Part shown: in pieces, positions 1 through 64,000 of the stretch
Position numbering within the stretch: the first letter of the stretch is position 1
Layout of the letters: every line of letters starts with the position of its first letter
Origin: Marinobacterium sediminicola
GTDB taxonomy: Bacteria; Pseudomonadota; Gammaproteobacteria; Pseudomonadales; Balneatricaceae
Assembly (NCBI RefSeq): GCF_022343685.1
Contig: NZ_CP092123.1
Location: 2,356,001-2,420,000 of the forward strand
Direction: 5' to 3'
Length of the DNA stretch: 64,000 bases
The notes under the pieces: generated by a model
What the model was told of the DNA's origin: nothing
Database searches by the model: none
Seen by the model: only the letters and a program-made list of their open reading frames with translations
Program-made: the position numbers and the translations under genes

Positions 1-1071
1 GATAGTGACATCCGGCCACTGGATACCGCCCACTGTACCAGCCATCATGCCACCGGCAATCATGGCCGATGCATCACGGCTGTTTTCCTGATGATCCATG
101 CCCCACTGCAGCTCATGACCGGTAATACGGCTGTCGAGCAAGAGACGCCCCCCAGTCGTATCAGAACTGGTCGGTGCTGCCATCATCATCATGGATGGCG
201 TCCGCAGGGAGTAGTTATCCATCAAGTGATTCACGTCACTGCGGTATACCTCTGCACGTACTCGCTCGACAAAGCCACCGCTGGTGCTGTGATCGAGTTT
301 CAAACGCCAGGTATCGGAATCACTGTAGGGAGAGTCCATGCCGGCGCCCGGGAAGAGCACATCGTCCTCGCTCACCTGATCGTAACTCGCCTCCAGCCAG
401 GTTCGGTCAGCCAGTCTGAAGCCCGCCAGCAAAGCATTGCTTTCAGTTTGGTAGGAGGAACGCACTACATCACCATTACCGTCGTCATAGTTACCGGCGT
501 CGCTTGTCTCTGTTATGAAGCGTACATACCCTCGCTCACTGCCGGTCGCCAGATCTGCTGACAGGTTGGCAGTATCACTGTTGCCGATATAGGCGGCTGA
601 TATCTGGCCTCGATAGGGCTTGTCTGAATCGAATACCGGGCGTTCACGTTCAAACAGCAGGGTGCCACCGCTCCCCCCCGGACCATGGATCACACTGCGG
701 TTGCCCTTGATGACAGTCACCCGATCATAACTCTCGGCAGCGGTATAAGTGGTCGGCGGGTCCATGCGATTGGGGCAGCCACCGTACAGATAGGCGCCAT
801 CGAGAATAATGTTCAGCTGGTTCTGTTTTTGTCCCCGAACCACCGGATCAATGCCACGGCCTCCCATGCGGGAGCCTGACACACCGGTGATGGTCCGCAA
901 AAGATCACCGCCGTCACTGGCGGGAGCAGCCTGCAGTGCTTCGGTATCATCCGAGCTGATTACGGCCGATATCGGCAACGGGCGGGTCACTTCGAGGATA
1001 TCCTGCGCCATTGCACAGGTTGAAAGTGCGGCAGCAACCGCCAGTGACAATCCTGAATAGCTGAACTTCAT
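1..1071 (-). CDS. oprC: TonB-dependent copper receptor, OprC/NosA type (C-terminus outside window)
   Basis: Outer-membrane receptor expected to take up copper with TonB energy. Reading from 1071 toward 1 there is an open frame of 357 codons with no stop, so the beta-barrel is cut by the window edge. A signal peptide ends near residue 22 (Met-Ala-Gln), then a plug domain follows with GGRGIDPVVRG and LNIILDGAYLYGGCPNRMDP. The CPNRM segment (C99, M103) and a later NHLMDN segment (H282, M284) together give the CxxxM-HxM pattern described for the copper site of Pseudomonas OprC. A four-methionine run lies just after, near residues 294-297. It is downstream of cheB on the same strand, but a 111-bp gap with a palindrome suggests its own promoter. 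Family assignment is strong; copper as the substrate follows from the motif. Confidence 0.88.
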   Translation of the reverse strand, partial: MKFSYSGLSLAVAAALSTCAMAQDILEVTRPLPISAVISSDDTEALQAAPASDGGDLLRTITGVSGSRMGGRGIDPVVRGQKQNQLNIILDGAYLYGGCPNRMDPPTTYTAAESYDRVTVIKGNRSVIHGPGGSGGTLLFERERPVFDSDKPYRGQISAAYIGNSDTANLSADLATGSERGYVRFITETSDAGNYDDGNGDVVRSSYQTESNALLAGFRLADRTWLEASYDQVSEDDVLFPGAGMDSPYSDSDTWRLKLDHSTSGGFVERVRAEVYRSDVNHLMDNYSLRTPSMMMMAAPTSSDTTGGRLLLDSRITGHELQWGMDHQENSRDASAMIAGGMMAGTVGGIQWPDVTI

Positions 1072-1138
1072 GCGTTCTCCCTGTATGAGCTGCAAAACAT
1101 TTGCCGCTCATTTTAGGGAGGAAGGCCAACCGGGATAA

Positions 1139-1155
1139 TGTGACATGATGTCGCA
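1139..1155. promoter_or_regulatory. 17-bp near-perfect palindrome upstream of the copper receptor
   Basis: TGTGACAT-G-ATGTCGCA forms two 8-base arms with 7 of 8 positions matching. It lies about 70 bp upstream of the receptor start codon and just past the end of cheB, where an operator for a metal-responsive repressor would be expected. The centre is one base too long for a CRP site (TGTGA-N6-TCACA), so I do not call CRP. The regulator is unknown. Confidence 0.4.
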
Positions 1156-1182
1156 GACTGCCCTGAGAAGGGGGCGACATGC

Positions 1183-2259
1183 TCAGGCTTTTGTGGACTG
1201 AACGATCAGTTGCGGAATATCAAGCAGGTCAACTTCGCGCTCAACGCCCCCCAGCTTGAACGCTTCCTTTGGCATGCCATAGACCACGCAGCTGGCTTCG
1301 TTCTGCCCCAGGGTGGACGCCCCTGCCTGATGCATCTCCAGCAGTCCGCGCGCACCATCATCGCCCATACCGGTCATGATGATGCCCAGTGCATTCGGGC
1401 CGGCGGCCCCCGCCACGGACCGAAAGAGCACATCCACCGAGGGCTTGTGCCGGCTGACAACAGGCCCGTCACGCACCTCAACCCGATACTGAGCGCCGCT
1501 TCGCCTGAGCATCATGTGCAGGCCTCCAGGCGCGATCAGGGCCTGACCGGGCATCACCCGGTCGTTGTTCTGCGCTTCCTTGACCTTGATCCGGCAGACA
1601 GAATCGAGACGTTCCGCAAAGGCACGCGTAAACTGCGCCGGCATGTGTTGCACCACGATGATGCCGGGCGCATCCACCGGAAGTCGCGTCAGTACCTGCT
1701 CCAGCGCCTGGGTTCCGCCGGTAGAAGTACCAATGGCCACGACCCGGTCAGTGGTCGCAAAGAGTTTGCCCGCTTGTGTTTTAGGCAATATCGAATCCGC
1801 ACTGAGCTTGGGCTGCGGCTGGGCTGCGGAGGCTTTTGTGCTGACTTTGCTGTGCGAAAGCCGCGCGACCGAGGCCGCCTTGATCGCCTCGACCATCTGA
1901 CTGCGTGAGTCCTGCAGGAACTGTTTCAGTCCGGCCTTGGGCTTGGTAATAATCTCGACCGCACCGGCCGCCATCGCCTGCATGGTGGTTTCGGCCCCTC
2001 TCTCCGTCAGAGTGGAACAGATCACTACCGGTGTGGGCCGTTCTGCCATCAGCTGCTTGAGAAAGGTGATTCCATCCATGCGAGGCATTTCGATATCCAG
2101 AACAATGACGTCAGGCCACTGCTGTTCCATCTTGCGGCGGGCAAATATAGGGTCTGATGCTGTGCCGATCACACGGATACCGGACACGCCATCCAGCTGG
2201 GATACCAGTACCTGACGCACCACTGCCGAGTCGTCAACAATCAAAACATTAATCGGCAT
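1183..2259 (-). CDS. cheB: Protein-glutamate methylesterase/deamidase CheB
   Basis: Removes methyl groups from chemoreceptor glutamates and so resets sensitivity; active after phosphorylation by CheA. An N-terminal receiver domain (about 1-120) has the DD pair and phospho-Asp in [12 protein letters not shown] linker is followed by the methylesterase domain with the catalytic Ser in [10 protein letters not shown], the His in VQHMPAQF and the Asp in [11 protein letters not shown]. Length of about 358 residues is normal. The ATG at 2259 gives [12 protein letters not shown], the usual CheB beginning; a GTG two codons upstream at 2265 sits closer to the AGGAG ribosome site and is an alternative. 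It is the last gene of the chemotaxis operon, after cheD. Confidence 0.95.
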
Positions 2260-2286
2260 AACCACCGCTTCTCCTGTACCACCACA

Positions 2287-2865
2287 TCAGTCATCGAAAA
2301 ACGTGATGCTGCTCTCTTCTGTTCGGGCCTGCTCGCTCAACCTGCGGTCCAGATAGCGCTCTTCTTTCGCCAGGACCTCACGCTTCTGGCTGCCCTCGAG
2401 CATTTTCACATAGACAGCAAAGCTGCCACCATGGAAATGCACCTGCCGACCCAGCCGCCCTCCCAGATCCGATGCCACCAGCGGAATGCCTTCGTTGCCG
2501 AGGAACTCCTGAACAAATCGGGCGTTCACATCGCCAACCGCAAACTGCCCGCCAGCATGGGTAGACAATACATTGGCGCCACCAAACACTTTAGCCCTGA
2601 GTCGATGGCGCTCGGCTCCCTGCTTGAGCAGGCTGTTAATCAGCAATTCCATCGCATGAACACCATAGCGCCCGGCTTCGCTAAGCAGAGGCTGTGACTG
2701 ATGGCGCAGGCTACGGCTGGCCAGCAGAAAATGATTCATGCCAAAGGCGCCGGAAACAGGGTCGTACAGACAGGCCGCCACACAGGACCCCAGCAACGTC
2801 GAAATGACCGTCTCCGGGTCACGGCTGACTTGCACACCACCCGGCATCAGATTGATGCGCTTCAT
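2287..2865 (-). CDS. cheD: Chemoreceptor glutamine deamidase CheD
   Basis: Deamidates specific glutamines of chemoreceptors, working alongside CheB and CheR in adaptation. The beginning INLMPGGVQVS and the segment STLLGSCVAACLYD, with its catalytic-type Cys, are CheD signatures; the partner His is in GMNHFLL. I start it at the ATG at 2865, two bases from the end of cheR and preceded by GGGAG, rather than at an earlier in-frame start that would overlap cheR. It has about 192 residues. A C-terminal extension beyond the core (roughly the last 40 residues, charged) is not part of the minimal CheD fold. Its neighbours cheR and cheB confirm the role. Confidence 0.93.
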   Translation of the reverse strand: MKRINLMPGGVQVSRDPETVISTLLGSCVAACLYDPVSGAFGMNHFLLASRSLRHQSQPLLSEAGRYGVHAMELLINSLLKQGAERHRLRAKVFGGANVLSTHAGGQFAVGDVNARFVQEFLGNEGIPLVASDLGGRLGRQVHFHGGSFAVYVKMLEGSQKREVLAKEERYLDRRLSEQARTEESSITFFDD

Positions 2866-2866
2866 T

Positions 2867-3676
2867 TCAGCGCTCCCGATGGCCAAGTTTGCGATAGATG
2901 GAAGGTCTGATCATCTCCAGCTCAGGCGTAATACCATGCAGGGTTTCCGAATGGCTGGTCAGAATATACCCGCCGGGCTTCAGGTGCCCAATCGCGCGCT
3001 TGACCACCTGGTGTTTGGTCGGTTGATCAAAATAGATCATCACGTTGCGGATAAAGATAAGATCAAAGCTGCCAATCGAAGGCAGTTGAGTCGTCAAATT
3101 AATCTGCCGCAGTTCAATATTTCGTTTCAGACGTCGATCAATGGCAAAGTTGCCCGCCTGTGCTCCAACTCCCTGCAGGCAGTAACGCCGCAACAAACGC
3201 TCGGGAATCGAAACATTGTCCGTCTCAGGGTAGACGCCTCGGCGGGCCTGTTTGAGCATGCGACTGCTGATATCCGAGCCCAGCACCGCCCAGCCATCCA
3301 TGCCCAGCGCATCGTCCAGTACCATCGCCAGTGTGTACACCTCTTCACCGGATGAGGAAGCCGCACACCAGACACGGCAGAAGTCATACCCCTCTCGCTT
3401 GATCAAATCAGCCAGAAAGTCGAAGTGCGCCGGCTCTCGGAAAAAATGCGTTTCATTGGTGGTCAGGTGATCGATCATCACCTGCATCTCTTCAGGGTGC
3501 TCGTCCCCTGTCACCAGTTTGAAATACTGGCCGAAACTGCGCAGACCGTAATGCTGGAGACGCCGATTCAACCGCGTTGCCAGCATCACCTTCTTGCGTT
3601 CGCTCAGATGGATGCCGGCCTGTTCGTACAGCAGGCGAGCAAAACGCTGAAACTCGACATCGGAAATGGATGCCAT
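2867..3676 (-). CDS. cheR: Chemotaxis protein methyltransferase CheR
   Basis: Methylates glutamates on chemoreceptors using S-adenosylmethionine. The N-terminal helical domain (SDVEFQRFARLLYEQAGI) precedes the methyltransferase domain with TNETHFFREPAHF, the SAM-pocket stretch RVWCAASSSGEEVYTLAM, and DLIFIRNVMIYFD near the C-terminal part. At 269 residues it is full length. It abuts cheW by one base and is followed directly by cheD, so translation is probably coupled. One receptor of the operon ends in an aromatic pentapeptide that could tether this enzyme. Confidence 0.95.
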   Translation of the reverse strand: MASISDVEFQRFARLLYEQAGIHLSERKKVMLATRLNRRLQHYGLRSFGQYFKLVTGDEHPEEMQVMIDHLTTNETHFFREPAHFDFLADLIKREGYDFCRVWCAASSSGEEVYTLAMVLDDALGMDGWAVLGSDISSRMLKQARRGVYPETDNVSIPERLLRRYCLQGVGAQAGNFAIDRRLKRNIELRQINLTTQLPSIGSFDLIFIRNVMIYFDQPTKHQVVKRAIGHLKPGGYILTSHSETLHGITPELEMIRPSIYRKLGHRER

Positions 3677-4219
3677 TCAGTCAACGCTCACTTCCATAAC
3701 AGTCGCCGACTCGACATCCTCATGATGCGTCGACAGTTCATCGATGTTCAGCACCTGCGACAGGTCGAGCAGAACAATGAACTTGCCATCAACCTGCGCC
3801 ATGCTGCGGATGAAGGACTGACGAATTCCGGCACCAAACTCGGGCGCAGGCTGAAAGTGATCAGCCTCGATCTCGACAATCTCGTTGACCTCTTCTGCCA
3901 GCATGCCCATCACCTGCCGCTCACCTTCAACCTCAAGCTGAACGACCAGGATCACCGTACGACGATCCACTTGCGTTGACGTAGCATGAAAACGTTCGGC
4001 CAGATCGATCACTGGTGCCACGTTACCCCTCAGGTTCATCACACCCCTGACGGCCGCGAGCGCCATCGGCACCCGCGTCATCTGAGTCACCTCGATAATC
4101 TCCTTGATGTCGAGGATATTGACGGCGTACTGCTCGCCCAGCACCCGAAAGGTCAGGTACTGGTCGTTGCCGGCGGCTGTATCAGCCGCCTGTTCCGCGT
4201 TGTCCATCGCTATCACCAT
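3677..4219 (-). CDS. cheW: Chemotaxis coupling protein CheW (copy 1)
   Basis: Scaffold linking chemoreceptors to CheA. A single CheW domain is visible from QYLTFRVLGEQYAVNILDIK to the C-terminal part, with the conserved RGVMNLRGNVAPVIDL block. The ATG at 4219 shares one base with the stop of the upstream receptor gene (TGATG), so translational coupling is likely; an ATG four codons later is an alternative. It has an extra N-terminal stretch of about 18 residues (DNAEQAADTAAGN) before the fold. The operon carries two cheW genes, this one beside cheR and the other beside cheA, perhaps for different receptors. Confidence 0.93.
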   Translation of the reverse strand: MVIAMDNAEQAADTAAGNDQYLTFRVLGEQYAVNILDIKEIIEVTQMTRVPMALAAVRGVMNLRGNVAPVIDLAERFHATSTQVDRRTVILVVQLEVEGERQVMGMLAEEVNEIVEIEADHFQPAPEFGAGIRQSFIRSMAQVDGKFIVLLDLSQVLNIDELSTHHEDVESATVMEVSVD

Positions 4220-6174
4220 CAGTAACGCTTGAACTCGCTGTCGTTGTAGTCTTCGTCATCCACTACAGTTGAATGACTCTCGCTTTTGCGATGACTCACT
4301 GCGTGTGGCTTGCGGCTTGCAGCAGCGCCACGCTTGCGTGCCTGAGAATCCAGCTGGAAGAAGGCAACCGCATCCAGCAGAGCTTCTGCCTGACTGCTCA
4401 GTTCCTCAGCCGTTGCGGCCAATTCCTCGGAGGAAGAAGCATTCTGCTGAGTCACACTGTCCAGCTGAGACATGGCGCTGTTGATCTGGTCGATACCGGC
4501 CGCCTGCTCTTCAGAGGACGCCGTAATTTCCTGCACCAGATCCGCTGTTTTCTGAATGCTCGGCACGATCTGTTCCAGCAACTTGCCCGCATCTTCAGCG
4601 ATGGACACGCTGTTGGTCGCCAGCTCGTTGATCTCCTGAGCCGTCACGCGACTGTTCTCGGCCAGCTTGCGTACCTCAGCCGCCACCACAGTAAAGCCCT
4701 TGCCATGCTCACCGGCACGGGCAGCCTCAATCGCCGCGTTCAGTGACAGCAGGTTGGTCTTGTAGGCAATGTCTTCGATCAGGCCGATCTTGTTGGCGAT
4801 CTCTTTCATCGCGGCAACAGTACGCTGTACCGCTTCGCCACCCCGTTCGGCTTCACCGGAAGCCTGAGTCGCCATCTGGTCGGTGACGCGGGCATTTTCG
4901 GTATTCTGCTGAACAGAAGCATGCAGCTGCTCAACCGAAGACGTGGTTTCCTCTACGCTGGCCGCCTGCTCGGTAGCCGCCTGACTGATCGACTGAGCTG
5001 AAGCGTTAAGCTCGTTGGAAGCACTGGCCAGGCTGTCGGCACCGCCACGCACCTGTTCGATGGTGTTGGTCAGGTTTTCAACCATGTTGATCATGGCGCG
5101 GTACACACCGGTCGCCTGCTCCGGATTGTTGAACTGGATCTGCAGATCACCGTTTGCAATACGCTGGGCGATCACTTCCATTTCGGCGGGCTCACCACCC
5201 AACGGACGCTTGACGACACGCACCAGCAACCAGGAGAGGAAGACACCGGCAATGACGGCTGCCAGTGAGATCCAGATCACCATTTGCACGGTGCGCTCAT
5301 TCTCAGCCTGCAAGCGTGGGCCCAGAGCATCCTGATCGGCAATAACTGACAACTTCACCTCTTCGGTCGCATCAGCAATGACCGGGCCGATACGACGCAT
5401 CTCACCCAGCGCTTCGTTGCGCGCTTCGGTTACACGGTCGATCTCGTCCAGGGCACTGGCGTATACTTCAAGCGAAGCTCGGAATTCACGCAGTTCTGAA
5501 CGCTGCATGCTGTCCAGCGTCAAACGTTCAAGCTGATTCAGGCTGGAGACAACGTTTTCATCCAGTTCCTTGTGAGCGCGTTCGATTTCCTTGCGATCAT
5601 CTGTATTCAGGTACTTGACCGCCGACAGACGTGCCAGCAAAAGAGCCTCCTGAGCGCGGCCCGCCAGATAAACGGCACGGGCATCACCTTTCTGCTCCGC
5701 TTGCTGGGTAAACTCGGTCATCAGCTGGCGCATCTTGAGCCCGTGGACATTCAGGATCGTGTTCAGCAGCTCGTTACGCTTATCAACCGTACGTTCAACA
5801 GTCTCGAACGCCTTTTCGTAATTTCCCAGCTCCTTGGCCACCAGTGCCACTTTGCTGGCACGCTCCGGCTTCTGAATTTCTCGCTGAGCCTCTGCAGACA
5901 GCTCCTGCAACAATTCAAAACGCTCATTAAAGAGCTCAATGGCTTCTTCCGTCTGCTCAACCATAAAACGGTTGGCCTCAAGCTCTACCATGAGCATATT
6001 GGCCTGTACACGGCCCGCCAGGTTGGCGTCCCGCGCCAAACCTCGATACTCGCTGAAGCCGCCCACGGCACCGCTAAGCCCCAGATAGGCAGTGATGGAG
6101 ACGATCAGCAGAAGCGCCAGCACGGCGGCATAGCCGATGCTGATCTGCATGCTCAGTTTCAGTTTATTGAACAT
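4219..6174 (-). CDS. Methyl-accepting chemotaxis protein with all-helical periplasmic sensor and C-terminal aromatic pentapeptide
   Basis: Transmembrane chemoreceptor of 651 residues. A first membrane helix (about 10-32) is followed by a long periplasmic region of about 260 residues that looks entirely alpha-helical, resembling helical bimodular (HBM) sensors. A second helix ([18 protein letters not shown]) and a HAMP-like segment come next, then the signalling domain with the hairpin tip around [21 protein letters not shown] charged flexible tail of about 40 residues ends in EFKRY, which fits the x-aromatic-x-x-aromatic pattern for CheR/CheB tethering. It lies between the two cheW genes, as expected for the cognate receptor of this pathway. 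The ligand cannot be read from the sequence. Confidence 0.9.
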
Positions 6175-6206
6175 AGTCTTGCCCTGTTTCCCTGAGGTTA
6201 AATCGA

Positions 6207-6755
6207 TTATTGAATATGTTCCGAATCCGGCAGACTGCCGGTCAATTGCTCGCTGATGGCACCGGCCTGCTGGATCTCGTGGTGCGTCAGCACCTCTGAA
6301 ACCTCCAGCAGAATGATGAACAGATCCTCTACCTGCGCCATACCCTGTATAAACCCCGTATCCGCCTGGTCACCCAGTGCAGGAGGCGGTTTGATATCGC
6401 TGGGCGCGATATCGATGATCTCGCGCACTTCATCAACCAGCAGCCCAAGGGTTTGCTCACCCGCGGGCTGTTCGATCGTCACCAGTACCACACAACTGCG
6501 TTTGGTCAGATCACTGAGCCCGGCTCCCAGCTTTGCGGTCAAGTCGATGACAGGTACCACACCACCGCGCAGGTTGATTACCCCCCGGATAAATTCGGGA
6601 GCCTTGGGAACACGCGTCAACGCACTGATTTCAATGATTTCGCTGACTCGCATGATATCGACCGCGTATAGCTCATTGCCTGACATGAACGTCAGGAATT
6701 GACCACCCATGTGATCGGTCAGGATTGCCTGTTGTGCCAACACTTTGCCTCCCAT
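6207..6755 (-). CDS. cheW: Chemotaxis coupling protein CheW (copy 2)
   Basis: Second receptor-CheA adaptor in the operon, directly downstream of cheA. The CheW fold is clear: [20 protein letters not shown], then [20 protein letters not shown], then [14 protein letters not shown] start at the ATG at 6755, two bases beyond the cheA stop, giving about 182 residues; a longer in-frame start inside cheA is less likely. Another ATG after about 15 codons is possible because the ribosome site here is weak. The C-terminus is slightly longer than a minimal CheW. Confidence 0.93.
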
Positions 6756-6756
6756 C

Positions 6757-8901
6757 TCAGTGCAACTGCATCTGAACGGTGGCCGCATTGATCAGCCCCT
6801 GAACATCCAGAATCAGCGCAACTTCACCACTGCCCAGCACGGTAGAACCACTGATTCCCCTGAAACCACTGAAGATGCGCCCCAATGGTTTAATCACGGT
6901 TTGCAGTTCGCCATACAGCGTGTCTACGACAAAACCGGCCTTATGCTGCCCAATGCGCACGATAACCAGGCTTTCGCGCCGATTATGTCCGCCATCATCG
7001 GGAATCTGCAGAAACTCGGACAAACGCAGATAGGGCATGACTTCACCACGCAAGTTCACATAGCGCCGCTCCTCATCCAGCTCCCAGTCCGAGCTGTCCA
7101 TCTCCACGCATTCCTCGACCATGGATAAAGGAATGACATAACGCTCGCCGGAAGCGCCCACCATGAAACCGTCAATAATGGCCAGCGTGAGGGGTAAATG
7201 AATAGTTACTGTGGTGCCCACACCGGATTCGCTGTCGATATCGATAATCCCGCGCAGCGCATCGATATTGCGTCGGACGACATCCATACCAACGCCTCGT
7301 CCTGACAAATTGCTGGCCTTTTCCTTGGTGCTGAGCCCGGGCGCGAAAATCAGCTGATAGATCTCTTTTTCGGTCATCACCTGATCAGGCCTGACCAGAC
7401 CGATAGCCTCGGCTTTTGCACGAATCTTGTCGGCATCCAGCCCCGCTCCGTCATCGCGAATCTGAATGACAATGTGACCGGAATCATGGAAGGCGTTCAG
7501 ACTCAGCGTTCCCTTGGCCGGCTTGCCTGCTCTGAGGCGCTGCTGCGGCAATTCAATACCATGATCCAGGGAATTGCGGACCAGATGGGTCAGCGGATCG
7601 GTCATTTTCTCGACCACCGTCTTGTCCAGTTCGGTCTCGCCGCCGGTGATGACCAGGTCGATCTCCTTTTCCAGCTCCCGGCTGACGTCACGCACCACAC
7701 GACGAAAACGTGAAAAGGTATCACCGATCTGAACCATTCGCAGTTGCAGGGCATTGTCGCGAATCTCTTCCACCAGGTGCTCACTGGCCGCAACCAGCTC
7801 GCTCAGCTCCCCCAGCCCCTGTTGCTCAACCCGCAGCTTGACGGCGGCGTTGGAGATGACCAACTCACCGACGAGGTTGATCAGACGCCCCAGCTTGGCA
7901 GAATCGACCCGAATCAGACTGGCTTCCTGGCTGGCCTTTTGTTTGGCACGCTGCTGCTTGTCCAGCGCCTTGTCTACCAGGCCACGGCTGACCGCTTTCT
8001 GCTCCACCAGAATCTCGCCCACTGGCGGCACCACCGCGTCGCCCTCCGGTGAAGCGGCCTGCTCGACCTGTCGCTGCAGCGAAGTCGACAGTTCATGCTC
8101 GGTAATCGCGCCCACCGCCAACAACATCTCGCCCAAACGCTGGGTATGATCTTCCGGGAGCTCTTCCATCATCGCTTCAAAGGTCGATTCGATTTCCGCA
8201 GGCGGCAGAATCCGAATATCACAGTCATCTTCGGCGAACTCGAAAACAGCCTGTATCTCCTGCTTGCTGGCATCACTGCGGAACAGGATATCGAACCCGA
8301 GGTAGCAGGTTTCAGGATCGAAGCCATCGGCTTTGGGCAGGTGGTCATGGTGAGTCATCAGATCGACAATCTCGCCAATATTGCCCAGATAACGAATGAA
8401 AGATGCAGGGTCGATACCGTTGCGCAGGGCATCACTGCCAAACTGCAGGGTAATCAACCAGAAAGGAGAACCAGAGGCTTCCGTTACCGGCTCGGCCTCG
8501 GGTTCTGTGGTTTCCCGGGCGAATGACCGGCCGGTCATCCGCTCCAGCAGTTGCTGCCCGGCCGAAACCAGCTCGGGGTCAACGCCGTCGCCACCGGTTA
8601 CCTGCTCCACCAAACGGGCGGTGTGGTCCTTGCACTCCAGCAGCAGCCCGGCCAGTGCTTCGTCCAGCTCTCGCCCGCCACTGCGCACCTGATCGAGCAC
8701 GGTCTCGACCGGATGGGTAAACTCGACGACCGGGTCAAAGCCGAAGATGCCGGCAGCCCCCTTGATGGTGTGCATGGCACGGAACAGGCTGTTGATCTGT
8801 TCGCTGTCACCCGGCTCGGCTTCCAGTGCCAGCAGAGCGTCCTCCATTTGGGTCAACAGCTCTTCTGACTCCTGAATGAATGTCTGTGTCATATCATCCA
8901 T
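6757..8901 (-). CDS. cheA: Chemotaxis histidine kinase CheA
   Basis: Autophosphorylating kinase that passes phosphate to CheY and CheB. Domains in order: Hpt with the phospho-His in RAMHTIKGAAG (H44 from this start), a response-regulator-docking-like region with insert (about 150-290), the dimerisation helices with VDSAKLGRLINLVGELVISN, the ATPase domain with LVRNSLDHGIE (N box), DDGAGLD (G1) and SGRGVGMDVV (G2), and a C-terminal CheW-like domain. The ATG at 8901 follows AGGAGG at good spacing and overlaps the STAS gene end by 8 bases; an earlier start at 8925 is less likely. About 714 residues, full length. Confidence 0.95.
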   Translation of the reverse strand: MDDMTQTFIQESEELLTQMEDALLALEAEPGDSEQINSLFRAMHTIKGAAGIFGFDPVVEFTHPVETVLDQVRSGGRELDEALAGLLLECKDHTARLVEQVTGGDGVDPELVSAGQQLLERMTGRSFARETTEPEAEPVTEASGSPFWLITLQFGSDALRNGIDPASFIRYLGNIGEIVDLMTHHDHLPKADGFDPETCYLGFDILFRSDASKQEIQAVFEFAEDDCDIRILPPAEIESTFEAMMEELPEDHTQRLGEMLLAVGAITEHELSTSLQRQVEQAASPEGDAVVPPVGEILVEQKAVSRGLVDKALDKQQRAKQKASQEASLIRVDSAKLGRLINLVGELVISNAAVKLRVEQQGLGELSELVAASEHLVEEIRDNALQLRMVQIGDTFSRFRRVVRDVSRELEKEIDLVITGGETELDKTVVEKMTDPLTHLVRNSLDHGIELPQQRLRAGKPAKGTLSLNAFHDSGHIVIQIRDDGAGLDADKIRAKAEAIGLVRPDQVMTEKEIYQLIFAPGLSTKEKASNLSGRGVGMDVVRRNIDALRGIIDIDSESGVGTTVTIHLPLTLAIIDGFMVGASGERYVIPLSMVEECVEMDSSDWELDEERRYVNLRGEVMPYLRLSEFLQIPDDGGHNRRESLVIVRIGQHKAGFVVDTLYGELQTVIKPLGRIFSGFRGISGSTVLGSGEVALILDVQGLINAATVQMQLH

Positions 8902-9229
8902 GCTGAACCCCCTCCTGAGTGGCATCGGGTCTGGCAGGCAACAGCTGCTGGTCCAGGTGCAGCAACTTCAACAGCGCCTGTACCTCATCGGCCGGGTCTC
9001 GCAACAGGAACTGGTTATGCAAGCGCTCGGACTCCTGCATCAACGCCAGCAACAGCTGAACACCGGCACTGTCGATTTCGGACACCGCAGACAGGTTTAT
9101 CTCGATCGCCTTGACCTTGGCCAGCAGCGGCTTGAGCTCATCCCAGTGCAGAGCGGCGGTATAGATGGTCATTTCGTCCTGCACATCGACCACGGCCCTG
9201 GTCTCGTCCTGCTTAATCTCTAATCCCAT
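8894..9229 (-). CDS. STAS-domain protein (anti-anti-sigma-factor-like)
   Basis: A stand-alone STAS domain of 111 residues. The core INLSAVSEIDSAGVQLLLAL has the DSAGV loop whose Ser is the phosphorylation site in SpoIIAA-type proteins. Such small STAS proteins occur between cheY and cheA in several gammaproteobacterial chemotaxis operons, but their role there is not settled. No partner kinase or sigma regulator lies beside it. The last 8 bases overlap the cheA start, suggesting coupled translation and a stoichiometric role with CheA. A receptor-array or regulatory function is inference. Confidence 0.85.
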   Translation of the reverse strand: MGLEIKQDETRAVVDVQDEMTIYTAALHWDELKPLLAKVKAIEINLSAVSEIDSAGVQLLLALMQESERLHNQFLLRDPADEVQALLKLLHLDQQLLPARPDATQEGVQHG

Positions 9230-9259
9230 ATCGCCCTCGCACCACTGGAAGGTTCCCGT

Positions 9260-9625
9260 TTACATAATCAGTTTGGCCACTGCATCCAGCATCTGAGGCG
9301 GCTGAAAGGGTTTGACGACCCATGCTTTGGCCCCTGCAGCCTTGCCTTCGGCCATCTTGTCGCGTCCGGCTTCCGTGGTCAGCATGATCACCGGCGTAAA
9401 CTTGTAACGCGGATTCTGCTTGAGCTCCTTGACGAAGGTGATGCCATCCATGTTGGGCATGTTCACATCACTGATCACGAGATGAATCTTGTCGCCGTTC
9501 AGCTTGGACAGAGCATCTCGCCCGTCACAGGCTTCAATCACCTTATATCCGGCACCCTTGAGCGCAATTCCAACGACCTGGCGAATTGACGCCGAGTCGT
9601 CCACTACCATGATTGTTTTTTCCAT
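9260..9625 (-). CDS. cheY: Chemotaxis response regulator CheY
   Basis: Single receiver domain of 121 residues that would carry the signal from CheA. The acidic pocket is D9-D10, the phospho-acceptor is D53 in SDVNMPNMDG, the switch Thr lies in VIMLTTEAG and the conserved Lys in WVVKPFQPP. There is no output domain. The position at the head of the operon next to STAS-cheA supports it as the cognate output. Whether it acts on the flagellar motor or on another target cannot be told, since no motor genes are in the window. Confidence 0.93.
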   Translation of the reverse strand: MEKTIMVVDDSASIRQVVGIALKGAGYKVIEACDGRDALSKLNGDKIHLVISDVNMPNMDGITFVKELKQNPRYKFTPVIMLTTEAGRDKMAEGKAAGAKAWVVKPFQPPQMLDAVAKLIM

Positions 9626-9656
9626 CTCTGCTTACTTTCCCGAACGATCAATATGG

Positions 9657-10844
9657 TCAAAAGAAACTGATAGACCCGGCTTCTGCCGTCTCGCCTTCGT
9701 CTTCATTACGACGGTCAACCTGGTGCTGCCGGTGCTGTTCCACAGTGGTATAGGTTGTTTTCATCTCCTGCAGCAACTGATCGATATCAAGCGACAGACG
9801 ACGCTCGCCGCTGCGGTAAGCACTCTCGTCGGCCTGAAGCACTGAAGTCATCTGCCCCATGCTGCCTTCGACCTGTTCCAGAATCTGGCTGACCCTGTCC
9901 TGGAACTGGAGCTCTATCAGAACCTGCTCGATCTGGCTGCTGACCTCAAGGTTGGTCGCCAGCAACTGCTCACCCTCATTGACCAGCTGCATCGCCCGAG
10001 CCTCCAGATGCTGTACGACCTCGCCGATATACTGCTCACCCTCATCCAGGGTGTGATCTTCCTGCTCGCGGGTCTCACCGGCCGAACGGGTAATGGTCTG
10101 CATCGCTTCCTTGACCATAGCGATTTTCTCGGCGATATGGCGACCGGTTTCTCCCGACTGAGTGGACAGCGCACGTACCTCCTGAGCCACTACCGCAAAG
10201 CCGCGTCCGGCATCACCGGCTCGCGCCGCTTCGATGGCGGCATTGAGCGCCAGCATGTTGGTCTGTTCGGCAATGGCGCCCACGGCACCCGCCATCTGAT
10301 CCAGATCATTGGCGAACTCGTCCAGCTGCTGAATTTGATCGAACAGCAGATCGGTGGTCTGGTCGTAACTTTTCAGCCTGTCGAACAGCAGCTGCAGCCG
10401 CGCCTTGTCCTCAGACATGGCATCCAGGTCACTGTGCTCGTAGCTGGACTGAGATGAGGAACGGGTTTCGGCAATCAGCTGCACCAGTTCGGCAAAACGA
10501 CCGGAAAGCGCATTGATCGCATCGTTGCCGATCTCGCGGCATGAGGTGATATGTCGATTCCAGACCGGCACCAGGCGCAGCCAGATCGACAGCATGCCAT
10601 CCAGATTGTTCAGATGACGCTCCGCCTGAAACTGCTGCTGCTCCAGCTGTCCCTTAAGTTCATCGTGCTTTGCTTCATTTTGCTGGATGTGACGCCACAG
10701 CAACCAGGAAAACAGGGTTCCGAGCAACAGAGCAAGGCCCGCAACGCCGAAGAATGTCAGAGTGGGTTCAAGCAACAGAAGCAGAAGAACGAGAATGGAT
10801 GCCAGAAAGGGCAAAGAGGCGATCCATGGAATAGAGCGGGACAT
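9657..10844 (-). CDS. Short membrane chemoreceptor without periplasmic sensor, carrying a CheZ-like D-x3-Q motif
   Basis: First gene of the chemotaxis operon, 395 residues. Two closely spaced membrane helices (about 7-26 and 30-50) leave almost no periplasmic loop. The cytoplasmic part has the receptor tip [20 protein letters not shown], but the signalling bundle is short. Near residues 310-322 lies [11 protein letters not shown], where D316 and Q320 match in spacing and surroundings the FQDLTGQVI motif of CheZ, whose Gln drives CheY-P hydrolysis. No cheZ gene is in the cluster. It may sense internally or from the membrane, and a phosphatase-like role is my inference. The 233-bp gap to gcvP must hold the operon promoter; I saw no clear boxes. 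Confidence 0.82.
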
Positions 10845-11077
10845 TGAATCTCTCCCTGATTTAAAGTGGCCACAAACAAGTGTAAGGAAAATTACCCTTC
10901 AAAGTCGAACATAAGCACTAAAATGTATCAAATTAATGACATGGATTAATTTCACCACCCCTGTCAGGCTTAAAACAGACCCTCTGTACCGCTATTTTTC
11001 AACCATTCGCTGATCACCACCGACTGGCAATTCTGGTAACATAGCGGCCATTTGATGAACAACCGGGACCATCCGCC

Positions 11078-13984
<2,907 letters not shown>

Positions 13985-13999
13985 GCATACGCTTGCAAC

Positions 14000-14036
14000 G
14001 GGAGTGCCTTCAGATGAAGCGCACTCCCTTAATTTT
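14000..14036 (+). terminator. gcvP: Rho-independent terminator of gcvP
   Basis: GGGAGTGC (14000-14007) pairs with GCACTCCC (14021-14028) around a 13-base loop and is followed by TTAATTTT. It lies 16 bases after the gcvP stop and separates it from the convergent SPOR gene. Confidence 0.8.
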
Positions 14037-14049
14037 CACGCTGTAAACC

Positions 14050-15288
14050 TCAGCGTTTAACGACGAAACACCCCTGCTGCCGTGCTTTAAGCTGTTCGCA
14101 CAGTTCAATGGCCGCCCCTCGATCGGCAAACCCGGTTGCCAGTATCTTGTAGGCTCCCCTCAGGTGTTTGACCTCAACACTATGACCATCCAGCACAGAC
14201 TCATGCTTGCGCACTAAGCGTAAGGCCAGTGCCTGCGCTGCGTTTTCCTCCAGCACCGATGCCATCTGTACGCTGAAAGGCGAAGGCAGGGTTATATCCT
14301 GCTGTACCGGTTCACTCGTATCCGACTTTGGGGTCGCAAGAGAACGTTGCAGTTCAGGCTGATCCTGTGCCTGTACCTTCGACTCTGCGGCCGGCTCAGA
14401 GACTTCAGTCAGGCCCGGCTCAACCTTAGGCTCTGAGGTTGGTTCAGATTCAGGCTCACTGGCGGGTTCCGATGCGACTGGCGCTTCAGGTTCCTGAGAA
14501 GCCGCAGGCATTGGCTCCTGCTCGACCTCAGGTATGGGTTCAGGCGAAGGCTCAACTGTAGCAACGGGTTCAGGCTCGGACTGAATCCCGGAATTCATGT
14601 CAGCGACCGGCTCGGGGTTGTCTGCAGTGGATACCTCAGGCTCAGTACTGCTCGGAGGCAAGGAGGCTGCGTCACCATCCGAAGACGGAACAGGAGCCGG
14701 GCGAAGGACACTGACTGCGGCGGCATTGCCGCTCGACATGAGTTGGCGCATGCGTTCAGCCAATCGAGCGGGGCTCACCGGTTCGATCTCTTCAGATAAC
14801 AGCGCTTCTGCCTTGATGGCAGGAGCATGACCGCTACGGGCAGCCAGCGACATCCATGCCTGAGCATCCAGCGGATTGGGTTCCTGTTGCTTCAAATAGA
14901 GAATCGCCAGGCGATACTGCGCTTCCGGTAGCCCCTGACGTGCGGCCTGAAGCCACCAGTGAGCACTTTGAGTGGCGTCAGGCCCACCTGCTTCCAGATA
15001 TTTCAGGGTTCCCAGCTTCAGCTGTGCCTGCGCGTGTCCCAGTTCAGCCGCTTCGAGGTAGTACTTGCCGGCGCGCTGCATATCCTTATCGACGCCGGTT
15101 CCCTTGGCGTAAGCCTGAGCCAGACGAAACATCGCCTCAGCATCTCCCTGCTCGGCGCGCTGACTCAAGCTCTCAAGCTGGGTAACGTGCGGTTCATCCG
15201 ACGCACCCGCCAAAGGCGGCTCGGCAAAGATCAAACCCATCCCAAAAAAGAGTCCGCATCCTGCTCTCAGAACCTTATTCCTAACCAA
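14050..15288 (-). CDS. Sel1-repeat protein with proline/glutamate-rich linker and C-terminal SPOR domain
   Basis: Predicted exported or periplasmic protein of 412 residues. A hydrophobic N-terminal signal (about 1-29) is followed by Sel1-like repeats (SQRAEQGDAEAMFRLAQAYA, then YYLEAAELGHAQAQLKLG and WWLQAARQGLPEAQYRLA). The middle, roughly 200-330, is a low-complexity Pro/Glu/Ser spacer. The last 75 residues (FSVQMASVLEENAAQALALR onward) form a SPOR domain, which in known proteins binds denuded septal peptidoglycan. This suggests a cell-wall or division-site role, but no specific function can be named. It is convergent with gcvP and divergent from rfaH. Confidence 0.85.
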   Translation of the reverse strand: MVRNKVLRAGCGLFFGMGLIFAEPPLAGASDEPHVTQLESLSQRAEQGDAEAMFRLAQAYAKGTGVDKDMQRAGKYYLEAAELGHAQAQLKLGTLKYLEAGGPDATQSAHWWLQAARQGLPEAQYRLAILYLKQQEPNPLDAQAWMSLAARSGHAPAIKAEALLSEEIEPVSPARLAERMRQLMSSGNAAAVSVLRPAPVPSSDGDAASLPPSSTEPEVSTADNPEPVADMNSGIQSEPEPVATVEPSPEPIPEVEQEPMPAASQEPEAPVASEPASEPESEPTSEPKVEPGLTEVSEPAAESKVQAQDQPELQRSLATPKSDTSEPVQQDITLPSPFSVQMASVLEENAAQALALRLVRKHESVLDGHSVEVKHLRGAYKILATGFADRGAAIELCEQLKARQQGCFVVKR

Positions 15289-15473
15289 GCCATCCCCCGA
15301 AAACTGCTACTGAAAATGCTTTTCCTTCAGGCTCTTACCGCCCAGTCATCACAATAAAGCAACTATAGAGGCCTGGGCAACGGCAATGTGACAATTGCGC
15401 CTATAGCCCATCATCCGTACCGGATGGACAGATGCGGCAACGCCCCTTAGTCTGTCGTCTCAATGCGGGGCCG

Positions 15474-15501
15474 TGTTCGCTTGCCCCTTCCCTGCTATAC
15501 T
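15474..15501 (+). promoter_or_regulatory. rfaH: Likely sigma70 promoter of rfaH (extended -10)
   Basis: TGCTATACT at 15493-15501 is an extended -10 element with a good TATACT hexamer. The -35 (TGTTCG at 15474-15479, 16-bp spacer) is poor, as is common with extended -10 promoters. The start codon lies 30 bp downstream. Confidence 0.5.
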
Positions 15502-15530
15502 GCGCGCCCAAGCAAGAGCATGTCAGCCGT

Positions 15531-16025
15531 ATGACCGATTTCAGATGGTATGTAGTGCAGTCCAAGCCTGGTCAGGCCGAAAAGGCTGCCCATGAGTTAC
15601 AGAATCAGGGATTTGAAGTGTTTCTGCCCCAGGTTCGGGTGGAGAAGCTCAGACGTGGCAAGCGCGTTGAGCTGGAAGAGCCCCTGTTTCCAGGCTATCT
15701 GTTTATCGAACTGTCTGAAGTTGCCAGCAACTGGCGCCCCATCCGTTCCACACGTGGAGTCGCGAGGATGATCACCTTTGGTGACAAACCCGCCGTAGTA
15801 CCCGACGATGTGGTTGAACAGCTGCGTGACAACCTCCGTCAAAGGGGGGAGCTCCAATCGCTCAAACCCAACGAGCCGGTCAGGATCACAGAAGGCCCCT
15901 TCGCCAACCTCAATGCGGTATTCGCCGAATACGACGGCGAAAAAAGAGCCTTTCTGCTATTGGAATTGCTGGGGCAATGGCAACGGTTATCGCTGCCGCT
16001 CAGCGCGGTGAAAAAAATCGACTGA
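15531..16025 (+). CDS. rfaH: Transcription antitermination factor RfaH
   Basis: NusG paralogue that binds RNA polymerase paused at ops sites and promotes expression of long operons. The N-terminal NGN domain starts FRWYVVQSKPGQAEKAA and includes RGKRVELEEPLFPGYLFIEL; the C-terminal KOW-like domain has RITEGPFANLNAVFAEYDGE and ends SAVKKID. With the ATG at 15531 the protein has 164 residues, almost the same as E. coli RfaH (162), and not the longer upstream frame from 15432. It stands alone, not in a sec-nusG-rpl context, which supports RfaH over NusG. I did not find an ops element in the window. Confidence 0.9.
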   Translation: MTDFRWYVVQSKPGQAEKAAHELQNQGFEVFLPQVRVEKLRRGKRVELEEPLFPGYLFIELSEVASNWRPIRSTRGVARMITFGDKPAVVPDDVVEQLRDNLRQRGELQSLKPNEPVRITEGPFANLNAVFAEYDGEKRAFLLLELLGQWQRLSLPLSAVKKID

Positions 16026-16026
16026 G

Positions 16027-16575
16027 TCAGTGCTCCGGCCACAAAGACTGCGGCTCGATCATCAGCGAATTTTCGGCATCGCTGACCCACACCTGACCAT
16101 CTTCAATGGTGCATTGAAAATGCATGCCGCGTTTAACCAGTTCCGTAAGCTGCTGACTCTGATCGACAGGAATCCGCAACACCTGCAGATTGTTGAAACG
16201 ATGCAACTGGCCCCTGATGCCTTCCCACCAGGGCGTTACCGCCTGCTCGGAACCATACACCAGGATCAACACTTGCTCTGAGCGACCACAGGCCTTGCGG
16301 ATACGCTTGTCGCTGGGCAAGCCCACATCAATCCAGAGCTCGATCTCGCCACCATAGTTTTTCAGCCAGAGGTCCGGCTCATCCTCAACACACAACCCGC
16401 GTGTAAACTCCAGCCGCTCGTCTGCCCGCAGCATGAATGCCAGCAGACGCATCATCAACCGCTCTTCGGTTTCAGACGGATGTTGCGCCAGGGTGTGGCT
16501 GTAATCGGCGTAATGATGACGATCCATATCCGCCAATTGCAGATGCACTTTATGGACAGTTGAGTTTTGGGCCAT
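16027..16575 (-). CDS. yaeQ: YaeQ family protein
   Basis: About 182 residues matching YaeQ closely: HKVHLQLADMDRHHYADYS at the N-terminus, LAQHPSETEERLMMRLLAF, then FTRGLCVEDEPDLWLKN and LWIDVGLPSDKRIRKACG. YaeQ has a PD-(D/E)XK nuclease-like fold and was first noted as a multicopy compensator of RfaH loss in E. coli, although that link was later doubted. Here it lies tail to tail with rfaH, one base apart. The ATG at 16575 is preferred over the start five codons earlier because it aligns with family N-termini. Biochemical function unknown. Confidence 0.9.
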   Translation of the reverse strand: MAQNSTVHKVHLQLADMDRHHYADYSHTLAQHPSETEERLMMRLLAFMLRADERLEFTRGLCVEDEPDLWLKNYGGEIELWIDVGLPSDKRIRKACGRSEQVLILVYGSEQAVTPWWEGIRGQLHRFNNLQVLRIPVDQSQQLTELVKRGMHFQCTIEDGQVWVSDAENSLMIEPQSLWPEH

Positions 16576-16648
16576 GTCGTTAATGCTCACATTACAATGA
16601 CAAAGTGCGGCATCATCTCATCATTGACGTGCCGTCACCAGCCGCTTG

Positions 16649-17362
16649 TCACGCCATTTCTGCCGGTTCGCAAAAAACATAGCCCCGGCCACGCACGGCC
16701 TTGATGGGGCTTGAACGAGAGTGCTTTTGGATTTTCTTGCGCAAGCGACTCATGATCTGCTCAAGACGACGCTCATCATACTGAAGGTAGTCCTCCCCCA
16801 AACTTTCAACCAGCCTGCTCCGCGGAGCATGGGCCGGATAAGAGTGGAAGAGTTGTTGAACAATACTACACTCGGCCTGCGTCAGCAGGATGGAGTGATC
16901 GGCATCCGGTACCAGCAACAGCTGCCTGACGGGATCTAACTGCCAATAATCCTCTGTCTGGCTTTCGCCTCTTCTATCAGAACTGTAAAGATCGAGCCTT
17001 CGAAGCAACGCCTTCAGGTGTGCAAGCAGCTCAGCAAACTCAAAGGGTTTCGTCAGGTATACATCAGCCCCTTTGTCGAGGCCATTGATACGATTATCAA
17101 GACTCGCCCTGGCGGTCAGCATGATAATGCCTATGTTGCTTTTACCGCTCACCAGCTCTTGCGCCACCTTAAAGCCGTCGCTGTCCGGAAGTCCGATATC
17201 AAGAATGACGACATCAAAAGGTATGCGTTTATGCTGATTGAGAAAAGGTGCGGCTTCACTGAAATCTTGCAGCTCGAAGCCTTCTTCTTCCAGCAGGAAG
17301 CTAAGCTCTTCTCGCAGATCCGCATTATCTTCCACCAATGCGATGCGGTGATATTTGTTCAT
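16649..17362 (-). CDS. OmpR-type response regulator linked to the large-protein export cluster
   Basis: Receiver plus winged-helix DNA-binding domain, 237 residues. The receiver has the acidic pair in LVEDNADLREE, the phospho-Asp in VVILDIGLPDSDGF, Thr in IIMLTARAS and Lys in VYLTKPFEF. The C-terminal part (LSRLRKK-type recognition helix, here EQIMSRLRKKIQKHSR, then IKAVRGRGYVF) is a typical trans_reg_C domain. Its start overlaps the histidine kinase stop by 4 bases (ATGA), so the two are a cognate pair. Being last in the minus-strand cluster, it likely regulates the export genes upstream; target sites are unknown. Confidence 0.92.
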   Translation of the reverse strand: MNKYHRIALVEDNADLREELSFLLEEEGFELQDFSEAAPFLNQHKRIPFDVVILDIGLPDSDGFKVAQELVSGKSNIGIIMLTARASLDNRINGLDKGADVYLTKPFEFAELLAHLKALLRRLDLYSSDRRGESQTEDYWQLDPVRQLLLVPDADHSILLTQAECSIVQQLFHSYPAHAPRSRLVESLGEDYLQYDERRLEQIMSRLRKKIQKHSRSSPIKAVRGRGYVFCEPAEMA

Positions 17363-19302
17363 TTTCCAAATCCTTGCAAACGAACACGAATCTCGGTGCC
17401 GGACTTGCCGGTTTCAACATCTATCCAGCCATTAAAACGCTCTACCGCTTCTTTAACGACAAAAAGCCCCAAACCCAAGCCGGGAACGGCGGCATTTTCA
17501 TTCGCCCGGAAATGACGATCAAACATATGTTCGCATACATATTGATCCATTCCCGGCCCCTTGTCTCGCACTATTAGTTCAAGATTATGCCCGCTTATGG
17601 ATATGTAAACGGAAACGTCAGTATCACCCGGGCTGTATTTGAGTGCGTTGTCGATCAGGTTGCGCATCAACACACCCAGAAACTCAGCCGGCATCAAACC
17701 GTTAAAGACAAGTGGCTGATCACTCCCGTGGATCTTGATACGCTCACGTGCAGCTGAGGGAAACTCGTTCAACACGTCAACGAGCACTGGAATCACGTCG
17801 TACTGCTGGGGCTTGGTGCCGGATGACTCAAACTCACCACTGCTTCGCAAAATACTCATCTGCAACAGCAGATTGATTCGAGTGACGGCATCTCGAATGC
17901 GCTGATAACGCTTGCCATGCTGCTCACCATCCGTGCGTTTGCTCTCCAGCTTTTGCAGCGACTGCGCCGAGGTATCGATCACCGCCAGAGGGGTCCGCAC
18001 TTCGTGTGAGAACATGTCCATGAATAGCTCATGGGATAAACGTAACGACCGTTCCAGACCCGCCTCCTTTCTGGATTCCTCTGCCGCTCGTTTTGCAGCC
18101 CGTATGAGTGCCTCGGACTTACGAACGGAAAACATCAGGATGAAGTGGAGAGACAACTGAAAAGACAGGATCATCAAGGGGGCAATATAGGTCGTTCCGA
18201 CCGTAACAGGCATATAGCCGATCGTGTAGAGGCAGTTTACCGCCACAAAAATACCGAAGATGAAGAAACCTCCCGCACGAAATCGCTGTTCCGAATCCAT
18301 CTGGCGCCAGCTCAACAGCAGGGGTACTGACACAACCAGCGGGAATGACGACACATAGGTGTTAACCACCGACATGGCAACGGCATATTGGTTCTGATAG
18401 GCAAATATCATCCCCGTTAATGCCAGGCCGATCCCGATCAGAAACAACCCATTGACCCAACGCGATCCAATGTATTGAAAGTTCAACATCCGCTGGAAAA
18501 ACACAAACGCCAACAGGCCGGTGAACAGCACGCTGAACTGCATCAGCAGATTTTGCTCGGCCTCAGTCATCCCGGGCACCAGGTCACGCATGAAGCCATT
18601 GCTGAACAATATCGTCACCAGCATGGAGGCTTCATAGGTCACGAAGTATATGAACAACGACCGCCTTAACCAGACACCGTTGAGCAGATTGATCAGCAAC
18701 ACCATGAGCAGGATTCCGATCAGAATACCCTCGCTCATGACACGGCCCTCGATCGCGGCATCGATTCGGTCCCCCGGGACCGCCTGTATCAACAGCACGG
18801 AGGTACTGCTGGTCTCCAGCCTCACCAGCAGTTCGACTGGGCCTTCCGGCAAACGGGTGCCCACAAAAGGCAAGCGGTGGTGCAAGTCATGCTCGGGATC
18901 TGCCACCAGGTCACCGGCTGACAACACCTGCAACAGCTCACCCTGCTGAATCACGTGATACTCAACACGATCGAGATAGACCGGACTGCTGAAGAAACCC
19001 CATAACTCAGGTGATGCCGGGCTACGCTCCAGCTGCACATACACCCAGAACACCGAAGTTGAATAGCCCTCACCCACACCATAGGACAGCTGCTTGAAAC
19101 GTCCGGCCCGTTGCGCATCCAACGCTTCTTCCCATGTCAGTTCATGATTGGGGTCTTCCAGTATGCTCAGCTGGCCTTTATCCAGAGCCAACATCTTCTG
19201 ATCCAATAACACCGGAGTGGCTGCGGCAGCAGAAAGCGACCCCATCAACAACAGCAGCACGGCAACCAGCCCGATGCCGGCTTTTTTCACTGAGACGATC
19301 AA
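17359..19302 (-). CDS. 7TMR-DISM sensor histidine kinase
   Basis: 647 residues. A signal peptide (about 1-28) precedes a periplasmic DISMED2-type beta domain (about 40-180) with FWVYVQLERSPASPELWGFF. Seven membrane helices follow (about 190-390), the 7TMR-DISM module thought to sense extracellular, often carbohydrate-like, ligands. The kinase part has the H box FSHEVRTPLAVIDTSAQSL, the N box NLIDNALKYSPGD, and G boxes RDKGPGMD and GLGLGLFVVKEAVERF. The start overlaps the upstream protease-adaptor gene by 4 bases (ATGA) and the stop overlaps the regulator by 4, so the sensor is translationally tied to the export genes. The signal is unknown. Confidence 0.92.
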   Translation of the reverse strand: MIVSVKKAGIGLVAVLLLLMGSLSAAAATPVLLDQKMLALDKGQLSILEDPNHELTWEEALDAQRAGRFKQLSYGVGEGYSTSVFWVYVQLERSPASPELWGFFSSPVYLDRVEYHVIQQGELLQVLSAGDLVADPEHDLHHRLPFVGTRLPEGPVELLVRLETSSTSVLLIQAVPGDRIDAAIEGRVMSEGILIGILLMVLLINLLNGVWLRRSLFIYFVTYEASMLVTILFSNGFMRDLVPGMTEAEQNLLMQFSVLFTGLLAFVFFQRMLNFQYIGSRWVNGLFLIGIGLALTGMIFAYQNQYAVAMSVVNTYVSSFPLVVSVPLLLSWRQMDSEQRFRAGGFFIFGIFVAVNCLYTIGYMPVTVGTTYIAPLMILSFQLSLHFILMFSVRKSEALIRAAKRAAEESRKEAGLERSLRLSHELFMDMFSHEVRTPLAVIDTSAQSLQKLESKRTDGEQHGKRYQRIRDAVTRINLLLQMSILRSSGEFESSGTKPQQYDVIPVLVDVLNEFPSAARERIKIHGSDQPLVFNGLMPAEFLGVLMRNLIDNALKYSPGDTDVSVYISISGHNLELIVRDKGPGMDQYVCEHMFDRHFRANENAAVPGLGLGLFVVKEAVERFNGWIDVETGKSGTEIRVRLQGFGK

Positions 19303-21410
19303 AACCCTGACTCTCGTATGAACAGTGCTACCACTCGCTCAAGCTGATAGAGCAGCGCGCTGCGGGAATCCCCTTCAACCACCATCATGCCCGTCATGCG
19401 TGTTCCTTGCAGTGAGTCGCTGATCGGCTCCTCAGGCATCAGCTGTATGCGGTAGTGAGCGGCCTCGGGAACCAGCCGTTCATCCTGACGCCTGACCGCC
19501 ACGGGTCCGCCGGCCTCGGAGCCCAGTTCGGGATAGGGCAATACCGGCACCGCGGTGATGTCGATTCGCGAAACACTGGCCGGAATAGCCGAATGTTCGC
19601 CATTGATGGCAATGAACATCCCCTGCTGCCCCACGGCCAGCAGGTTCAAGTCGCGCTCGTTCACCAGCCCCTCAAAAAGCATTCGCTCGGGCGCGATCAA
19701 TGTCATCAACGCCTGATCACGGCCGATCCATTGCCCCGATGCCAGGAGTTCACGATCACTGACCCGGCCACTGAATGGCGCTCGAACGGCCAGCATGCGC
19801 GCACGTTTTTCCAGCCCCTGTAACTGCTCATTGAGCTGTCGTCTGCGCTCCTGGTTCACCGCCTGGGCGGCCTTTTCTTCCAGAGACGCGCTCTGACGTG
19901 ACAACTTCAGCTCGACCAACTGCAGCTGGTCACGGGTCTGTGTCAGCTGTTGTTCCAGGTCCGGCGACGCCATCTCCAGCAGAACCTGACCGGCCTCCAC
20001 GCTGTCGCCGGCCTGTACGTAGACGGCCTTGATGCGGCCGTCTTCGGTTGCAAACAGCGTCTGGCTGGATTCTGCCCGCAGGACGGCAGGCACTTGAACG
20101 CTGGTCGAAAAGGGCAACAGCAACCCAAGCAGAACCAGCACCGGTAAAGACCAGCAGGCAATACGCGCAGGTGTCCAATTAAAATCAGCCCGGCGCTCTC
20201 GCCAGACCTGCAGTTCCTTGAAAATCGGCATCACAATGAACCAGAGTATTTCAACCACAAAAAGAATAATGCCCAGCACCTTGAAGAACAGGTGATAGAC
20301 CAGCAACGCAATCCCCAGAAACAGGAAAAAGCGGTACAGCCAGGTGCCCCAGGCATAGAGCGTCAACAGACGCGCTCGGCGGCGGGGCATGGGTTCAGGC
20401 AGCGGATCATCCAACCCCCATAGCCAACGCCGCAAACGCCAGCGTCCCAGGGCAAATGCACGCTGCTGCAGGTTCTCGACGCCCAACAGGTCGGAAAAGG
20501 CGTAATAGCCGTCAAAACGCAGAAAGGGGCTGATATTGACCAGTACCGACGTCACCCAACTGGTCGTGGCGACAAAGAACGCCGCACTGCGCAGCGCGCC
20601 ATCCGGCAGGATGCCCCACAGAAAAGTAGCCACCAGTGCAAGGTACAGCTCGGTCTTTACCCCGGCCGTGACGATCTGCAAACGCTGCCGACGCGAGCGC
20701 AGCTTCCAGGCATCCGTTGTATCCGTGTAGAGCACCGGAAACATGACAAGAAACGCGACCCCCATTGAGGCAACACGGCACCCCAACCGCTGTGAAACCA
20801 GGGCGTGGCCCAGCTCATGGGCGCTTTTCACCAGCACCAGTGTCAGGCCGTACAGCAACATCCCTTCGAGACTGAAAAAGTAGAGAAAAGTACTGCTGAA
20901 CGTGTCCCACTGCCGCAGGACCAGCACGCCACCCAGCAGCCCCATCAGCAGTAACAACCGATGCACACTGTTGCTGAACAACCAGTTCAGGCGCGGGCCG
21001 ACACGTTGCAGCCAGGGGTCCGGGCGTAACAACGGGATTCGAATGAACAGATAGTTGTGCAGCAACCACTGCCAGACGCTTTTTTGCTGCCCTTTGCGTT
21101 GACTCAGGAAGTGATCACAGGCCCCTTTTGATCGCGCCAGTACCAGGTTGTTGGCGATCAGAAAGTCGATGAAAGCCTTGATCTCAGCCTCCTCGTACGC
21201 CAGATCCCGGCCCGCCAGATGGGCCTGCATCTCTTCCAGTGTGTGCCCTGGCTGCCAATGACGGATGAGAGCCAGCGCATCCTCGGCCAGGGTAAAATAG
21301 CGATTGCGCACGCGGTCATGCAGCAGCCACCGTGGCGCGCCGTCTTCATCATGCGAGCCCGGCAGCAGCTTCAGATCCTGACGGATGGCCGGTAAGCGAA
21401 CCTCTACCAT
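19299..21410 (-). CDS. PqqD-like / M50 site-2-type metalloprotease / HlyD-like adaptor fusion
   Basis: About 703 membrane-bound residues combining three parts. Residues ~10-95 resemble a PqqD-like winged-helix (RNRYFTLAEDALALIRHW, then HTLEEMQAHL), a fold used by peptide-modifying systems to grip leader peptides. The membrane part carries the zinc-protease motif SAHELGHALV (HExxH near 198-202) and a second motif NISPFLRFDGYYAFSD whose Asp completes the M50 site, so it looks active. From about 415 on, a membrane helix is followed by an HlyD-like region with lipoyl halves (GRIKAVYVQAGDSVEAGQVL) and coiled coil. It overlaps the GAF-HlyD gene by 7 bases; a GTG at 21419 is an alternative start. 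I infer processing and/or export of the giant protein encoded upstream. Confidence 0.82.
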   Translation of the reverse strand: MVEVRLPAIRQDLKLLPGSHDEDGAPRWLLHDRVRNRYFTLAEDALALIRHWQPGHTLEEMQAHLAGRDLAYEEAEIKAFIDFLIANNLVLARSKGACDHFLSQRKGQQKSVWQWLLHNYLFIRIPLLRPDPWLQRVGPRLNWLFSNSVHRLLLLMGLLGGVLVLRQWDTFSSTFLYFFSLEGMLLYGLTLVLVKSAHELGHALVSQRLGCRVASMGVAFLVMFPVLYTDTTDAWKLRSRRQRLQIVTAGVKTELYLALVATFLWGILPDGALRSAAFFVATTSWVTSVLVNISPFLRFDGYYAFSDLLGVENLQQRAFALGRWRLRRWLWGLDDPLPEPMPRRRARLLTLYAWGTWLYRFFLFLGIALLVYHLFFKVLGIILFVVEILWFIVMPIFKELQVWRERRADFNWTPARIACWSLPVLVLLGLLLPFSTSVQVPAVLRAESSQTLFATEDGRIKAVYVQAGDSVEAGQVLLEMASPDLEQQLTQTRDQLQLVELKLSRQSASLEEKAAQAVNQERRRQLNEQLQGLEKRARMLAVRAPFSGRVSDRELLASGQWIGRDQALMTLIAPERMLFEGLVNERDLNLLAVGQQGMFIAINGEHSAIPASVSRIDITAVPVLPYPELGSEAGGPVAVRRQDERLVPEAAHYRIQLMPEEPISDSLQGTRMTGMMVVEGDSRSALLYQLERVVALFIRESGF

Positions 21411-22744
21411 CCCAGCCACTGCCTCAGTGACGTGATCGGGCGACGGAACAGATAAAAGAACAGGCTCACCCGGTCACCATACACCTTTGCCGTACCCCGC
21501 AAGCCGATACGTGGCGACAGCCGTTCACCGGGCTCGTCCAGCTGGGCGATCAGCCGATAGGCGAACTGCTGATCCGGTGTGGGTCTTGGGGTATAGCCTG
21601 CATGGCTGAGAATAGCCGACCAGGCGTTCAAGGGATCGTTATCCAAAAACACCCTCACCTCGGCACCGGGCAATAGCGTTATCGAGTCCTTAACCGGCAA
21701 CATCACCTCGAACTCCACCTGCTCGGGGTTGGCAACCAGCATGATCCGCTCCCCGACCCGCACGGGTCGCCCCTTCCAGTCATCCGGGTTGTCCAGCACG
21801 GCCACTCCCGGCTGTTCTGCCTTGATTGTTGACCGTTCGAGACGCTCACGGGCCAGTTGCCATTCAGCCTCCTTGAGCCTGACCTGTGCCTCCAGCTCGG
21901 CCAGTCGCGCCTTTTGCTTGGGGTCCATGAAACCGCTCTGCTGCACGGTTTTCAATTCGGCCTGAGCCACCGACAGCATCTGCCGGGCCACCGCTTCACG
22001 GCTGGCCAGCTCACTATCCTCAAGATACGCCAGGGGATCGCCGGGCTTGACGGTTTCATTGGGCTGCACCGCCACGCGCTTGATCGCGCCCTCCAATGGC
22101 GCCGCAATCACCAACGGATTTTTGGCAACGACCTCCACCGGAGCCAGTGTGCTCAGACGAACAGGCCATGCCATCAACACCACCAGCGCCGCAAGTGCCG
22201 CCCACAGGACTCTGCGCTGCCTGAGCCGCGACCACAGCCCCTTGAACGGCTGATGCCTGCGCAACGCAAACAGGGCATGACCGGCCGTTGCCGACAGGTG
22301 CTGGGCAATGCCGCGCTCTGCCTCGCTCCAGGCCTTGTCCCGAAGCAGTAGCAGAACGCCCACTGCCTCGTTATCACGCGCTTCCACCACCAAAGGCTGC
22401 CACAGCAGCTGGTCGGGCAGTTCCAGGGCTCGCCACTCGGCCGCCACCTCGGCGGGCAGGTCGGCCGGTCCTATGCATTGCTGGCCGGCATTGTCTGCGG
22501 CAACCACTGCCTTGCCCAGCCGTTCGGCCCAGCTGATGAAGGGAGAGGTGTAATCCACCGTCGGCAGGTCGGAAACGGCGACCACATTGAGTTGATTGAG
22601 GGCTTCACCTTCCAGGAGGATTGCCTGAGTGTACGGCAGACACTTGTGTGTCTGGTTAACCAGGGTATAAAACAACTGCGCAAGGCTGGATGCCTTGCGC
22701 AGTTGTTGCTCCAGCCCCAAAAGGGCCGCAACGGTTTCGCTCAC
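21404..22744 (-). CDS. GAF domain - membrane helix - HlyD-like adaptor protein
   Basis: 446 residues. The N-terminal ~150 residues look like a GAF domain (SSLAQLFYTLVNQTHKCLPY, then GVLLLLRDKAWSEAERGIAQ), predicted cytoplasmic. One membrane helix (VLWAALAALVVLMAWPV, about 178-195) leads to a periplasmic membrane-fusion part with two lipoyl-like halves (EGAIKRVAVQPNETVKPGDP), a coiled-coil hairpin (about 240-300) and a beta-barrel region. A cytoplasmic small-molecule-type sensor fused to an adaptor is unusual. The stop overlaps the protease-adaptor start; the start is 10 bases from the end of the giant gene. The stated functions come from domains only. Confidence 0.83.
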   Translation of the reverse strand: MSETVAALLGLEQQLRKASSLAQLFYTLVNQTHKCLPYTQAILLEGEALNQLNVVAVSDLPTVDYTSPFISWAERLGKAVVAADNAGQQCIGPADLPAEVAAEWRALELPDQLLWQPLVVEARDNEAVGVLLLLRDKAWSEAERGIAQHLSATAGHALFALRRHQPFKGLWSRLRQRRVLWAALAALVVLMAWPVRLSTLAPVEVVAKNPLVIAAPLEGAIKRVAVQPNETVKPGDPLAYLEDSELASREAVARQMLSVAQAELKTVQQSGFMDPKQKARLAELEAQVRLKEAEWQLARERLERSTIKAEQPGVAVLDNPDDWKGRPVRVGERIMLVANPEQVEFEVMLPVKDSITLLPGAEVRVFLDNDPLNAWSAILSHAGYTPRPTPDQQFAYRLIAQLDEPGERLSPRIGLRGTAKVYGDRVSLFFYLFRRPITSLRQWLGW

Positions 22745-22753
22745 AAAAACTCC

Positions 22754-25700
22754 TTATGCGGACTTCAACATCGCCATCAGACGTGTTCCATATTGGTCGC
22801 GATTCGCCAACTCGTTCTCCAGCTGCTCCGCGAAAGGTCTGAACCCGGACTCTTTCAGCTGCAGAGCATTGTTATCGCTAAGGTTATCACCGGTCTGCGG
22901 ATTAAACAGCTGGGGCAGATCAAGTTTCAGTTCAAGGACGCGCACAGTGCCATCGCTGCCAATTGCGGTGATGCGGATCACCACTTCCTGCTCACCCGCC
23001 GGGGGTTCGATCAGTTTTACCGAACCGGTGGCCGGATCGAGCGTGATCCACTCCGGCAGTGCTTCACCGTTGCCAAGGCTGGCGGTGTAGAACTGCGAAT
23101 TGGCATCAAGGCTGGTGTCTTGCACCACTACCAGCACCTCGCCCGCCGCCACTCGGTCGATCCCTACCACCTGCAACGACACCGTGCTGAACGCCTGCTG
23201 CTGGTCGTCACTGAACAGTACCTGGCCATCGCTGTTGACCTGCACATCCACCGAGGCGCGGGTGGTGGTGTTGCCATCGGTGTTGACCGACTGCACCACC
23301 AGCGCGCCCGGCTCGGCCATGATGATGATCTCATCGCCGCCCGTGCTGCCGCCCGTATCGCCGTCGCTCTCACTCTCAACACCGCTGCCGCTGGTGTCGA
23401 TTTCAGTGCCGCTGTCGTCACCGCCATCATCCATATAGCCACTGCCATCGGTGGGGTCACCGGTGCCACCTTCATCGATCACCCCCTCCGGCAGCTCGCC
23501 GCCACCCTCATCAGAGACGGTACCGGGATCATTGCTGGGGGGCTGGGGGGGCGGTGGTGTATCGCCACCGGGGTTGGCCTCTTCCTGTACCATCGCATTG
23601 ACCGTCAGCACGAAGCTGCGGGTGACACTGGCACCCTCGCTGTCCGTGGCGGTGAGGGTCACCGTAAACCGGCCCGGTTCAGACGGCTTGCCTTCAATCA
23701 CGCCGGTTTCAGGGTCATAGATCAGCCCTTTGGGCAGGCCGGTGATGGTGAAGTCGAGGTCTTCCCGACTCAACACGCTGTCTTTATCGCTGAACAGCGG
23801 CGACACATCCAGCCGATAGTCGCTGCTCATCAGAGTGATTGTCTCGTCATCGGTGAGCTGGACCGAGGTCGCCTCCGGCGCATCGTTGCTGCCAATCAAG
23901 GTGATGGTGACCACTTCGGAGGCGGTGGCACCATCGGTGTCCTCTACCGTGACCGTGTAGCTGAAGGTGACGGTGTCGCCGGCGTTGAGGAAGTCGAGAT
24001 CCGCAGCATCGAGTTGATAGTGCCAGGCCACCTGCCCGTTGTGCGGCAAGTCAGCACCACTGGTCGTGAACGCCGCGACCAGACGACTGGCCAGCCCCGC
24101 ATCCAAGCCATCGACGACACTGTTGTCGTTGCGCCGCCAGACCGGATCCTGATTGACGCTAAAGGTGATCTGCTGGGTATTGTTGAGGTCGTGATCGGTA
24201 AAGCTCACCACGCCGATCTGCACCAGACTCTGCGCCGCCGCATCGACCGCCTCACTGAACGGCTCCGCGGCCGTGACCGCAATCGTTGGGGTATCGTTGC
24301 TGCCATTGATGGTAAAGGTGATCACTGCATCTGCGGCGGCATCCTGACTGTCCCGTGCGGTGACGGTGTAGCTGAAGGTGAGGGTCTCGCCCTTGGCGAG
24401 GAAGTCGAGATCCGCTCCGGTGACGTTGTAACGCCAATCGACGCTGCTCGGTGCCGCCGCATCCTGGGTGGTCGCAATCGAGAAACCGCTCTCCAATAAG
24501 GTGACCAGTGCTGCATCCAGAGTGCCGCCACTCCACGCCATATCCGAATTTGAGGCAAAGGTGATATCGACCAGATCGGTGGTGTCGAGATCTCGGAACG
24601 CCACCACGCCGGTTTCAGTCAGCGCCTGCGCGCTGGAGTCACCCGCCACTTCGCTCAACGCTTCGGCGGCCTCTACGGTGATGGTCGGTGCATCATTAGT
24701 GCCAGTAATAGTGAACAGGACCTGCTGAGTCACGGGGACGTCAGCACTGTCGGTGGCGGTAACGGTGTAGCTGAAGGTGAGGGTTTCACCGCTGGCGAGG
24801 AAGTCGAGGTCGATACCGGCCACATCGTAAGACCAATCCACACTTCCCGGTGCCTCAGCGTTAAGAGTATCCGCAATGGTGAAGCCATTGATCAGCGCGG
24901 CCGCTACACCCGTATCCAGCGGCTCGGCAGTGGTGGCACCACTCCAGCTAATATCGCCGTTATCGGCAAAGGTGATATCGATCCGGTCGTTGGTATCGAG
25001 ATCCCCAAAGTTGACCACACCACTGTCACTCAACACCTGTGTGCTGGAGTCACCCGCCACTTCGGTGATCGCCTCGGCGGCCTCTACCGAGAGGGTCGGC
25101 GCATCGTTGGTGCCGGTGAGGGTAACGCGGAGGGTATCCGTGCTCTCAACACCCTGCTCGTCGGTCAGGGTGAAGGTGTAGCTGAAGGTGATGGTCTCAC
25201 CCTTGGCCAGGAAATCGAGGTTCGCATCGGTGACACTGTAACTCCAGGCAATTGTGCCCGGTGCCGCCGCACTGCTGGTGGTCGGAATCGATAGCCCCGC
25301 TACCAGAGCGGCGGCGAGATCCGTGTCCAGAGTACCGCCACTCCAGTCGATATCCTCATTGCTCACAAACGTGATATCGATCAGATCGGTCGTGTCCAGA
25401 TCCGCAAATTCAACCGTGCCACTCTCTGTCAGGGGCTGTGCACTGGAGTCACCGACCACTTCGCTCAACGCCTCGGCGGCTTCAACGCTGATGGTCGGTG
25501 CATCGTTAGTGCCGGTGATGGTGAAGGTCACCTGCTGGGTGGCGGTGGCGTCGGCACTGTCGGTAGCCGTCACGGTGTAGCCGAAGGTGAGAGTTTCGCC
25601 CGCGGCCAGAAAGTCGAGATTGATACTGGCCACGTCGAAGGACCACTCCAGACTGCTGCCCGGCAGCGCATCAATCGTTTCGGGAATGGAGAAACCCGCA

Positions 25701-26563
25701 ATCAGCGCGTCGTTAATCGCCCCGCTCAGCGGCTCCTCGGCAGTGGCGCCGCTCCAGTCCACCGCGCCATCGCTGGCAAAGGTGATGTCAATGCGGTCGG
25801 TCGTGTCGAGGTCGTTGAAAACCACCACGCCGCTGTCACTCAAGGCCTGGCCACTGGAGTCGCCCTCCACTTCGGTGATCCCGTCGGCGGCCTCCAGCGC
25901 CAGAATCGGCGCATCGTTGGTGCCGGTGATGGTCAGGGTGAGGAATTTGGAGGTCGAGGCACCGGCAAGGTCTGTTGCACTGATCTCGTACGAGAGGGTT
26001 AGGGTCTCACCCTCCGCAAGGAAATCGAGGTCAGCCCCCTGCATATTGTACTGCCAGTTGGCAGTGCCAGCGGCCGTCGCTGACGTCGGCAGAGTGGTGG
26101 TGAAGCCGCTAAGCAAATGAGCGGCCTGAACGCTGTCCAACGATCCACCACTCCAAACAACATTGGATGAAGAGCGTTGTAACGACAGGGTATCGCCGGA
26201 AGCGTAGTCAAAATCGACATCATTGAAGCTGATTTTTCCGCTGCTGCTCACCCCGCTTGCGGCCTCGTCCATGGCAATGGAGGCACCGGCATCGGCGGTA
26301 ACCAGCAGCTCAGGAGCATCATTGACGGGTGTCACCCGAAAGGTCAGTTCATAAAAACTCTCCGGGTAGTGATTGGCCAGATCATAGTGCCACCACTCCT
26401 CTGGTCTGAGCATATAACTAAGACCAGAAACACTTCGATCGTCTACAAAAAATTTGACCGTAACCTCGCCATTGAAATTCTCATTCGGGATAAACTTCAC
26501 CCCACCTGAATCCATATCCCAGGTTGTGAAGTCATAAAACGACCCTAACTCAACCAACCCAAC
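22754..26563 (-). pseudogene. C-terminal part of giant VCBS-repeat surface protein, cut off by an IS
   Basis: About 1267 residues of open frame, continuing the gene that begins at 28626. The frame has no native start: it runs upstream into the IS and hits a stop there. A short N-terminal stretch is followed by six VCBS-type repeats of ~137 residues, each ending with LDFLAxGETLTFSYTVTA and TITGTNDAP. Then comes a cadherin/Ig-like domain (GLPKGLIYDPETGVIEGKP), a Pro/Gly/Asp-rich linker and a C-terminal region ending YGTRLMAMLKSA. I see no RTX nonapeptides, LPXTG or PEP-CTERM. Removing the IS would rejoin both parts in frame (...FFLQDG + LVELGSF...) to give ~1560 residues. Likely surface adhesin or matrix protein. 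Confidence 0.85.
23880..26320 (-). repeat. Six tandem ~411-bp units encoding VCBS repeats
   Basis: The plus-strand signature around gcatcgttggtgccggtga recurs near 25910, 25500, 25095, 24690, 24290 and 23885, with spacing of about 400-411 bp; a more diverged unit starts near 26310. Units 3 to 5 are most alike in protein and DNA, pointing to recent duplication or gene conversion. Such arrays are prone to copy-number change and misassembly. Confidence 0.85.
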
Positions 26564-26634
26564 GGTAATCCCCCCGAAAAGTAGCAGTGCTCAAAAGTAG
26601 AATTTTCTCGTAATGTATACGCAGGAGGTTCTGC

Positions 26635-26901
26635 ATGAAGAAGTCCCGATACACCGACAGCCAGATCATGGCGATACTGAAACAAGCGGAAGCAGGTACC
26701 CCAGTTCCCGAACTATGTCGTGAACATGGGATGAGCAGCGCCACATTTTATAAGTGGCGGGCGAAATACGGCGGCATGGATGCTTCGTTGATGGCTCGGC
26801 TGAAAGAGCTTGAAGATGAAAACCGCCGCCTGAAGAAAATGTATGCTGAAGAGCGGCTGAAGGCCGAGATCGTCCAGGAAGCACTGCAAAAAAAGTGGTG
26901 A
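26635..26901 (+). CDS. IS3-family transposase OrfA
   Basis: 88 residues with a helix-turn-helix that binds the IS ends ([20 protein letters not shown], then [20 protein letters not shown]) and a leucine-zipper-like C-terminus ([20 protein letters not shown]). This layout is characteristic of the IS407 group. A good ribosome site (GGAGGTTCTGC) precedes the ATG. The frame ends just after an A AAA AAG heptamer, so a fraction of ribosomes should shift -1 into OrfB to make the complete OrfAB transposase. Confidence 0.93.
26889..26895 (+). other. Programmed -1 frameshift site A_AAA_AAG
   Basis: In the OrfA frame the codons read CAA AAA AAG TGG TGA, so the heptamer A AAA AAG is correctly phased for tandem slippage. 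OrfB is in the -1 frame and overlaps OrfA by 7 bases. This is the usual IS3-family arrangement for making the OrfAB fusion. Confidence 0.8.
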
Positions 26902-27710
26902 AGCCGTCTCGGCGCAAGGAGATGGCACAGACCTATGTTGCTTCCCGTGGCGTCAGTATCCGGCTTGCCTGTGCTGCCTTTGGTATCAGCGAATCCTGCT
27001 ACCGGTACCAACCCAAGCTGTCATCGGAGAATGCTGAGATTGCAGATTGGTTGATCCGCCTGACTGAACAGGATTCAGACTGGGGCTTTGGTATTTGCTT
27101 TGACTACCTGCGTAATGTGAAAGGCTTCGGCTGGAACCATAAGCGCGTATACCGTATCTACTGTGAACTTGCATTGAATCTGCGCATACGGCCTCGGCGG
27201 CGCCTAAAGCGCCATAAGCCGGAGCCGTTGAAACAGCCCCTGCGACGCAACCAGGTGTGGTCGATCGACTTCATGCACGATCAGCTGTCGGATGGCAGAA
27301 GCTACCGGCTGCTCAATGTGATCGATGACTACCGGCGAGAAGGACTGGCAATAGAAGCAGGCTTCTCTCTGCCATCCATGCGAGTGATACGCACCCTGTC
27401 TCAGTTGATTGAGTGGAGGGGAAAACCATCGCACATTCGCTGTGACAACGGCCCAGAATTCATCAGTCACGAATTCACCAACTGGGCTCGTAAACATGAC
27501 ATCCGGATTGAGTATATTCAACCCGGCAAGCCTCAACAGAACGCTTACATCGAGCGTCACAATCGAACGCTCCGCTACAGCTGGGTCAGTAAGCATCTAT
27601 TCGAAACACTGGAGGACGTTCAGGATTATGCAACGCAGTGGCTCTGGTTTTACAATCATGAGCGGCCGCACAAAGCCAATGGTGGCCAGCCACCACTAAA
27701 AGTGGCTTAG
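26895..27710 (+). CDS. IS3-family transposase OrfB (DDE integrase domain)
   Basis: 271 residues. An N-terminal HTH_21-like part ([20 protein letters not shown]) is followed by the rve integrase core: first Asp in [14 protein letters not shown], second Asp in [11 protein letters not shown], and the Glu in [15 protein letters not shown] with the usual 35-residue spacing. The DDE set is intact and the C-terminus [15 protein letters not shown] is typical, so the element is probably still active. It is most likely produced as an OrfAB fusion by frameshifting; an independent GTG start at 26895 lacks a convincing ribosome site. Confidence 0.93.
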
Positions 27711-27744
27711 CCTCTACTTTTGGCATCAGCTAAAAAGGGGAGGA

Positions 27745-28626
27745 TTACCCATCTTGGAGAAAGAAATTATCGGCCGAGGTACGGCCGCTCACATCAAACT
27801 TAATATACCCTTCACGATAGTCATTACCGCCAGAAAAGGTGATACCAGAGTCGATCACTATTGGCTGACCATTTTCAACATAGGTCACCTCTGAAACGGA
27901 TGCGTTCACCGTTATTGCCAACACCCCTTCAAAACTAACCGCCGCCAGCTCATCGGTCTCAATCAAGCCACTTTCGGCCTCCAGCTCCCAGTCACCGCCC
28001 AGACCCGCCGAACCGGTGAGGTCTTCCGAAGCCGCCACATCGGCCTGGGTCAGTTCAGCCACAGAGTCGATAAAACTCTGGCCTTCACTGTCTGCCCCCA
28101 CGTAGCAGCCGTAGAGCATCAGGTCGCCGTCTTCCGTCAGGGATTCACCCAGCGCGGACAAAAGTTGAGCATTGGCATCCAGGTTTTGACCATTCAGCGT
28201 CAGGCTACCCAGCTTCAACTCACCCACATCCCCATGCGAAAACAGGTGGATCGCATCAATGCCGGTCTGCCCCTGCAAGGCTGCGACGATCTGCTCCAGA
28301 CCGTTTTCGCTGCCATCAATCAGGATGACTTCGACGTTGTCACCCAGCCCATCGATCAGGCTCTGATAGTCGTCAACCGAGGTATCGACAAAGGCAACCT
28401 CGCGGCGGTTGCCGGGTTCGTTTCCGGTCGGCGCAGGCGCGGCAAAGTGAACGCTCTGATCCGCGGACTCGGTATGCACCGCTTCATCCTGATAGGCCAC
28501 ATCGGTGGTCATCTCAGCGGTGGTGGCAACAGCGGCACCATCCAGCAGGATACGGGGTTCCAACGCCGTAATCAGCGGCTTGCGACGAAAACGAATCGGG
28601 GAGGTGGGGGTCGGTTTTTTCATCAT
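27745..28626 (-). pseudogene. N-terminal part of giant surface protein: LEPR-type signal and DUF4347 domain
   Basis: 293 residues ending at a TAA supplied by the IS. The basic N-terminus leads to LEPRILLDGAA (residues 22-32), the LEPR-XLL-type motif found at the start of many large repeat proteins and suspected to be a sorting signal. There is no classical Sec signal peptide. Residues ~75-220 form a DUF4347 domain with IHLFSHGDVGELKLG (H131) and DLMLYGCYVG (C174); a His in SHG and a Cys after a hydrophobic strand is the layout of caspase/gingipain-like clan CD proteases. The ribosome site AAGGGAT lies before the ATG. It follows the adaptor gene by 50 bp in the same operon. Protease activity is inference. 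Confidence 0.85.
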
Positions 28627-28676
28627 TTTTATCCCTTTAAGACACCGGGGGCCTGAGCCCTGAACAAGGTGCAGGT

Positions 28677-29405
28677 TTACTGAGCATTGGGCGCGTTAAA
28701 AACCGCTGTTGCGCTCATGCCGGGTATCAGTTGTGTATCCTGAGACAAACTTGCCCGCAGCAGGACGGTCTGGCTGACAGCGTCGATTGCCGGAATAATG
28801 GCACTAACCTGAGCGACAGCTGCCTCATCGTGCCCATCCACTTGCAGTTGCAACGACTGACCAGTTTCAAGCCAGCTCAACCAGCCGGCAGGCACCACAA
28901 TTTCAGCTTCAAGCTGGCGGTCGCCGACAATCTCGATCAGCTCCTGTTGCTGACGGATATTTTCATGCGCATTGACTCTGACGCCGACTACGCGGCCATC
29001 CCAGGGCGCCTTGATCGTGCAACGCTGTGTGTTGAGTCTGGCAATATTCAATTCTGCCAGGGACTGGGCATATTCCGACTGGGCCAGCGCCACATCAACC
29101 TCACCGATGGAGTTGAAGGAGCGAAGCTCTCGTGCGTTGTCCCGCTTGATTTTGGCGGCACGAACTTCGGCTGATACCTTCTCGGCCTGAGCCTTGTAGA
29201 GCGCACAATCAAGCTCGACCAGTGGGTCCCCCTTGGCAAAGGCCTCACCGGCACGAACCGGCAGACGTTCAACCCTGGCAGCCAACTCACCGGACAGGAC
29301 GGCCCGGTCCAACGCCTTGATGACGGCTCTGGCTTCATACTCAGCCAGAGCCGTTGCCGGCAGCAGCAACGCCACTGCCAGCGAACTCAGGAGCCGACGG
29401 GACAT
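28677..29405 (-). CDS. Periplasmic membrane-fusion (HlyD/RND-type) adaptor without membrane anchor
   Basis: 242 residues with a cleavable-looking signal (SLAVALLLPATALAEYEA, end near 21) and no later membrane helix or lipobox, so it should be soluble in the periplasm. The lipoyl-like halves are LAARVERLPVRAGEAFAKGD and TIKAPWDGRVVGVRVNAHEN, separated by a short coiled coil (~70-115); a beta-barrel part follows. It is small for the family. Its start shares one base with the stop of the TolC-like gene (TGATG), pointing to a joint complex with it. It probably bridges the TolC-like channel and the HlyD parts of the two downstream membrane proteins. Confidence 0.85.
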   Translation of the reverse strand: MSRRLLSSLAVALLLPATALAEYEARAVIKALDRAVLSGELAARVERLPVRAGEAFAKGDPLVELDCALYKAQAEKVSAEVRAAKIKRDNARELRSFNSIGEVDVALAQSEYAQSLAELNIARLNTQRCTIKAPWDGRVVGVRVNAHENIRQQQELIEIVGDRQLEAEIVVPAGWLSWLETGQSLQLQVDGHDEAAVAQVSAIIPAIDAVSQTVLLRASLSQDTQLIPGMSATAVFNAPNAQ

Positions 29406-31021
29406 CAGCTGACCTCACCTTCGGCGTCAGCTTCGACAGCGCCTTCAACCTCGGCTTCGGCTGCAACTTCAGCTTCGGCGGCTGCCTGTTCGGTTTCCAG
29501 CTCTTCCTGCTGCTGAGTCACCTGTTCCATCTGGCCGCTCTGCCACTGAGCAAAGCGCTCACCAATGCGTTCACTCAACTCTTGCAGAGAGACCTGGTTG
29601 TAGTCTTCAGGCAGCAGATCCATGCCCATGGTCACGTAAATGCGGCCATAGCTGTTCTGCAAATCTGCATAGGCCACATCGCGGCGCAGCTCGGCCAGCA
29701 CGGTGTTGAGTGACTCGCGGATCAAGTCCAGCTTGGAAGTCCGCTTGAGACGGGCACTGTTGCGCGTCTGTTCGCTGATACGCTCGGCCACACTCAGGTA
29801 TTCCCCGGCCAGATCAAAGCTTTTACGGGCCTGTTCGTAGCGGATGCGGGACAGGTGCACCTGCGTCAGCACTGCCATGGAGGCTGCCAGACGCTGTTCA
29901 TTGGCCAGCACCTCACGGGTTTTCGCCATGCGACGCTCGGCACCGATTTTAAATACATCGAACAGGTTCCAGCTGATCTGGGCTCCCATGCTGGTCCAGT
30001 CCTGATTCAGCAGGTACTCATTGCTGTCTTCGTATGCGCCCGCCGTCAGGTTGATGCCCGGCAGCAGTCCGAGCATTGCGGCTTTGGTTTCGGCTGCAGA
30101 GATACGCTTCTGGTAATGGGTTTCAACCAGTTCCGGGCGCTGCTGCAGCGCCAGCTCTTCCATCTGTTCCAGCTCAACGGAGAGTTCCGGCACGGTGAAG
30201 GCAGGGCTATCGACATCGGCCAGGGCAAATACCGTACCCGGCTTAAGCCCCATCAGCGCCGCCAGCTCGGTCTTGGCACCCATCAGATCCTGACGCAGTG
30301 ATTGCAAGGCACGCAGAATATCCAGCAACTCACGCTGATAGTACAGAGCCTCCAGTGGTGACTGCAGACGCTTGGTTTCAACCTGACGCGAGTCTTTCAG
30401 CGCATCACTCGCCTGGTCGATCAGCGGATTGATTTTGGTCAGCAAACGCTCGGCCGACACGGCACGCCAGTAGGCCGCGCGCACATCCTGAGTGATGTTG
30501 TGCACCACCTTGCGCTCACGTTCCTTGGTGATCAGGTAGCGGTCGGCATGCTGTTTGGCACGCACGTATGAGAGGCCAAAGTCGAGGATATTCCAGGTAA
30601 ACGCGATATCCTGGGTATCACGTTCCTTGTCCTGAGACACCGAGTAAGAGGGATTCAGCGGTAGAGCATCCGGCTCGCCATCGGTAAAGCTTACACTGGC
30701 AGAAGCCGCATACTCACTACGCTTGGAATACCCGGCTGAAGCGGTCAGATTGGGCAGCATCTCATGCTGAGCCAGCTCAACCTGTCCCTGCGCCAACGCA
30801 GCTTCCAGCGCTTTGAGCTTCTTGTCGCGGTTGTTCAGCACAGCACGTGCAATGGCCTCGTCCAGCGAAACGGCAGACTCAAGAGCCTGCTCCTGAGCCA
30901 ACAGCTGGATATCGGCCTGGGCGGCGGCACTGATGTACTGTTGTGTAATGGTCTGAGGAGTAACGGAACAGCCACTGATGATGGCAGCGATAGCTGTTGC
31001 AAGTAGGGGCTTCTTGTACAT
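29405..31021 (-). CDS. TolC-family outer-membrane channel lipoprotein
   Basis: 538 residues. The signal peptide ends in a lipobox IISGC (Cys18), so it is probably lipid-anchored, as in OprM-type channels. Two OEP repeats are visible: SLDEAIARAVLNNRDKKLKA with TWNILDFGLSYVRAKQHADR, and QRPELVETHYQKRISAAETK with SWNLFDVFKIGAERRMAKTR; the G-x-x-LP (MLPNLTASAGY, LLPGINLTAG) segments match too. The last ~45 residues are an unusual Glu/Ala-rich acidic tail, not part of the channel fold, perhaps periplasmic. As first gene of the cluster it supplies the exit duct. The 235-bp gap upstream, shared with mgtE, must hold the promoters. Confidence 0.9.
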   Translation of the reverse strand: MYKKPLLATAIAAIISGCSVTPQTITQQYISAAAQADIQLLAQEQALESAVSLDEAIARAVLNNRDKKLKALEAALAQGQVELAQHEMLPNLTASAGYSKRSEYAASASVSFTDGEPDALPLNPSYSVSQDKERDTQDIAFTWNILDFGLSYVRAKQHADRYLITKERERKVVHNITQDVRAAYWRAVSAERLLTKINPLIDQASDALKDSRQVETKRLQSPLEALYYQRELLDILRALQSLRQDLMGAKTELAALMGLKPGTVFALADVDSPAFTVPELSVELEQMEELALQQRPELVETHYQKRISAAETKAAMLGLLPGINLTAGAYEDSNEYLLNQDWTSMGAQISWNLFDVFKIGAERRMAKTREVLANEQRLAASMAVLTQVHLSRIRYEQARKSFDLAGEYLSVAERISEQTRNSARLKRTSKLDLIRESLNTVLAELRRDVAYADLQNSYGRIYVTMGMDLLPEDYNQVSLQELSERIGERFAQWQSGQMEQVTQQQEELETEQAAAEAEVAAEAEVEGAVEADAEGEVS

Positions 31022-31256
31022 GAGACAACTCTCTGACGGGGAACGGTTATAAACACAAACGGGTATTAATGGATTCCCTTATATCAAACAGCTGTTCCTG
31101 AAAGCTGACATTTGCTGATATCTCAGGTGATGAACAAAAAACACCTGTTTCAGATCAATTTTTATGTCGCAACCTCAATACATCTCAATTCCACGCTATC
31201 GGGTGTAAACTGAACATGCTATTCCAACCGACACAAACCAAGGCCCCCCGAGACCG

Positions 31257-32594
31257 ATGAGCGAAGAGATCAGCCAGCATATCGACCAGATGATCCGCCA
31301 TGACGAGGACGAGTCACCCGACTCCCTGCCTGACAGCTTTGACGAGCTGGAACCTGAGCAGATCGCCCTGCTGCTTGAATCGTTACCGCTCGATGCGCGT
31401 CGTCATGCCTGGAGCCGGGTACCGGCGGAACTCTACGCCGACGTTTTGGTGGCGATGCGCACCGAGGCACGAGAGAGCCTGCTGCGTCAGTTCGACAGCC
31501 AAACCCTGGACCAGCTGACCTCTGACCTTGATGCCGAAACCCTGATCGAGCTGGCCGACTCCCTGCCGGATGAGGTGGTGGATATTGCGCTTGCGCGCAT
31601 GGATGATCGCCAGCGCACCCACTACGAGCAAAGCGCCAGTTACGCCGAGGACCTGCTCGGCCGCTACGTTGACCACGAACTGCTGGTACTGCCGCATAAC
31701 AGTCGCGTCCGTGATGCCGAACGTCTGATGCGTCGCAAGGTGCCCGAATACAGCGAGCACCTCTGGCTGGTGGATCGCACCGGACGGTACACCGGCGCCG
31801 TGGCGATCAACCGCCTGTTCGGCGCAGCATCGCACCAGCCACTGGCTGAACTCTATGACGAAGAGCTGGAGGCACTCAGTGCCGAGCTGACGTTGAAGGA
31901 CGCCTGTGAACAATTCGAGATGGCAGAAGTGGCCGCTCTGCCGGTGATCACATCGGAGGGACGCCTGCTGGGCCGCATGAGCCAGCGCCTGGCCTTCGAG
32001 CTGGTGCACGAACAGTACGAATCCCAACTGATGGCCAGCGCCGGCCTTGACGAGGACGAAGACCTCTTTGCCCCGGTGATGCGCAGCTCTCAGCGCCGCG
32101 CCACCTGGCTGGGAATCAACCTGTTGACCGCTTTTCTCGCATCCTGGGCCATAGGGCTGTTTGAAGCCACGCTGCAACAGGTCGTGGCACTGGCCGTGTT
32201 GATGCCGGTCGTGGCGTCCATGGGAGGCATTGCCGGCAGCCAGACGCTGACCTTGATCATCCGCGGGTTGGCACTGGGCCAGATCACGACGGCCAACATC
32301 ATGCCACTGCTGAAAAAGGAACTCAGCGTGGGCGGGCTTAATGGCGTGCTCTGGGCGCTGGTGATCGGGGTTGTCGCATCACTGTGGTTCGACAGCGTCG
32401 CCATCGGTCTGGTGATTGGCATGGCGATTGTGATCAACATTGCCGCTGCCGCCCTGTCCGGCGTACTGATACCCGTGCTGCTGGAGCGGCTGAAGATTGA
32501 CCCGGCACTGTCTGGGTCGGTGATTCTGACCACTGTCACCGACGTGGTCGGCTTCGTCGCCTTTTTGGGACTGGGGACGCTGCTGCTGGTTTAG
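31257..32594 (+). CDS. mgtE: Magnesium transporter MgtE
   Basis: Mg2+ channel of the inner membrane, 445 residues. The N domain (superhelical, PDSFDELEPEQIALLLESLP) is followed by a CBS pair (about 130-260) and five membrane helices in the last 170 residues, with MGGIAGSQTLTLIIRGLALG in the pore region. CBS and N domains act as cytosolic Mg2+ sensors in characterised MgtE. It is divergent from the export cluster, with no obvious M-box riboswitch in the 235-bp upstream gap. It ends one base from the convergent DUF1285 gene. Confidence 0.93.
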   Translation: MSEEISQHIDQMIRHDEDESPDSLPDSFDELEPEQIALLLESLPLDARRHAWSRVPAELYADVLVAMRTEARESLLRQFDSQTLDQLTSDLDAETLIELADSLPDEVVDIALARMDDRQRTHYEQSASYAEDLLGRYVDHELLVLPHNSRVRDAERLMRRKVPEYSEHLWLVDRTGRYTGAVAINRLFGAASHQPLAELYDEELEALSAELTLKDACEQFEMAEVAALPVITSEGRLLGRMSQRLAFELVHEQYESQLMASAGLDEDEDLFAPVMRSSQRRATWLGINLLTAFLASWAIGLFEATLQQVVALAVLMPVVASMGGIAGSQTLTLIIRGLALGQITTANIMPLLKKELSVGGLNGVLWALVIGVVASLWFDSVAIGLVIGMAIVINIAAAALSGVLIPVLLERLKIDPALSGSVILTTVTDVVGFVAFLGLGTLLLV

Positions 32595-33152
32595 TCAGAG
32601 TTCGCCCAGACTGAATGTTTCCCCTGCGCTATCAACCACCAGCTCGGTACCATGCTTGTGCTTGACCATCCGCGCCAGCTCCACCAGCTGATAGAACAGG
32701 TTGCGGCCAATCAGCCCTTCCATACCAAAGCGAATCATCAGGTAGGGTGAGGGCTCTTTGGTTTCAGGGTCTATTTCAACTCTGATCGGATGCTCCGCGT
32801 CAGCACGGACCCGATCACCGGTTGAGGTGGTAAATATCAGCTCTACCCCCTGCTCTCCCTTTGCATGCTCGACATCGACCACCTGAAAGGGCACATCATC
32901 CACCTGAATACCCACTTTCTCCACGGGCGTTTTCAGAAAGTATTGGTCGCCCTCCTTCCACAGCACCCGGGAAAACATTTTGACCATCGCCTCGCGGCCA
33001 ATCGGAGACCCCTGGTAGTACCAGCGCCCGTCGCGTGCAATCCGCATGTCGATGTCGCCACAGAACTCAGGGTTCCATTTTTCCAGCGGTGGAATGCCTT
33101 CCTGTCCCTTTAACTGCTGCCCCAGTGCTGCCGGGTCGAAACTACCGCTCAT
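32595..33152 (-). CDS. DUF1285 domain protein
   Basis: About 185 residues matching DUF1285: PPLEKWNPEFCGDIDMRIAR, GRWYYQGSPIGREAMVKMFS, then YFLKTPVEKVGIQVDDVPF. The fold is known structurally in the family, but the function is not. The ATG at 33152 is preceded by AAGGAG at good spacing and replaces a 23-codon-longer frame with no ribosome site. No signal peptide, so cytoplasmic. It is convergent with mgtE, with no space between. Confidence 0.87.
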   Translation of the reverse strand: MSGSFDPAALGQQLKGQEGIPPLEKWNPEFCGDIDMRIARDGRWYYQGSPIGREAMVKMFSRVLWKEGDQYFLKTPVEKVGIQVDDVPFQVVDVEHAKGEQGVELIFTTSTGDRVRADAEHPIRVEIDPETKEPSPYLMIRFGMEGLIGRNLFYQLVELARMVKHKHGTELVVDSAGETFSLGEL

Positions 33153-33287
33153 GTCTGGCTCCTTGAATCCTTTTGAACAACCATGAGTAGCCCTCACAAT
33201 GGCTACAGAAGATTTCATCATGCTGCTTCGATAAATGAATATAATTCACTCATAACAAAACACCAATGAAAGAAGATGGATATCATC

Positions 33288-34250
33288 ATGAGTGAATCTC
33301 TGCAGCAAAAATTTGCCGATCCTCACCGCAGCGTCTGCTTTGTCGGGACTACTCCGCCCAAGGCCAGCACCGAGGATATGCAGATGCAAGAGATTGCCGA
33401 CCGTCTTCTGGCGCGCCTGGAAACACTGGAGTACGACGGCCTGATCGTCTATGACATTCAGGACGAAAGCAGCCGTATCGACGCGCCTCGCCCCTTCCCT
33501 TACATGGAAACCCGTGACCCGCGCGAGTACTCCAAGCTGCTCAGCGAACGCAGCCAGCGCCCGATCATCACTTACAAGAGTGTAGCCCAGCGTGATCGTG
33601 CCGACTTTGAGCATTGGCTGGATGAGGCCTGGAACGACTATGGCGTACGTAATCTGGTGCTGGTGGGCAACCCATCGTCCGAGGGCGAGATCAAGCTGTC
33701 TCTGAATGAGGCCTACAACGCGCTGAAAGAGCACCATCAACCCTTCCACCTCGGCGGCGTCACCATCGCCGAGCGTCATGCGGTAAAGGGCAATGAGCAC
33801 CAGCGCCTGATCAGCAAAGTCGAAAACGGCTGTGAGTTTTTTGTGTCTCAGGCGGTGTATAACGCACAGGCCACCATCGACCTGCTGACGTCCTATGCCC
33901 GCAGCTGCCGCGAGATGGGCGTCACGCCCAAGCGGGTCATTCTGACGTTTACCCCTTGCGGCAGCGCCAAAACACTGGAGTTCATGCAGTGGCTGGGCAT
34001 CTCCGTTCCGGAAGGCACCCGCTACCGCATTCTGGATGCGGAAAAGCCGCTGGCCGAGTCAATCCGTATCTGCCAGAGCAATCTGGAGCAGATTCTGGAT
34101 GCCTGCCTGCCGCTGGGCCTGCCGATCGGTCTTAATATCGAAAGCCTGACCAACCGCAAGGCCGAGATTGATGCCTCCATCCAGCTGTATCAGCTGCTGA
34201 AGGCCACCCTCGACCTGCGCCTGGCAGAGCGACACCTGAATCAGGGCTGA
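33288..34250 (+). CDS. Methylenetetrahydrofolate-reductase-fold protein
   Basis: About 320 residues with the MTHFR-like FAD/TIM-barrel pattern: DGLIVYDIQDESSRI, RNLVLVGNPSSEGEIKLSLN, LGGVTIAERH, CEFFVSQAVYNAQATIDLL and GLPIGLNIESLTNRKAEIDA. This is a distinct branch from MetF and lacks its full length signature, so it may act on another C1 carrier or serve a different redox step. The ATG at 33288 is preferred; one four codons earlier is possible. Its 3' end overlaps the convergent retropepsin gene by 10 bases. Substrate unknown. Confidence 0.75.
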   Translation: MSESLQQKFADPHRSVCFVGTTPPKASTEDMQMQEIADRLLARLETLEYDGLIVYDIQDESSRIDAPRPFPYMETRDPREYSKLLSERSQRPIITYKSVAQRDRADFEHWLDEAWNDYGVRNLVLVGNPSSEGEIKLSLNEAYNALKEHHQPFHLGGVTIAERHAVKGNEHQRLISKVENGCEFFVSQAVYNAQATIDLLTSYARSCREMGVTPKRVILTFTPCGSAKTLEFMQWLGISVPEGTRYRILDAEKPLAESIRICQSNLEQILDACLPLGLPIGLNIESLTNRKAEIDASIQLYQLLKATLDLRLAERHLNQG

Positions 34251-34984
34251 GCCTGATTACCGTCGGCACGGGCCAGCAGTTCCTGCCTGGTTCGTGCCAG
34301 CTCCCGGTAACGATCCGCATGCCAGATGACAACCTGGCGGTCCATGTCGATTTCGTATTTCAGCTTGCCCAGAATATCCATTCCCAGCAGACCGTCAAAA
34401 CCGGGGTTCTGGCTCGGTTCAATGACCAGCACCTCCGATTTCCCCTGATCCACGGGACCAAAGGAAATACCGTCCACCGGCATCAGATTGGTCGGAATCC
34501 GCGCACCACCGACGACCTGGGCGAACCCTGCCGGTCGCAGCATCGCGCCAAGACTGGTCACCGTTGACTTGTGCAGCAGCGTTCGTGTAGCGCCCGTATC
34601 CACGATCAGGTTGACCGTCTTGCGTTTGCCGATATAGCGCAACTCCACCGGAATCTGCACGCTGTTCCCCTGAACCTTGGCGCGCTGCTCCAGGCTTGCC
34701 ATTTCGGCCTCAATCGCGGCGATCTCGCCCTGTACGCCCTTTTCGGCTTCCAGGCGCTGCAGAATCTGCGCGCGACGGGCGCGTTCTGTCTGACTCAGCG
34801 TTTCAGACTCTTCCTTAAGTCGCTTTGTCTGACCGCGAAACTCAGGCGGAATCTGACTTTGACGGTCCACATAGATCTTGCGGCCCTTATGATCGATATA
34901 GTGGTACACCTCTGCCGAGGCAGGCATCACCCCTGCCAACGACACCACTAACGACAAACCCGCCACCAGAGTATTCCTGCTCAT
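34241..34984 (-). CDS. Exported retropepsin-like aspartic protease with DUF4124 N-terminus
   Basis: 247 residues. A signal peptide ends at ASA (about residue 24). Right after it is a short DUF4124-type motif (VYHYIDHKGRKIYVDR), then a charged coiled coil (about 50-100) and a clan AA retropepsin-like domain with VNLIVDTGATRTLLHKS (catalytic Asp) and GFDGLLGMDILGKLKYEID. Bacterial single-domain retropepsins act as homodimers, which is likely here. It should work in the periplasm; no substrate is suggested by context. The gene is followed by a convergent overlap with the MTHFR-fold gene. Confidence 0.82.
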   Translation of the reverse strand: MSRNTLVAGLSLVVSLAGVMPASAEVYHYIDHKGRKIYVDRQSQIPPEFRGQTKRLKEESETLSQTERARRAQILQRLEAEKGVQGEIAAIEAEMASLEQRAKVQGNSVQIPVELRYIGKRKTVNLIVDTGATRTLLHKSTVTSLGAMLRPAGFAQVVGGARIPTNLMPVDGISFGPVDQGKSEVLVIEPSQNPGFDGLLGMDILGKLKYEIDMDRQVVIWHADRYRELARTRQELLARADGNQAQP

Positions 34985-35003
34985 CCCTGTCTCCTTATGA
35001 TGC

Positions 35004-35378
35004 TTAGCCGCCGGCCAGCTTGACTTTGTAGCCTTCCGCTTCCAACGCTGTTTTCAACGTGTCACGATGATCGCCCTGAATCTCGATCACCCCCTCCTTG
35101 ACTGCCCCACCGGTTCCGCAACGCTGTTTAAGCTTTTTGGCAAGCTGCTTCAGCTCTTTTTCCATCAGCGGTACGCCCGTGATAGTGGTCACTCCCTTAC
35201 CCTTGCGACCGCTGGTCTCACGGCGGATTCGCACTACGCCATCCAGCGCCGCCACGCGGGCAGCCTCGGCCTGCTCCTCACAACGGCAGGCATCCAGCGC
35301 CTGGCCACAGTCCGGACAATGCCGCCCGGATTCAGTCGAATATACCAGCCCACTGAGCTGGTCACGTAAACTTGCCAT
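35004..35378 (-). CDS. yciH: YciH/SUI1-family translation factor
   Basis: 124 residues: an N-terminal zinc-ribbon-like CPDCGQALDACRC, then the eIF1/SUI1 fold with IRRETSGRKGKGVTTITGVP and LKQRCGTGGAVKEGVIEIQG. YciH is the bacterial relative of eIF1; in E. coli it can affect start-codon fidelity in vitro and is not essential. It lies 20 bp downstream of the retropepsin gene in the reverse sense (same strand, upstream), and may be co-transcribed with it. Assignment is secure; its in vivo role is not. Confidence 0.93.
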   Translation of the reverse strand: MASLRDQLSGLVYSTESGRHCPDCGQALDACRCEEQAEAARVAALDGVVRIRRETSGRKGKGVTTITGVPLMEKELKQLAKKLKQRCGTGGAVKEGVIEIQGDHRDTLKTALEAEGYKVKLAGG

Positions 35379-35454
35379 ACTGCTAACACTCTTTATCGGG
35401 CGTCAATCACTGCTCAAGACACCGCATGCGTTAAAAGGAGCTTCATCGCAGAAG

Positions 35455-36801
35455 CTAAAGCCCCACACCACCAATTTGCCGCGCCAGGTAGGACGCATAG
35501 TTATCGGTCATGCCTGAGATGAAGTCCAGCATACGGCGATAGCCATTATACAGAGGCTCTTCAGCCACCGGGGCATGAATCCCCATCAAACGCAGAATCT
35601 TTTCCGAACGGTAGCCGACACCTTCTGCACCTTTGCAGTGCTGTTCATGAACGGCGTAACAAAAGGCCTCCATCAGTACCCCGATGGTGGTGTAAGCACC
35701 GACTTCCAGCTCGGCCTTGCGGGTATTGGGAAACACCCGCTCTCTGGCGACCCGCTTGGCGGTCAGTATGCCCTCTCGCACCATCTGATCGCCATCCAGC
35801 AGCAACTCGCCGCTGTAGGCACCCGACATGATCTCGCGGTAGTGCTTCATGAAGACGCCCACGGCAGAGTCAACCATGTTCTCCATCGCCTTGCCTCTGA
35901 GGGCCGATATCTTGCGCCGGGCCGAAGCCTGAGTCGCAAAGATGGCATCATCAAATGCAAGGTCACCACAGAGTTGCAACAGAATCACCTTGACGTCATC
36001 AAAACTCAGGATCTGCAGCTCGATGGCATCCTCAAGGTCGAGAATGGCGTAGCAGATGTCGTCTGCCGCCTCCAGCAGGAAGGCCAACGGGTGCCGACAC
36101 CAGTGGTCCTGCCCCTGAGCCACCAGGCCCAGATCACGCCCCAGTGCATTGAGAATCCCCAGTTCGGACTGAAAAGCGCTGAACTTGCCTTTCACCCCCG
36201 CCTGCTTCACTCCCCAGGGATATTTCAATAAGGTGCCCAGTGTCGGGTAAGTCAGGCGCAAGCCACCATCGAACAGGTGATTCTCGATCCGGGTCACGAC
36301 ACGAAACCCCTGCGCATTCCCTTCAAAGGTCTGCAGATCCAGTCGCTCAAGCTCCGACAGGGATGCCAGGCGGACGTCATCGGCATGACAGGCAAACCAG
36401 TCACGTACGGCGTACTCACCGGCATGACCGAAAGGCGGGTTACCGATATCATGCGCCAGACAGGCCGACTGCACGATCGTCCCCAGATCATGGGGTGTTA
36501 CCCAGGCAGGCAACTCGTCGGCGATCAACTCGCCAACCCGGATACCCAGGCTGCGACCGACGCTGCCAACCTCCATGGAGTGCGTCAGACGCGTATGGAT
36601 ATGATCATTGAGCGCAAAAGGATGCACCTGAGTCTTGCGCCCAAGGCGACGAAAAGCGCTGGAGAAGACGATACGATCGTGATCCTTGTGAAAGTGACTG
36701 CGTCCCACTTCATCAGGGGTCAGTGACTCATGTCCGTAGCGGTGAGTGGTGAGCAGTTGGGGCCAGTGCATCTGAACATCTACCTGCGTTGAAGCTGACA
36801 T
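35455..36801 (-). CDS. dgt: Deoxyguanosinetriphosphate triphosphohydrolase
   Basis: Hydrolyses dGTP to deoxyguanosine and triphosphate, affecting dNTP pools. The HD-domain metal ligands are visible in RLTHSMEVGSVGRSLG, CLAHDIGNPPFGHAGE and the later DDICYAILDLEDAIE. The N-terminus HKDHDRIVFSSAFRRLGRKT is characteristic. The ATG at 36801 gives 448 residues; a start 14 codons earlier is less likely. It is divergent from the minor-pilin operon across a 423-bp gap. Confidence 0.92.
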   Translation of the reverse strand: MSASTQVDVQMHWPQLLTTHRYGHESLTPDEVGRSHFHKDHDRIVFSSAFRRLGRKTQVHPFALNDHIHTRLTHSMEVGSVGRSLGIRVGELIADELPAWVTPHDLGTIVQSACLAHDIGNPPFGHAGEYAVRDWFACHADDVRLASLSELERLDLQTFEGNAQGFRVVTRIENHLFDGGLRLTYPTLGTLLKYPWGVKQAGVKGKFSAFQSELGILNALGRDLGLVAQGQDHWCRHPLAFLLEAADDICYAILDLEDAIELQILSFDDVKVILLQLCGDLAFDDAIFATQASARRKISALRGKAMENMVDSAVGVFMKHYREIMSGAYSGELLLDGDQMVREGILTAKRVARERVFPNTRKAELEVGAYTTIGVLMEAFCYAVHEQHCKGAEGVGYRSEKILRLMGIHAPVAEEPLYNGYRRMLDFISGMTDNYASYLARQIGGVGL

Positions 36802-37224
36802 CTCCCGACTATAACAGGGCGACGCAGCCAAGGCCCAGCCCACCGGCCAGTACAGGGCTTGCCCCGAATCCAGATTCAGCCCGGAAGTGCGAGTCGATGC
36901 TTTTTGAGTGTATTACGCACAGACGTAAACATTAAGAACAGATCGGCGATCAACAAATCACGCAGCGATTGACACAAGACAAAGAGTCGGCTTCTAGTTT
37001 AAATGCGCACTAATGCTTAACTTCGAGACACCGACTAGAGTAAATTAGAATGCATATCCGAGAGAGGTGAAGATTTTCTCACGGAAATAATAGCGTCTCG
37101 AAAAAGCAACATCAACCAACAGCATTGCCTATTTTCGGTCAGCGCCTCATCATGGATGGCAGGGCTTACCGTGATGATCCTCGGATCATCCAACACACTA
37201 TGGCAGATAAAAGGAAAGTAACCG
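36802..37224. other. Intergenic region between dgt and the minor-pilin operon
   Basis: 423 bp with no convincing gene. It contains one plausible sigma70 promoter for the plus strand (listed separately) and AT-rich stretches. The last 30 bp carry AAAAGGAAAG, the ribosome site of the first pilin gene. No strong hairpin was seen. Confidence 0.6.
36969..36998 (+). promoter_or_regulatory. Candidate sigma70 promoter of the minor-pilin operon
   Basis: TTGACA at 36969-36974 is a perfect -35; TCTAGT at 36993-36998 after an 18-bp spacer is a fair -10 (4 of 6). The start codon is 227 bp downstream, so a long leader would result. Confidence 0.4.
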
Positions 37225-37641
37225 ATGGAGACAAAAACCAAGCTCATCAGCGGACAAAAAGGCTTTACGATCATTGAGATTTTGATTGTTGTCGCCATTT
37301 TGGGGATTCTGGCATCTATCGCTTACCCTTCCTACCTTGACTACGTCAGAGAAAGCCGACGTCTCGACGCGACCAATGCGCTCCTGAATGCGCAAGCCGC
37401 ACAAGAAAAGCACCGAATGACGAATGCAACCTATGCGAGTACGGCTTCGGCCATGGGAGTCGGCAGCAGCTCCTCAGAAGGTCATTACACCCTGTCAGTC
37501 TCAGGTGCAACGAGTACCGGCTACACGCTAACGGCGACCGCAACAGGCACTCAGGCATCGGACACTGCCTGCACGAATATCACCTTAAAGGTTGATAAAG
37601 GCGACGTGACCAAGTCACCCTCGACATGCTGGAAAAAATAG
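37225..37641 (+). CDS. pilE: Type IV minor pilin, PilE-like
   Basis: 138 residues with a short basic leader and the prepilin cleavage site [19 protein letters not shown]; Glu5 is present. The C-terminal half contains a Cys pair (DTACTN and PSTCWKK) like the D-region of minor pilins. Similar PilE proteins have a length near 140 residues. It is the first gene of a five-gene cluster of pilin-like proteins read in the same direction. In Pseudomonas pilE comes last in the cluster and follows pilY1; here it is first. Confidence 0.85.
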
Positions 37642-37643
37642 TT

Positions 37644-38162
37644 ATGGAACAGACTTTGTCTCAACAGCAGGAAGCGGGCAAGTGTATTCAGTCGGGCTTT
37701 ACACTTGTCGAAGTTCTGGTCGTGATTGCGATCATCGGCATTCTGGCGATGATCGCAATCCCTTCGTACTCTGACAGTATTGACCGTCAGCGCATCAAGT
37801 CTGCCGCTGAAACCCTGGCGGCAGACTTGCGCTGGGCAAAAGCCGAATCCTCCAGACGCAACACCAATATCACTGTCACCTTTACCACCGGTGCTTCCTG
37901 GTCTTACACCATCCAGGCGAACAAAGCGGATGGTACTAAAGAGACACTCCGCACAGTGAATAACGTCGATTTTGTTAACGTCTCGGTCAATCAAACCACC
38001 TTTGGTTCAAACGACTTTGAAATTGACTACATCCGAGGAACCGTGGGCGATAACGGCAGCGTAGTTTTTAAAACCAGCCGCGGAAACACCGCCACGGTCA
38101 CCGTAAGCGCTTTGGGCAGAGTCCGAATTTGTGGATTTGGAGGGTATCCGGCATGCAGCTAA
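37644..38162 (+). CDS. fimT: Type IV minor pilin, FimT/GspH-like
   Basis: 172 residues with leader cleavage at QSG-FTLVEVLVVIAIIGIL and Glu5. The following part, IPSYSDSIDRQRIKSAAETLAADLRWAKAES, is typical of GspH/FimT. It ends with a disulfide-type pair, RICGFGGYPACS. The ATG at 37644 is two bases after the pilE stop; a start six codons earlier would overlap. Minor pilins of this class prime pilus assembly and, for FimT, can bind DNA during natural uptake; that role is inference here. Confidence 0.85.
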   Translation: MEQTLSQQQEAGKCIQSGFTLVEVLVVIAIIGILAMIAIPSYSDSIDRQRIKSAAETLAADLRWAKAESSRRNTNITVTFTTGASWSYTIQANKADGTKETLRTVNNVDFVNVSVNQTTFGSNDFEIDYIRGTVGDNGSVVFKTSRGNTATVTVSALGRVRICGFGGYPACS

Positions 38163-38908
38163 CCCATACATGGAAGTCCCAGCAAGGCCTGACGCTGGTA
38201 GAGGTAATGGTGGCGATGGCGATTGGCATCTTCCTGCTCGGCGCAGGAGGGGCCGCCTTCATCAGCGCGATGAACACCCAGACCGAAAACCTCCAGCTCA
38301 CCCGGCTCAACCAGGATATGCGGACCCTGCTGGACATCATGAGCAAGGACATACGCCGCAGTGGTTTTTTGACCTCCAAGCCCCATCTCAGCAGCAACTC
38401 GACACACCTGAAGCAAAACCCTTTCTTCAGTACGGATAATGACATCAAAGCAATCGACAATACGTGCTTTTTGTACGCCTATAACCGCCATGATACTGAT
38501 CCCGTTTCCGTTTCAACCTCGGACCGTTTTGGATTCAAGCTCGTTACTGCCGATGGAGAATCAGGCAAAATCATGATGCGCAAGTCGGCTGACAACAACA
38601 GCAATTGCACAGACGGCAGCTGGGAAACCATCACCGAACCTGAAGTCGACATCACCGAACTGAAATTCAGTATCAGCACATCCGGGGTCAACCCCACCTC
38701 CTTACTGGACAGCGAAGGCGTGCTGACCGGGGAAAACAGCTGCACCGCCGGCAGCGCCTGCGCCAGCTGCACCTCAGGAGAGCCCTGCATTCAGATCAGG
38801 AGTGTCGACATTACCCTGACTGCTCGACTGGCAGCCGATCACACGGTGACCCAATCCATGAAGCGCACGGTACGCATACGTAACGACAAATACATCGATG
38901 CATTTTAA
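38153..38908 (+). CDS. pilW: Type IV minor pilin PilW-like
   Basis: 251 residues with the cleavage site QQG-LTLVEVMVAMAIGIFL and Glu5, then RLNQDMRTLLDIMSKDIRRSGF, the PilW signature. The C-terminal half holds a cysteine-rich loop (SCTAGSACASCTSGEPC) likely to be disulfide-linked. The ATG at 38153 follows GGAGGG and overlaps the fimT stop by 10 bases. PilW forms part of the initiating pilus-tip complex. Confidence 0.88.
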   Translation: MQLTHTWKSQQGLTLVEVMVAMAIGIFLLGAGGAAFISAMNTQTENLQLTRLNQDMRTLLDIMSKDIRRSGFLTSKPHLSSNSTHLKQNPFFSTDNDIKAIDNTCFLYAYNRHDTDPVSVSTSDRFGFKLVTADGESGKIMMRKSADNNSNCTDGSWETITEPEVDITELKFSISTSGVNPTSLLDSEGVLTGENSCTAGSACASCTSGEPCIQIRSVDITLTARLAADHTVTQSMKRTVRIRNDKYIDAF

Positions 38909-38927
38909 GCAAGGCACGGAGCACAAG

Positions 38928-40184
38928 ATGTTCAGAGACGATAAGCACTCGGTGACACACAAACAAAGAGGGGTCGCCACCCTCGTTGTGGTGATTTCGC
39001 TGATCATCATCATGGCAGTGATGGCCTTGACCGTTGCCAACAGCGGCATCATGGATCAGCGCACGACCGGCAGTGACATACGCGCACGAGAGGCCCATGA
39101 AGCTGCCGAAGCGGGGCTGGAGTATGCCGTAGCCTGGGCCAACAGCATCCGCATTCCGGACGTTCCGGTACTGCCTGGCGTCCCTGGCAGCACTCAGCTG
39201 ACATGCGATGGCGGTACCGATGACCCCTATGGCTGTCCTCCCAGCCTGACCACCATTACAGGCTCAACAACCAATGAGACTTACCAGTACACCCTGACCT
39301 ACACCGTCACCACTGGAGCCGGCACCAAGCTGGTCAGGATCGAATCAGATGCCTACAGCACCGCTGACGCAAGTACGGTGGCACACGCTGAGGTTTATTT
39401 GCAGCAAGTCCCCCTGGGCCAGGGCTCACCTGAAACGACTCCGGTCGTAGTCGATGGAGCCTTCGGCGATGAGATCGTGGGTGGCGGTGACATACTCACT
39501 ATCACCTCCACCAGCACCGCGATTGCCAGCAGCGCAGGTGCGGACGAGATTAACGAAGGCCACCTGGAACAGCGCATTTGGACCGACCTTGACGGTGATG
39601 GCGAAGTCGACAACATGGAAATAAAAGTCAAAGTCGAACCTTTCAAAAAGGGAGATTTTGACTGCAGCAGCTATTCCTCTCACTGCGCCTGGAACCACAC
39701 CTTCCAGGGCGAACTGCCTTTTGAGGATGCTGTTGAATATGCAACAGCCGCCGGCAATGTATTCACCAATGATATGCCCTGTGGCCCACCCGACCCCTCA
39801 AAGCCCGCGATTTATATTCTTAAGAACACTGGACCCATTGGTTCGGCTGACCTCAGCAACCCGGGGTGCAAGGATTCTAAGATCATTGGCTCCTTGACTG
39901 CACCGGTTGCCATCATCGTTCCCGAGAGCTATGGCTGCCCCCCCTTTTCAGGCGGTCTGAGTATATACGGTTACTTCTACATCGAGAATGAAACGGCATG
40001 CGACGCTTCCGGCTGGGGTGGCGCCAAGGTCTACGGCTCGGCGATTTTTGAAGGCCCAGTCACCAAGCTGACATCCGGTACAGAGTTCATCGAGATGGAC
40101 TGGGGAGACTCTGTCGGCAATACGCTGAACCTGCCCGTTGATTACGCCAATGCAATTCCTGGCACCTGGAGGGACTATGAATAA
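38928..40184 (+). CDS. pilX: Pilus assembly protein PilX-like
   Basis: 418 residues, long for PilX. The N-terminus QRG-VATLVVVISLIIIMAVMA is prepilin-like, but the fifth mature residue is Val rather than Glu, as in GspK/PilX-type tip subunits. TTGSDIRAREAHEAAEAGLEYAV is the PilX N-terminal signature. The rest is beta-rich with several Cys. The ATG at 38928 has GGAGC upstream; an in-frame ATG 10 codons earlier overlaps pilW. The unusual length suggests an added C-terminal domain, perhaps a tip adhesin domain replacing PilY1 function. Confidence 0.8.
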   Translation: MFRDDKHSVTHKQRGVATLVVVISLIIIMAVMALTVANSGIMDQRTTGSDIRAREAHEAAEAGLEYAVAWANSIRIPDVPVLPGVPGSTQLTCDGGTDDPYGCPPSLTTITGSTTNETYQYTLTYTVTTGAGTKLVRIESDAYSTADASTVAHAEVYLQQVPLGQGSPETTPVVVDGAFGDEIVGGGDILTITSTSTAIASSAGADEINEGHLEQRIWTDLDGDGEVDNMEIKVKVEPFKKGDFDCSSYSSHCAWNHTFQGELPFEDAVEYATAAGNVFTNDMPCGPPDPSKPAIYILKNTGPIGSADLSNPGCKDSKIIGSLTAPVAIIVPESYGCPPFSGGLSIYGYFYIENETACDASGWGGAKVYGSAIFEGPVTKLTSGTEFIEMDWGDSVGNTLNLPVDYANAIPGTWRDYE

Positions 40185-40653
40185 ATATTCCAGCCTGAAA
40201 AGACAGGATGGCGTATTCTTGATTGAAGTGATTATCTCGGCGCTGATTCTTGCCGTGGCAATCTCTGCCATCATGCAAGTACTCACCGGCGTATTGAAAG
40301 AAAGCGCTGAAAGCAGAATCTTCACTCACGCGTCAAATTATGCCAACGACAAAATAGACGAACTTCGCACCTACAGCACACAGGATGCGTTCAGTAACTT
40401 CAGCAATGGCACCGATACGACAGCCTCGACCAATACCACCTTAACGCGCAAGTGGGAGGTCAGCGAGCCTGCCGCCTGCCCCGATATCAATAATCCACCC
40501 ACGGGCGCTACACCCATACCCAAAATGTGCAAACAGGTTCAGGTTACCGTGACCTGGAGTGATACCAACGGTGATACGCAAACAGTACAGCTGACCAGTT
40601 ATATCGCGCAGCAAGATGCCGTCAGGGCGGCTTATTTGTTGTCATTATATTAA
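40177..40653 (+). CDS. pilV: Type IV minor pilin PilV-like
   Basis: 158 residues with a leader cleaved at QDG-VFLIEVIISALILAVAI and Glu5 present. The mature part is short with a Cys pair (PAACPD and PKMCKQ). The ATG at 40177 follows GGAGGG and overlaps the pilX stop by 8 bases, so it is translationally coupled. Last gene of the minor-pilin cluster; no pilY1 follows. Confidence 0.85.
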   Translation: MNKYSSLKRQDGVFLIEVIISALILAVAISAIMQVLTGVLKESAESRIFTHASNYANDKIDELRTYSTQDAFSNFSNGTDTTASTNTTLTRKWEVSEPAACPDINNPPTGATPIPKMCKQVQVTVTWSDTNGDTQTVQLTSYIAQQDAVRAAYLLSLY

Positions 40654-41050
40654 GCGCCACACCCCGCCTGACAAACCCGATACCCAAACCACCGTTTCCT
40701 TAAAGTGTATTAAACAACACAACAGGATAGCGGTGGTATAACACCTGCTTTTCCCATCACACTTCGATTAATCCACATCAAAAATGTAAAAATATTTACC
40801 TCGCCTGATCAAGGCCAAAAGATCCAGGCAAAGATCGAACGGAGTAAAAGGAATATTCCACATACCCGCAAAAAGCATTAAGAATAAGAAGAGATAAAAA
40901 GACTTTCAGGTAATCTTTGGAAGGGTGCTTGAATTAAAACCGTTAGACCAAACCGGCTTTTCACACATCCCTAAAAGAGGAAGTATTCATACATGGCAAG
41001 CCATAATATTTTAACCCAAGAAAAATCATATACGTTTTATATTGACCACC
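40654..41050. other. AT-rich non-coding gap between minor-pilin operon and pilin genes
   Basis: 397 bp clearly richer in A and T than its surroundings, with no frame I would call a gene. It separates the end of pilV from the end of the convergent second pilin. There is an imperfect hairpin near 40938-40963 (AAAACCG with CGGCTTTT) that might terminate the plus-strand operon, but it is weak. Confidence 0.5.
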
Positions 41051-41425
41051 CTAAGGCGTTGCGCCGATCTGACCAGTAGTATCAAGCCGACAGGCCATGT
41101 CTGCATTCAAATTACACCGAATTCCGGTATTACCCGGACTTTGCGGATACGCGAGTATTTGGGTATTAAAAGATGGATTGGGATCAGCCGTCAGATCGGT
41201 TATCCATAAACAGGCAGAAGCCACCGGAGCAGGCATTGATCCATTGCGATCAGACATGACAGCCAGTGCCGCCATAACATAGCCCCTGACTTCGCCCATA
41301 CATGCATTATTCGCGGCTCTGCGAGTGTAATCCAAGTAAGCTGGCAGCGCGATTGAAGACACTATGCCAATGATCGCAACCACGATCATCATCTCGATCA
41401 ATGTAAATCCTTTTGCCCTGTTCAT
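41051..41425 (-). CDS. Second major-type type IV pilin (PilA paralogue)
   Basis: 124 residues from the ATG at 41425, with leader MNRAKG and mature start [20 protein letters not shown]. It parallels the upstream pilin: [20 protein letters not shown] here versus [20 protein letters not shown] there, so the two arose by tandem duplication and diverged in the C-terminal half. Cys residues at ACLW, GIRC and MACRL suggest disulfide loops. A GGGGGTGG ribosome site precedes the start. A strong terminator lies between the two genes, so this copy is probably expressed at a lower level. Confidence 0.88.
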
Positions 41426-41460
41426 AGCCACCCCCGGCTTTTGCGGACATTTGCGCAAAT

Positions 41461-41487
41461 AAAAAGGGAGAGCCAAAAAGCTCTCCC
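41461..41487 (-). terminator. pilA: Rho-independent terminator between the two pilin genes
   Basis: Reading the minus strand, GGGAGAGC (41487-41480) pairs with GCTCTCCC (41473-41466) around a 6-base loop and is followed by TTTTTATTT. It ends transcription of the first pilin and should let only part of the transcripts reach the second. Confidence 0.85.
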
Positions 41488-41534
41488 CTTCTACGAAAAA
41501 TCAGACTGTTACCACTCTGATCATCAATTGGCTA

Positions 41535-41930
41535 TTAACCACCACCAGCACCAGCAGCAACCAATGCGCAGCTACCAGTGTTTGCGTTACAGGTAGTGTT
41601 CTGCAGTATTGCAGCATTACCACGTGCAGCGGCATTGAATGTCAGCTGTGCACCGGTGTTGTAGTTGTCAATTGACATATCTACCGCAGTAGCAGCATCA
41701 CAAGCAGATGGAGCAAATGCAATCGGATCAATGTTGTTCGCCGCATCAGCTACAGCCGTGCTCATGTAGGCTTTAGCTTCAGCCAGGCAAGCACTGTTGG
41801 CAGAACGCTGCGTGTAGTCATTGTATGCAGGCAGCGCAATAGCGGCCAGAATACCGATAATCGCCACAACGATCATCAATTCGATCAGGGTGAAACCCTG
41901 CTGGTTATGCTTCATCATTTCGCTTTTCAT
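41535..41930 (-). CDS. pilA: Major type IV pilin PilA
   Basis: 131 residues. The leader [12 protein letters not shown] is followed by [20 protein letters not shown], the canonical pilin start with Glu5. The C-terminus has several Cys ([22 protein letters not shown]) for D-loop disulfides and ends in a Gly-rich tail. GGAGAGATAACCC precedes the ATG at 41930. It is divergent from pilB across 272 bp, the usual pilA-pilB-pilC-pilD arrangement. The short length relative to Pseudomonas PilA (about 150) matches other marine pilins. Confidence 0.93.
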
Positions 41931-42202
41931 GGGTTATCTCTCCAGCGAGTTAACTTTCCTAGTAAATAGCCAGCAGACCGACGTCCTGTGGCTACCAGCT
42001 GCCTCACATAGTAGACAGCGAACCTCCCTGCTGTCTAGCCTGAACCGAAACTGAACGTAAAATTCAGTTGAGCCTGATCAACAAAGCGGTGTTTTGCCAG
42101 TCACCGTTTACACTTTGGCTGCGCCTGTGCTTTGATTGCAGTACCATAAATCAGATTTAGATCCACTCTGTAATCTGTATAGATACGGCGACAGGAGCTC
42201 CG

Positions 42203-43915
42203 GTGTCTCAAGGAATGCAACCCCTTACAGGTCTGGCCAAACGGCTGGTCAACGATGGTGTGTTTTCAGCCGAGGTCGCGCAGGATGCTGTGACCCAGGC
42301 CCGCGAAGCCAACCAGCCCTTTATTCATTACATCATCAGTCATCGGTTGGTTAGCGCCCACCGGGCGGCTACGGCAGCTTCTGAAGAGTTTGGCTTGCCA
42401 TTGTTCGATCTGGACGCCATCAACGATGACGCCCTGCCCAGGGACGTCATTTCGGAAGCGCTGATTACCAAGCACCAGACCCTGCCGTTGATGCTGCGGG
42501 AAAATCGTCTCTATGTCGCACTGGCAGACCCCACCAATATACAGGCTCTGGATGAAATCAAGTTCAGCACCGGCAAAACCACCGAAGCGGTCATCGTTGA
42601 AGAGGATAAGCTTGCTCGAAAGCTTGAGCATTTTCTCGACAATGCCAATGATGCCATGGAGGAGCTGGAAGATACTGACCTGGATAATATCGAACTCGGT
42701 GAAGACAAGCCGGTCGATGAAAAAGATGACGCTGAAGATGCAGCCAACGAGACACCCATCGTTCGTTTTATCAACAAGGTGCTGCTGGATGCGATCAAGA
42801 AAGGGGCCTCGGATATCCACTTTGAGCCCTACGAAAAAAGTTATCGCGTGCGCTGCCGTATCGACGGCATGCTGCAGGAATTCCACAAGCCGCCCTTGAA
42901 TCTCGCCAGCCGCCTGACCGCACGTTTGAAGGTGATGTCGCGCATGGATATTTCCGAGCGGCGCGTACCCCAGGATGGCCGTATCAAGCTGAAAGTCTCG
43001 GCCAAGCGTGCCATCGATTTCCGCGTCAATACCCTGCCGACTCTTTGGGGCGAGAAGATCGTGTTACGTATCCTTGATCCCAGTAGTGCCAAGATGGGAG
43101 TTGAAGCACTCGGCTTTGAACCGGATCAGAAGGAAGCCTACCTCACTACACTACAGCAACCACAGGGAATGATTCTGGTGACCGGCCCCACCGGCTCCGG
43201 TAAGACAGTCTCGCTTTATACCGGTCTTAATATTCTCAATACCGAAGAGCGTAATATCTCGACGGCTGAGGACCCGGTAGAAATCAACCTTGAAGGGATC
43301 AACCAGGTCCATGTGAACCCCAAGGTGGGTTTGACCTTTGCAGAAGCACTACGTGCGTTCCTGCGTCAGGACCCCGACGTGGTGATGGTGGGTGAGATTC
43401 GAGACCTGGAGACGGCGGAGATTGCAATCAAGGCAGCACAAACAGGTCACATGGTGCTCTCCACCCTGCATACCAACAGTGCCCCCGAGACCCTGACCCG
43501 TTTACGCAACATGGGGGTCCCGGCTTTCAATATCGCAACCTCGGTCAGCTTGATCATTGCACAACGTTTGGGACGAAGACTTTGCGAGAATTGCAAACAA
43601 CCGGCCGACCTGCCGGAAGCCACTTTGCTGGAAGAAGGCTTTACCCCGGAGCAGATACCTGGCCTGCAGCTGTATGAAGCCAACCATGAAGGCTGCGGCC
43701 ACTGCAACCGAGGCTACAAGGGACGGGTCGGTATTTATGAAATGTTGAAGATGTCAGGTGAAATCGCACAGTGCATCATGGAGAACGGTAACTCCATTGA
43801 TATCCTGCGTGAAGCACAGCAGCAAGGGTTCAGGACTCTGCGCCAATCAGGGCTGCTTAAAGTGGCGGCGGGCGTGACCAGTCTTGAAGAATTGAACCGG
43901 GTTATTAAAACCTGA
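42203..43915 (+). CDS. pilB: Type IV pilus assembly ATPase PilB
   Basis: Hexameric motor powering pilus extension, 570 residues. An N-terminal N2-like domain (about 1-150) is followed by the secretion ATPase core with Walker A GPTGSGKTVSLY, the Asp box STAEDPVEINLEGINQ, Walker B RQDPDVVMVGEIRD and the His box. A zinc site is formed by CENCKQ and GCGHCN. The start is a GTG at 42203 with AGGAG seven bases upstream; an ATG four codons later is possible. First gene of the pilBCD-coaE-yacG run. Confidence 0.95.
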   Translation: MSQGMQPLTGLAKRLVNDGVFSAEVAQDAVTQAREANQPFIHYIISHRLVSAHRAATAASEEFGLPLFDLDAINDDALPRDVISEALITKHQTLPLMLRENRLYVALADPTNIQALDEIKFSTGKTTEAVIVEEDKLARKLEHFLDNANDAMEELEDTDLDNIELGEDKPVDEKDDAEDAANETPIVRFINKVLLDAIKKGASDIHFEPYEKSYRVRCRIDGMLQEFHKPPLNLASRLTARLKVMSRMDISERRVPQDGRIKLKVSAKRAIDFRVNTLPTLWGEKIVLRILDPSSAKMGVEALGFEPDQKEAYLTTLQQPQGMILVTGPTGSGKTVSLYTGLNILNTEERNISTAEDPVEINLEGINQVHVNPKVGLTFAEALRAFLRQDPDVVMVGEIRDLETAEIAIKAAQTGHMVLSTLHTNSAPETLTRLRNMGVPAFNIATSVSLIIAQRLGRRLCENCKQPADLPEATLLEEGFTPEQIPGLQLYEANHEGCGHCNRGYKGRVGIYEMLKMSGEIAQCIMENGNSIDILREAQQQGFRTLRQSGLLKVAAGVTSLEELNRVIKT

Positions 43916-43927
43916 CAGGGATAGAAA

Positions 43928-45160
43928 ATGGCTACGGCAGCAAAAAAGACACCCAATAAGTTTACTTTTGTCTGGCAAGGTAAAGACAAAAGCGGTAATA
44001 CCAGCAAGGGCAAAATCGATGCAGATAGCTTGGCCACTGCTAAAGCTCTGCTGCGTAAGCAAGGTATAAAGCCAAACAAGGTACAAAAAGAGCGCAGCAG
44101 TCTTTTCAGCGCCAAGAACAAACCGATCAAGCCCGTGGATATTGGCTACTTTATACGCCAGCTTGCGACCATGATGAAAGCCGGTGTTCCTCTGCTTCAG
44201 GCCATGGAGATCGTGGCCAATGGTACAGAGAAAGACAAACTCAAGAAGATGATTTACACCATTCGTGATGACGTCAACAGCGGCTCAGACCTGTCACAAT
44301 CACTCGAGCGTCATCCCGAGCACTTTGACGACCTGGTCTGTTCACTGGTTCATGCGGGGGAGCAGTCAGGTGCCTTGGAAACCATTCTTGACCGTATTGC
44401 CACTTACAAAGAAAAAGTGGAATCCCTTAAGAAAAAAATCAAGAAAGCCCTAACCTACCCCATAGCAGTAATCATCGTAGGTATTATCGTTTCAGCCATT
44501 CTGCTGGTTAAGGTCGTCCCTCAGTTTGAGCACGTTTTCCAAGGCTTTGGTGCCGATCTGCCGGCATTTACACAATGGGTCATAGGCCTATCGGAATGGA
44601 TGCAGGAATGGTGGTTCGTAGGGATGGTCGGCATGGCGGCCATTGGCTTCGGCTTCACTAAAGCGCGTGCGAATTCAAAACAATTTTCCGACTTTGTCGA
44701 CCGCGCGGTTCTTCGAATGCCGATATTCGGCCCCATTTTACACAAAGCCGCCATTGCACGTTTTACTCGCACATTGGCGACTACATTCGCAGCTGGCGTA
44801 CCATTAGTTGAAGCACTTGACTCTGCTGCCGGGGCTGCAGGCAACGTGGTATACGAAGACGCCATTCTTCAGATTCGAAACGGTGTTTCAACCGGCCAAT
44901 CGCTACAGAATGCGATTAATATGACCGGCGTCTTCCCTGCGATGGCTGTTCAAATGGTTTCAATTGGTGAAGAAGCCGGTTCACTCGACATGATGCTGGA
45001 CAAGGTCGCCAGCTTTTATGAGGAAGAAGTGGATAACGCGGTCGACAACCTCTCCAGCCTGATCGAACCGATGATCATGTCGATATTGGGTGTCCTCGTC
45101 GGGGGCCTGGTGATCGCCATGTACCTGCCAATCTTCCAGCTGGGTAATGTGGTTGGTTAA
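43928..45160 (+). CDS. pilC: Type IV pilus inner-membrane platform protein PilC
   Basis: 410 residues, two T2SSF domains: FIRQLATMMKAGVPLLQAME near the N-terminus and FTRTLATTFAAGVPLVEALD in the second half. Membrane helices are predicted around 175-195, 225-245 and 380-400. It begins 12 bp after pilB and interacts with it at the platform. Full length, no anomalies. Confidence 0.95.
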   Translation: MATAAKKTPNKFTFVWQGKDKSGNTSKGKIDADSLATAKALLRKQGIKPNKVQKERSSLFSAKNKPIKPVDIGYFIRQLATMMKAGVPLLQAMEIVANGTEKDKLKKMIYTIRDDVNSGSDLSQSLERHPEHFDDLVCSLVHAGEQSGALETILDRIATYKEKVESLKKKIKKALTYPIAVIIVGIIVSAILLVKVVPQFEHVFQGFGADLPAFTQWVIGLSEWMQEWWFVGMVGMAAIGFGFTKARANSKQFSDFVDRAVLRMPIFGPILHKAAIARFTRTLATTFAAGVPLVEALDSAAGAAGNVVYEDAILQIRNGVSTGQSLQNAINMTGVFPAMAVQMVSIGEEAGSLDMMLDKVASFYEEEVDNAVDNLSSLIEPMIMSILGVLVGGLVIAMYLPIFQLGNVVG

Positions 45161-45162
45161 GC

Positions 45163-46017
45163 ATGATTGAATTATTAGTTGCAGAGCCGCTGCTGGCGGC
45201 TCTTTTTGCATTGGTACTGTCCCTGCTCGTGGGCAGCTTTCTGAATGTGGTCATCCTGCGATTGCCGGTCATGATGCAGCGCGAGTGGGATGCGATGCTG
45301 AAGTCCGAAGCGGGCGAGCAGGTTGAGCAGCTTCCGACCTTCAATTTGATGACTCCCCGCTCCCGTTGTGGTGAATGCGGCCACCAGATCCGCTGGTTCG
45401 AAAATATTCCGGTCATCAGCTGGCTGGTACTGCGTGGTCGCTGCAGCGGTTGCGGCACCCGTATTGCCTTCCGCTATCCCTTTGTGGAACTTTTGACCAG
45501 CCTGACCTCTGCCTGGATTATCTGGCAATTTGGCTTGACCCTGACCGGTGGAGCACTGGTGTTACTGACCTGGGCGCTGATCACCCTGACGTTTATCGAC
45601 CTGGATCATCACCTGCTGCCGGATTCCATCACCCTGCCCCTGCTCTGGCTGGGTCTGCTGATCAATACTCAGGGCGTCTTCACGTCGCTGGAAAGCGCCG
45701 TCTATGGTGCAGCGGCCGGTTACCTGATTCTGTGGAGCGTCTACTGGGTCTTCAAACTGCTGACCGGCAAGGAAGGCATGGGCTATGGTGATTTCAAACT
45801 GCTGGCCGCAATCGGTGCCTGGGGGGGCGTCAAGGTGTTGCCGCTTGTCGTCCTGCTATCCTCTGTCGTGGGTGTCGTGCTGGCGGTTGTGCTAATTGCT
45901 TTTCGCCGCCATCAGGCGCAGAATCCTTTGCCGTTCGGCCCCTATCTGGCCATTGCTGGCTGGATCGCTTTGATCTGGGGTGAACCGATTATCTCTGCAT
46001 ATCTTGGGAGTTTCTGA
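45163..46017 (+). CDS. pilD: Prepilin peptidase PilD
   Basis: Cleaves the leader of prepilins and N-methylates the new terminus. 284 residues; eight membrane helices are likely. The cytoplasmic loop has the two Cys pairs (SRCGECGH and GRCSGCGT), and the aspartate-protease pair is present in FIDLDHHLLPD and GMGYGDFKLLAAIGAWGG. It processes all pilins listed in this window. It starts 2 bp after pilC and its stop overlaps coaE (TGATG). Confidence 0.95.
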   Translation: MIELLVAEPLLAALFALVLSLLVGSFLNVVILRLPVMMQREWDAMLKSEAGEQVEQLPTFNLMTPRSRCGECGHQIRWFENIPVISWLVLRGRCSGCGTRIAFRYPFVELLTSLTSAWIIWQFGLTLTGGALVLLTWALITLTFIDLDHHLLPDSITLPLLWLGLLINTQGVFTSLESAVYGAAAGYLILWSVYWVFKLLTGKEGMGYGDFKLLAAIGAWGGVKVLPLVVLLSSVVGVVLAVVLIAFRRHQAQNPLPFGPYLAIAGWIALIWGEPIISAYLGSF

Positions 46018-46640
46018 TGCTGGTTGCAGGTCTTACAGGTGGTATTGGCAGTGGAAAAAGCGCTGCGTCCGCATGTTTTACAGCTTTGGGTGTGCCGGTC
46101 ATCGATGCAGACCTGGTGGCCCGCCAGGTCGTAGAACCGGGCAGTGAAGCACTGATAAAAATTGCGGCCCACTTTGGCCAGGATGTCATCAAGACCGATG
46201 GCAATCTTGATCGTGCAGCCCTGCGTCGTATCGTGTTCGACAAGGAACGCGAACGCAACTGGCTGGAAGCCCTGCTACACCCGCTGATTCGTGAGTCTAT
46301 CCTGGATACGCTTGAGCAGTTCGATGCCGACGGTCACGCTTATGCCGTTCTGGCGTCTCCACTGTTGCTGGAGACGGATCAGCACCTGCTGGTCAGTAAG
46401 GTGATTGTGGTGGATGTTCCTGAATCGCTTCAGATCGAACGCACCATGCAGCGCGACGGCATCGAAGAACCTCAGGTCCGCCAGATTCTGGCTGCCCAGA
46501 TGAATCGTGATGAACGCCTGAGTCATGCTGACTTCATCCTCGACAACAGTGGCAACGAAGAAGCCCTGGCCGACGCCGTAAGCGCTCTGCACCCGCAGCT
46601 GCTGACATTGGCTGCCGAGGAGGATGCGCAGGATGAATGA
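46017..46640 (+). CDS. coaE: Dephospho-CoA kinase
   Basis: Last step of coenzyme A synthesis. 207 residues with the P-loop [12 protein letters not shown], then [16 protein letters not shown] and the C-terminal lid region [21 protein letters not shown]. The start overlaps pilD by one base, the common pilD-coaE-yacG arrangement in gammaproteobacteria. Confidence 0.95.
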
Positions 46641-46857
46641 TACACCCGTCAAGATGGTCAAATGCCCCCAGTGCGGTGAGCCTGCACCCTACACCGAAAA
46701 CAACAAATGGCGCCCCTTCTGCTCGGAACGCTGCCGGCTGATTGATCTGGGCGAATGGGCCAGTGAAAGCTACCAGATTGCTGCCGAGCCCTCACTGGAC
46801 GATTTCAGCTCAGGGATGACACCTGACGAAATGGGGTTCACACCGACCCGCCACTGA
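46633..46857 (+). CDS. yacG: DNA gyrase inhibitor YacG (zinc-ribbon protein)
   Basis: 74 residues with a four-Cys zinc ribbon (KCPQCGEP and [18 protein letters not shown]). The family inhibits GyrB in E. coli. The ATG at 46633 has AGGAGG nine bases upstream and overlaps coaE by 8; a start three codons earlier is less likely. C-terminal tail acidic and flexible. Confidence 0.92.
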
Positions 46858-46887
46858 GTCCGCTATCCCTGTAGCCATTCTGCGTAT

Positions 46888-46910
46888 GGGTGCATGATCA
46901 CCTTGCACCC
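46888..46910. terminator. Hairpin between the convergent yacG and photolyase genes
   Basis: GGGTGCA (46888-46894) pairs with TGCACCC (46904-46910) around a 9-base loop. There is no real T-run on either side, so termination may be weak or not its role. Confidence 0.4.
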
Positions 46911-46928
46911 TCTCATAATCTATTCAAT

Positions 46929-48347
46929 TTAGCCGCCGTTGTAGTCATCCAGTGCCGACTGACGCGCCTGTTTATAGTCGATGATTGGCCCCGGACGCCC
47001 GTATTCTTGTCCCGCGCCCGGTTTATGCCGTGCCTTGGGTTCCAGATGGCGAAGTTCAGGCAACCACTCGGCGATAAACTCGCCATTGGGGTCGAACTTT
47101 TCACTCTGCAACTGTGGATTAAAGATACGGAAGTAAGGCGCCGCATCCGCACCGACTGAAGCGCTCCACTGCCAGCCCCCCAGATTGGACGCGAAGTCCC
47201 CATCGATCAGCTTTGACATGAAAAAGGCTTCTCCACGCCGCCAGTCGATGCGCAACAGTTTGGTGAGGAACGACGCCACAATCATGCGCAATCGGTTATG
47301 CATCCAGCCGGTGGCCAATAACTGCTTCATCGCTGCATCAACAATTGGAAAGCCGGTTTCCCCTGCCTTCCAGGCTTCAAAAGCCTTTTCGTTGTCCAAC
47401 CAGGTGATCCGGGCTTCCACATCGGGTCGGAAAGGGGTCAGCCTGTTGAGCTCAGGAAAGCTCACCAGCAGATGGCGATAAAACTCTCGCCACACCAACT
47501 CATTCAACCAGGTACTCTGTTGCCAGCCGTCGCCGTCATGAGCCTGCTTGAGTCTCGCCAGACACTGCCTCGCCGACAGGGCACCAATGGTCAGCGCCGG
47601 TGAAAGGCCGGAGGTAGCATGGCGAGCAGGAAAGTCACGCAACCGCTGATAGTCAGGCTCCTGCTCATGGACAAAACGCTGCAGCACTTCATGGAGGTCA
47701 TCGTCATTGACCGGGTAACCCGTATCCGGCTCTGGTGCGTACCTTGACCCTAAACGCTGAATTCTTTTACCGGCTCGATACGGCTTGTCGGTGTCTCTTT
47801 TCTGATCACGGGCGCATTCATCCCCCTGAACCGGTGAAGGCAAAGGCTCATGTTCCAGCCTTAACAAACAGCGTAGCCATGCCTTACTGAAAGGGGTAAA
47901 CACCTTGAATGCTGTTCCCTGCCCGGTGACGACTTGCCCGGGAGGCACAATCAGATCGCCATGATGACCTTGAACGGCAATCCCCTCGCTCTCCAGCCGT
48001 TCGCAGGTCAGACGGTCTCGGTTGCGCTCGTTCAATGGGTATTCATAGTTGAAATGCAACTTTGAGGCTCCCTGCTGCTGTGCCACCTGCAGGATGGCGT
48101 CAGGGCAATCGGAAAAGCGTTGCAATGGCAAACGGATCAGCTCAATACCGCCTTTCAGCAACGCCTGCTCCAGCCAGTCAAGGCGAGCATGCCAATACCT
48201 CTGTCGAGCCTCGGACTCGTTATGCTCAGTCCACTGTTCCGGTGTCAGGCACACCAGCGCCTTGACCCGCTCCCCCGCCGCACAGGCTGCACTGAGGGCC
48301 GGATTGTCTGCCAGTCTCAGGTCATTACGAAACCAAACCAGTTGCAT
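46929..48347 (-). CDS. phrB: Deoxyribodipyrimidine photolyase
   Basis: Light-driven repair of cyclobutane pyrimidine dimers, with FAD and usually an antenna pigment. 472 residues: an N-terminal photolyase domain (VWFRNDLRLADNPALSAACA) and the FAD-binding domain with WRREFYRHLL-type segment (WLNELVWREFYRHLLVSFPE), RMIVASFLTKLLRIDWRRGE, then GGWQWSASVGADAAPYFRIF and NPQLQSEKFDP. It is the last gene of the sigma-ChrR-DUF523/1722-phr strand, fitting a light/singlet-oxygen stress regulon. A 13-bp hairpin lies between it and the preceding gene. Confidence 0.95.
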   Translation of the reverse strand: MQLVWFRNDLRLADNPALSAACAAGERVKALVCLTPEQWTEHNESEARQRYWHARLDWLEQALLKGGIELIRLPLQRFSDCPDAILQVAQQQGASKLHFNYEYPLNERNRDRLTCERLESEGIAVQGHHGDLIVPPGQVVTGQGTAFKVFTPFSKAWLRCLLRLEHEPLPSPVQGDECARDQKRDTDKPYRAGKRIQRLGSRYAPEPDTGYPVNDDDLHEVLQRFVHEQEPDYQRLRDFPARHATSGLSPALTIGALSARQCLARLKQAHDGDGWQQSTWLNELVWREFYRHLLVSFPELNRLTPFRPDVEARITWLDNEKAFEAWKAGETGFPIVDAAMKQLLATGWMHNRLRMIVASFLTKLLRIDWRRGEAFFMSKLIDGDFASNLGGWQWSASVGADAAPYFRIFNPQLQSEKFDPNGEFIAEWLPELRHLEPKARHKPGAGQEYGRPGPIIDYKQARQSALDDYNGG

Positions 48348-48416
48348 CGTCGCTGACTACCTTTTGCGAATAATGGTGAATATCGAACAACAGGAGGAGA
48401 ACACCCGTCCATTGAG

Positions 48417-48450
48417 TCCGGCTTGAGGGACGCAGTGCCCTCAAGCCGGA
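48417..48450 (-). repeat. Perfect 13-bp inverted repeat (hairpin) upstream of the photolyase gene
   Basis: TCCGGCTTGAGGG (48417-48429) and CCCTCAAGCCGGA (48438-48450) form a strong stem with an 8-base loop. No T-run follows on either strand. It lies 13 bp after the stop of the DUF523/DUF1722 gene and 70 bp before the photolyase start, so it may be an mRNA-stabilising or processing site rather than a terminator. Confidence 0.6.
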
Positions 48451-48462
48451 GACGACTCTTGA

Positions 48463-49431
48463 TCAGATATAATTTCGCAGTCCGAGTTCATGCGGATGAG
48501 GGTTCAGGTAGGTCTGCTGCCGGACATAGTCATTGCCGAAGCGTTTGACGTAATGCTTGAGCAACGTCAGGGGCACCACAAGATGGACATGCCCCAGCCG
48601 GTATTGCTCGATACTGTCCAGCATCTCCTGTTTGCAGTCGCTGTCGATCTCACGCTTCAGGTAACCCAGAATGTGCTGCAGCACATTGGTATGGGTCTTG
48701 CGCGTCGCCTTATGAGCCATATGCTCCATGAAACGACTCAGATAGTGCTGTTTGACTTCATCGAGAGGCAAATCGTGTGCATCGGCGAGGTAGCGCCCCA
48801 GTTCACGATAGCCTTCATAATGATGTGCCATCAGCAGGTACTTCTGGCGACTGTGAAATTGCAGGATCGCGTGATAAGACGGCTCCACCTCGACGCTGGT
48901 CATCCAGTCATCATAGGCAAAGACACGCGCGATGAAATTCTCCCGCAGCACGGCATCGTTCATCCGAGCTTCTTCTTCCAGAGGAAGTTCCGGATAGAAC
49001 TCACGCAGTGCACGAACGAACACCCCCCGATCAGCGTGATGAGGAATCCCATTGGGGTGATAGACCTTAACCCTTTCCATGCCGCAGCTGGGTGACCCTT
49101 TCATCAGAATAAAGCCGCGCAGATGGCGATGGCGAGACACGAACTCCTCTCCCACCCGCATCAAGTCATCGGTTACATCCATATCCGGATCGGTTGTACC
49201 GACCGCACGCGGGTGCTCGCCCTCCATACCGACCAGACGGATGGGATCACGCGGAATGCCCAGTCCAATGGCAACCTCTGGGCAGAACGGCTCGAATGCA
49301 AAGCAGTCTTCCAGCACATTGAGGCAGTAACGCGACTGCTTGTGTCCGCCGTTATAGCGTACCTTTTGCCCGGTCAAGCAGGCACTGATCCCAACCGGTA
49401 TCTTGCGTTCAAGCGGAACTTGATCGGGCAT
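48463..49431 (-). CDS. DUF523 - DUF1722 fusion protein (YbgA-like)
   Basis: 322 residues. The N-terminal DUF523 part starts PVGISACLTGQKVRYNGGHK, with conserved Cys and CPEVAIGLGIPRDPIRLV and SPSCG-type motif (GSPSCGMERV). The C-terminal DUF1722 (YbgA) part has FHSRQKYLLMAHHYEGYREL and LSRFMEHMAHKATRKTHTNV. Recent work on related two-domain proteins links them to tRNA thio-modification reversal or iron-sulfur chemistry, which I cannot confirm here. It lies next to photolyase, as often seen. The ATG at 49431 with AGGAG upstream is chosen over the longer frame that overlaps the ChrR gene. Confidence 0.87.
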   Translation of the reverse strand: MPDQVPLERKIPVGISACLTGQKVRYNGGHKQSRYCLNVLEDCFAFEPFCPEVAIGLGIPRDPIRLVGMEGEHPRAVGTTDPDMDVTDDLMRVGEEFVSRHRHLRGFILMKGSPSCGMERVKVYHPNGIPHHADRGVFVRALREFYPELPLEEEARMNDAVLRENFIARVFAYDDWMTSVEVEPSYHAILQFHSRQKYLLMAHHYEGYRELGRYLADAHDLPLDEVKQHYLSRFMEHMAHKATRKTHTNVLQHILGYLKREIDSDCKQEMLDSIEQYRLGHVHLVVPLTLLKHYVKRFGNDYVRQQTYLNPHPHELGLRNYI

Positions 49432-49444
49432 GAAATGACTCCTG

Positions 49445-50095
49445 TCAGAGACCAATGAACGGCTGCACCAGCCGCCCCATCAGGCCGGAAAATTTCAACG
49501 GTGCATCGGTGGCGATAAGGCAGATGCAATCTTCGTCGGTATCGACAATTGGCTGGTGACTCACCTCACCATCCAGATCTGCGACATCACCACGGCAGAA
49601 GCGACCCATCTCATCACTGTAGGACCCTTGCAGGATCAGGGTCAATTCATTTCCGCTGTGGGTATGATGCGGCACCGATACCCCGGGGGATATACGCAGC
49701 AGACGGGTCGCTCCGGGCCCATCCAGCTCCAGGTCAAGCTGTCGAACACCGTAACCGATGCGTTTCCACGGCAGGTCATCAATGGGCTTGCCAAGCACTT
49801 GCGCAAGCGGGGCCGGCAGATGATCATCGGCCAAAGGTTCCGCCTTGCTCAAACTGAACTCCTGCTCTGGTTCATCCAGACAGGCGAGAACCGCATTCAA
49901 AGCATCATCTGTCAGCATCGCCGGTGTCAGGCTGTCCAGCATGGCACCGCCAACCGCATCCGTTTCACGGGTACGCTCACGACACTGCTCGCACCAGTGC
50001 AAATGGCAGGCGACCAATAGCGCCATACCCTGTGGCAGGCTTCCAGCCGAGTAAGCCATCAGGGTGGCATCGTCAAAGTGATGGCTGATCTTCAC
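49445..50095 (-). CDS. chrR: ChrR-type anti-sigma factor with cupin domain
   Basis: 216 residues. The N-terminal zinc-binding anti-sigma part has a H-x3-C-x2-C-like arrangement (SHHFDDATLMAYSAGSLP, then ACHLHWCEQCRE). The C-terminal cupin has PGVSVPHHTHSGNELTLILQ and a later His, the metal site that in Rhodobacter ChrR is needed for response to singlet oxygen. The GTG at 50095 overlaps the sigma-factor stop by 4 bases (GTGA), with GGGGGGAAG upstream; a TTG at 50110 is an alternative. It should hold the ECF sigma factor inactive until stress. Confidence 0.92.
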   Translation of the reverse strand: MKISHHFDDATLMAYSAGSLPQGMALLVACHLHWCEQCRERTRETDAVGGAMLDSLTPAMLTDDALNAVLACLDEPEQEFSLSKAEPLADDHLPAPLAQVLGKPIDDLPWKRIGYGVRQLDLELDGPGATRLLRISPGVSVPHHTHSGNELTLILQGSYSDEMGRFCRGDVADLDGEVSHQPIVDTDEDCICLIATDAPLKFSGLMGRLVQPFIGL

Positions 50096-50712
50096 GAATC
50101 TTCCCCCCAATAAGCCTTGAGCTTACTGAATGCTAACCTCAATCGCGACTTGACACTGCCCAGCGGAATTCCCAGCTGGTCAGCAATTTCCGAATGGCTT
50201 TTGCCTTCATAATAAGAAAGATGCAGCACCTGAGCCTGGCTTTCCGGCAATGTGGCAATCGCTTCTTTCATACGCACTTCGATCACCGAGTGTTCGCCCA
50301 GATCACGGTGCTCCGGATCGGGCTCTTCCTCCGGTAACTCGTACAGCGGCATTTTGTCCCGCCGCATACGATCGATACTCTGGTTTCGAGCCAGCGTAAA
50401 AATCCAGGTACTGGCACTGGCTTTGGCTGCGTTGAACAGGTGAGCCTTGCGCCAGACCAGCAGCATCGCTTCCTGAGCGACCTCCTCGGCAGTGGCTTCC
50501 GGCATGCCCAGACGCAGTATGTAGGCTTTGACCCGAGGGGCGAAATAGGCAAACAAACGGGCAAATTCAGACTTGTCCCGTGTCTCGGCCAGGGCCGAGA
50601 GACAGGCACTCCAGTCATCGCGCACCTGCTTTCTCCTCTCCTCGGCTGTCATCTCTTGCGGGGTGACGGCGGCAGCGTTCACATCGCCTCCTTCGGCATC
50701 GTTTTCCTGCAT
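50092..50712 (-). CDS. rpoE: ECF sigma factor (ECF11, RpoE-ChrR type)
   Basis: 206 residues with sigma region 2 (FARLFAYFAPRVKAYILRLG, then EVAQEAMLLVWRKAHLFN and WIFTLARNQSIDRMRR) and region 4 (LPESQAQVLHLSYYEGKSHS, then IPLGSVKSRLRLAFSKL). Co-transcribed with chrR, so it is the ECF11 group that drives the singlet-oxygen response. The N-terminal 30 residues are extended and acidic. Two TGATCC sites lie just upstream, suggesting autoregulation. The ATG at 50712 has GGAGAG close upstream. Confidence 0.93.
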   Translation of the reverse strand: MQENDAEGGDVNAAAVTPQEMTAEERRKQVRDDWSACLSALAETRDKSEFARLFAYFAPRVKAYILRLGMPEATAEEVAQEAMLLVWRKAHLFNAAKASASTWIFTLARNQSIDRMRRDKMPLYELPEEEPDPEHRDLGEHSVIEVRMKEAIATLPESQAQVLHLSYYEGKSHSEIADQLGIPLGSVKSRLRLAFSKLKAYWGEDS

Positions 50713-50721
50713 TTGCTCTCC

Positions 50722-50757
50722 ATACGCATCTGAAGCGACAAAGGATCAGTTGGATCA
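50722..50757 (-). promoter_or_regulatory. Candidate ECF promoter(s) upstream of the sigma gene
   Basis: The minus strand carries TGATCC twice (50757-50752 and 50748-50743), the -35 known for ECF11/RpoE of Rhodobacter. The second is followed after 16 bases by CGTAT (50726-50722), a -10-like element. That start would leave a very short leader, so which copy is used is unclear. Confidence 0.5.
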
Positions 50758-50792
50758 CCCAATTTCCAATTAGATTACACTATTGATGCTGA

Positions 50793-50820
50793 TGATCTAG
50801 CCGGAACGTTGCTGACGTAA
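50793..50820 (+). promoter_or_regulatory. Candidate ECF promoter of the FAD-oxidase operon
   Basis: TGATCT at 50793-50798, 17 bases, then CGTAA at 50816-50820. It mirrors the sites of the divergent sigma gene and lies 38 bp before the start codon. Confidence 0.5.
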
Positions 50821-50857
50821 CAACGTTCAACCAGACTGAATACAGGATAGCCCCCTC

Positions 50858-52234
50858 ATGAGCATCAACGTGATCAGGCCATTGAAAATTGCCGTTATCG
50901 GATCCGGTATTTCCGGGCTCTCCGCAGCCTGGCTGTTGAATAAACAGCACCAGGTAACCCTGTTCGAAAAAGACGATCGTCCCGGTGGCCACTCCAACAC
51001 CGTTAATGTCTCCACACCTCACGGTGAGATGGCTGTCGACACGGGATTTATCGTATACAACCCTGTCAATTACCCCAATCTGGTCGAGTTTTTTCACGCA
51101 CTGGGTGTCCCCAGCCAGAAAACGGATATGTCCTTCGGCGTTTCCATAAACCAGGGCCAGATTGAATACAGCGGCTGCGGTCTGGGTGGTTTGTTTGCAC
51201 AGAAGCTCAATCTGTTCCGCTTTGGCCACTGGCAGATGATTACTGACTTGCTGCGCTTCTATCGGGAAGCGCCGTCTCTGATTACGGCTCCGGAAGTTCA
51301 AACTCAGACCCTGGGGGAAATGCTGGCCAGCCGCGGATATGGCCAGGCGTTCATTCATCGCCATCTGATCCCCATGGGGGCTGCAATCTGGTCCACGCCT
51401 GCCGATCAGATGCTGGACTATCCGGCGGTGACTTTCCTGCGTTTCTGTCAGAACCACGGTCTGGTTCAGTTGAAAGACCGCCCTCAGTGGCGCACCGTGA
51501 CCGGCGGTAGCAGGGAGTATGTCAATCGAATCTGCTCCGAGCTTGGTGATGGCGTGCGCCTCAACAGTCGTATCCACAAGATCCATCGCAACAAGGGCAA
51601 GGTCATCGTTGAATTCCTGCATGGTGGCAGCGAGACTTTCGATCATGTCGTTCTCGCCTGTCATGCGGATCAGGCACTCGGGCTTCTGGCCGAGCCCACC
51701 GCTGAAGAGCAGCGCCTTCTAAGTGCATTTCCCTACCAGCGAAACCGTGCGCTGCTGCACACGGATGAGCGCCTCATGCCGCGCCGCCGTGCCGCCTGGG
51801 CAAGCTGGAACTACCTGACCGATAGCCGCGGCACATCCGGACAACACCCGGACGCAATCTCGGTGACCTACTGGATGAACAACCTTCAGCACCTGCCACA
51901 TGAGCATCCCGTATTCGTGACCTTGAACCCGCTGGAAGAGCCCGCCGATGGCAAGATTCTGCGCAGCTTCCTGTATGACCACCCGGTGTTCAGCCTTGAA
52001 TCCATTGCCGCCCAGAAAGAGATCTGGTCGTTGCAGGGTCGCCAGAATACCTGGTTCTGTGGCGCCTACTTCGGTTACGGCTTCCATGAAGATGGCTTGC
52101 AGGCCGGTCTGGCGGTTGCTGAGCAGCTGGGCGGTCAACAGCGCCCCTGGACACTCGATGAGCCCAGCAGCCGCATCCACGTTCAGGAGAACAGTCGCCC
52201 CCGTGTCGTCTGGCTGCCGGGGGCAGTGGCATGA
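50858..52234 (+). CDS. FAD-dependent amine-oxidase-like oxidoreductase
   Basis: 458 residues with the FAD Rossmann motif IAVIGSGISGLSAAWLL and the conserved KDDRPGGHSNTV. The C-terminal FAD motif lies around WFCGAYFGYGFHEDGLQAGL. This COG2907-type protein is a constant member of ChrR/photolyase loci, together with DUF1365 and the Cfa-like enzyme. The trio is thought to act on fatty acids in the singlet-oxygen response (furan fatty acids have been proposed); the exact reaction is not set by the sequence. It overlaps DUF1365 by 4 bases (ATGA). Confidence 0.88.
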   Translation: MSINVIRPLKIAVIGSGISGLSAAWLLNKQHQVTLFEKDDRPGGHSNTVNVSTPHGEMAVDTGFIVYNPVNYPNLVEFFHALGVPSQKTDMSFGVSINQGQIEYSGCGLGGLFAQKLNLFRFGHWQMITDLLRFYREAPSLITAPEVQTQTLGEMLASRGYGQAFIHRHLIPMGAAIWSTPADQMLDYPAVTFLRFCQNHGLVQLKDRPQWRTVTGGSREYVNRICSELGDGVRLNSRIHKIHRNKGKVIVEFLHGGSETFDHVVLACHADQALGLLAEPTAEEQRLLSAFPYQRNRALLHTDERLMPRRRAAWASWNYLTDSRGTSGQHPDAISVTYWMNNLQHLPHEHPVFVTLNPLEEPADGKILRSFLYDHPVFSLESIAAQKEIWSLQGRQNTWFCGAYFGYGFHEDGLQAGLAVAEQLGGQQRPWTLDEPSSRIHVQENSRPRVVWLPGAVA

Positions 52235-53028
52235 ATCAGTCCTGCCTGTATGCCGGCAACGTCATGCATCACCGCATGAAGCCTCGGCGTCACCGGTTTA
52301 TCTACCGGGTCACGTCCATGCTGGTCGACCTTGACGAGCTGCCCTCATTGGCAGAAAGATTGAAACTGTTCTCGTTGAATCGATTCAACCTGTTCTCTTT
52401 CCATGAACGTGATCACGGCGACGGCAGTGACCGACCACTTGTCGAACAGGTACGCGAGACCCTCAGCCAGCAGGGGTTCGACCTCGGCAAGGGTCGCGTC
52501 GAGCTGCTCTGCTACCCGAGAATCCTAGGTTACGTGTTCAACCCGCTCAGCGTGTTCTACTGCTATAACGAGGATGACCAGCTGGCCGCCATTCTTTACG
52601 AGGTCAGCAATACCTTTAATCAGAAGCACAACTACCTGATACCGGTGCTGGACGGCTATTCCGGGCAGATCCGCCAGAGCTGCGACAAGGAATTCTATGT
52701 CTCGCCTTTCATCAGCATGGCCACCCGTTACCATTTTCGCATGCAGCCGCCTGCCAATCAGGTCGCCGTTTGCATCCGCCAGACCGATGCAGAAGGCCCC
52801 GTTCTTCATGCCACCTTTACCGGCCAACGGCGTGAACTGAATGATCGCAGTCTTTTAAGAACCTTCTTCGGCTACCCGCTGATGACCTTAAAAGTGATTG
52901 CCGGCATCCATTGGGAAGCCCTGCAGATCTGGCGCAAGAAGGTGCCTCTACAGCCTCGCCCGGCACCGCCGGTCCATCGAACAACATTGGTGCTAGACCA
53001 AGGGAACAAACGCCATGAAACCGTCTGA
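52231..53028 (+). CDS. DUF1365 protein
   Basis: 265 residues: YAGNVMHHRMKPRRHRFIYR at the start, LSLNRFNLFSFHERDHGDGS region, YPRILGYVFNPLSVFYCYNE and TLKVIAGIHWEALQIW near the end are all DUF1365 hallmarks. The function is unresolved; it is nearly always next to the FAD oxidase and Cfa-like genes. It overlaps both neighbours (4 bases upstream, 14 bases downstream), which points to tight co-translation. No signal peptide. Confidence 0.92.
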   Translation: MNQSCLYAGNVMHHRMKPRRHRFIYRVTSMLVDLDELPSLAERLKLFSLNRFNLFSFHERDHGDGSDRPLVEQVRETLSQQGFDLGKGRVELLCYPRILGYVFNPLSVFYCYNEDDQLAAILYEVSNTFNQKHNYLIPVLDGYSGQIRQSCDKEFYVSPFISMATRYHFRMQPPANQVAVCIRQTDAEGPVLHATFTGQRRELNDRSLLRTFFGYPLMTLKVIAGIHWEALQIWRKKVPLQPRPAPPVHRTTLVLDQGNKRHETV

Positions 53029-54280
53029 ATATCGCCAACTGTCCCGGCTGGACAACCTGCCGCAGACCACCGGCTGGTTCAACCGCTGGTGTCTGAACAC
53101 CCTGCTCGCTCACCTGCCAGAACTGAAATATGGCACCCTCGACCTGCAGCTACCCTCGGGCCAGTTACTCCAGTTTGGCCACGCCCGTGATGGCGAGCCC
53201 AGAGCCGAAGTCCGTCTGCGCCACTATCGTTCCCTGCGCCGCCTTCTAAGGGGCGGAGCCATCGGTTGGGCCGAAGGCTGGATGGAAGGAGACTGGGACA
53301 GCCCGGACCTCGTATCGCTGTTCGACTGGGCGCTGGGTAACGAGCAACAGTTGGAGGCGCTGGCCAAGGGGAACGCTCTGCTGCGCGGATTAAACCGCTT
53401 GCGCCACCTGTTAAGGGCAAACACTCGTCGCGGTTCAAAGCGCAACATCGCCTATCATTATGATCTGGGAAACGATTTCTACGCACTCTGGCTCGACCCG
53501 AGCATGACCTATTCGGCCGCACTCTACCCTGAAGGGGCCGAGAATCACGGCCCCGAAGCCCTGCACGCGGCCCAGCTGAACAAGTACCGCCGTATTTGTG
53601 AACTGCTTGAGCTTCAGCCCGGACAGACCGTTCTGGAAATCGGTTGTGGCTGGGGAGGCTTTGCCGAGGTCGCGGCACGTGAGTTCGGCGCCCAGGTGCA
53701 CGGGGTCACTCTTTCGGTCGAACAGTTGAAATACGCCCGTGAGCGGATCGAAGCTGCCGGTCTGAACGAACTCTGTCGCTTTACCCTCACCGATTACCGC
53801 GATCTGGATGACCGCTACGACCACATCGTTTCCATCGAGATGTTCGAGGCGGTCGGCGAAGAACACTGGCCCACCTATTTTGACCAGGTCAAACGTTGTC
53901 TCAAGCCCGGTGGACAGGCAGTGCTCCAGATCATCAGTATCGAGGAAGCGCGTTTCGAACGCTACCGCAACGGCGCCGACTTCATCCAGACCTATATTTT
54001 CCCGGGCGGCATGCTACCCAGCCCCGAACGCCTTCGTAGCGCAATCAGTGACGCCGGGCTGACACTGGATCTGGAGCAGACCTTTGCACTCGGATATGCC
54101 GATACCCTGCGCGAGTGGCGACACAGTTTTATCGCTCAGTGGCCCAGAGTCCAGGCACTGGCTTCAGGCGATAAGGGCTTTGACGAGCGGTTTCGCCGCA
54201 TGTGGCTTTACTATCTGGCCTACTGCGAAGCGGGCTTCCGCAACGGCAGTATCGATGTAGGCCTCTACCGCCTGAAGTGA
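53015..54280 (+). CDS. cfa: Cyclopropane-fatty-acid-synthase-like methyltransferase
   Basis: 421 residues. An N-terminal domain (about 1-140) precedes the SAM methyltransferase core with VLEIGCGWGGFAEVAAREFG, then FEAVGEEHWPTYFDQVKRCL and FIQTYIFPGGMLPSPERL. YHYDLGNDFYALWLDPSMTY is the Cfa active-site approach. It modifies membrane phospholipid acyl chains at the membrane. In ChrR loci this paralogue may produce branched or furan fatty acids rather than cyclopropanes. It overlaps the MFS gene by one base (TGATG). Confidence 0.9.
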   Translation: MKPSEYRQLSRLDNLPQTTGWFNRWCLNTLLAHLPELKYGTLDLQLPSGQLLQFGHARDGEPRAEVRLRHYRSLRRLLRGGAIGWAEGWMEGDWDSPDLVSLFDWALGNEQQLEALAKGNALLRGLNRLRHLLRANTRRGSKRNIAYHYDLGNDFYALWLDPSMTYSAALYPEGAENHGPEALHAAQLNKYRRICELLELQPGQTVLEIGCGWGGFAEVAAREFGAQVHGVTLSVEQLKYARERIEAAGLNELCRFTLTDYRDLDDRYDHIVSIEMFEAVGEEHWPTYFDQVKRCLKPGGQAVLQIISIEEARFERYRNGADFIQTYIFPGGMLPSPERLRSAISDAGLTLDLEQTFALGYADTLREWRHSFIAQWPRVQALASGDKGFDERFRRMWLYYLAYCEAGFRNGSIDVGLYRLK

Positions 54281-55554
54281 TGTCTTCCTCCCTGCCTCAG
54301 TCCCGGCTGTTGGCGTACGCGCTGCCAGCCCTGCCCTTGGCACTGCCAACGGTCGGCTTCTACGTACTCTTGCCAAGCTGGTATGTCGAAGAGTGGGGAC
54401 TGGCACTGTGGCTCACCGGTCTGCTGCTGATGCTGGCCCGACTCAGTGACCTGATCACCGATCCACTCATTGGAATCTGGCTGGATAGAGGCAAGCCACA
54501 GCGTTTTCGCCGGTTTATGATCATCGGAGCACTGCTTTGCCTGCCCGGCCTGGCACTATTGGTACGTCCTCTTGGAGAGGCGCCAGCACTGTCATTACTC
54601 GCCGGTTCAATGATCCTCTATCTGGGCTGGACACTGGTTCAGGTGCCCTATTTAACCTGGCTGTCAGCCCTGAGTCACGACAGTCACCAGCGTGCCCGTG
54701 CGGCCAGCTGGCGAGAAGGACTTGGGCTGATCGGATTACTGATTTCAGCACTACTGCCTGCTCTGGGTCTCTGGTTTGGCGCCACCACTTCTGAGGTCTT
54801 GCTTTGGATCGCCCTGAGCACACTGTTGCTGGGAGCTCCGGCCCTGTTTGTACTGATTCACCGAACCCCCTTGCCCGAGCTGGCTGACGCCGGCACAACG
54901 GGTTATTGGCGACAACTGCTGCGACAGCAGCCCGTTCGCCAATTACTGGGCAGTTGGTTTTTTAACGGCATCGCCAACGGCGTGCCTGCCGTGCTCTTCC
55001 CCCTGTATATCAGCCGTACTCTGGGAGGAGAGGAAAGCGACCGCGGCCTGTTGATCCTTGTCTACTTTGGCGCAGCGGTACTCTCGCTGCCCCTGTGGCT
55101 TCAGTTAAGCCGCCACTTCTCCAAAGTTGCCATCTGGCGCGGGGCGATGCTGTTTGCCGTGGCCGCTTTTTTGCCCGCCACACTGCTGGGACCGGGTGAC
55201 ATGCTGCTGTTTATACCTGTGTGCATTTTGACCGGGCTTGCCCTGGGGGCAGACCTTGCACTGCCACACGCCCTTCAGGCTGACGTATGCGATTGGGATT
55301 ACCAGCAAACCGGACTGCAGCGACGCGGGCTGTTATTTGCCTGCTGGAACGCAGCCAACAAGCTGGCATTGGCAGTGTCGGCACTGTTGGGACTGGGCTT
55401 GCTCGAACTTACCGACTACCTGTTTGAGCAACACAGTGACCTATGGCTGGCTCTGATCTATGCCGGCGTTCCCTGCGTATTGAAGGTCATAGCGGTGATC
55501 TGGCTGCGCGCATACCCAATCAGGCAGCCGCCAGCCATCAAACTGCTCACCTGA
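54280..55554 (+). CDS. MFS transporter, GPH/MelB-like
   Basis: 424 residues with 12 predicted membrane helices. LITDPLIGIWLDRGKPQRFR is the sodium-symporter (GPH) type loop after helix 2, and LPHALQADVCDWDYQQTGLQ matches the second half of that family. The ATG at 54280 overlaps the cfa stop (TGATG); the longer frame from 54202 lies inside cfa. Its cargo is unknown. In ChrR-type loci a transporter of this kind is common. Confidence 0.85.
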   Translation: MSSSLPQSRLLAYALPALPLALPTVGFYVLLPSWYVEEWGLALWLTGLLLMLARLSDLITDPLIGIWLDRGKPQRFRRFMIIGALLCLPGLALLVRPLGEAPALSLLAGSMILYLGWTLVQVPYLTWLSALSHDSHQRARAASWREGLGLIGLLISALLPALGLWFGATTSEVLLWIALSTLLLGAPALFVLIHRTPLPELADAGTTGYWRQLLRQQPVRQLLGSWFFNGIANGVPAVLFPLYISRTLGGEESDRGLLILVYFGAAVLSLPLWLQLSRHFSKVAIWRGAMLFAVAAFLPATLLGPGDMLLFIPVCILTGLALGADLALPHALQADVCDWDYQQTGLQRRGLLFACWNAANKLALAVSALLGLGLLELTDYLFEQHSDLWLALIYAGVPCVLKVIAVIWLRAYPIRQPPAIKLLT

Positions 55555-55575
55555 TCAACACCGATGGAGCTCCCC

Positions 55576-56133
55576 ATGCGGATTAAACAGGTTCTATTGC
55601 TGTTCTTTGCTGTTCTGCTAACCGGATGTTCGCCGATGAAGACCGAATCTCTGAGCCAACAAGGCCCAACACTCAAGATCGAAGAGTTCTTTCAGGGCAA
55701 GGTATATGCCTGGGGCATTTTCGAGGACCGTTTTGGCAACCTGCGCCGCCAGTTTCAGGTTGAGATTGACGGCGACTGGAATGGTGAGCGACTGATTCTT
55801 GACGAGCGCTTTCTGTACGGCGACGGTGAAAGAGATCACCGAGTCTGGACCATTAGACCGACCGGTCCCGGGCAATATGAAGGCCGGGCAGATGACATTG
55901 TCGGGACCGCAGAAGGTATCAGTGAGGGCAACCGACTGAACTGGCGTTACCGCATGGACCTGAAGGTCGGCGATGGCAGCTGGCGGGTTACCTTTGACGA
56001 CTGGATGTACCTGCAACCGGGAAATGTGCTGGTTAATAAGGCAGAGGTACGCAAGTGGGGGGTTCAACTCGGCGTCGTGACGCTGTTTTTCATCCATGCC
56101 GACCAACTGAAGCAACCGCCCTTTTCACTCTGA
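55576..56133 (+). CDS. DUF3833 lipoprotein
   Basis: 185 residues with a lipobox LLTGC (Cys about 17) and then the DUF3833 core: LKIEEFFQGKVYAWGIFEDR, FQVEIDGDWNGERLILDERF and YRMDLKVGDGSWRVTFDDWM. A member of this family is common in the same stress clusters; function unknown, likely periplasm-facing membrane. GGAGCTCCCC precedes the ATG at 55576, 21 bases after the MFS gene. Confidence 0.9.
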   Translation: MRIKQVLLLFFAVLLTGCSPMKTESLSQQGPTLKIEEFFQGKVYAWGIFEDRFGNLRRQFQVEIDGDWNGERLILDERFLYGDGERDHRVWTIRPTGPGQYEGRADDIVGTAEGISEGNRLNWRYRMDLKVGDGSWRVTFDDWMYLQPGNVLVNKAEVRKWGVQLGVVTLFFIHADQLKQPPFSL

Positions 56134-56185
56134 TCCAAGTGAAAAATCATTCACGTGCCTCTGATTGTGCCTATGTCAGAGGCCA

Positions 56186-56653
56186 TTACTCCTGGACTGA
56201 GATTTTCCGACGTACCTTTCTCAGCAAGGCACCTATGAATGGCAACTTGAGATAGATCGGAGCACTGTCCCAAAAATCCAGATGTTCGCTGACCAGTCCA
56301 TCCTCACCGATGACCACTCGGCTGGCTCCCTCGACTTTCAGTTCACCAATAACAGGCAGCAGTGCCACGAAACGCCAACGCAACCAGCCAACACCGGTTT
56401 CGGCATGCCAGCAGATCTCGTCAACACTGAAACCGGGACGACCTGCGCGCTCGAACATATCGACCAACAGGTCGCGCAAGGCATCTCGGCCATAGAGATC
56501 GTTAAACGGATCACGGAAGTGAATGTCGACGCTGACGCGCTTGCACAGGGCATCGATTCGATGTGGGGTTAAACTGGCAAAAGCGTCTGCGTATTCACGC
56601 AGGGCCAGCTCGTGATGATGAACAGTCAAAAACCTGTCCCCTTTTTGACCCAT
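56186..56653 (-). CDS. SnoaL-like (NTF2-fold) protein
   Basis: 155 residues with an alpha+beta NTF2 fold: LREYADAFASLTPHRIDALC, DIHFRDPFNDLYGRDALRDL, GLVSEHLDFWDSAPIYLKLP. Such proteins bind or isomerise small hydrophobic molecules; no reaction is known here. It overlaps the upstream SDR by 28 bases if the ATG at 56653 is used; a TTG at 56629, just at the SDR stop, is an alternative start. Also a regular member of ChrR-type neighbourhoods. Confidence 0.82.
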   Translation of the reverse strand: MGQKGDRFLTVHHHELALREYADAFASLTPHRIDALCKRVSVDIHFRDPFNDLYGRDALRDLLVDMFERAGRPGFSVDEICWHAETGVGWLRWRFVALLPVIGELKVEGASRVVIGEDGLVSEHLDFWDSAPIYLKLPFIGALLRKVRRKISVQE

Positions 56654-57405
56654 TTAAAATAGATACGGTACGGCAAGCGCCGCAGCAGTGCCAGCGTCCA
56701 GGCGAATCCACGAGGAAAGCGAATTTCGAAGCCGCTGGAGTGGAGCCCCCTCACCAAGGCTTCAGCAGCCTCTTCCGGCGAGATCAACTGCGGCATGGCA
56801 AAGGTGTTGCGATCTGTCAGCGGGGTTTTGACGAACCCCGGGTTAATGACCTGCAAGCGTACACCACTGCCTTGAAGTTCCACCTGAAGTGCTTCACAGG
56901 CGTTAACCAAAGCAGCCTTGCTGGCTCCGTAGGCAGCGGCTGTAGGCAGCCCCCTGTATGAGGCCAAGGATGCGGTACATGCAATTTGCCCCGAACCCCG
57001 CGCTTTCATTCTGGGCAGCAGCACCTCAAGGCCAGCCATCACGGCAAAATAGTTAACCTCCATCAACGTACGGCAGGTATCGAGGTTGAGACTGGCCAAC
57101 GGCATTGGCTGATGGTTACCGGCATTCAGGATCACCAGATCGGGCAATTTCCACTGCTGCTCAATATGTTCCAGTGCCTGTTGATAGGCCCCAGGCTGGG
57201 TGACGTCCATCACCAGAGGCAAAATGCGCCCCTCCAGACAGTCCCCAACTGCCTGCGCACTAACCTCTTCCAACACATCGGCGCGGCGGCCACTGACAAT
57301 GACGTCTGATCCCTTGGCAGCCAGAGACAGGGCCGTTGCACGTCCAATGCCGGTACCGGCTCCGGTAATCCAGACCAGGGGAAAACGAGGCATAACGCTG
57401 CTCAT
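56626..57405 (-). CDS. Short-chain dehydrogenase/reductase
   Basis: 259 residues. NAD(P)-binding motif VWITGAGTGIGRATAL, then ILNAGN, the catalytic Ser in ACTASLASYRG and the YGASKAALVNACEAL Tyr/Lys pair. A C-terminal amphipathic tail (RIYFKWVKKGTGF) may contact the membrane. It overlaps the DUF6134-like gene by 4 bases (ATGA) and the SnoaL gene downstream. The substrate is not evident; it is a likely partner of the lipid-modifying enzymes of the stress locus. Confidence 0.9.
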   Translation of the reverse strand: MSSVMPRFPLVWITGAGTGIGRATALSLAAKGSDVIVSGRRADVLEEVSAQAVGDCLEGRILPLVMDVTQPGAYQQALEHIEQQWKLPDLVILNAGNHQPMPLASLNLDTCRTLMEVNYFAVMAGLEVLLPRMKARGSGQIACTASLASYRGLPTAAAYGASKAALVNACEALQVELQGSGVRLQVINPGFVKTPLTDRNTFAMPQLISPEEAAEALVRGLHSSGFEIRFPRGFAWTLALLRRLPYRIYFKWVKKGTGF

Positions 57406-58106
57406 AAAGCTCCCCGCTCTGCCAACTCATTCGCTGCCTGCAGCTGCACACGGATACGGCTACCATCACGTGCCGTAAATTCCATGCCCAGCCAACGACC
57501 TGTCGAGTCATACCAGGTCAGCGTATCCTCCAGATCGCCTCCCAGCCGGTAACCCAAAGCCGTCAGCTTGCGTTCCCCGACCTGTATCATCTCTTCACCT
57601 AACGACTGGACATCAAGACGACTCACATCACCGGTCAGCGTATTGAGCACACTGGTCTGGTGCGGCATACCGGGGTGCCAGTGGTTGGTGGTCAAAAGCT
57701 GATCGCCAAGGCGCAAGGCCTGTTTATCGCCCTCCAAACGGTAGAGGCCATCCTCACGCCGTTCAACACGCCACTCACGCGTATCACCATCATCATCGAT
57801 GAACACCGTCATGGCCTTCAGCCGGTTTGCCTCCTGCCAAAGCTCTTCGGCACGATAGCTGAAGGCATAGCGGAAAAGTCCCAATACTTTAAGCTCAAGC
57901 TGCATGGATGCTTCAACAGCAAAACTGCCATCAGGCTTGGGCCGAAATCTAAGCCGATACTCTCCGATAGGATCGCCCTTGCGCTCTACGCGGTAGACGG
58001 ACTCGGTACCGTAGAGTTTAAGTGGCTCAACGGCGTTGACGGGCAGTGCAATCAACAGACTGCACAAGGCTGAATGAACGCTGAGAAAACGCAACCATCT
58101 GGACAT
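57402..58106 (-). CDS. DUF6134/DUF3108-like exported protein
   Basis: 234 residues. A signal peptide ends near ALPVNA (about 28) and the mature part has YRVERKGDPIGEYRLRFRPK, WRVERREDGLYRLEGD, then NHWHPGMPHQTSVLNTLTGD. It resembles DUF6134 and, more weakly, DUF3108 (periplasmic). The start ATG at 58106 is directly preceded by GGGGGATTTTTT, so its ribosome site lies within the 3' arm of a terminator-like hairpin. Function unknown. Confidence 0.75.
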   Translation of the reverse strand: MSRWLRFLSVHSALCSLLIALPVNAVEPLKLYGTESVYRVERKGDPIGEYRLRFRPKPDGSFAVEASMQLELKVLGLFRYAFSYRAEELWQEANRLKAMTVFIDDDGDTREWRVERREDGLYRLEGDKQALRLGDQLLTTNHWHPGMPHQTSVLNTLTGDVSRLDVQSLGEEMIQVGERKLTALGYRLGGDLEDTLTWYDSTGRWLGMEFTARDGSRIRVQLQAANELAERGAL

Positions 58107-58167
58107 AAAAAATCCCCCTTGGCTGTTTACGCAGCTCAAGCCGAGCTGGTTCAACCAAGGGGGATTT
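58107..58167 (-). terminator. Terminator/attenuator hairpin burying the ribosome site of the downstream gene
   Basis: AAATCCCCCTTGG and CCAAGGGGGATTT are perfectly complementary (58110-58122 with 58155-58167) and an inner 6-bp stem (CAGCTC 58132-58137 with GAGCTG 58143-58148) sits in the loop. On the minus strand the stem is followed by TTTTTT and then ATG of the DUF6134-like gene. The GGGGGA ribosome site is inside the stem. It follows the chemoreceptor stop. Confidence 0.75.
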
Positions 58168-58181
58168 CAAGCCTTTAAGGC

Positions 58182-59864
58182 TCAGATCTTGAAGCGGGAT
58201 ACCAGTTCGTTCAACTGACGCTCCAGTTCGCTCATCCGGGTTGCCGTACCGGCCAGCTCTTCGGCATTGTGGGTTGCCTTGTCCGCAATGTCGGCGATCT
58301 GCTGAACGCTCTTGCTGATCTCGTCGGCAACGGCCGTTTGCTCTTCGGCAGCACTGGCGATCTGGGTGTTCATCTCGGTGATGGTGCTGACCGAGTGCGT
58401 AATCTGCTGCAGCGAACTCCGCGCAGTATCCGCTTGAACGATGGTCTGCTGACTCTGCGCCTGAGAGTTCTGCATTTCGGTCACCGCACGGCGAGCGCCG
58501 CTCTGCAGGCTTTCGATCATGCGCTGAATCTCATCAGTACTCTGCTGCGTTCTTGTAGCCAGTGTTCGCACCTCGTCGGCCACCACGGAGAAGCCTCGGC
58601 CCTGCTCACCGGCACGCGCCGCCTCAATCGCTGCGTTCAACGCCAACAGGTTCGTCTGTTCGGCAATTTCACGAATCACGTTGATCACGGTTCCGATCTG
58701 GTCGGCATCGGAATCCAGACTGGCAATCACTTCCGCAGAGCGGTTCACATCATCAGCCAAGCGGTTGATCGAGTCGATGGTCTGCTCAACAACACCCTCA
58801 CCATTGACGGATTCCTTGTCAGCCTCACGTGCCGCTTCAGCTGCCTGAGAGGCACTGCCAGCCACCTGCTGAACAGCTGCTGCCATTTCATGAATGGCCG
58901 CTGCGGCCTGAGAGGTTTCGCCCTTCTGAACGTGGGCGTCCTCATGGGCGCGACTGACTACCTGCTTCATCGACTCCGTCGAAGCACTCAGTGAGCTCAC
59001 GGCAACGTGTACTTCCCTGACCAGCGACTGGATTTTCTCGACAAATTCGTTGAAGCAGCGCGCCACATCGCCGACTTCATCTCTGGACTCGACCGGCAGA
59101 CGGCGAGTGAGGTCTCCCTCTCCTTGCGAAATATCACGCAGCGCCGAAGCAATCTGCTGCAGCGGGCGGATGATTTTGCCGGAAGCTACCAAACTGATGG
59201 CACTGACAACACCCAACAACACGAGTGAGGAAATCGCAATCAGTGTCAGGGTCGCCGTTACCGAATCACGGATACTGGCTTCAACCTTGGCGACTTCAGT
59301 GTCGATATCATCGATATAGAACCCCGTTCCCAGAATCCAGCCCCACTGGGGCACCTGAGCCGCATAGCTGAGTTTCGGGGCCAACTGACCGGTTCCCGGC
59401 TTTTCCCACTCATACTCGACGTAGCCACCACCGTTCTGGCCCGCCGAGATCAGATCCTGCACCAAAGGTACACCGTTGGCGTCCTTCAGGCTGATCATGT
59501 TCTTGCCGATCAGGGAGGGCTTGGCACCATGGGCCAGGGTTTCACCTTCGGGGCTATAACCGAAAATATACCCGTCTGTGCCGAATCGCATGGCATTGAG
59601 GATTTCGACGGCCTGCTGCTCTTGTTCGGTCGTCGTCAGGTCGGCACGCGCCTGAACCGGCTTGATAGCGGTTACAGCCTGCTCGACATAGTTCTTGAGT
59701 TCCGCCTGTTTGGCGGCCAGCATGCTCTCCCTTATACGCTGGACCTCCGAGTCACCCATCGCTTCCATCTGGGTGCGCACGATTAGCATGATAGCAACCA
59801 CCACCAGTGCCATCGGCAGCAATGACAAAAGCAGCAGTTTGCTTTTAAGTTTCATTCCCGACAT
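58182..59864 (-). CDS. Methyl-accepting chemotaxis protein with single Cache (sCache_2) sensor
   Basis: 560 residues. The first membrane helix (about 8-30) precedes a periplasmic Cache domain: [40 protein letters not shown] and [18 protein letters not shown] are typical of sCache_2 receptors that bind small organic acids. A second helix (about 195-215), HAMP and a signalling domain with [20 protein letters not shown] follow. There is no C-terminal pentapeptide. A 12-bp palindrome lies in the leader. The ligand is not known. Confidence 0.92.
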
Positions 59865-59878
59865 GGGTCCGTTACCTT

Positions 59879-59890
59879 CTTGTATACAAG
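59879..59890. promoter_or_regulatory. Perfect 12-bp palindrome CTTGTATACAAG upstream of the Cache chemoreceptor
   Basis: A perfect dyad 15 bp before the receptor start codon. TTGTATACAA is a frequent operator type of GntR-family (FadR/VanR branch) regulators. It may control the receptor gene; no GntR gene is in the window. Confidence 0.4.
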
Positions 59891-59953
59891 GAAGAATGCA
59901 TATTCTATGTAAAACAAAGCTCCTTTGTTAACAACAATAGAGAAACAGTTGTT

Positions 59954-62176
59954 TCAATTTAGCGTCACTCGTTTCAAGCGTCGAGCATTACTCACAACAG
60001 TCACCGAAGAAAGCGCCATAGCGGCACCGGCAATAGCCGGATTCAGCAACAAGCCGGTCCAGGGATACAACAAACCGGCGGCTACAGGGATTGCCAGACT
60101 GTTGTAGATAAACGCCCCGAACAGGTTCTGCTTGATATTGCGAACCGTCGCACGGGAAACCGCAATGGCATCCACCACCGACGTCAGGCTGGAACGCATC
60201 AGGGTGACATCGGCTGAACTGATTGCCACGTCCGTTCCGGACCCCATGGCATAACCGATATCCGCCTGAGCCAGCGCCGGTGCATCGTTGATACCGTCAC
60301 CGACCATTGCAACCACCTTGCCCTCAGCCTGAAGATCACGAATCACGGCCTGCTTCTCCTCGGGTTTTACTTCAGCAATCACCCGATCGATACCTGCCTC
60401 ACGTGCAATGGCATTGGCTGTTTCCCGGTTATCCCCGGACAACATGACGACTTCAAGCCCCTGCCGATGCAATCTGGCCACTGCTGCAGCACTGTCTTCG
60501 CGCAGCGGGTCGGCGATGGCCATCAGCAATTTCAACTGCCCGTCCACCGCCATCCAGATCAATGACCGGCCTGCACGACTAAAGTGGTCGGCCTTCTGAT
60601 CAAAGTCGGCAGTATCAACAGAATTTTGCTGCATCCAGTCCCGATTGCCCAGCAACACCAGCTTCTCAGCGACACGTGCGCGCACCCCGCTGCCAGCCGT
60701 GGCATCAAAGTCTTCACCATCGACAGGGGACAGCCCTTGCTCACGCGTGTAGTTCAGCACTGATTGTGCCAGAGGGTGTTCCGAGTGCTGTTCAACGCTG
60801 GCCGCCAGTTGCAGCCATTGATCCACTTCTCCCTCTGCATGCAGGTCAACCACAACCGGCTTACCTTCGGTCAAGGTGCCGGTCTTGTCGACCACAACCG
60901 TCGTAATCGCCTGTGCCTGCTGCAGCGCATCCCCATTTCGGATCAATACCCCCTGCTCGGCAGCTCGACCAACGCCGACCATCACTGACATGGGGGTCGC
61001 CAATCCGAGAGCACAGGGGCAGGCGACGATCAGCACGGTTAACGCTGCGACGATGGCGAAGGGCCAGGCCGGAGCCGGTGCAAGCCATAACCACAGAATA
61101 GCAGTTAAAATTGCGATGATTATCACCACGGGAACAAAAATGGCGGCAATGCGATCCGCCAGACGTCCCAATGCAGGTTTCGCGTTTTGTGCTTCTCGAA
61201 CGGTCGCCACAATCTGAGCCAAAACAGTTTTCTGGCCCACTGCCAGCACCTCGATCAACAAGCTGCCCTGACCGTTGACAGTACCGCCGGTGACCTGATC
61301 ACCCGCCTTGCGCTTCACAGGCAAAGGCTCCCCCGTCAGCATCGACTCATCCAGATGACTGCTGCCTTCGATGACCTGACCATCCACCGGTACCCGCTCG
61401 CCGGGGCGGATGCGTACCCGATCACCGGGCAGCAACATTGCCACCGGAACCAATTTGCTTTCACCATCACGTATACGCAAGGCTTCCCGTGGCTGGAGAT
61501 CCAGCAGTTTGCGTAACGCATCATTGGTATTGCCCCGCGCGCGGCTTTCCAACGCTTGTCCCAACAGAATGAAGCCCAGGATCATTACCGCCGCTTCATA
61601 GTAGAGATGCATGGCCGCATCAGGCAGGATACCCGGTGACACCGCCGTCACCACTAACAAGCCTGAGGAGTAGACCCAAGCGGTCCCTGTTCCCAGGGCA
61701 ATCAGGGTGTCCATGTTGAGGTCACCATGAAAGAGTCCCTTCCAGGCGCCTTTGTAGATGTGCCCGGCACTGTACGCCATGATCGCCAGGGTAATCACAC
61801 CAAGCGTCACGCCCTGAAACATGCCACTGCCGCTATGAAGGTCCGGCATCCACCCAGCCAGCATCGCCAGCATCAATACCGCTCCCACCAACAGTGCCAC
61901 GAGACTTTTACGCAGCGTTGTCTTGAACGCCTGTCGCTCCTGCTCAGCTCGCTGCTCGTAATCATCCTGATCCTGCATCAGCGAAGCACCATATCCAGCC
62001 GCTTCTACCGCCTCAATCACGACCTGAGGATCAGCATCGGTTTGTACCGATGCGGTGCGATCAGCAAAATTGATCGCAAAGTCGTCAATCCCCTCAGTTT
62101 GTCTCAGGGACTTTTCCACACTGCGTACACAGCCAGCGCAGCGTACGTTGTGCAAAGCGAATTGATAAATAGCCAT
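59954..62176 (-). CDS. copA: Copper-exporting P1B-type ATPase CopA
   Basis: Exports Cu(I) from the cytoplasm using ATP. 740 residues: one N-terminal HMA domain with CAGC (C13, C16), eight membrane helices, the CPC metal site in [13 protein letters not shown], the phosphorylation motif [16 protein letters not shown] motif in [11 protein letters not shown] and [20 protein letters not shown] ribosome site precedes the ATG at 62176. A MerR-type promoter 40-70 bp upstream fits induction by copper through CueR. No cueR gene in the window. Confidence 0.95.
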
Positions 62177-62216
62177 AACGACCCTCTAATACTGTTTCGA
62201 GGTTTTCTATAACTGA

Positions 62217-62248
62217 ATGATAAACCCTGAAGTCGGATACAGGGTCAA
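62217..62248 (-). promoter_or_regulatory. copA: MerR/CueR-type promoter-operator of copA
   Basis: On the minus strand TTGACC (62248-62243) is separated by 19-20 bp from TTATCA/TATCAT (62223-62217). The overlong spacer holds the dyad ACCCTG-N10-CAGGGT (62245-62240 and 62229-62224), the layout of MerR-family metal regulators. It lies between the receptor stop and the copA start. Confidence 0.75.
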
Positions 62249-62259
62249 GAGGTTCCGAC

Positions 62260-64000
62260 TTACCAGTGATGACGCAACCCCAGCATCAGGTTCCGCGGAG
62301 CACCAAAGCGCACAAAGTCGGCGGCCGCAACATAATTGACGTACTGCTCATCGGTTACATTCTCGATTGAGGCCATCAGCCTTGTATCGCGTGACAGCTG
62401 CCAGCTTGCGGCCAGATCCAGCCGTGTAAAGGCATCGACATAAAAGCCATTGGCGCGGTCCCCCGGCCTTTTCCCCTGATACAAAACACTGGCCTGCAGC
62501 TGTACATCCGTGACCGGCCGATAATCCAGGATTAATGAGGCTGTGCGTTTGGGTACTCCAGGAAAGTCATTGCCCTCATAGGCATCTCCAGTACGGCTTA
62601 AAACCGCATCAAGCAGGCCGGCGGATAGAGACAGGTCCAGCTGTCGCGTCAGGGGATAGTGCAATGTCAACTCCAGCCCTCTGACCTGCTTTGCACCTGC
62701 TGTCATTCGGTAGGCTGGATCATCCGGGTCCCGCACCAGCACATCACTTTGTACAATGTTGAACAGGCTGAGGTTGAGGCTTTTCCCCCGCCCCAGTTCT
62801 GTGTTGATACCCAGCTCCAGCTGTTCACCACGGCTGGAATCAAACCCCTCCCCGTTGCGATCCGTTCCCGCATTGGGCAGCCAGGATTGGCTGTAGCTGC
62901 CCAGAAGACGGGTCGAGGGGCTGAGTTGATAGGCCAGCCCCACTGCCAGGCTGTCATGAAGACCCTGAGCGGATGTCCGGTACACGGGATCAAGCCAGCT
63001 GTTCAGGCGATATCGGCTGCGCCGCCACCCTGCCGCCAGCGTCAACCGCTGCGAGACCTGTACATCCTGCTTGATGAACAGAGCCTGTTCACGCCAGTCA
63101 TGACCGCCCGGTCTGCGCTGGTAGGTGGCCGGGTCCCCCGGTGCAAAACTCATGTCCGGGTTGTATATATCCAGCCAAAAACCGGCAATCTGGCGCCGGT
63201 TGTCATAGGCGTTATCTGTCTGATGCCAGTCAAACCCGGCCTTGAGGCTGCCAAAGGACAGAATCCGGGCATACTGAATCCGTCCCGTTGTCTGTCTGAA
63301 ACGGTCATCCACCTGCTGGTCAAACCCCATCAGCGGCAGCTGATCATTGATCATGTAGTAAAAACCGATCTGCCGCTCATCACGGCGCCCCCGAATATGG
63401 CGCAGACTGAATTCAAGTTGATCCCGGTCCGTGAGCTGCTGTTCGGCAAACAGCTCCAGCCGGTGATAGTGCCGATCCGCCCGGCTGGCAGGGTGTACAT
63501 AGGAGCTGCCATACACGGGACTGCCATTGGCATATACATTGTCAAAGTCGTAGGGGTAAGTCTGACGCGAAAATTCCCAGTCAAACCTGAGCAGGGTGCG
63601 GTCTCCGGGTTGCCACGCATGGCTTGTAAGCCAGGCCAGGCCTTGGTCTTCCGTGTTGGCTTTCCATCCCTTCGATGCCTGCCACGACAGTATGTTGCGA
63701 AAGGCGTAGCGGTTGGTAACGGGGGATTCGATATCAAGCCCTGCCTGGTAGGTACCGTAATCCCCCGCCCCTGCCCAGACCGTGCGACGATGCTCAAAGT
63801 GTGGCTTAGCGAGGCGATAATTCAGACTCCCACCGGGCGCACCGGAGCCATACAGCACACTGTTATGCCCCTTGATGATTTCAATTGATTCGATGGTGGC
63901 CGGGTCACGGACAAAATAGTGCTGATTGTCCAGCATGCCATCCAGCAACAGGCGGCCACCACTGCTGAAGCCTCGGATCATGATGTCACTGCCGGTTCCG
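62260..64000 (-). CDS. TonB-dependent siderophore-type receptor (N-terminus outside window)
   Basis: About 580 residues, the 5' end cut by the window edge (frame open to 64000). The plug end IRGFSSGGRLLLDGMLDNQH and SVLYGSGAPGGSLNYRLAKP are typical of siderophore receptors. The beta-barrel runs to a C-terminal ...NLMLGLRHHW, an outer-membrane-type terminal aromatic. TVWAGAGDYGTYQAGLD and DRNGEGFDSSRGEQLELGIN are usual barrel motifs. It is upstream of copA, 12 bp from the MerR-type operator, but probably not in its operon. The substrate, iron-siderophore or a metallophore, is not set by the sequence. Confidence 0.88.
   Translation of the reverse strand, partial: GTGSDIMIRGFSSGGRLLLDGMLDNQHYFVRDPATIESIEIIKGHNSVLYGSGAPGGSLNYRLAKPHFEHRRTVWAGAGDYGTYQAGLDIESPVTNRYAFRNILSWQASKGWKANTEDQGLAWLTSHAWQPGDRTLLRFDWEFSRQTYPYDFDNVYANGSPVYGSSYVHPASRADRHYHRLELFAEQQLTDRDQLEFSLRHIRGRRDERQIGFYYMINDQLPLMGFDQQVDDRFRQTTGRIQYARILSFGSLKAGFDWHQTDNAYDNRRQIAGFWLDIYNPDMSFAPGDPATYQRRPGGHDWREQALFIKQDVQVSQRLTLAAGWRRSRYRLNSWLDPVYRTSAQGLHDSLAVGLAYQLSPSTRLLGSYSQSWLPNAGTDRNGEGFDSSRGEQLELGINTELGRGKSLNLSLFNIVQSDVLVRDPDDPAYRMTAGAKQVRGLELTLHYPLTRQLDLSLSAGLLDAVLSRTGDAYEGNDFPGVPKRTASLILDYRPVTDVQLQASVLYQGKRPGDRANGFYVDAFTRLDLAASWQLSRDTRLMASIENVTDEQYVNYVAAADFVRFGAPRNLMLGLRHHW

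Follow-up and report, generated by a model that had tools for sequence, protein, structure and literature searches.

The gene cluster described here is probably the SecA-less (type 1) form of an exporter that is widespread among Gram-negative bacteria and reserved for giant proteins beginning with an LEPR-XLL segment, a reading to which we assign a probability of about 0.76 on the basis of comparative sequence analysis. The cluster lies in a window of 64,000 nucleotides (i.e., the whole stretch of DNA analyzed) from the complete 3.55-Mb genome of Marinobacterium sediminicola and comprises, in this order on the minus strand, genes for a TolC-like lipoprotein, an HlyD adaptor, an LEPR-XLL/DUF4347 giant, a GAF-like-HlyD protein, a PqqD-like/M50-HlyD fusion, a kinase, and a regulator (Table 1). 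LEPR-XLL giants rank among the longest bacterial proteins, and many proteobacteria have conserved the module, which is also carried by some E. coli plasmids. If our reading is true, it would constitute a Gram-negative secretion route for very large proteins without an ABC motor or a canonical signal peptide.

A related locus with a secondary SecA_DEAD protein, M50-HlyD, GAF-HlyD, HlyD, and sometimes an OEP had already been described by Kamneva, Poudel and Ward (2015, PLoS One; PMC4452313), who proposed SecA as its ATPase and the M50 protein as its pore, named no substrate, and called its biological role "completely unknown". Neither LEPR nor DUF4347 occurs in the text of that paper, the one citing paper that we found was on an unrelated topic, and our search of the literature on LEPR-XLL, DUF4347, and M50/HlyD/giant combinations (with preprints and most subscription journals outside its reach) otherwise returned passing mentions only. 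The SecA version without a substrate is therefore known; new here are a family of substrates, a candidate signal at their N-terminus, and a clade without SecA to which the window belongs. The 2015 locus thereby gains a likely substrate in the LEPR-XLL giants, together with a signal that is probably N-terminal and a protein that probably recognizes it. Like that ABC-free locus, a second locus of the same genome (locus B, see below) has the full set of components plus a SecA paralogue, whereas the window type lacks the secondary SecA_DEAD protein and belongs to a separate, well-supported clade.

Table 1. Features of the cluster, with positions counted from the first letter of the window.
Feature	Position	Strand	Evidence
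TolC-like outer-membrane channel, lipoprotein signal ISGC	29405..31021	-	Pfam OEP 2.7e-40
Periplasmic HlyD/RND-type adaptor, cleavable-type signal peptide MSRRLLSSLAVALLLPATALA	28677..29405	-	Pfam HlyD_3 2.8e-20; NCBIfam RND_mfp above cut-off
LEPR-XLL/DUF4347 giant, N-terminal part, ended early by IS	27745..28626	-	DUF4347 6.4e-54; LEPR-8K 19.8 bits
LEPR-XLL motif LEPRILLD, proposed core of the export signal (D = type-1 form)	28540..28563	-	
DUF4347 domain, predicted caspase/legumain-like fold, conserved His131/Cys174	27952..28398	-	
IS3-family insertion element, 1,186 bp, inside the giant gene	26564..27749	+	
Giant, C-terminal part: VCBS/He_PIG/cadherin-like repeats; GFRPFAEQL...LMAML C-terminal element	22754..26590	-	
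GAF-like - transmembrane - HlyD protein	21404..22744	-	Pfam HlyD_3; GAF via profile homology to type-2 relatives
PqqD-like - M50 (HELGH ... SPFLRFDGY) - HlyD fusion	19299..21419	-	Pfam M50 and HlyD; N-terminal homology to PqqD-positive relatives
7TMR-DISM sensor histidine kinase, lineage-specific neighbor	17359..19302	-	
OmpR-family response regulator, lineage-specific neighbor	16649..17362	-	

All seven genes that a first-pass annotation of this DNA had listed are present in the order given there, and they overlap at 4 of the 6 junctions (TolC/adaptor by 1 nt, GAF-HlyD/M50 by 16 nt, and both M50/kinase and kinase/regulator by 4 nt), with gaps of 50 nt between adaptor and giant and of 9 nt between giant and GAF-HlyD. 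The same annotation had taken all seven for a single unit, but the kinase and regulator lie outside the conserved module; since none but close relatives (e.g., L016, L020, and L021) have the pair in this position, we rejected the two as parts of the machine and regard them as accessory. Its statement that an ABC transporter is missing was borne out, with no such gene present in the cluster. The cluster thus resembles type I secretion systems (HlyB-HlyD-TolC; LapBCE-LapA) in its TolC-like channel, its HlyD adaptors, and a giant, repeat-bearing, adhesin-like substrate, but differs from them by the missing ABC ATPase, by a conserved putative signal that is N-terminal, and by the extra M50-HlyD and GAF-HlyD proteins. 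Similarly, the HlyD halves resemble MacA, MexA, and EmrA of the tripartite pumps (MacAB-TolC, EmrAB, RND), but the cluster, with its 3 HlyD-bearing proteins, lacks an RND, MFS, or ABC inner-membrane pump. A gene for RfaH (window positions 15432-16025, plus strand; 167 bits against a cut-off of 144.5) lies near the cluster, and we considered RfaH control via ops sites for this reason and discarded it in view of the lack of ops site enrichment. Scans for promoters and terminators gave no signal exceeding that of shuffled sequences, and a phage origin was rejected with zero phage matches.

The giant of the window carries both the LEPR-type N-terminus and the VCBS repeats that had been ascribed to it and exceeds the curated cut-off of LEPR-XLL (NF012209; 19.8 versus 17 bits) and the gathering score of DUF4347 (PF14252; 182.6 versus 24.6 bits), but its gene is interrupted by an IS3-family element that separates 293 N-terminal codons from the C-terminal repeat part. 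The first stretch of the C-terminal open reading frame (26564-26590) falls within the end of this element, and we found no clear target-site duplication flanking it. Six essentially identical copies across the genome indicate that the element has been recently active. Searching the genome with the M50-HlyD protein of the window revealed two further full-length copies in paralogous loci, both of which are intact in contrast to the broken substrate gene of the window. Locus A (~1,296,700-1,310,900) has the same order of TolC, HlyD, giant, GAF-HlyD, and M50-HlyD, and its giant forms an unbroken frame of 2,761 codons with the N-terminal motif LEQRLMFDGAA and without DUF4347. Locus B (2447521-2503375; L003/L004/L014) is of type 2 and encodes a DUF4347/LEPR giant in an open frame of 10,907 codons together with a TolC-like protein with an AMIN domain, GAF-HlyD, PqqD-M50-HlyD, an HlyD adaptor, and a second SecA; the housekeeping SecA of the genome is encoded elsewhere. 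A TpsB/TpsA pair is nested between giant and GAF-HlyD at locus B.

Rather than a lack of linkage between these protein families, which would have spoken against a shared function, we found the opposite. A scan of GTDB genomes with an M50-HlyD alignment confirmed 374 relatives, and among the best 80 of these 374 loci GAF-HlyD adjoins M50-HlyD in 78, so that the gene arrangement is far beyond chance. The HlyD adaptor was present in 67 and TolC in 64 of these 80 loci, of which 68 have at least 3.5 kb and 57 at least 5.5 kb of upstream sequence, respectively; the two genes were thus seen in nearly every locus with enough space, and in most loci the TolC homologue sits next to the module or on its upstream side. 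No consistent ABC gene was found among the same 80 loci (7 of them have flanking ABC genes of no consistent kind), nor did we find an ABC transporter shown to export an LEPR protein in relatives. Repeat-rich giants typically precede TolC, follow M50, or sit in between adaptor and GAF-HlyD, and those giant starts that are within reach at the loci bear LEPRxMFDxAA-like segments. Among the hosts are Marinobacterium, Pectobacterium, Pseudomonas cichorii, Azospirillum (type 1), Thalassospira, Magnetococcales, and one Nitrospirales genome, while Methylobacterium extorquens AM1, which the 2015 paper names, is a host of type 2. In a tree of M50-HlyD proteins, type 1 and type 2 fall on separate sides of a branch with 100/100 support.

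Among 5,426 complete E. coli genomes, 24 also matched the TolC-to-M50 stretch, and in 22 of these the match covered at least 80% of its length, with four chromosomal places and 21 on plasmids; the whole module is likewise present on a Kosakonia plasmid. Both E. coli and Kosakonia giants that we checked (2/2) start with LESRQLFDGA or LEPRMLFDGA. These plasmid modules had been found via M50-HlyD alone, outside the data that defined the pattern, and their LEPR-like giants therefore provide confirmation beyond those data. One example (L239, NZ_CP104683.1) combines a complete type-1 module with an Ig-like giant of 4,457 residues on E. coli plasmids, where its annotation goes no further than HlyD, TolC, and Ig-like proteins.

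A strong association of LEPR-XLL and DUF4347 proteins with M50-HlyD, the first-pass annotation's own suggested check, was seen in 369 gammaproteobacterial genomes drawn evenly across the class. Among these genomes, 57 encode M50-HlyD, 48 DUF4347, and 35 LEPR-XLL; M50-HlyD is present in 31 of the 35 LEPR-XLL genomes (odds ratio 92, p = 4e-25) and in 36 of the 48 with DUF4347 (odds ratio 43, p = 6e-25) in statistics that ignore kinship. They are conservative insofar as one genome (G123) was scored as lacking M50-HlyD, though its module is cut by a contig end, and this was left uncorrected. In at least 16 of the 31 shared genomes, the LEPR giant directly adjoins or extends to the M50-HlyD gene, and several others end at a contig edge. 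No M50-HlyD was detected in G213, G076, G245, and G286, which have LEPR-like giants. Another genome (G240) encodes five LEPR-XLL giants, the longest open frame having 14,112 residues, along with two type-2 modules with SecA2. The dedicated ABC-less export system for LEPR-XLL proteins that had been proposed from the first reading is thus upheld in its linkage, its co-occurrence, and the way LEPR tracks the machine, and export itself is what we infer from these.

The N-termini of the giants look like they carry the export signal. Among DUF4347 proteins with a readable N-terminus, LEPR was found in 29 of 31 from genomes with M50-HlyD versus 2 of 8 from genomes without it (Fisher p = 2e-4), and one of these two exceptions comes from a genome that is 85% complete. 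The six LEPR-less DUF4347 proteins of the latter genomes have a Sec-like signal peptide in three cases and neither kind of signal in the other three. Furthermore, the residue that follows the arginine and its hydrophobic stretch is D in 18 of 18 type-1 loci and S (once A) in 15 of 15 type-2 loci, a count that includes, for L016, a further giant adjoining a type-2 TolC of its own; this difference also holds between the paralogous loci within the genome of the window, and since it coincides with a single deep 100/100 split it may reflect one old event plus paralogues. Such covariation with the machine, the apparent swap of signals in genomes without it, and the lack of a type I ABC in many genomes that have it (see below) all argue for the LEPR segment as a candidate export signal. 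At the other end of the protein, a short element of [FL]xxQL followed by an L-rich end occurs in 25 of 32 type-1 giants versus ~10% of other windows, using a pattern that was picked after viewing the sequences.

The domains of the machine are compatible with recognition and processing of such a substrate. Both M50/site-2 protease motifs are present in the window, HExxH is intact in all 99 M50-HlyD proteins compared, and the second motif ending in FDGY is kept in nearly all. An AlphaFold model of M50-HlyD (mean pLDDT 86) predicts an N-terminal region of three strands followed by three helices, then a membrane part made of helices, and finally a C-terminal region resembling HlyD/MacA. Of the labels given by the first-pass annotation, GAF holds and PqqD-like may hold by homology to type-2 relatives, though Pfam detected neither domain in the window proteins: PqqD was called in 0 of 51 type-1 versus 3 of 9 type-2 M50-HlyD proteins, with N-termini that align in hhalign as part of an alignment over almost the whole length, and GAF was called in 8 of 8 type-2 proteins, whose profile alignment to the window protein is the basis on which we call the latter GAF-like. 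For DUF4347, prediction is confident only for about residues 72-200, where the core adopts a caspase/legumain-like fold (best solved Foldseek match 9qpe_G at 6e-4, with legumain and caspases at ~1e-3), and among homologues 94% retain His131 and 96% Cys174, the His and Cys each coming after successive strands; modeled fold and His/Cys pair together would place the domain among the clan CD cysteine proteases. Tce1 (PA0256, PDB 9QPE) shares the same Pfam DUF4347 family, the caspase/cysteine-protease-like fold, and the His/Cys pair, but it is a small type VI cargo and putative cysteine-protease effector, whereas DUF4347 of the window follows the LEPR segment of a giant. The "processing" that had been attributed to the system hence finds an intact metalloprotease site and a protease-like domain in the substrate, with cleavage as such being putative.

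These domains could also be read as those of an exporter for a small peptide or another molecule, with the giant as an independent surface protein that merely shares its regulation. In RiPP systems, peptide leaders are recognized by PqqD domains, and the NCBIfam model closest to the M50 part is that of the daptide metalloprotease, albeit at 148 bits against a cut-off of 300. However, it is the LEPR giants that are conserved at the loci, where an unsystematic look revealed no conserved small precursor gene, and the N-terminal motif of the giants varies by machine clade, so that we give this idea the least credit of all readings considered.

Under the dedicated exporter that we favor, the substrates would be giant, repeat-rich, adhesin-like proteins starting with an LEPR-XLL segment, and this segment would dock onto the N-terminal PqqD-like domain of M50-HlyD. 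The entry at the inner membrane would consist of the M50 part, which is polytopic, and of GAF-HlyD, which spans the membrane once, and the periplasmic HlyD halves together with the soluble HlyD adaptor may bridge to the TolC-like lipoprotein to create a single conduit out of the cell. The intact M50 zinc site probably cuts the N-terminal region of the giant, and the caspase-like DUF4347 beside the signal may contribute self-processing. In type 2, the dedicated truncated SecA would be the likely motor, and the energy of type 1 may be borrowed from the housekeeping SecA or the proton-motive force.

The M50 and GAF adaptors, which the first-pass annotation had suggested as an engine or gate at the inner membrane, are at most a putative engine. 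Of 59 genomes searched, about 22 have a truncated SecA2 as seen in type 2, which adjoins the type-2 M50-HlyD in nearly all of them, while none was found in those of the 59 genomes that have only type 1 or no M50-HlyD. All 15 aligned copies have kept the nucleotide-binding and preprotein-binding parts and end around residue 705 in the numbering of the housekeeping protein; they thus lack what we take to be the wing domain, the two-helix finger, and the zinc tail. In SecA, the two-helix finger and the wing domain work with SecY. A more far-reaching reading, held at slightly below even odds, is that type 1 reads LEPR via PqqD-like/M50-HlyD and moves the giant from the cytoplasm to the outside without an ABC or dedicated SecA, and that type 2 does likewise with a SecA devoid of the parts that contact SecY. 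A two-step route would differ in the inner-membrane step only, with SecYEG and the housekeeping SecA taking the giant across the inner membrane and the module merely processing it and carrying it from the periplasm to the outside. This alternative appears unlikely yet deserves serious consideration: the SecA paralogue of type-2 loci, the role as ATPase that the authors of the 2015 study proposed for SecA (PMC4452313), and a Methylobacter locus with secA directly 3' of the type-1 module (L084:12358-15081; possibly a coincidence) would fit it, but the hydrophobicity of LEPR N-termini is generally below that of Sec signals (though the two overlap to some extent), some DUF4347 proteins of genomes without the machine bear Sec-like signals instead, and the type-2 SecA has neither two-helix finger nor wing domain. 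The Methylobacter SecA itself is full length (907 aa) with a zinc tail and hence a housekeeping protein, which led us to reject it as a type-2 SecA.

Finally, the TolC and HlyD parts could serve a classical type I ABC encoded elsewhere, with the M50 and GAF proteins as accessories. The parts of the module are indeed type I or RND-like, one LEPR-XLL giant of Vibrio is reported to have a C-terminal RTX region that would fit the classical route (PMC10868602), and the genome of the window encodes one true type I ABC, of the LssB type, at ~2,845 kb, which might act in trans here. However, in nearly all of the best 80 of 374 loci the module stands by itself without an ABC, and with the LssB model no ABC above ~335 bits (an MsbA-like level; MsbA of the window's genome scores 295 bits) was found in 20 of 38 M50-HlyD genomes. 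For this reason, a classical ABC acting in trans is unlikely in general, and we consider it improbable as an explanation of the module, hardly ahead of small-peptide export. The LssB-type ABC is a fit for a LapA-retention giant of 2,515 codons in the same genome (L005:6124-13668), which it probably serves and which provides an internal contrast to the LEPR giants. The same genome also encodes two ~1,000-aa proteins with strong bacterial-cadherin repeats and GKGxG-type tails (L007:4163-7081 and 13447-16533) that are unlinked to the module.

Follow-up and report, generated by a model that had tools for sequence, protein, structure and literature searches.

What does a single protein that joins a PqqD-like domain, a site-2-type protease and an HlyD adaptor do, and does it work alone? 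Such a protein is encoded in the window, a stretch of 64,000 nucleotides from Marinobacterium sediminicola (contig NZ_CP092123.1, positions 2,356,001 to 2,420,000). A sequence-only reading had proposed that it recognises a signal, cuts it within the membrane and hands the product to TolC. Our analysis supports this in part. The fusion is inherited next to genes for giant surface proteins that share one short N-terminal tag, and it probably forms the heart of a poorly known export machine which recognises that tag. However, it does not do the whole job: the operon adds a dedicated TolC and two further adaptors, and among the five genes of the machine the fusion provides the inner-membrane part.

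The fusion protein and its operon

The features of the locus, with their coordinates in the window, are as follows.

16649..17362, minus strand: OmpR-type response regulator (Pfam)
17359..19302, minus strand: 7TMR-DISM sensor histidine kinase, probable co-transcribed regulator (Pfam)
19299..21419, minus strand: PqqD/RRE–M50 (site-2) protease–HlyD adaptor fusion, 706 aa (ORF, Pfam, homologue alignment, AlphaFold/Foldseek)
19362..20111, minus strand: HlyD/MacA-type periplasmic adaptor domain of the fusion, about residues 437-686 (Pfam HlyD_3/HlyD_D23; Foldseek MacA/MexA)
20508..20537, minus strand: second catalytic motif N-x-x-P-x4-D-G (NISPFLRFDG, residues 295-304), with N295, P298 and D303 invariant
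20805..20819, minus strand: HELGH zinc site, residues 201-205, with H201, E202 and H205 unchanged in both homologue sets (55 and 32)
21135..21392, minus strand: PqqD-like or RiPP-recognition-element (RRE) domain, about residues 10-95 (AlphaFold and Foldseek; a paralogue matches Pfam PqqD)
21404..22744, minus strand: second adaptor, 446 aa, with a weak GAF-like N-terminus, one TM segment and an HlyD domain (Pfam)
22754..26557, minus strand: C-terminal fragment of a giant VCBS-repeat protein (profile matches; conserved C-terminal tail)
26635..27710, plus strand: IS3-family insertion with two transposase ORFs, splitting the giant gene (NF033516, 222 bits, over cut-off)
27745..28626, minus strand: N-terminal fragment of the giant protein, with LEPR leader and DUF4347 (PF14252, 6.4e-54; NF012209)
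28531..28563, minus strand: LEPRILLDGAA leader motif (NF012209)
28677..29405, minus strand: first adaptor, HlyD1, 242 aa, with an apparent signal peptide (Pfam HlyD_3, 2.8e-20; RND_mfp over cut-off)
29405..31021, minus strand: TolC-family outer membrane channel, 538 aa (Pfam OEP, 2.7e-40)

The fusion ORF had been placed at 19299-21410. It is present, but on the minus strand, and it begins with a GTG at 21419, position 21410 being an internal ATG three codons later; the plus strand of the interval is stop-rich. The three-domain architecture proved real. Pfam M50 (29.8 bits, cut-off 27.2) and HlyD_3 (2.5e-16) matched the protein, the C-terminus contains the barrel-sandwich (lipoyl) and HlyD domains of HlyD/MFP adaptors, and its top Foldseek match was MacA (3.6e-14). 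The TolC-docking tip motif R-x3-L-x6-S/T was also considered as a feature shared by the adaptors; it was clear in the HlyD1 of locus B only, and the regular expression gave too many spurious matches.

The protease carries both marks of site-2 proteases (MEROPS M50), HExxH and a distal N/P-D-G zinc ligand motif, so the claim of an intact zinc site held. The second motif, given earlier as N-P-x4-DG, is in fact N-x-x-P-x4-D-G, and this strict form was found in 86 of 104 ORFs. His201, Glu202, His205, Asn295 and Asp303 did not vary across 55 homologues, nor did these residues and Pro298 in a wider set (n = 32), and they were kept even between sequences about 20% identical. Such invariance would be unexpected for a bare scaffold. 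It makes very unlikely the alternative in which M50 serves chiefly as a pore or scaffold in the membrane and proteolysis is secondary, although the fusion has about seven or eight hydrophobic segments and a pore role was proposed for the M50 protein by Kamneva et al. (PMC4452313).

Of the three profiles suggested as a check, M50 and HlyD matched and PqqD did not: the window protein scored below the PqqD cut-off, while its paralogue at locus B of the same genome exceeded it (28.5 bits, cut-off 23.4), as did 4 of 32 fusion family members. A search of PDB sequences with the PqqD profile was insignificant alone (best, the TfuB1 RRE, E = 0.57), and fold comparison was therefore chosen. Modelled with AlphaFold, residues 1-118 (pLDDT 80.8) adopt the winged helix of an RRE, with three strands and three helices. 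All 11 best PDB matches of this model in Foldseek were RRE/PqqD or RRE-containing RiPP proteins, including a CteB-type sactisynthase, PqqD, TfuB1, TbiB1 and TigE (probability 0.89-1.00; E 0.007-0.14, individually weak). As far as the predicted model goes, this makeup exceeds chance, so the PqqD-like N-terminus stands by fold rather than by the window protein's own profile score.

RREs belong to RiPP systems, and the best NCBIfam match of the fusion is the daptide HExxH intramembrane protease (NF041824), which has the same order of PqqD-like region and M50 and covers fusion residues 30-397. The score, 148.3 bits, is below the curated cut-off of 300. That the substrate is a small modified peptide in a RiPP maturation and export system is nevertheless scarcely credible, as the clusters show no RiPP-modifying enzyme or small precursor and the gene that recurs next to the fusion encodes a giant with the leader.

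The LExR leader and its giant partners

The five genes of the cluster (TolC, HlyD, giant protein, GAF-like-HlyD and RRE-M50-HlyD) are kept, with no ABC exporter, in most of the 80 loci sampled, which come from many proteobacterial families, Nitrospirales and Desulfobacterota. These loci are related, so counts of loci and genomes are not independent events. The giants are adhesin-like proteins with VCBS/Ig repeats. An LExR motif within 150 residues of the start occurred in 22 large ORFs and in only 1 of 1,239 other ORFs, which was itself a truncated giant. In the class sample (274 genomes) the fusion was present in 17 of 19 LEPR genomes (P = 1.6e-14), and in the phylum sample (349 genomes) an RRE-M50-HlyD gene was present in 39 of 40 genomes with a LEPR-XLL leader (P = 6e-26). 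Where the two genes shared a contig, they lay at most 15 kb apart in 34 of 39 cases. Thus, the suggestion that the LEPR-bearing giant is the partner of the fusion was borne out in both samples. Within the class, 22 of 39 fusion genomes gave no strong LEPR-XLL match; the profile is short, fits S-class leaders best and misses the D-class. The window giant scored 19.8 bits against NF012209 (cut-off 17), compared with 32.8 at locus B and 12.1, below cut-off, for the variant at locus A. Similar leaders are common in Planctomycete genomes.

The leaders and the machines fall into two matching branches. The first, to which the window belongs, has ALEPRxxFD[GA]A leaders (D-class) and SecA-free clusters; in the second, leaders are of the form LEPRxLLSAD and the fusion is divergent, most often with an accessory SecA next to it. 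D-class leaders went with W/A-type fusions (19 of 19) and S/A-class leaders with B-type fusions (4 of 4), and leader class follows machine type within the M. sediminicola genome too. This genome has three such clusters, each beside its own LExR giant. Those of the other two are 2,744 and 10,900 aa; the LEPRILLDGAA motif noticed upstream of the window fusion is present, but its giant is not intact, being two fragments around the IS3 insertion. Because the gene is broken, the window copy of the fusion may be idle or may serve another giant.

Proposed membrane passage, motor and leader cutting

Taken as a whole, the evidence makes it rather likely, in our judgement, that the fusion forms the core, in the inner membrane, of an exporter that handles giant surface proteins without an ABC motor. 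In this model the RRE domain would bind the LExR leader of the giant in the cytosol, as its fold and the pairing of leader with machine suggest. The giant would then pass through the inner membrane, for which Sec or a SecA-family motor is the most likely route, and the M50 site, with its invariant catalytic residues, would cut the leader off within the membrane. Judging by their families, the fused HlyD domain, the GAF-like-HlyD protein and HlyD1 would dock the dedicated TolC and so give the giant its way out of the cell. There are precedents: in lasso peptide systems an RRE comes either as part of the leader peptidase or as its separate partner, and EpeP, an M50 protease, is thought to combine cleavage with export (PMC10885120).

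On sequence grounds the leader is not a normal Sec signal peptide, as it lacks the hydrophobic core: by a crude measure, the best 12-residue hydropathy had a median of 1.53 in the giants' leaders versus 2.21 in HlyD1 signal peptides, and 3 of 26 leaders exceeded 2.0. Since the leader is weakly hydrophobic, its entry into a membrane protease is not obvious.

As to the motor, accessory SecA adjoins B-type fusions, including that of locus B, and is absent from the window locus and from genomes with only W/A-type fusions. The latter carry a single SecA, and so accessory SecA was rejected as a general requirement. The window's branch encodes no energy source and is presumed to rely on housekeeping SecA; the sister branch would use its encoded accessory SecA. 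In Methylobacter (L091), 1 of the 80 loci, a canonical secA lies beside the cluster, which may be chance.

Type I secretion characteristically pairs TolC and HlyD components with giant repeat proteins, and at their C-termini the giants here share a conserved tail (49 of 56, versus 114 of 923 control ORFs). It could therefore be asked whether an unlinked ABC exporter is the motor and the fusion merely a leader peptidase. We consider this very improbable. The adaptor and channel of type I secretion were found, but no ABC exporter was seen in the clusters of the 80 loci, the plasmid cassettes travel without one, and B-type clusters have SecA instead. ORFs flagged in L159 and L160 as a hidden exporter were Uup-like ABC-F housekeeping proteins.

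Another alternative is a release switch, in which the giant is held at the surface by its leader lodged in the machine and a later M50 cut frees the adhesin, analogous to LapG acting on LapA, with the GAF-like domain or the adjacent two-component system in control. The adhesin-like giants agree with this, as do the GAF-like domain of the partner adaptor (clear in the locus B paralogue, 1.4e-10) and the kinase/regulator pair beside the window's cluster, and the C-terminal tail could then be the actual export signal. But the pair is limited to the closest relatives (a sensor kinase is at the equivalent position only in L023, L027 and L028 among 80 loci), no LapD/LapG-like genes were seen, and the known role of RREs is to guide leader processing during maturation, not retention. 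We regard such a switch as unlikely and prefer leader cutting during export.

Known systems and what is new

Kamneva, Poudel and Ward (2015) described a secondary SecA_DEAD, type-I-related locus with M50-HlyD, GAF-HlyD, HlyD and sometimes an outer membrane channel, without ABC exporter, and proposed accessory SecA as the motor; its role was called completely unknown, and no substrate, leader or PqqD/RRE domain was given (PMC4452313). This is the same system as locus B and the B-type loci. The window's branch differs from it in having no SecA gene and its own TolC. The type I systems for giant adhesins (LapBCE, SiiCDF) likewise use TolC and HlyD adaptors for giant repeat proteins, but the window system has no ABC exporter, an N-terminal LExR leader and three adaptors, one of them fused to protease and RRE. 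As in RRE-guided lasso peptidases, an RRE would guide a protease to a leader. Compared with the daptide and epipeptide (EpeP/YydH-LiaK, NF058609) leader peptidases, the fusion scores far below the family cut-offs, has an extra HlyD domain, probably acts on giant proteins and lacks modification enzymes nearby.

The giants of these clusters carry the LEPR-XLL motif (NF012209) or its D-class variant, and in the literature found no export machine has been assigned to it. What is new here is the substrate assignment, the RRE domain, the SecA-free branch and the leader/machine pairing, from which we infer export and leader cutting. That they amount to a distinct secretion route is plausible, though we put it just short of even. 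In it, one chain would combine an RRE with an intramembrane protease and a TolC adaptor, giants of 2,000 to more than 16,000 residues would be chosen by an N-terminal LExR leader, and each of two branches would have a leader class to match. One branch would bring a truncated SecA of its own; the other would rely on host machinery and travel on plasmids.

The present evidence joins a SecA locus left without a role in 2015 to giant LEPR-XLL proteins, among the largest in bacteria, to which the literature found assigns no exporter, and it offers concrete candidates for the signal (LExR), the reader (RRE) and the cutter (M50). Moreover, because a D-type cassette of five genes (leader ALESRQLFDGAA), with no SecA or ABC gene in it, is found on E. 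coli plasmids, the question can be carried over to well-handled hosts.

Architecture of the window cluster and the fusion protein

The cluster in the window is arranged as follows, the fusion being the RRE/PqqD-M50-HlyD protein and HlyD1 the first adaptor.

Features of the window cluster.
31021-29405, minus strand, as the fusion gene: TolC
29405-28677, minus strand, as the fusion gene: HlyD1
28626-22754, minus strand: giant, split into fragments 28626-27745 and 26557-22754
26635-27710, strand opposite to the giant: IS3-family element, inserted inside the giant LEPR/DUF4347/VCBS gene
22744-21404, minus strand: GAF-like-HlyD adaptor, between giant and fusion
21419..19299, minus strand: fusion, a single ORF of 706 aa
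Same (minus) strand, beside the fusion: kinase/regulator pair

Because the IS3-family element splits the giant, the window copy of the substrate is broken; the giant is uninterrupted in relatives (e.g., loci L023, L028, and L030). C-terminal to the leader lies DUF4347 (27952-28398), whose SHG and YGC blocks recall clan CD cysteine peptidases, and at locus A, another cluster of this genome, an EELGH block is found there instead. The two are possible self-processing domains. Elsewhere in the window (37225-40184) is a row of genes for type IV pilin-like minor pilins, whose N-termini are prepilin-type.

The sequence-only reading had placed a PqqD-like domain, an intact site-2-type protease, and a HlyD adaptor in one polypeptide. 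Its last two elements were borne out: Peptidase_M50 scored above the Pfam cut-off, two HlyD domains were found, and the C-terminal part of the full-length model (pLDDT 86.8) matched MacA/MexA. The zinc protease site is conserved across the family. His201, Glu202, His205, Asn295, and Asp303 were invariant in 55 homologues and in a broader set, many of whose members are only ~20% identical to the window protein and in which Pro298 was also invariant. HExxH occurred in all 104 long family ORFs examined, and the strict N-x-x-P-x4-D-G in 86 of them, with variants in the remainder. The N-terminal 118 residues were modeled on a 56-sequence alignment (pLDDT 80.8), and each of the top 11 PDB matches by Foldseek was either an RRE/PqqD fold or a RiPP protein containing an RRE, among them CteB-type sactisynthase, PqqD, TfuB1 and TbiB1 (both with leader peptides), and TigE (probabilities 0.89-1.00, modest E-values). 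The PqqD-like fold is predicted as proposed, and the paralogue at locus B, the third cluster, exceeded the Pfam PqqD cut-off.

Association of the giants with the fusion

We found that the LEPR-XLL leader and the fusion gene co-occurred in 17 of 19 genomes of the class sample (P=1.6e-14) and 39 of 40 of the phylum sample (P=6e-26), and 34 of 39 leader genes sharing a contig with a fusion gene lay within 15 kb of it, mostly within 6 kb. When the first 150 residues of ORFs from all loci were searched, the leader motif was present in 22 large proteins adjoining clusters versus 1 of 1,239 other ORFs, that one a truncated giant. The most divergent fusions (190-330 bits against the window protein) likewise adjoin giants, three of which have a visible N-terminus (KLEQRVVLDAAAV, KLEERVVLDAAV, and KLENRIVLDAAAV). 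LEPR-XLL matches also occurred in genomes without a detected fusion gene: G213:C57, G076:C348 (on a short contig), and G472:C126 (genome 86% complete). For the 7,373-aa ORF of G213, no export cluster was found within 20 kb upstream (L200), and this match may be a false hit. A Vibrio genome paper names no exporter for the LEPR-XLL giant of ~8,000 aa that it mentions (PMC10868602).

The leader class followed the machine type. Giants of the SecA-free branch, that of the window and locus A, carry ALEPRxxFD[GA]A or a near variant (19 loci vs 0), and those of the B-type branch LEPRxLLSAD (0 vs 4); the pairing holds within this single genome too. Such pairing is expected if the fusion, besides the motor, reads the leader, and since the leaders have a lower hydrophobicity than signal peptides do, a separate reader is plausible. 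In the SecA-free branch, [FLAY]xxQ[LIV] occurred in the last 60 residues of 49 of 56 giants versus 114 of 923 control ORFs. This shared tail makes a second, C-terminal signal possible, which would also agree with a release switch, in which the leader holds the giant at the surface until M50 frees it (cf. LapG/LapA). The common form is F/L-x-x-Q-L ~20-40 residues before the end (e.g., window 22754-22950).

Accessory SecA, relatives, and the plasmid cassette

Besides the window cluster, the genome holds two others. Locus A comprises TolC, HlyD1, a giant of 2,744 aa, HlyD2 (the second adaptor), and the fusion. Locus B comprises an AMIN/TolC-like protein, a 10,900-aa giant, a two-partner pair, DUF3467, GAF-HlyD2, the fusion, an accessory SecA, and HlyD; the secretion pair (695 aa + 3,763 aa) and the DUF3467 protein sit between giant and adaptors. 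DUF3467 was found again in loci L140, L141, and L145.

Features of locus B.
L016-L019 (G000:C1:2447518-2503366): locus B region
L016 8268-10298, minus strand: accessory SecA, 676 aa, with SecA_DEAD, cross-linking, and P-loop domains

Among GTDB genomes, 374 relatives were found, and in the best 80 the cluster was mostly conserved and no linked ABC exporter was seen. The 676-aa accessory SecA is without the C-terminal third of SecA, its relatives end at the same point, and the only other SecA in the genome is the housekeeping one. B-type loci of ~16 genomes, mostly from different families, have accessory SecAs of ~570-730 aa that retain the motor motifs with a few variants and miss the C-terminal third; genomes having only the window/locus A type possess a single SecA. 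In Methylobacter tundripaludum, the gene immediately downstream of the fusion gene is a secA of the housekeeping type (L091 12358-15081; 907 aa, with a zinc-binding tail).

An ABC-free SecA-type locus with M50, HlyD, GAF, and outer-membrane components was described in several phyla by Kamneva et al. (2015; PMC4452313), who proposed SecA as the ATPase and the M50 protein as the pore and called its broader role completely unknown. LEPR, giant proteins, and PqqD are absent from the main text of that paper; beyond open-licence papers, a later description elsewhere is possible.

The fusion of the D-class leader type also occurred on plasmids of E. coli, Citrobacter, Kosakonia, Azospirillum, and Variovorax. 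Of the complete E. coli genomes, 24 of 5,426 carry it, chiefly on plasmids. In the four plasmids read, the genes for giant, TolC, HlyD1, HlyD2, and fusion are adjacent, and no motor gene was present in the cassette, which suggests, and does not prove, that it uses host SecA. The giant has 4,459 aa in E. coli (N-terminus ALESRQLFDGAA) and a length of 48.7 kb in Variovorax (N-terminus ALEARYMFDAAAV). The E. coli cassette (L206 2322-22073) has IS5-like and IS1-like elements on its flanks.

Proposed export route

A review of RiPP proteases lists leader peptidases guided by an RRE, as well as the M50 protease EpeP, believed to cleave and export (PMC10885120). Judging from the protein families and their co-inheritance, the most likely route for the giants is that the RRE would bind the leader in the cytosol, a SecA-type motor would move the chain across the inner membrane, the M50 site would cut the leader, and the chain would leave via three HlyD-type adaptors and TolC.

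What the first reader, a model, noticed from the sequence alone, without database searches (positions are those of the whole stretch)
27745..28626. DUF4347 domain has a His/Cys layout like caspase-fold (clan CD) proteases, next to a LEPR-type signal
H131 in LFSHGD and C174 in LMLYGC follow hydrophobic strands, the order and spacing typical of caspase, gingipain and CHAT-like proteases. If active, the domain could cut its own giant protein after export. The LEPRILLDGAA motif at residues 22-32 replaces a Sec signal peptide.
Basis: inference. Interest (0 to 1): 0.62.

Follow-up and report, generated by a model that had tools for sequence, protein, structure and literature searches.

The report
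Caspase-like domain heading giant proteins
A domain of unknown function at the front of giant exported bacterial proteins has the fold and active-site residues of a caspase-like protease, probably to cut the giant free of its own head, and the short tag beside it marks giants made next to an unusual exporter that carries a protease of its own.

Summary
Window 27745-28626 (minus strand) encodes 293 aa with LEPRILLDGAA at 22-32 and DUF4347 at 77-225. His131 and Cys174 are near-invariant: 87 of 89 and 88 of 88 in one set. A confident model (pLDDT 95) has caspase topology, with both residues at the predicted strand ends; its best solved match is Tce1 (9QPE), a Pseudomonas T6SS effector called a putative cysteine protease in 2026. 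So the fold is in print for one distant DUF4347 protein, but I found it nowhere for giant proteins.

New here: (1) DUF4347 ends in a conserved aromatic-x3-Leu-(Ala) just before the sequence becomes unrelated, like the P1-Leu/P1'-Ala sites of self-cutting toxin CPDs: a candidate self-cleavage site (Leu236-Ala237). (2) The tag is separable from DUF4347 and tracks an exporter cassette (TolC-like channel, two adaptors, an M50 protease-adaptor fusion) with no ABC ATPase found beside it. (3) Untagged DUF4347 proteins begin at the domain and end like type I substrates.

Cleavage is inferred, not shown. The window's copy is broken: an IS3-family element and probably a deletion separate the DUF4347 head from the VCBS body.

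The parts
27745..28626 (-). N-terminal fragment (293 aa) of a broken giant exported protein: tag, linker, DUF4347, start of the next region
28531..28563 (-). LEPR-XLL tag LEPRILLDGAA (residues 22-32)
   Evidence: NF012209 19.8 bits
27952..28398 (-). DUF4347 (PF14252), residues 77-225, caspase/haemoglobinase-type fold
28234..28236 (-). His131, predicted catalytic His directly after the third core strand
28105..28107 (-). Cys174, predicted nucleophile directly after the fourth core strand
27916..27921 (-). Leu236-Ala237 in SFEGVLA, candidate self-cleavage site (inferred)
26564..27749 (+). IS3-family insertion element (orfA 26635-26901, orfB 26895-27710); five further full-length copies in the genome at 100% identity; ends GGTAATCC / GGATTACC; no target duplication seen
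22754..26563 (-). C-terminal remainder of the giant (VCBS and He_PIG repeats), ending in the tail FRPFAEQLENELANRDQYGTRLMAMLKSA
28677..29405 (-). periplasmic adaptor (HlyD/RND_mfp type)
29405..31021 (-). TolC-like outer-membrane channel (OEP)
21404..22744 (-). adaptor with a weak N-terminal GAF match
19299..21419 (-). M50 metalloprotease-adaptor fusion (HELGH)
17359..19302 (-). 7TMR-DISM sensor histidine kinase
16649..17362 (-). response regulator

Best explanation
DUF4347 is a cysteine protease domain of the caspase/clan CD fold, built into the N-terminus of giant exported surface proteins. Most likely it works in cis: after export it folds outside the cytoplasm and cuts the chain at its own C-terminal border (after the conserved Leu, here Leu236-Ala237), separating the body of the giant from the head. 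In this gene family the head carries an N-terminal LEPR-XLL tag (core [L/M/A]-E-x-R-x-[L/M]-[L/F]-[D/S]-[A/G]) that is not a Sec signal; it most likely addresses the protein to a cassette-encoded exporter made of a TolC-like channel, two adaptors and an M50 protease-adaptor fusion. Shown by computation: fold, conserved dyad, conserved border motif, the tag-exporter link, a second (untagged) class. Inferred: catalysis, the cleavage site, the timing, and that the cassette exports the giant. In this strain the gene is broken by an IS element.
For: Fold: AF2 on 76 aligned sequences, pLDDT 95.2, pTM 0.91, order beta1-alpha1-beta2-alpha2-beta3-His-three short strands-alpha3-beta4-Cys-alpha4-beta5, which matches the published caspase/haemoglobinase core with His and Cys at the ends of beta3 and beta4 and a small three-stranded section between beta3 and alpha3. 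Foldseek best hit 9qpe_G (Tce1); of the 50 rows shown, all but one (4e4y) are Tce1, caspases or legumain. VIA-align: 9qpe_G Z 13.5, rmsd 3.0, 146 aligned; SAVED-CHAT 8tl0_C Z 8.9, 3.4, 132; Craspase, caspases, TcdB CPD, C11 and legumain Z about 6.4-7.4. Dyad conserved. Border: aromatic-x3-Leu in 91 of 98 tagged and 46 of 50 untagged sequences against 26% in shuffles; residue after the Leu is Ala in 45 of 91 and 26 of 46. CPDs of MARTX and clostridial toxins are reported to cut only after Leu and to prefer small P1' residues, Ala over Ser (PMC3153235 passages). Tag-exporter link: of 82 DUF4347 places in relatives, 46 of 46 near an M50-adaptor gene are tagged, against 10 of 36 others (p 1.5e-13). 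Whole genomes of 50 of the 80 named loci: 30 of 30 tagged lie in genomes with a full-length M50-adaptor, against 4 of 20 untagged. With NCBI's own LEPR model: 40 of 41 LEPR genomes among 144 relatives have M50-adaptors (59 genomes have them), and 5 of 5 among 59 Planctomycetota (15 have them).
Against: No protease activity has been shown for any DUF4347 protein in what I read; Tce1 had no effect in yeast or E. coli. I had no model coordinates, so the His-Cys distance was not measured. The border regex was chosen after looking at the sequences. The residue after Leu is Ala in only about half. No energy source was found in the cassettes, so how the giant crosses the inner membrane is unexplained. 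A distant relative, Tce1, acts in a T6SS, so DUF4347 need not be for self-processing.
Confidence: 0.55

Rival explanations
1. DUF4347 is an active clan CD protease, but it cuts other proteins (host, prey or biofilm partners) after the giant displays it, as proposed for the T6SS proteins Tce1 and Tce2.
For: Closest solved structure is the effector Tce1; a catalytic mutant of Tce2, a similar fold, loses yeast toxicity in that paper.
Against: The domain sits at the N-terminal head of very long, otherwise repeat-rich proteins in both classes, an odd place for a displayed enzyme; the conserved Leu-(Ala) border is unexplained.
Confidence: 0.18
2. DUF4347 cuts at the tag (after Arg25 of LEPR or after the DGA), so the tag is its substrate.
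For: Some clan CD families are Arg-specific (clostripain); tag and domain are neighbours, 37-208 residues apart in all but two of 56 cases.
Against: Many DUF4347 proteins have no tag (26 of 82, 32 of 88) and 30 of 62 LEPR-XLL places have no DUF4347. The tag follows the M50-adaptor, not DUF4347.
Confidence: 0.07
3. DUF4347 is a transamidase of the legumain/GPI8 kind: it cuts at its border and joins the giant to a surface amine.
For: GPI-transamidase and legumain chains are among the structural matches (8imx_K Z 6.8, rmsd 4.0, 141 aligned; legumain Z about 6.5).
Against: Those Z-scores are no better than for caspases; no anchor partner was looked for.
Confidence: 0.06
4. DUF4347 is a folded plug or retention head without catalysis; His and Cys are structural.
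For: It is at the N-terminus of proteins that, in the untagged class, end like type I substrates, where such a plug would be the last part to leave.
Against: Near-perfect conservation of exactly the dyad, at the ends of the two catalytic strands; one loss of Cys among 82.
Confidence: 0.14

Closest known systems
Tce1 / PA0256 (PDB 9QPE chain G), Pseudomonas aeruginosa T6SS effector
   Same: Named DUF4347 in the PDB; the profile aligns its HG and YGC with ours at E 0.001; Z 13.5, rmsd 3.0 over 146 residues; its authors call it a putative cysteine protease with His186/Cys240
   Different: 310-aa T6SS cargo, not a giant; about 17-18% identity to the window domain; the word DUF4347 is not in the paper (0 hits) and the passages I read do not speak of giants or LEPR
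C80 autoprocessing CPD of MARTX and large clostridial toxins
   Same: Caspase-like fold (3pee_B Z 6.8, rmsd 3.9, 135 aligned); in cis within very large exported proteins; P1 Leu with small P1' resembles the DUF4347 border
   Different: No sequence match found; inside toxins rather than at an N-terminal head; activated by InsP6, not tested here
CHAT proteases (SAVED-CHAT, Craspase TPR-CHAT)
   Same: Second best fold match, Z 8.9, rmsd 3.4, 132 aligned
   Different: CRISPR-associated defence proteases (recalled)
LEPR-XLL domain (NCBIfam NF012209, LEPR-8K)
   Same: The tag of the window scores above its cut-off
   Different: The model names the motif only; the link to the M50-adaptor cassette was not found in the papers searched
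Type I secretion (LapA/RTX class)
   Same: Giant repeat proteins with a TolC-like channel and adaptors
   Different: No ABC ATPase found beside tagged giants; different C-terminal tail
Daptide/YydH-type M50 leader proteases (NF041824, NF058609)
   Same: The M50 part of the exporter fusion matches them (148 and 25 bits)
   Different: Below their cut-offs; fused here to an adaptor and linked to giants, not RiPPs

Membership tests
Clan CD cysteine peptidases (caspase/haemoglobinase fold) | Core fold with strands 1-4 and helices 1-3 | tested here: met
   definition from PMC4357240 passages
Clan CD cysteine peptidases (caspase/haemoglobinase fold) | His at the end of beta3, in a His-Gly context, conserved | tested here: met
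   H131-G132
Clan CD cysteine peptidases (caspase/haemoglobinase fold) | Cys at the end of beta4, conserved | tested here: met
   C174
Clan CD cysteine peptidases (caspase/haemoglobinase fold) | His and Cys within reacting distance | not tested
   no model coordinates were available
Clan CD cysteine peptidases (caspase/haemoglobinase fold) | Peptide-bond cleavage with strict P1 specificity | not testable with these tools
   needs an assay
DUF4347 (PF14252) | Score over the curated cut-off | tested here: met
   182.6 bits against 24.6
C80 CPD | Self-cleavage after Leu at a domain border | tested here: inconclusive
   a conserved Leu-(Ala) border exists; no assay
C80 CPD | Activation by InsP6 | not tested
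   no binding-site analysis made
LEPR-XLL (NF012209) | Score over the curated cut-off near the N-terminus | tested here: met
   19.8 bits against 17
Type I secretion substrate | Own ABC exporter beside the gene | tested here: not met
   none with Walker A plus signature in 19 cassette loci (the same kind of test finds 9 ABC-like ORFs in other loci); 12 window ORFs scanned with Pfam, none an ABC
Type I secretion substrate | Type I C-terminal signal | tested here: inconclusive
   tails compared by eye only: tagged 21, untagged 22 complete ORFs

The most novel reading that the evidence does not exclude
The LEPR-XLL tag is the address of a so far undescribed export route for giant proteins in several phyla, built from a TolC-like channel, adaptors and an M50 protease-adaptor fusion without an ABC ATPase. 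Maturation would use two proteases: the M50 of the exporter acting on the tagged head, and the clan CD DUF4347 of the cargo cutting itself at a Leu-Ala border to free or anchor the giant.
Probability: 0.3. Interest if true: 0.85.

Novelty: new variant of a known kind. Interest (0 to 1): 0.62.

Why it matters
DUF4347 occurs at the head of giant proteins in many phyla and its role is unknown. Reading it as a caspase-like protease with a named candidate cut site makes the question of how these giants are released or anchored testable with one Cys mutant. Separately, the tag-exporter link suggests what a widespread orphan motif (LEPR-XLL) is for and points to a secretion cassette whose energy source is unknown.

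Tried and rejected
Sequence search of solved structures with the single protein: nothing. With the profile, the top rows were designed TIM barrels with repeated 28-29-residue matches at about 4-5 bits each, discarded as chance; 9qpe_G is the only DUF4347 row. First viral-contig scan with one protein: no relatives; with the alignment, 8.

LEPR as the substrate of DUF4347: lowered, because tag and domain occur apart.

LapB-type type I exporter beside DUF4347: TIGR03375 matches every genome, controls included, so only its table of places was usable; I noticed no coincidence with DUF4347 contigs but did not count it formally.

Second model (residues 1-262) to see whether the tag folds on the domain: tag region pLDDT about 43-67, so no sign that it does; the C-terminal part was also poor there.

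Planctomycete motif PF07595 (recalled as LE-x-R-like) as the same tag: 4 of 59 genomes with sub-cut-off matches, so no conclusion. The wider LEPR model did work there.

Papers: 10 searches found no paper on the fold of DUF4347 in giants or on the LEPR/M50-adaptor link; the library lacks most subscription papers. What I saw: PMC13323088 outline, abstract and passages; PMC8262886, PMC12322963, PMC10868602, PMC4357240, PMC12445089, PMC3153235 passages only; others search listings only. What PF07595 stands for, what CHAT proteases do and the general rule that type I signals are C-terminal are recalled.

Rows dropped: one search read 82 of 85 DUF4347 places (two 46-residue fragments and one weak 106-residue match left out). 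Alignment A2 used 75 of 88 loci plus the window (13 loci left out by hand, mostly near-duplicates; one, L064, has an internal stop). Alignment A3 used 45 loci. In the hand-typed list I counted three places (G029:C32, G064:C1, G000:C1:2499932) as near an M50-adaptor although the rule did not; one search gives the strict count, used here. The tag regex was widened after seeing the relatives; its chance rate is 17 of 16400 shuffles, the named loci were not used to fit it, and the NCBIfam-model counts do not use it.

Full report
What is there. The ORF at 27745-28626 on the minus strand encodes 293 aa. It carries LEPRILLDGAA at residues 22-32, DUF4347 at 77-225 (PF14252, 182.6 bits, E 6e-54), His131 and Cys174. 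NCBIfam's LEPR-XLL model matches residues 21-39 over its cut-off.

The gene is broken. An IS3-family element lies at 26564-27749; five further full-length copies at 100% identity are in the same genome. Its ends read GGTAATCC and GGATTACC, and the flanks show no duplicated target. The remainder of the giant (VCBS and He_PIG repeats) runs from the IS edge to 22754. Compared separately with an intact homologue of 2157 aa (L134), the head matches residues 18-295 and the body matches from about residue 893 on (extrapolated from the best aligned stretch), so about 600 residues have no counterpart; a deletion alongside the insertion is likely, though repeat numbers vary between such proteins.

Fold. 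A profile of 76 sequences gave an AlphaFold2 model with pLDDT 95.2 and pTM 0.91. The order of elements is strand, helix, strand, helix, strand, His, three short strands, helix, strand, Cys, helix, strand. The caspase/haemoglobinase core is described in the same terms, with the His and Cys at the ends of the third and fourth strands and a small three-stranded section between the third strand and the third helix (PMC4357240, passages). Foldseek against the PDB ranks 9qpe_G first (E 1.1e-4), followed almost only by caspases and legumain among the 50 rows shown. VIA-align gives 9qpe_G Z 13.5 (rmsd 3.0, 146 aligned), SAVED-CHAT 8.9 (3.4, 132), then Craspase, caspases, TcdB CPD, C11 and legumain at about 6.4-7.4. 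The last group alone would be in the range that the tool calls common; the clear first two rows and the uniform identity of the rest carry the argument. I had no coordinates, so the His-Cys distance is untested.

Conservation. In 88 loci from named genome contigs and viral contigs plus the window, Cys174 is Cys in 88 of 88 aligned letters and His131 is His in 87 of 89. The scan that fetched the 80 genome loci used a pattern from another part of the domain, so it did not select for the dyad; one of the two patterns that fetched the 8 viral loci contains the Cys. In relatives, Cys is lost in one of 82.

Prior art. 9qpe_G is Tce1 (PA0256), a T6SS cargo solved in a 2026 paper (PMC13323088; outline, abstract and passages read). 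The authors call it a putative cysteine protease with His186 and Cys240 and found the TcdB protease domain as a top structural match. They saw no effect of Tce1 in yeast or E. coli. The profile of the window family aligns HG and YGC of Tce1 with His131 and Cys174.

A candidate cut site. After the last conserved core motif (GGDWELE...G.IE), both classes share a short element, aromatic-x-x-x-Leu, often followed by Ala, and beyond it the sequences become unrelated. It is present in 91 of 98 tagged and 46 of 50 untagged sequences against about 26% in shuffled flanks; the next residue is Ala in 45 of 91 and 26 of 46. In the window it reads SFEGVL-A (Leu236-Ala237). Self-cutting CPDs of MARTX and clostridial toxins are reported to cut only after Leu, to prefer small P1' residues with Ala better than Ser, and to do so at inter-domain borders (PMC3153235, passages). 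I infer that the border is the self-cleavage site. It may instead be just the last strand of the domain.

Two classes of DUF4347 protein. Tagged ones carry a motif with invariant Glu and Arg (fixed in the search pattern; core [LMA]-E-x-R-x-[LM]-[LF]-[DS]-[AG]), usually 37-208 residues before DUF4347. In relatives, untagged ones start 8-69 residues before the domain with one exception at 152. Of complete ORFs, the 22 untagged end in tails that mostly, by eye, look like type I substrates, while many of the 21 tagged share a different tail ([AV]P[TL]xxQL...EQRQ...LAxAL or a relative of it). None of 56 tagged N-termini has a stretch hydrophobic enough for a Sec signal or membrane helix.

The tag follows an exporter cassette, not DUF4347. 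In the window the giant lies between an adaptor and a TolC-like channel on one side and an adaptor with a weak GAF match and an M50 protease-adaptor fusion on the other, with a histidine kinase and a response regulator. Relatives keep much of this set with changes of order. Of 85 DUF4347 places in the 144 genomes searched, 46 lie near an M50-adaptor gene, all 46 on the same strand; 35 have no M50-adaptor hit on their contig. Of the 82 readable, 46 of 46 near ones are tagged against 10 of 36 others. In whole genomes of 50 of the 80 named loci, 30 of 30 tagged loci lie in genomes with a full-length M50-adaptor, against 4 of 20 untagged. One of these four carries a variant tag that the pattern missed, and the two genomes that hold the other three encode other LEPR-XLL proteins. 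With NCBI's model instead of my pattern, 40 of 41 LEPR genomes among 144 have an M50-adaptor (59 of 144 have one), and in Planctomycetota 5 of 5 (15 of 59 have one; p 6e-4). Of 62 LEPR-XLL places in relatives, 30 have no DUF4347; 18 of these lie within 20 kb of an M50-adaptor, 15 on the same strand, 11 have none on the contig and one is further off. So the tag marks giants of this cassette whether or not DUF4347 is present.

The exporter. HExxH is present in 52 of 54 M50-adaptors in one set and 20 of 20 in another, so the protease part is probably active. Its M50 part resembles leader proteases of small peptide pathways. No ORF with both an ABC Walker A and signature motif lies in 19 cassette loci; the same kind of test finds 9 ABC-like ORFs in other loci, two of them beside an untagged DUF4347 protein (L038). 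What drives export is unexplained.

Assessment (my estimates). Fold and dyad: about 0.95. Active protease: about 0.8. Self-cleavage at the border as its main job: about 0.55. Tag as address of the M50-adaptor cassette: about 0.6 as a link, less (0.3) as a full ABC-free route.

Noticed in passing
window 26564-27749: IS3-family element with five more full-length 100% identical copies in the genome, suggesting recent activity; it has split the giant gene.
   Followed up: partly
G000:C1:2499932-2500408 (L002, L003): A second DUF4347 in the same genome sits in an intact ORF of 10,907 aa with a variant tag MEPRYLLSGD.
   Followed up: partly
G000:C1:1308787-1310898 (L145): A further M50-adaptor with a GAF-type adaptor in the same genome without a DUF4347 protein beside it.
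   Followed up: no
G114:C1:650544 and 658731 (L166): One 4156-aa ORF holds two DUF4347 domains about 2,700 residues apart, only the first next to the tag.
   Followed up: no
L115-L122: Eight DUF4347 loci on contigs classed as viral in IMG/VR; whether these are true viral genes was not examined.
   Followed up: no
tagged giants, e.g. L134, L143, L144, L168, L174 C-termini: Many tagged giants share a conserved C-terminal tail that could be a second export or docking signal.
   Followed up: partly
L047: A planctomycete DUF4347 protein has the variant tag MRLEERIVLNAAP; planctomycete N-terminal motifs may be the same signal.
   Followed up: partly
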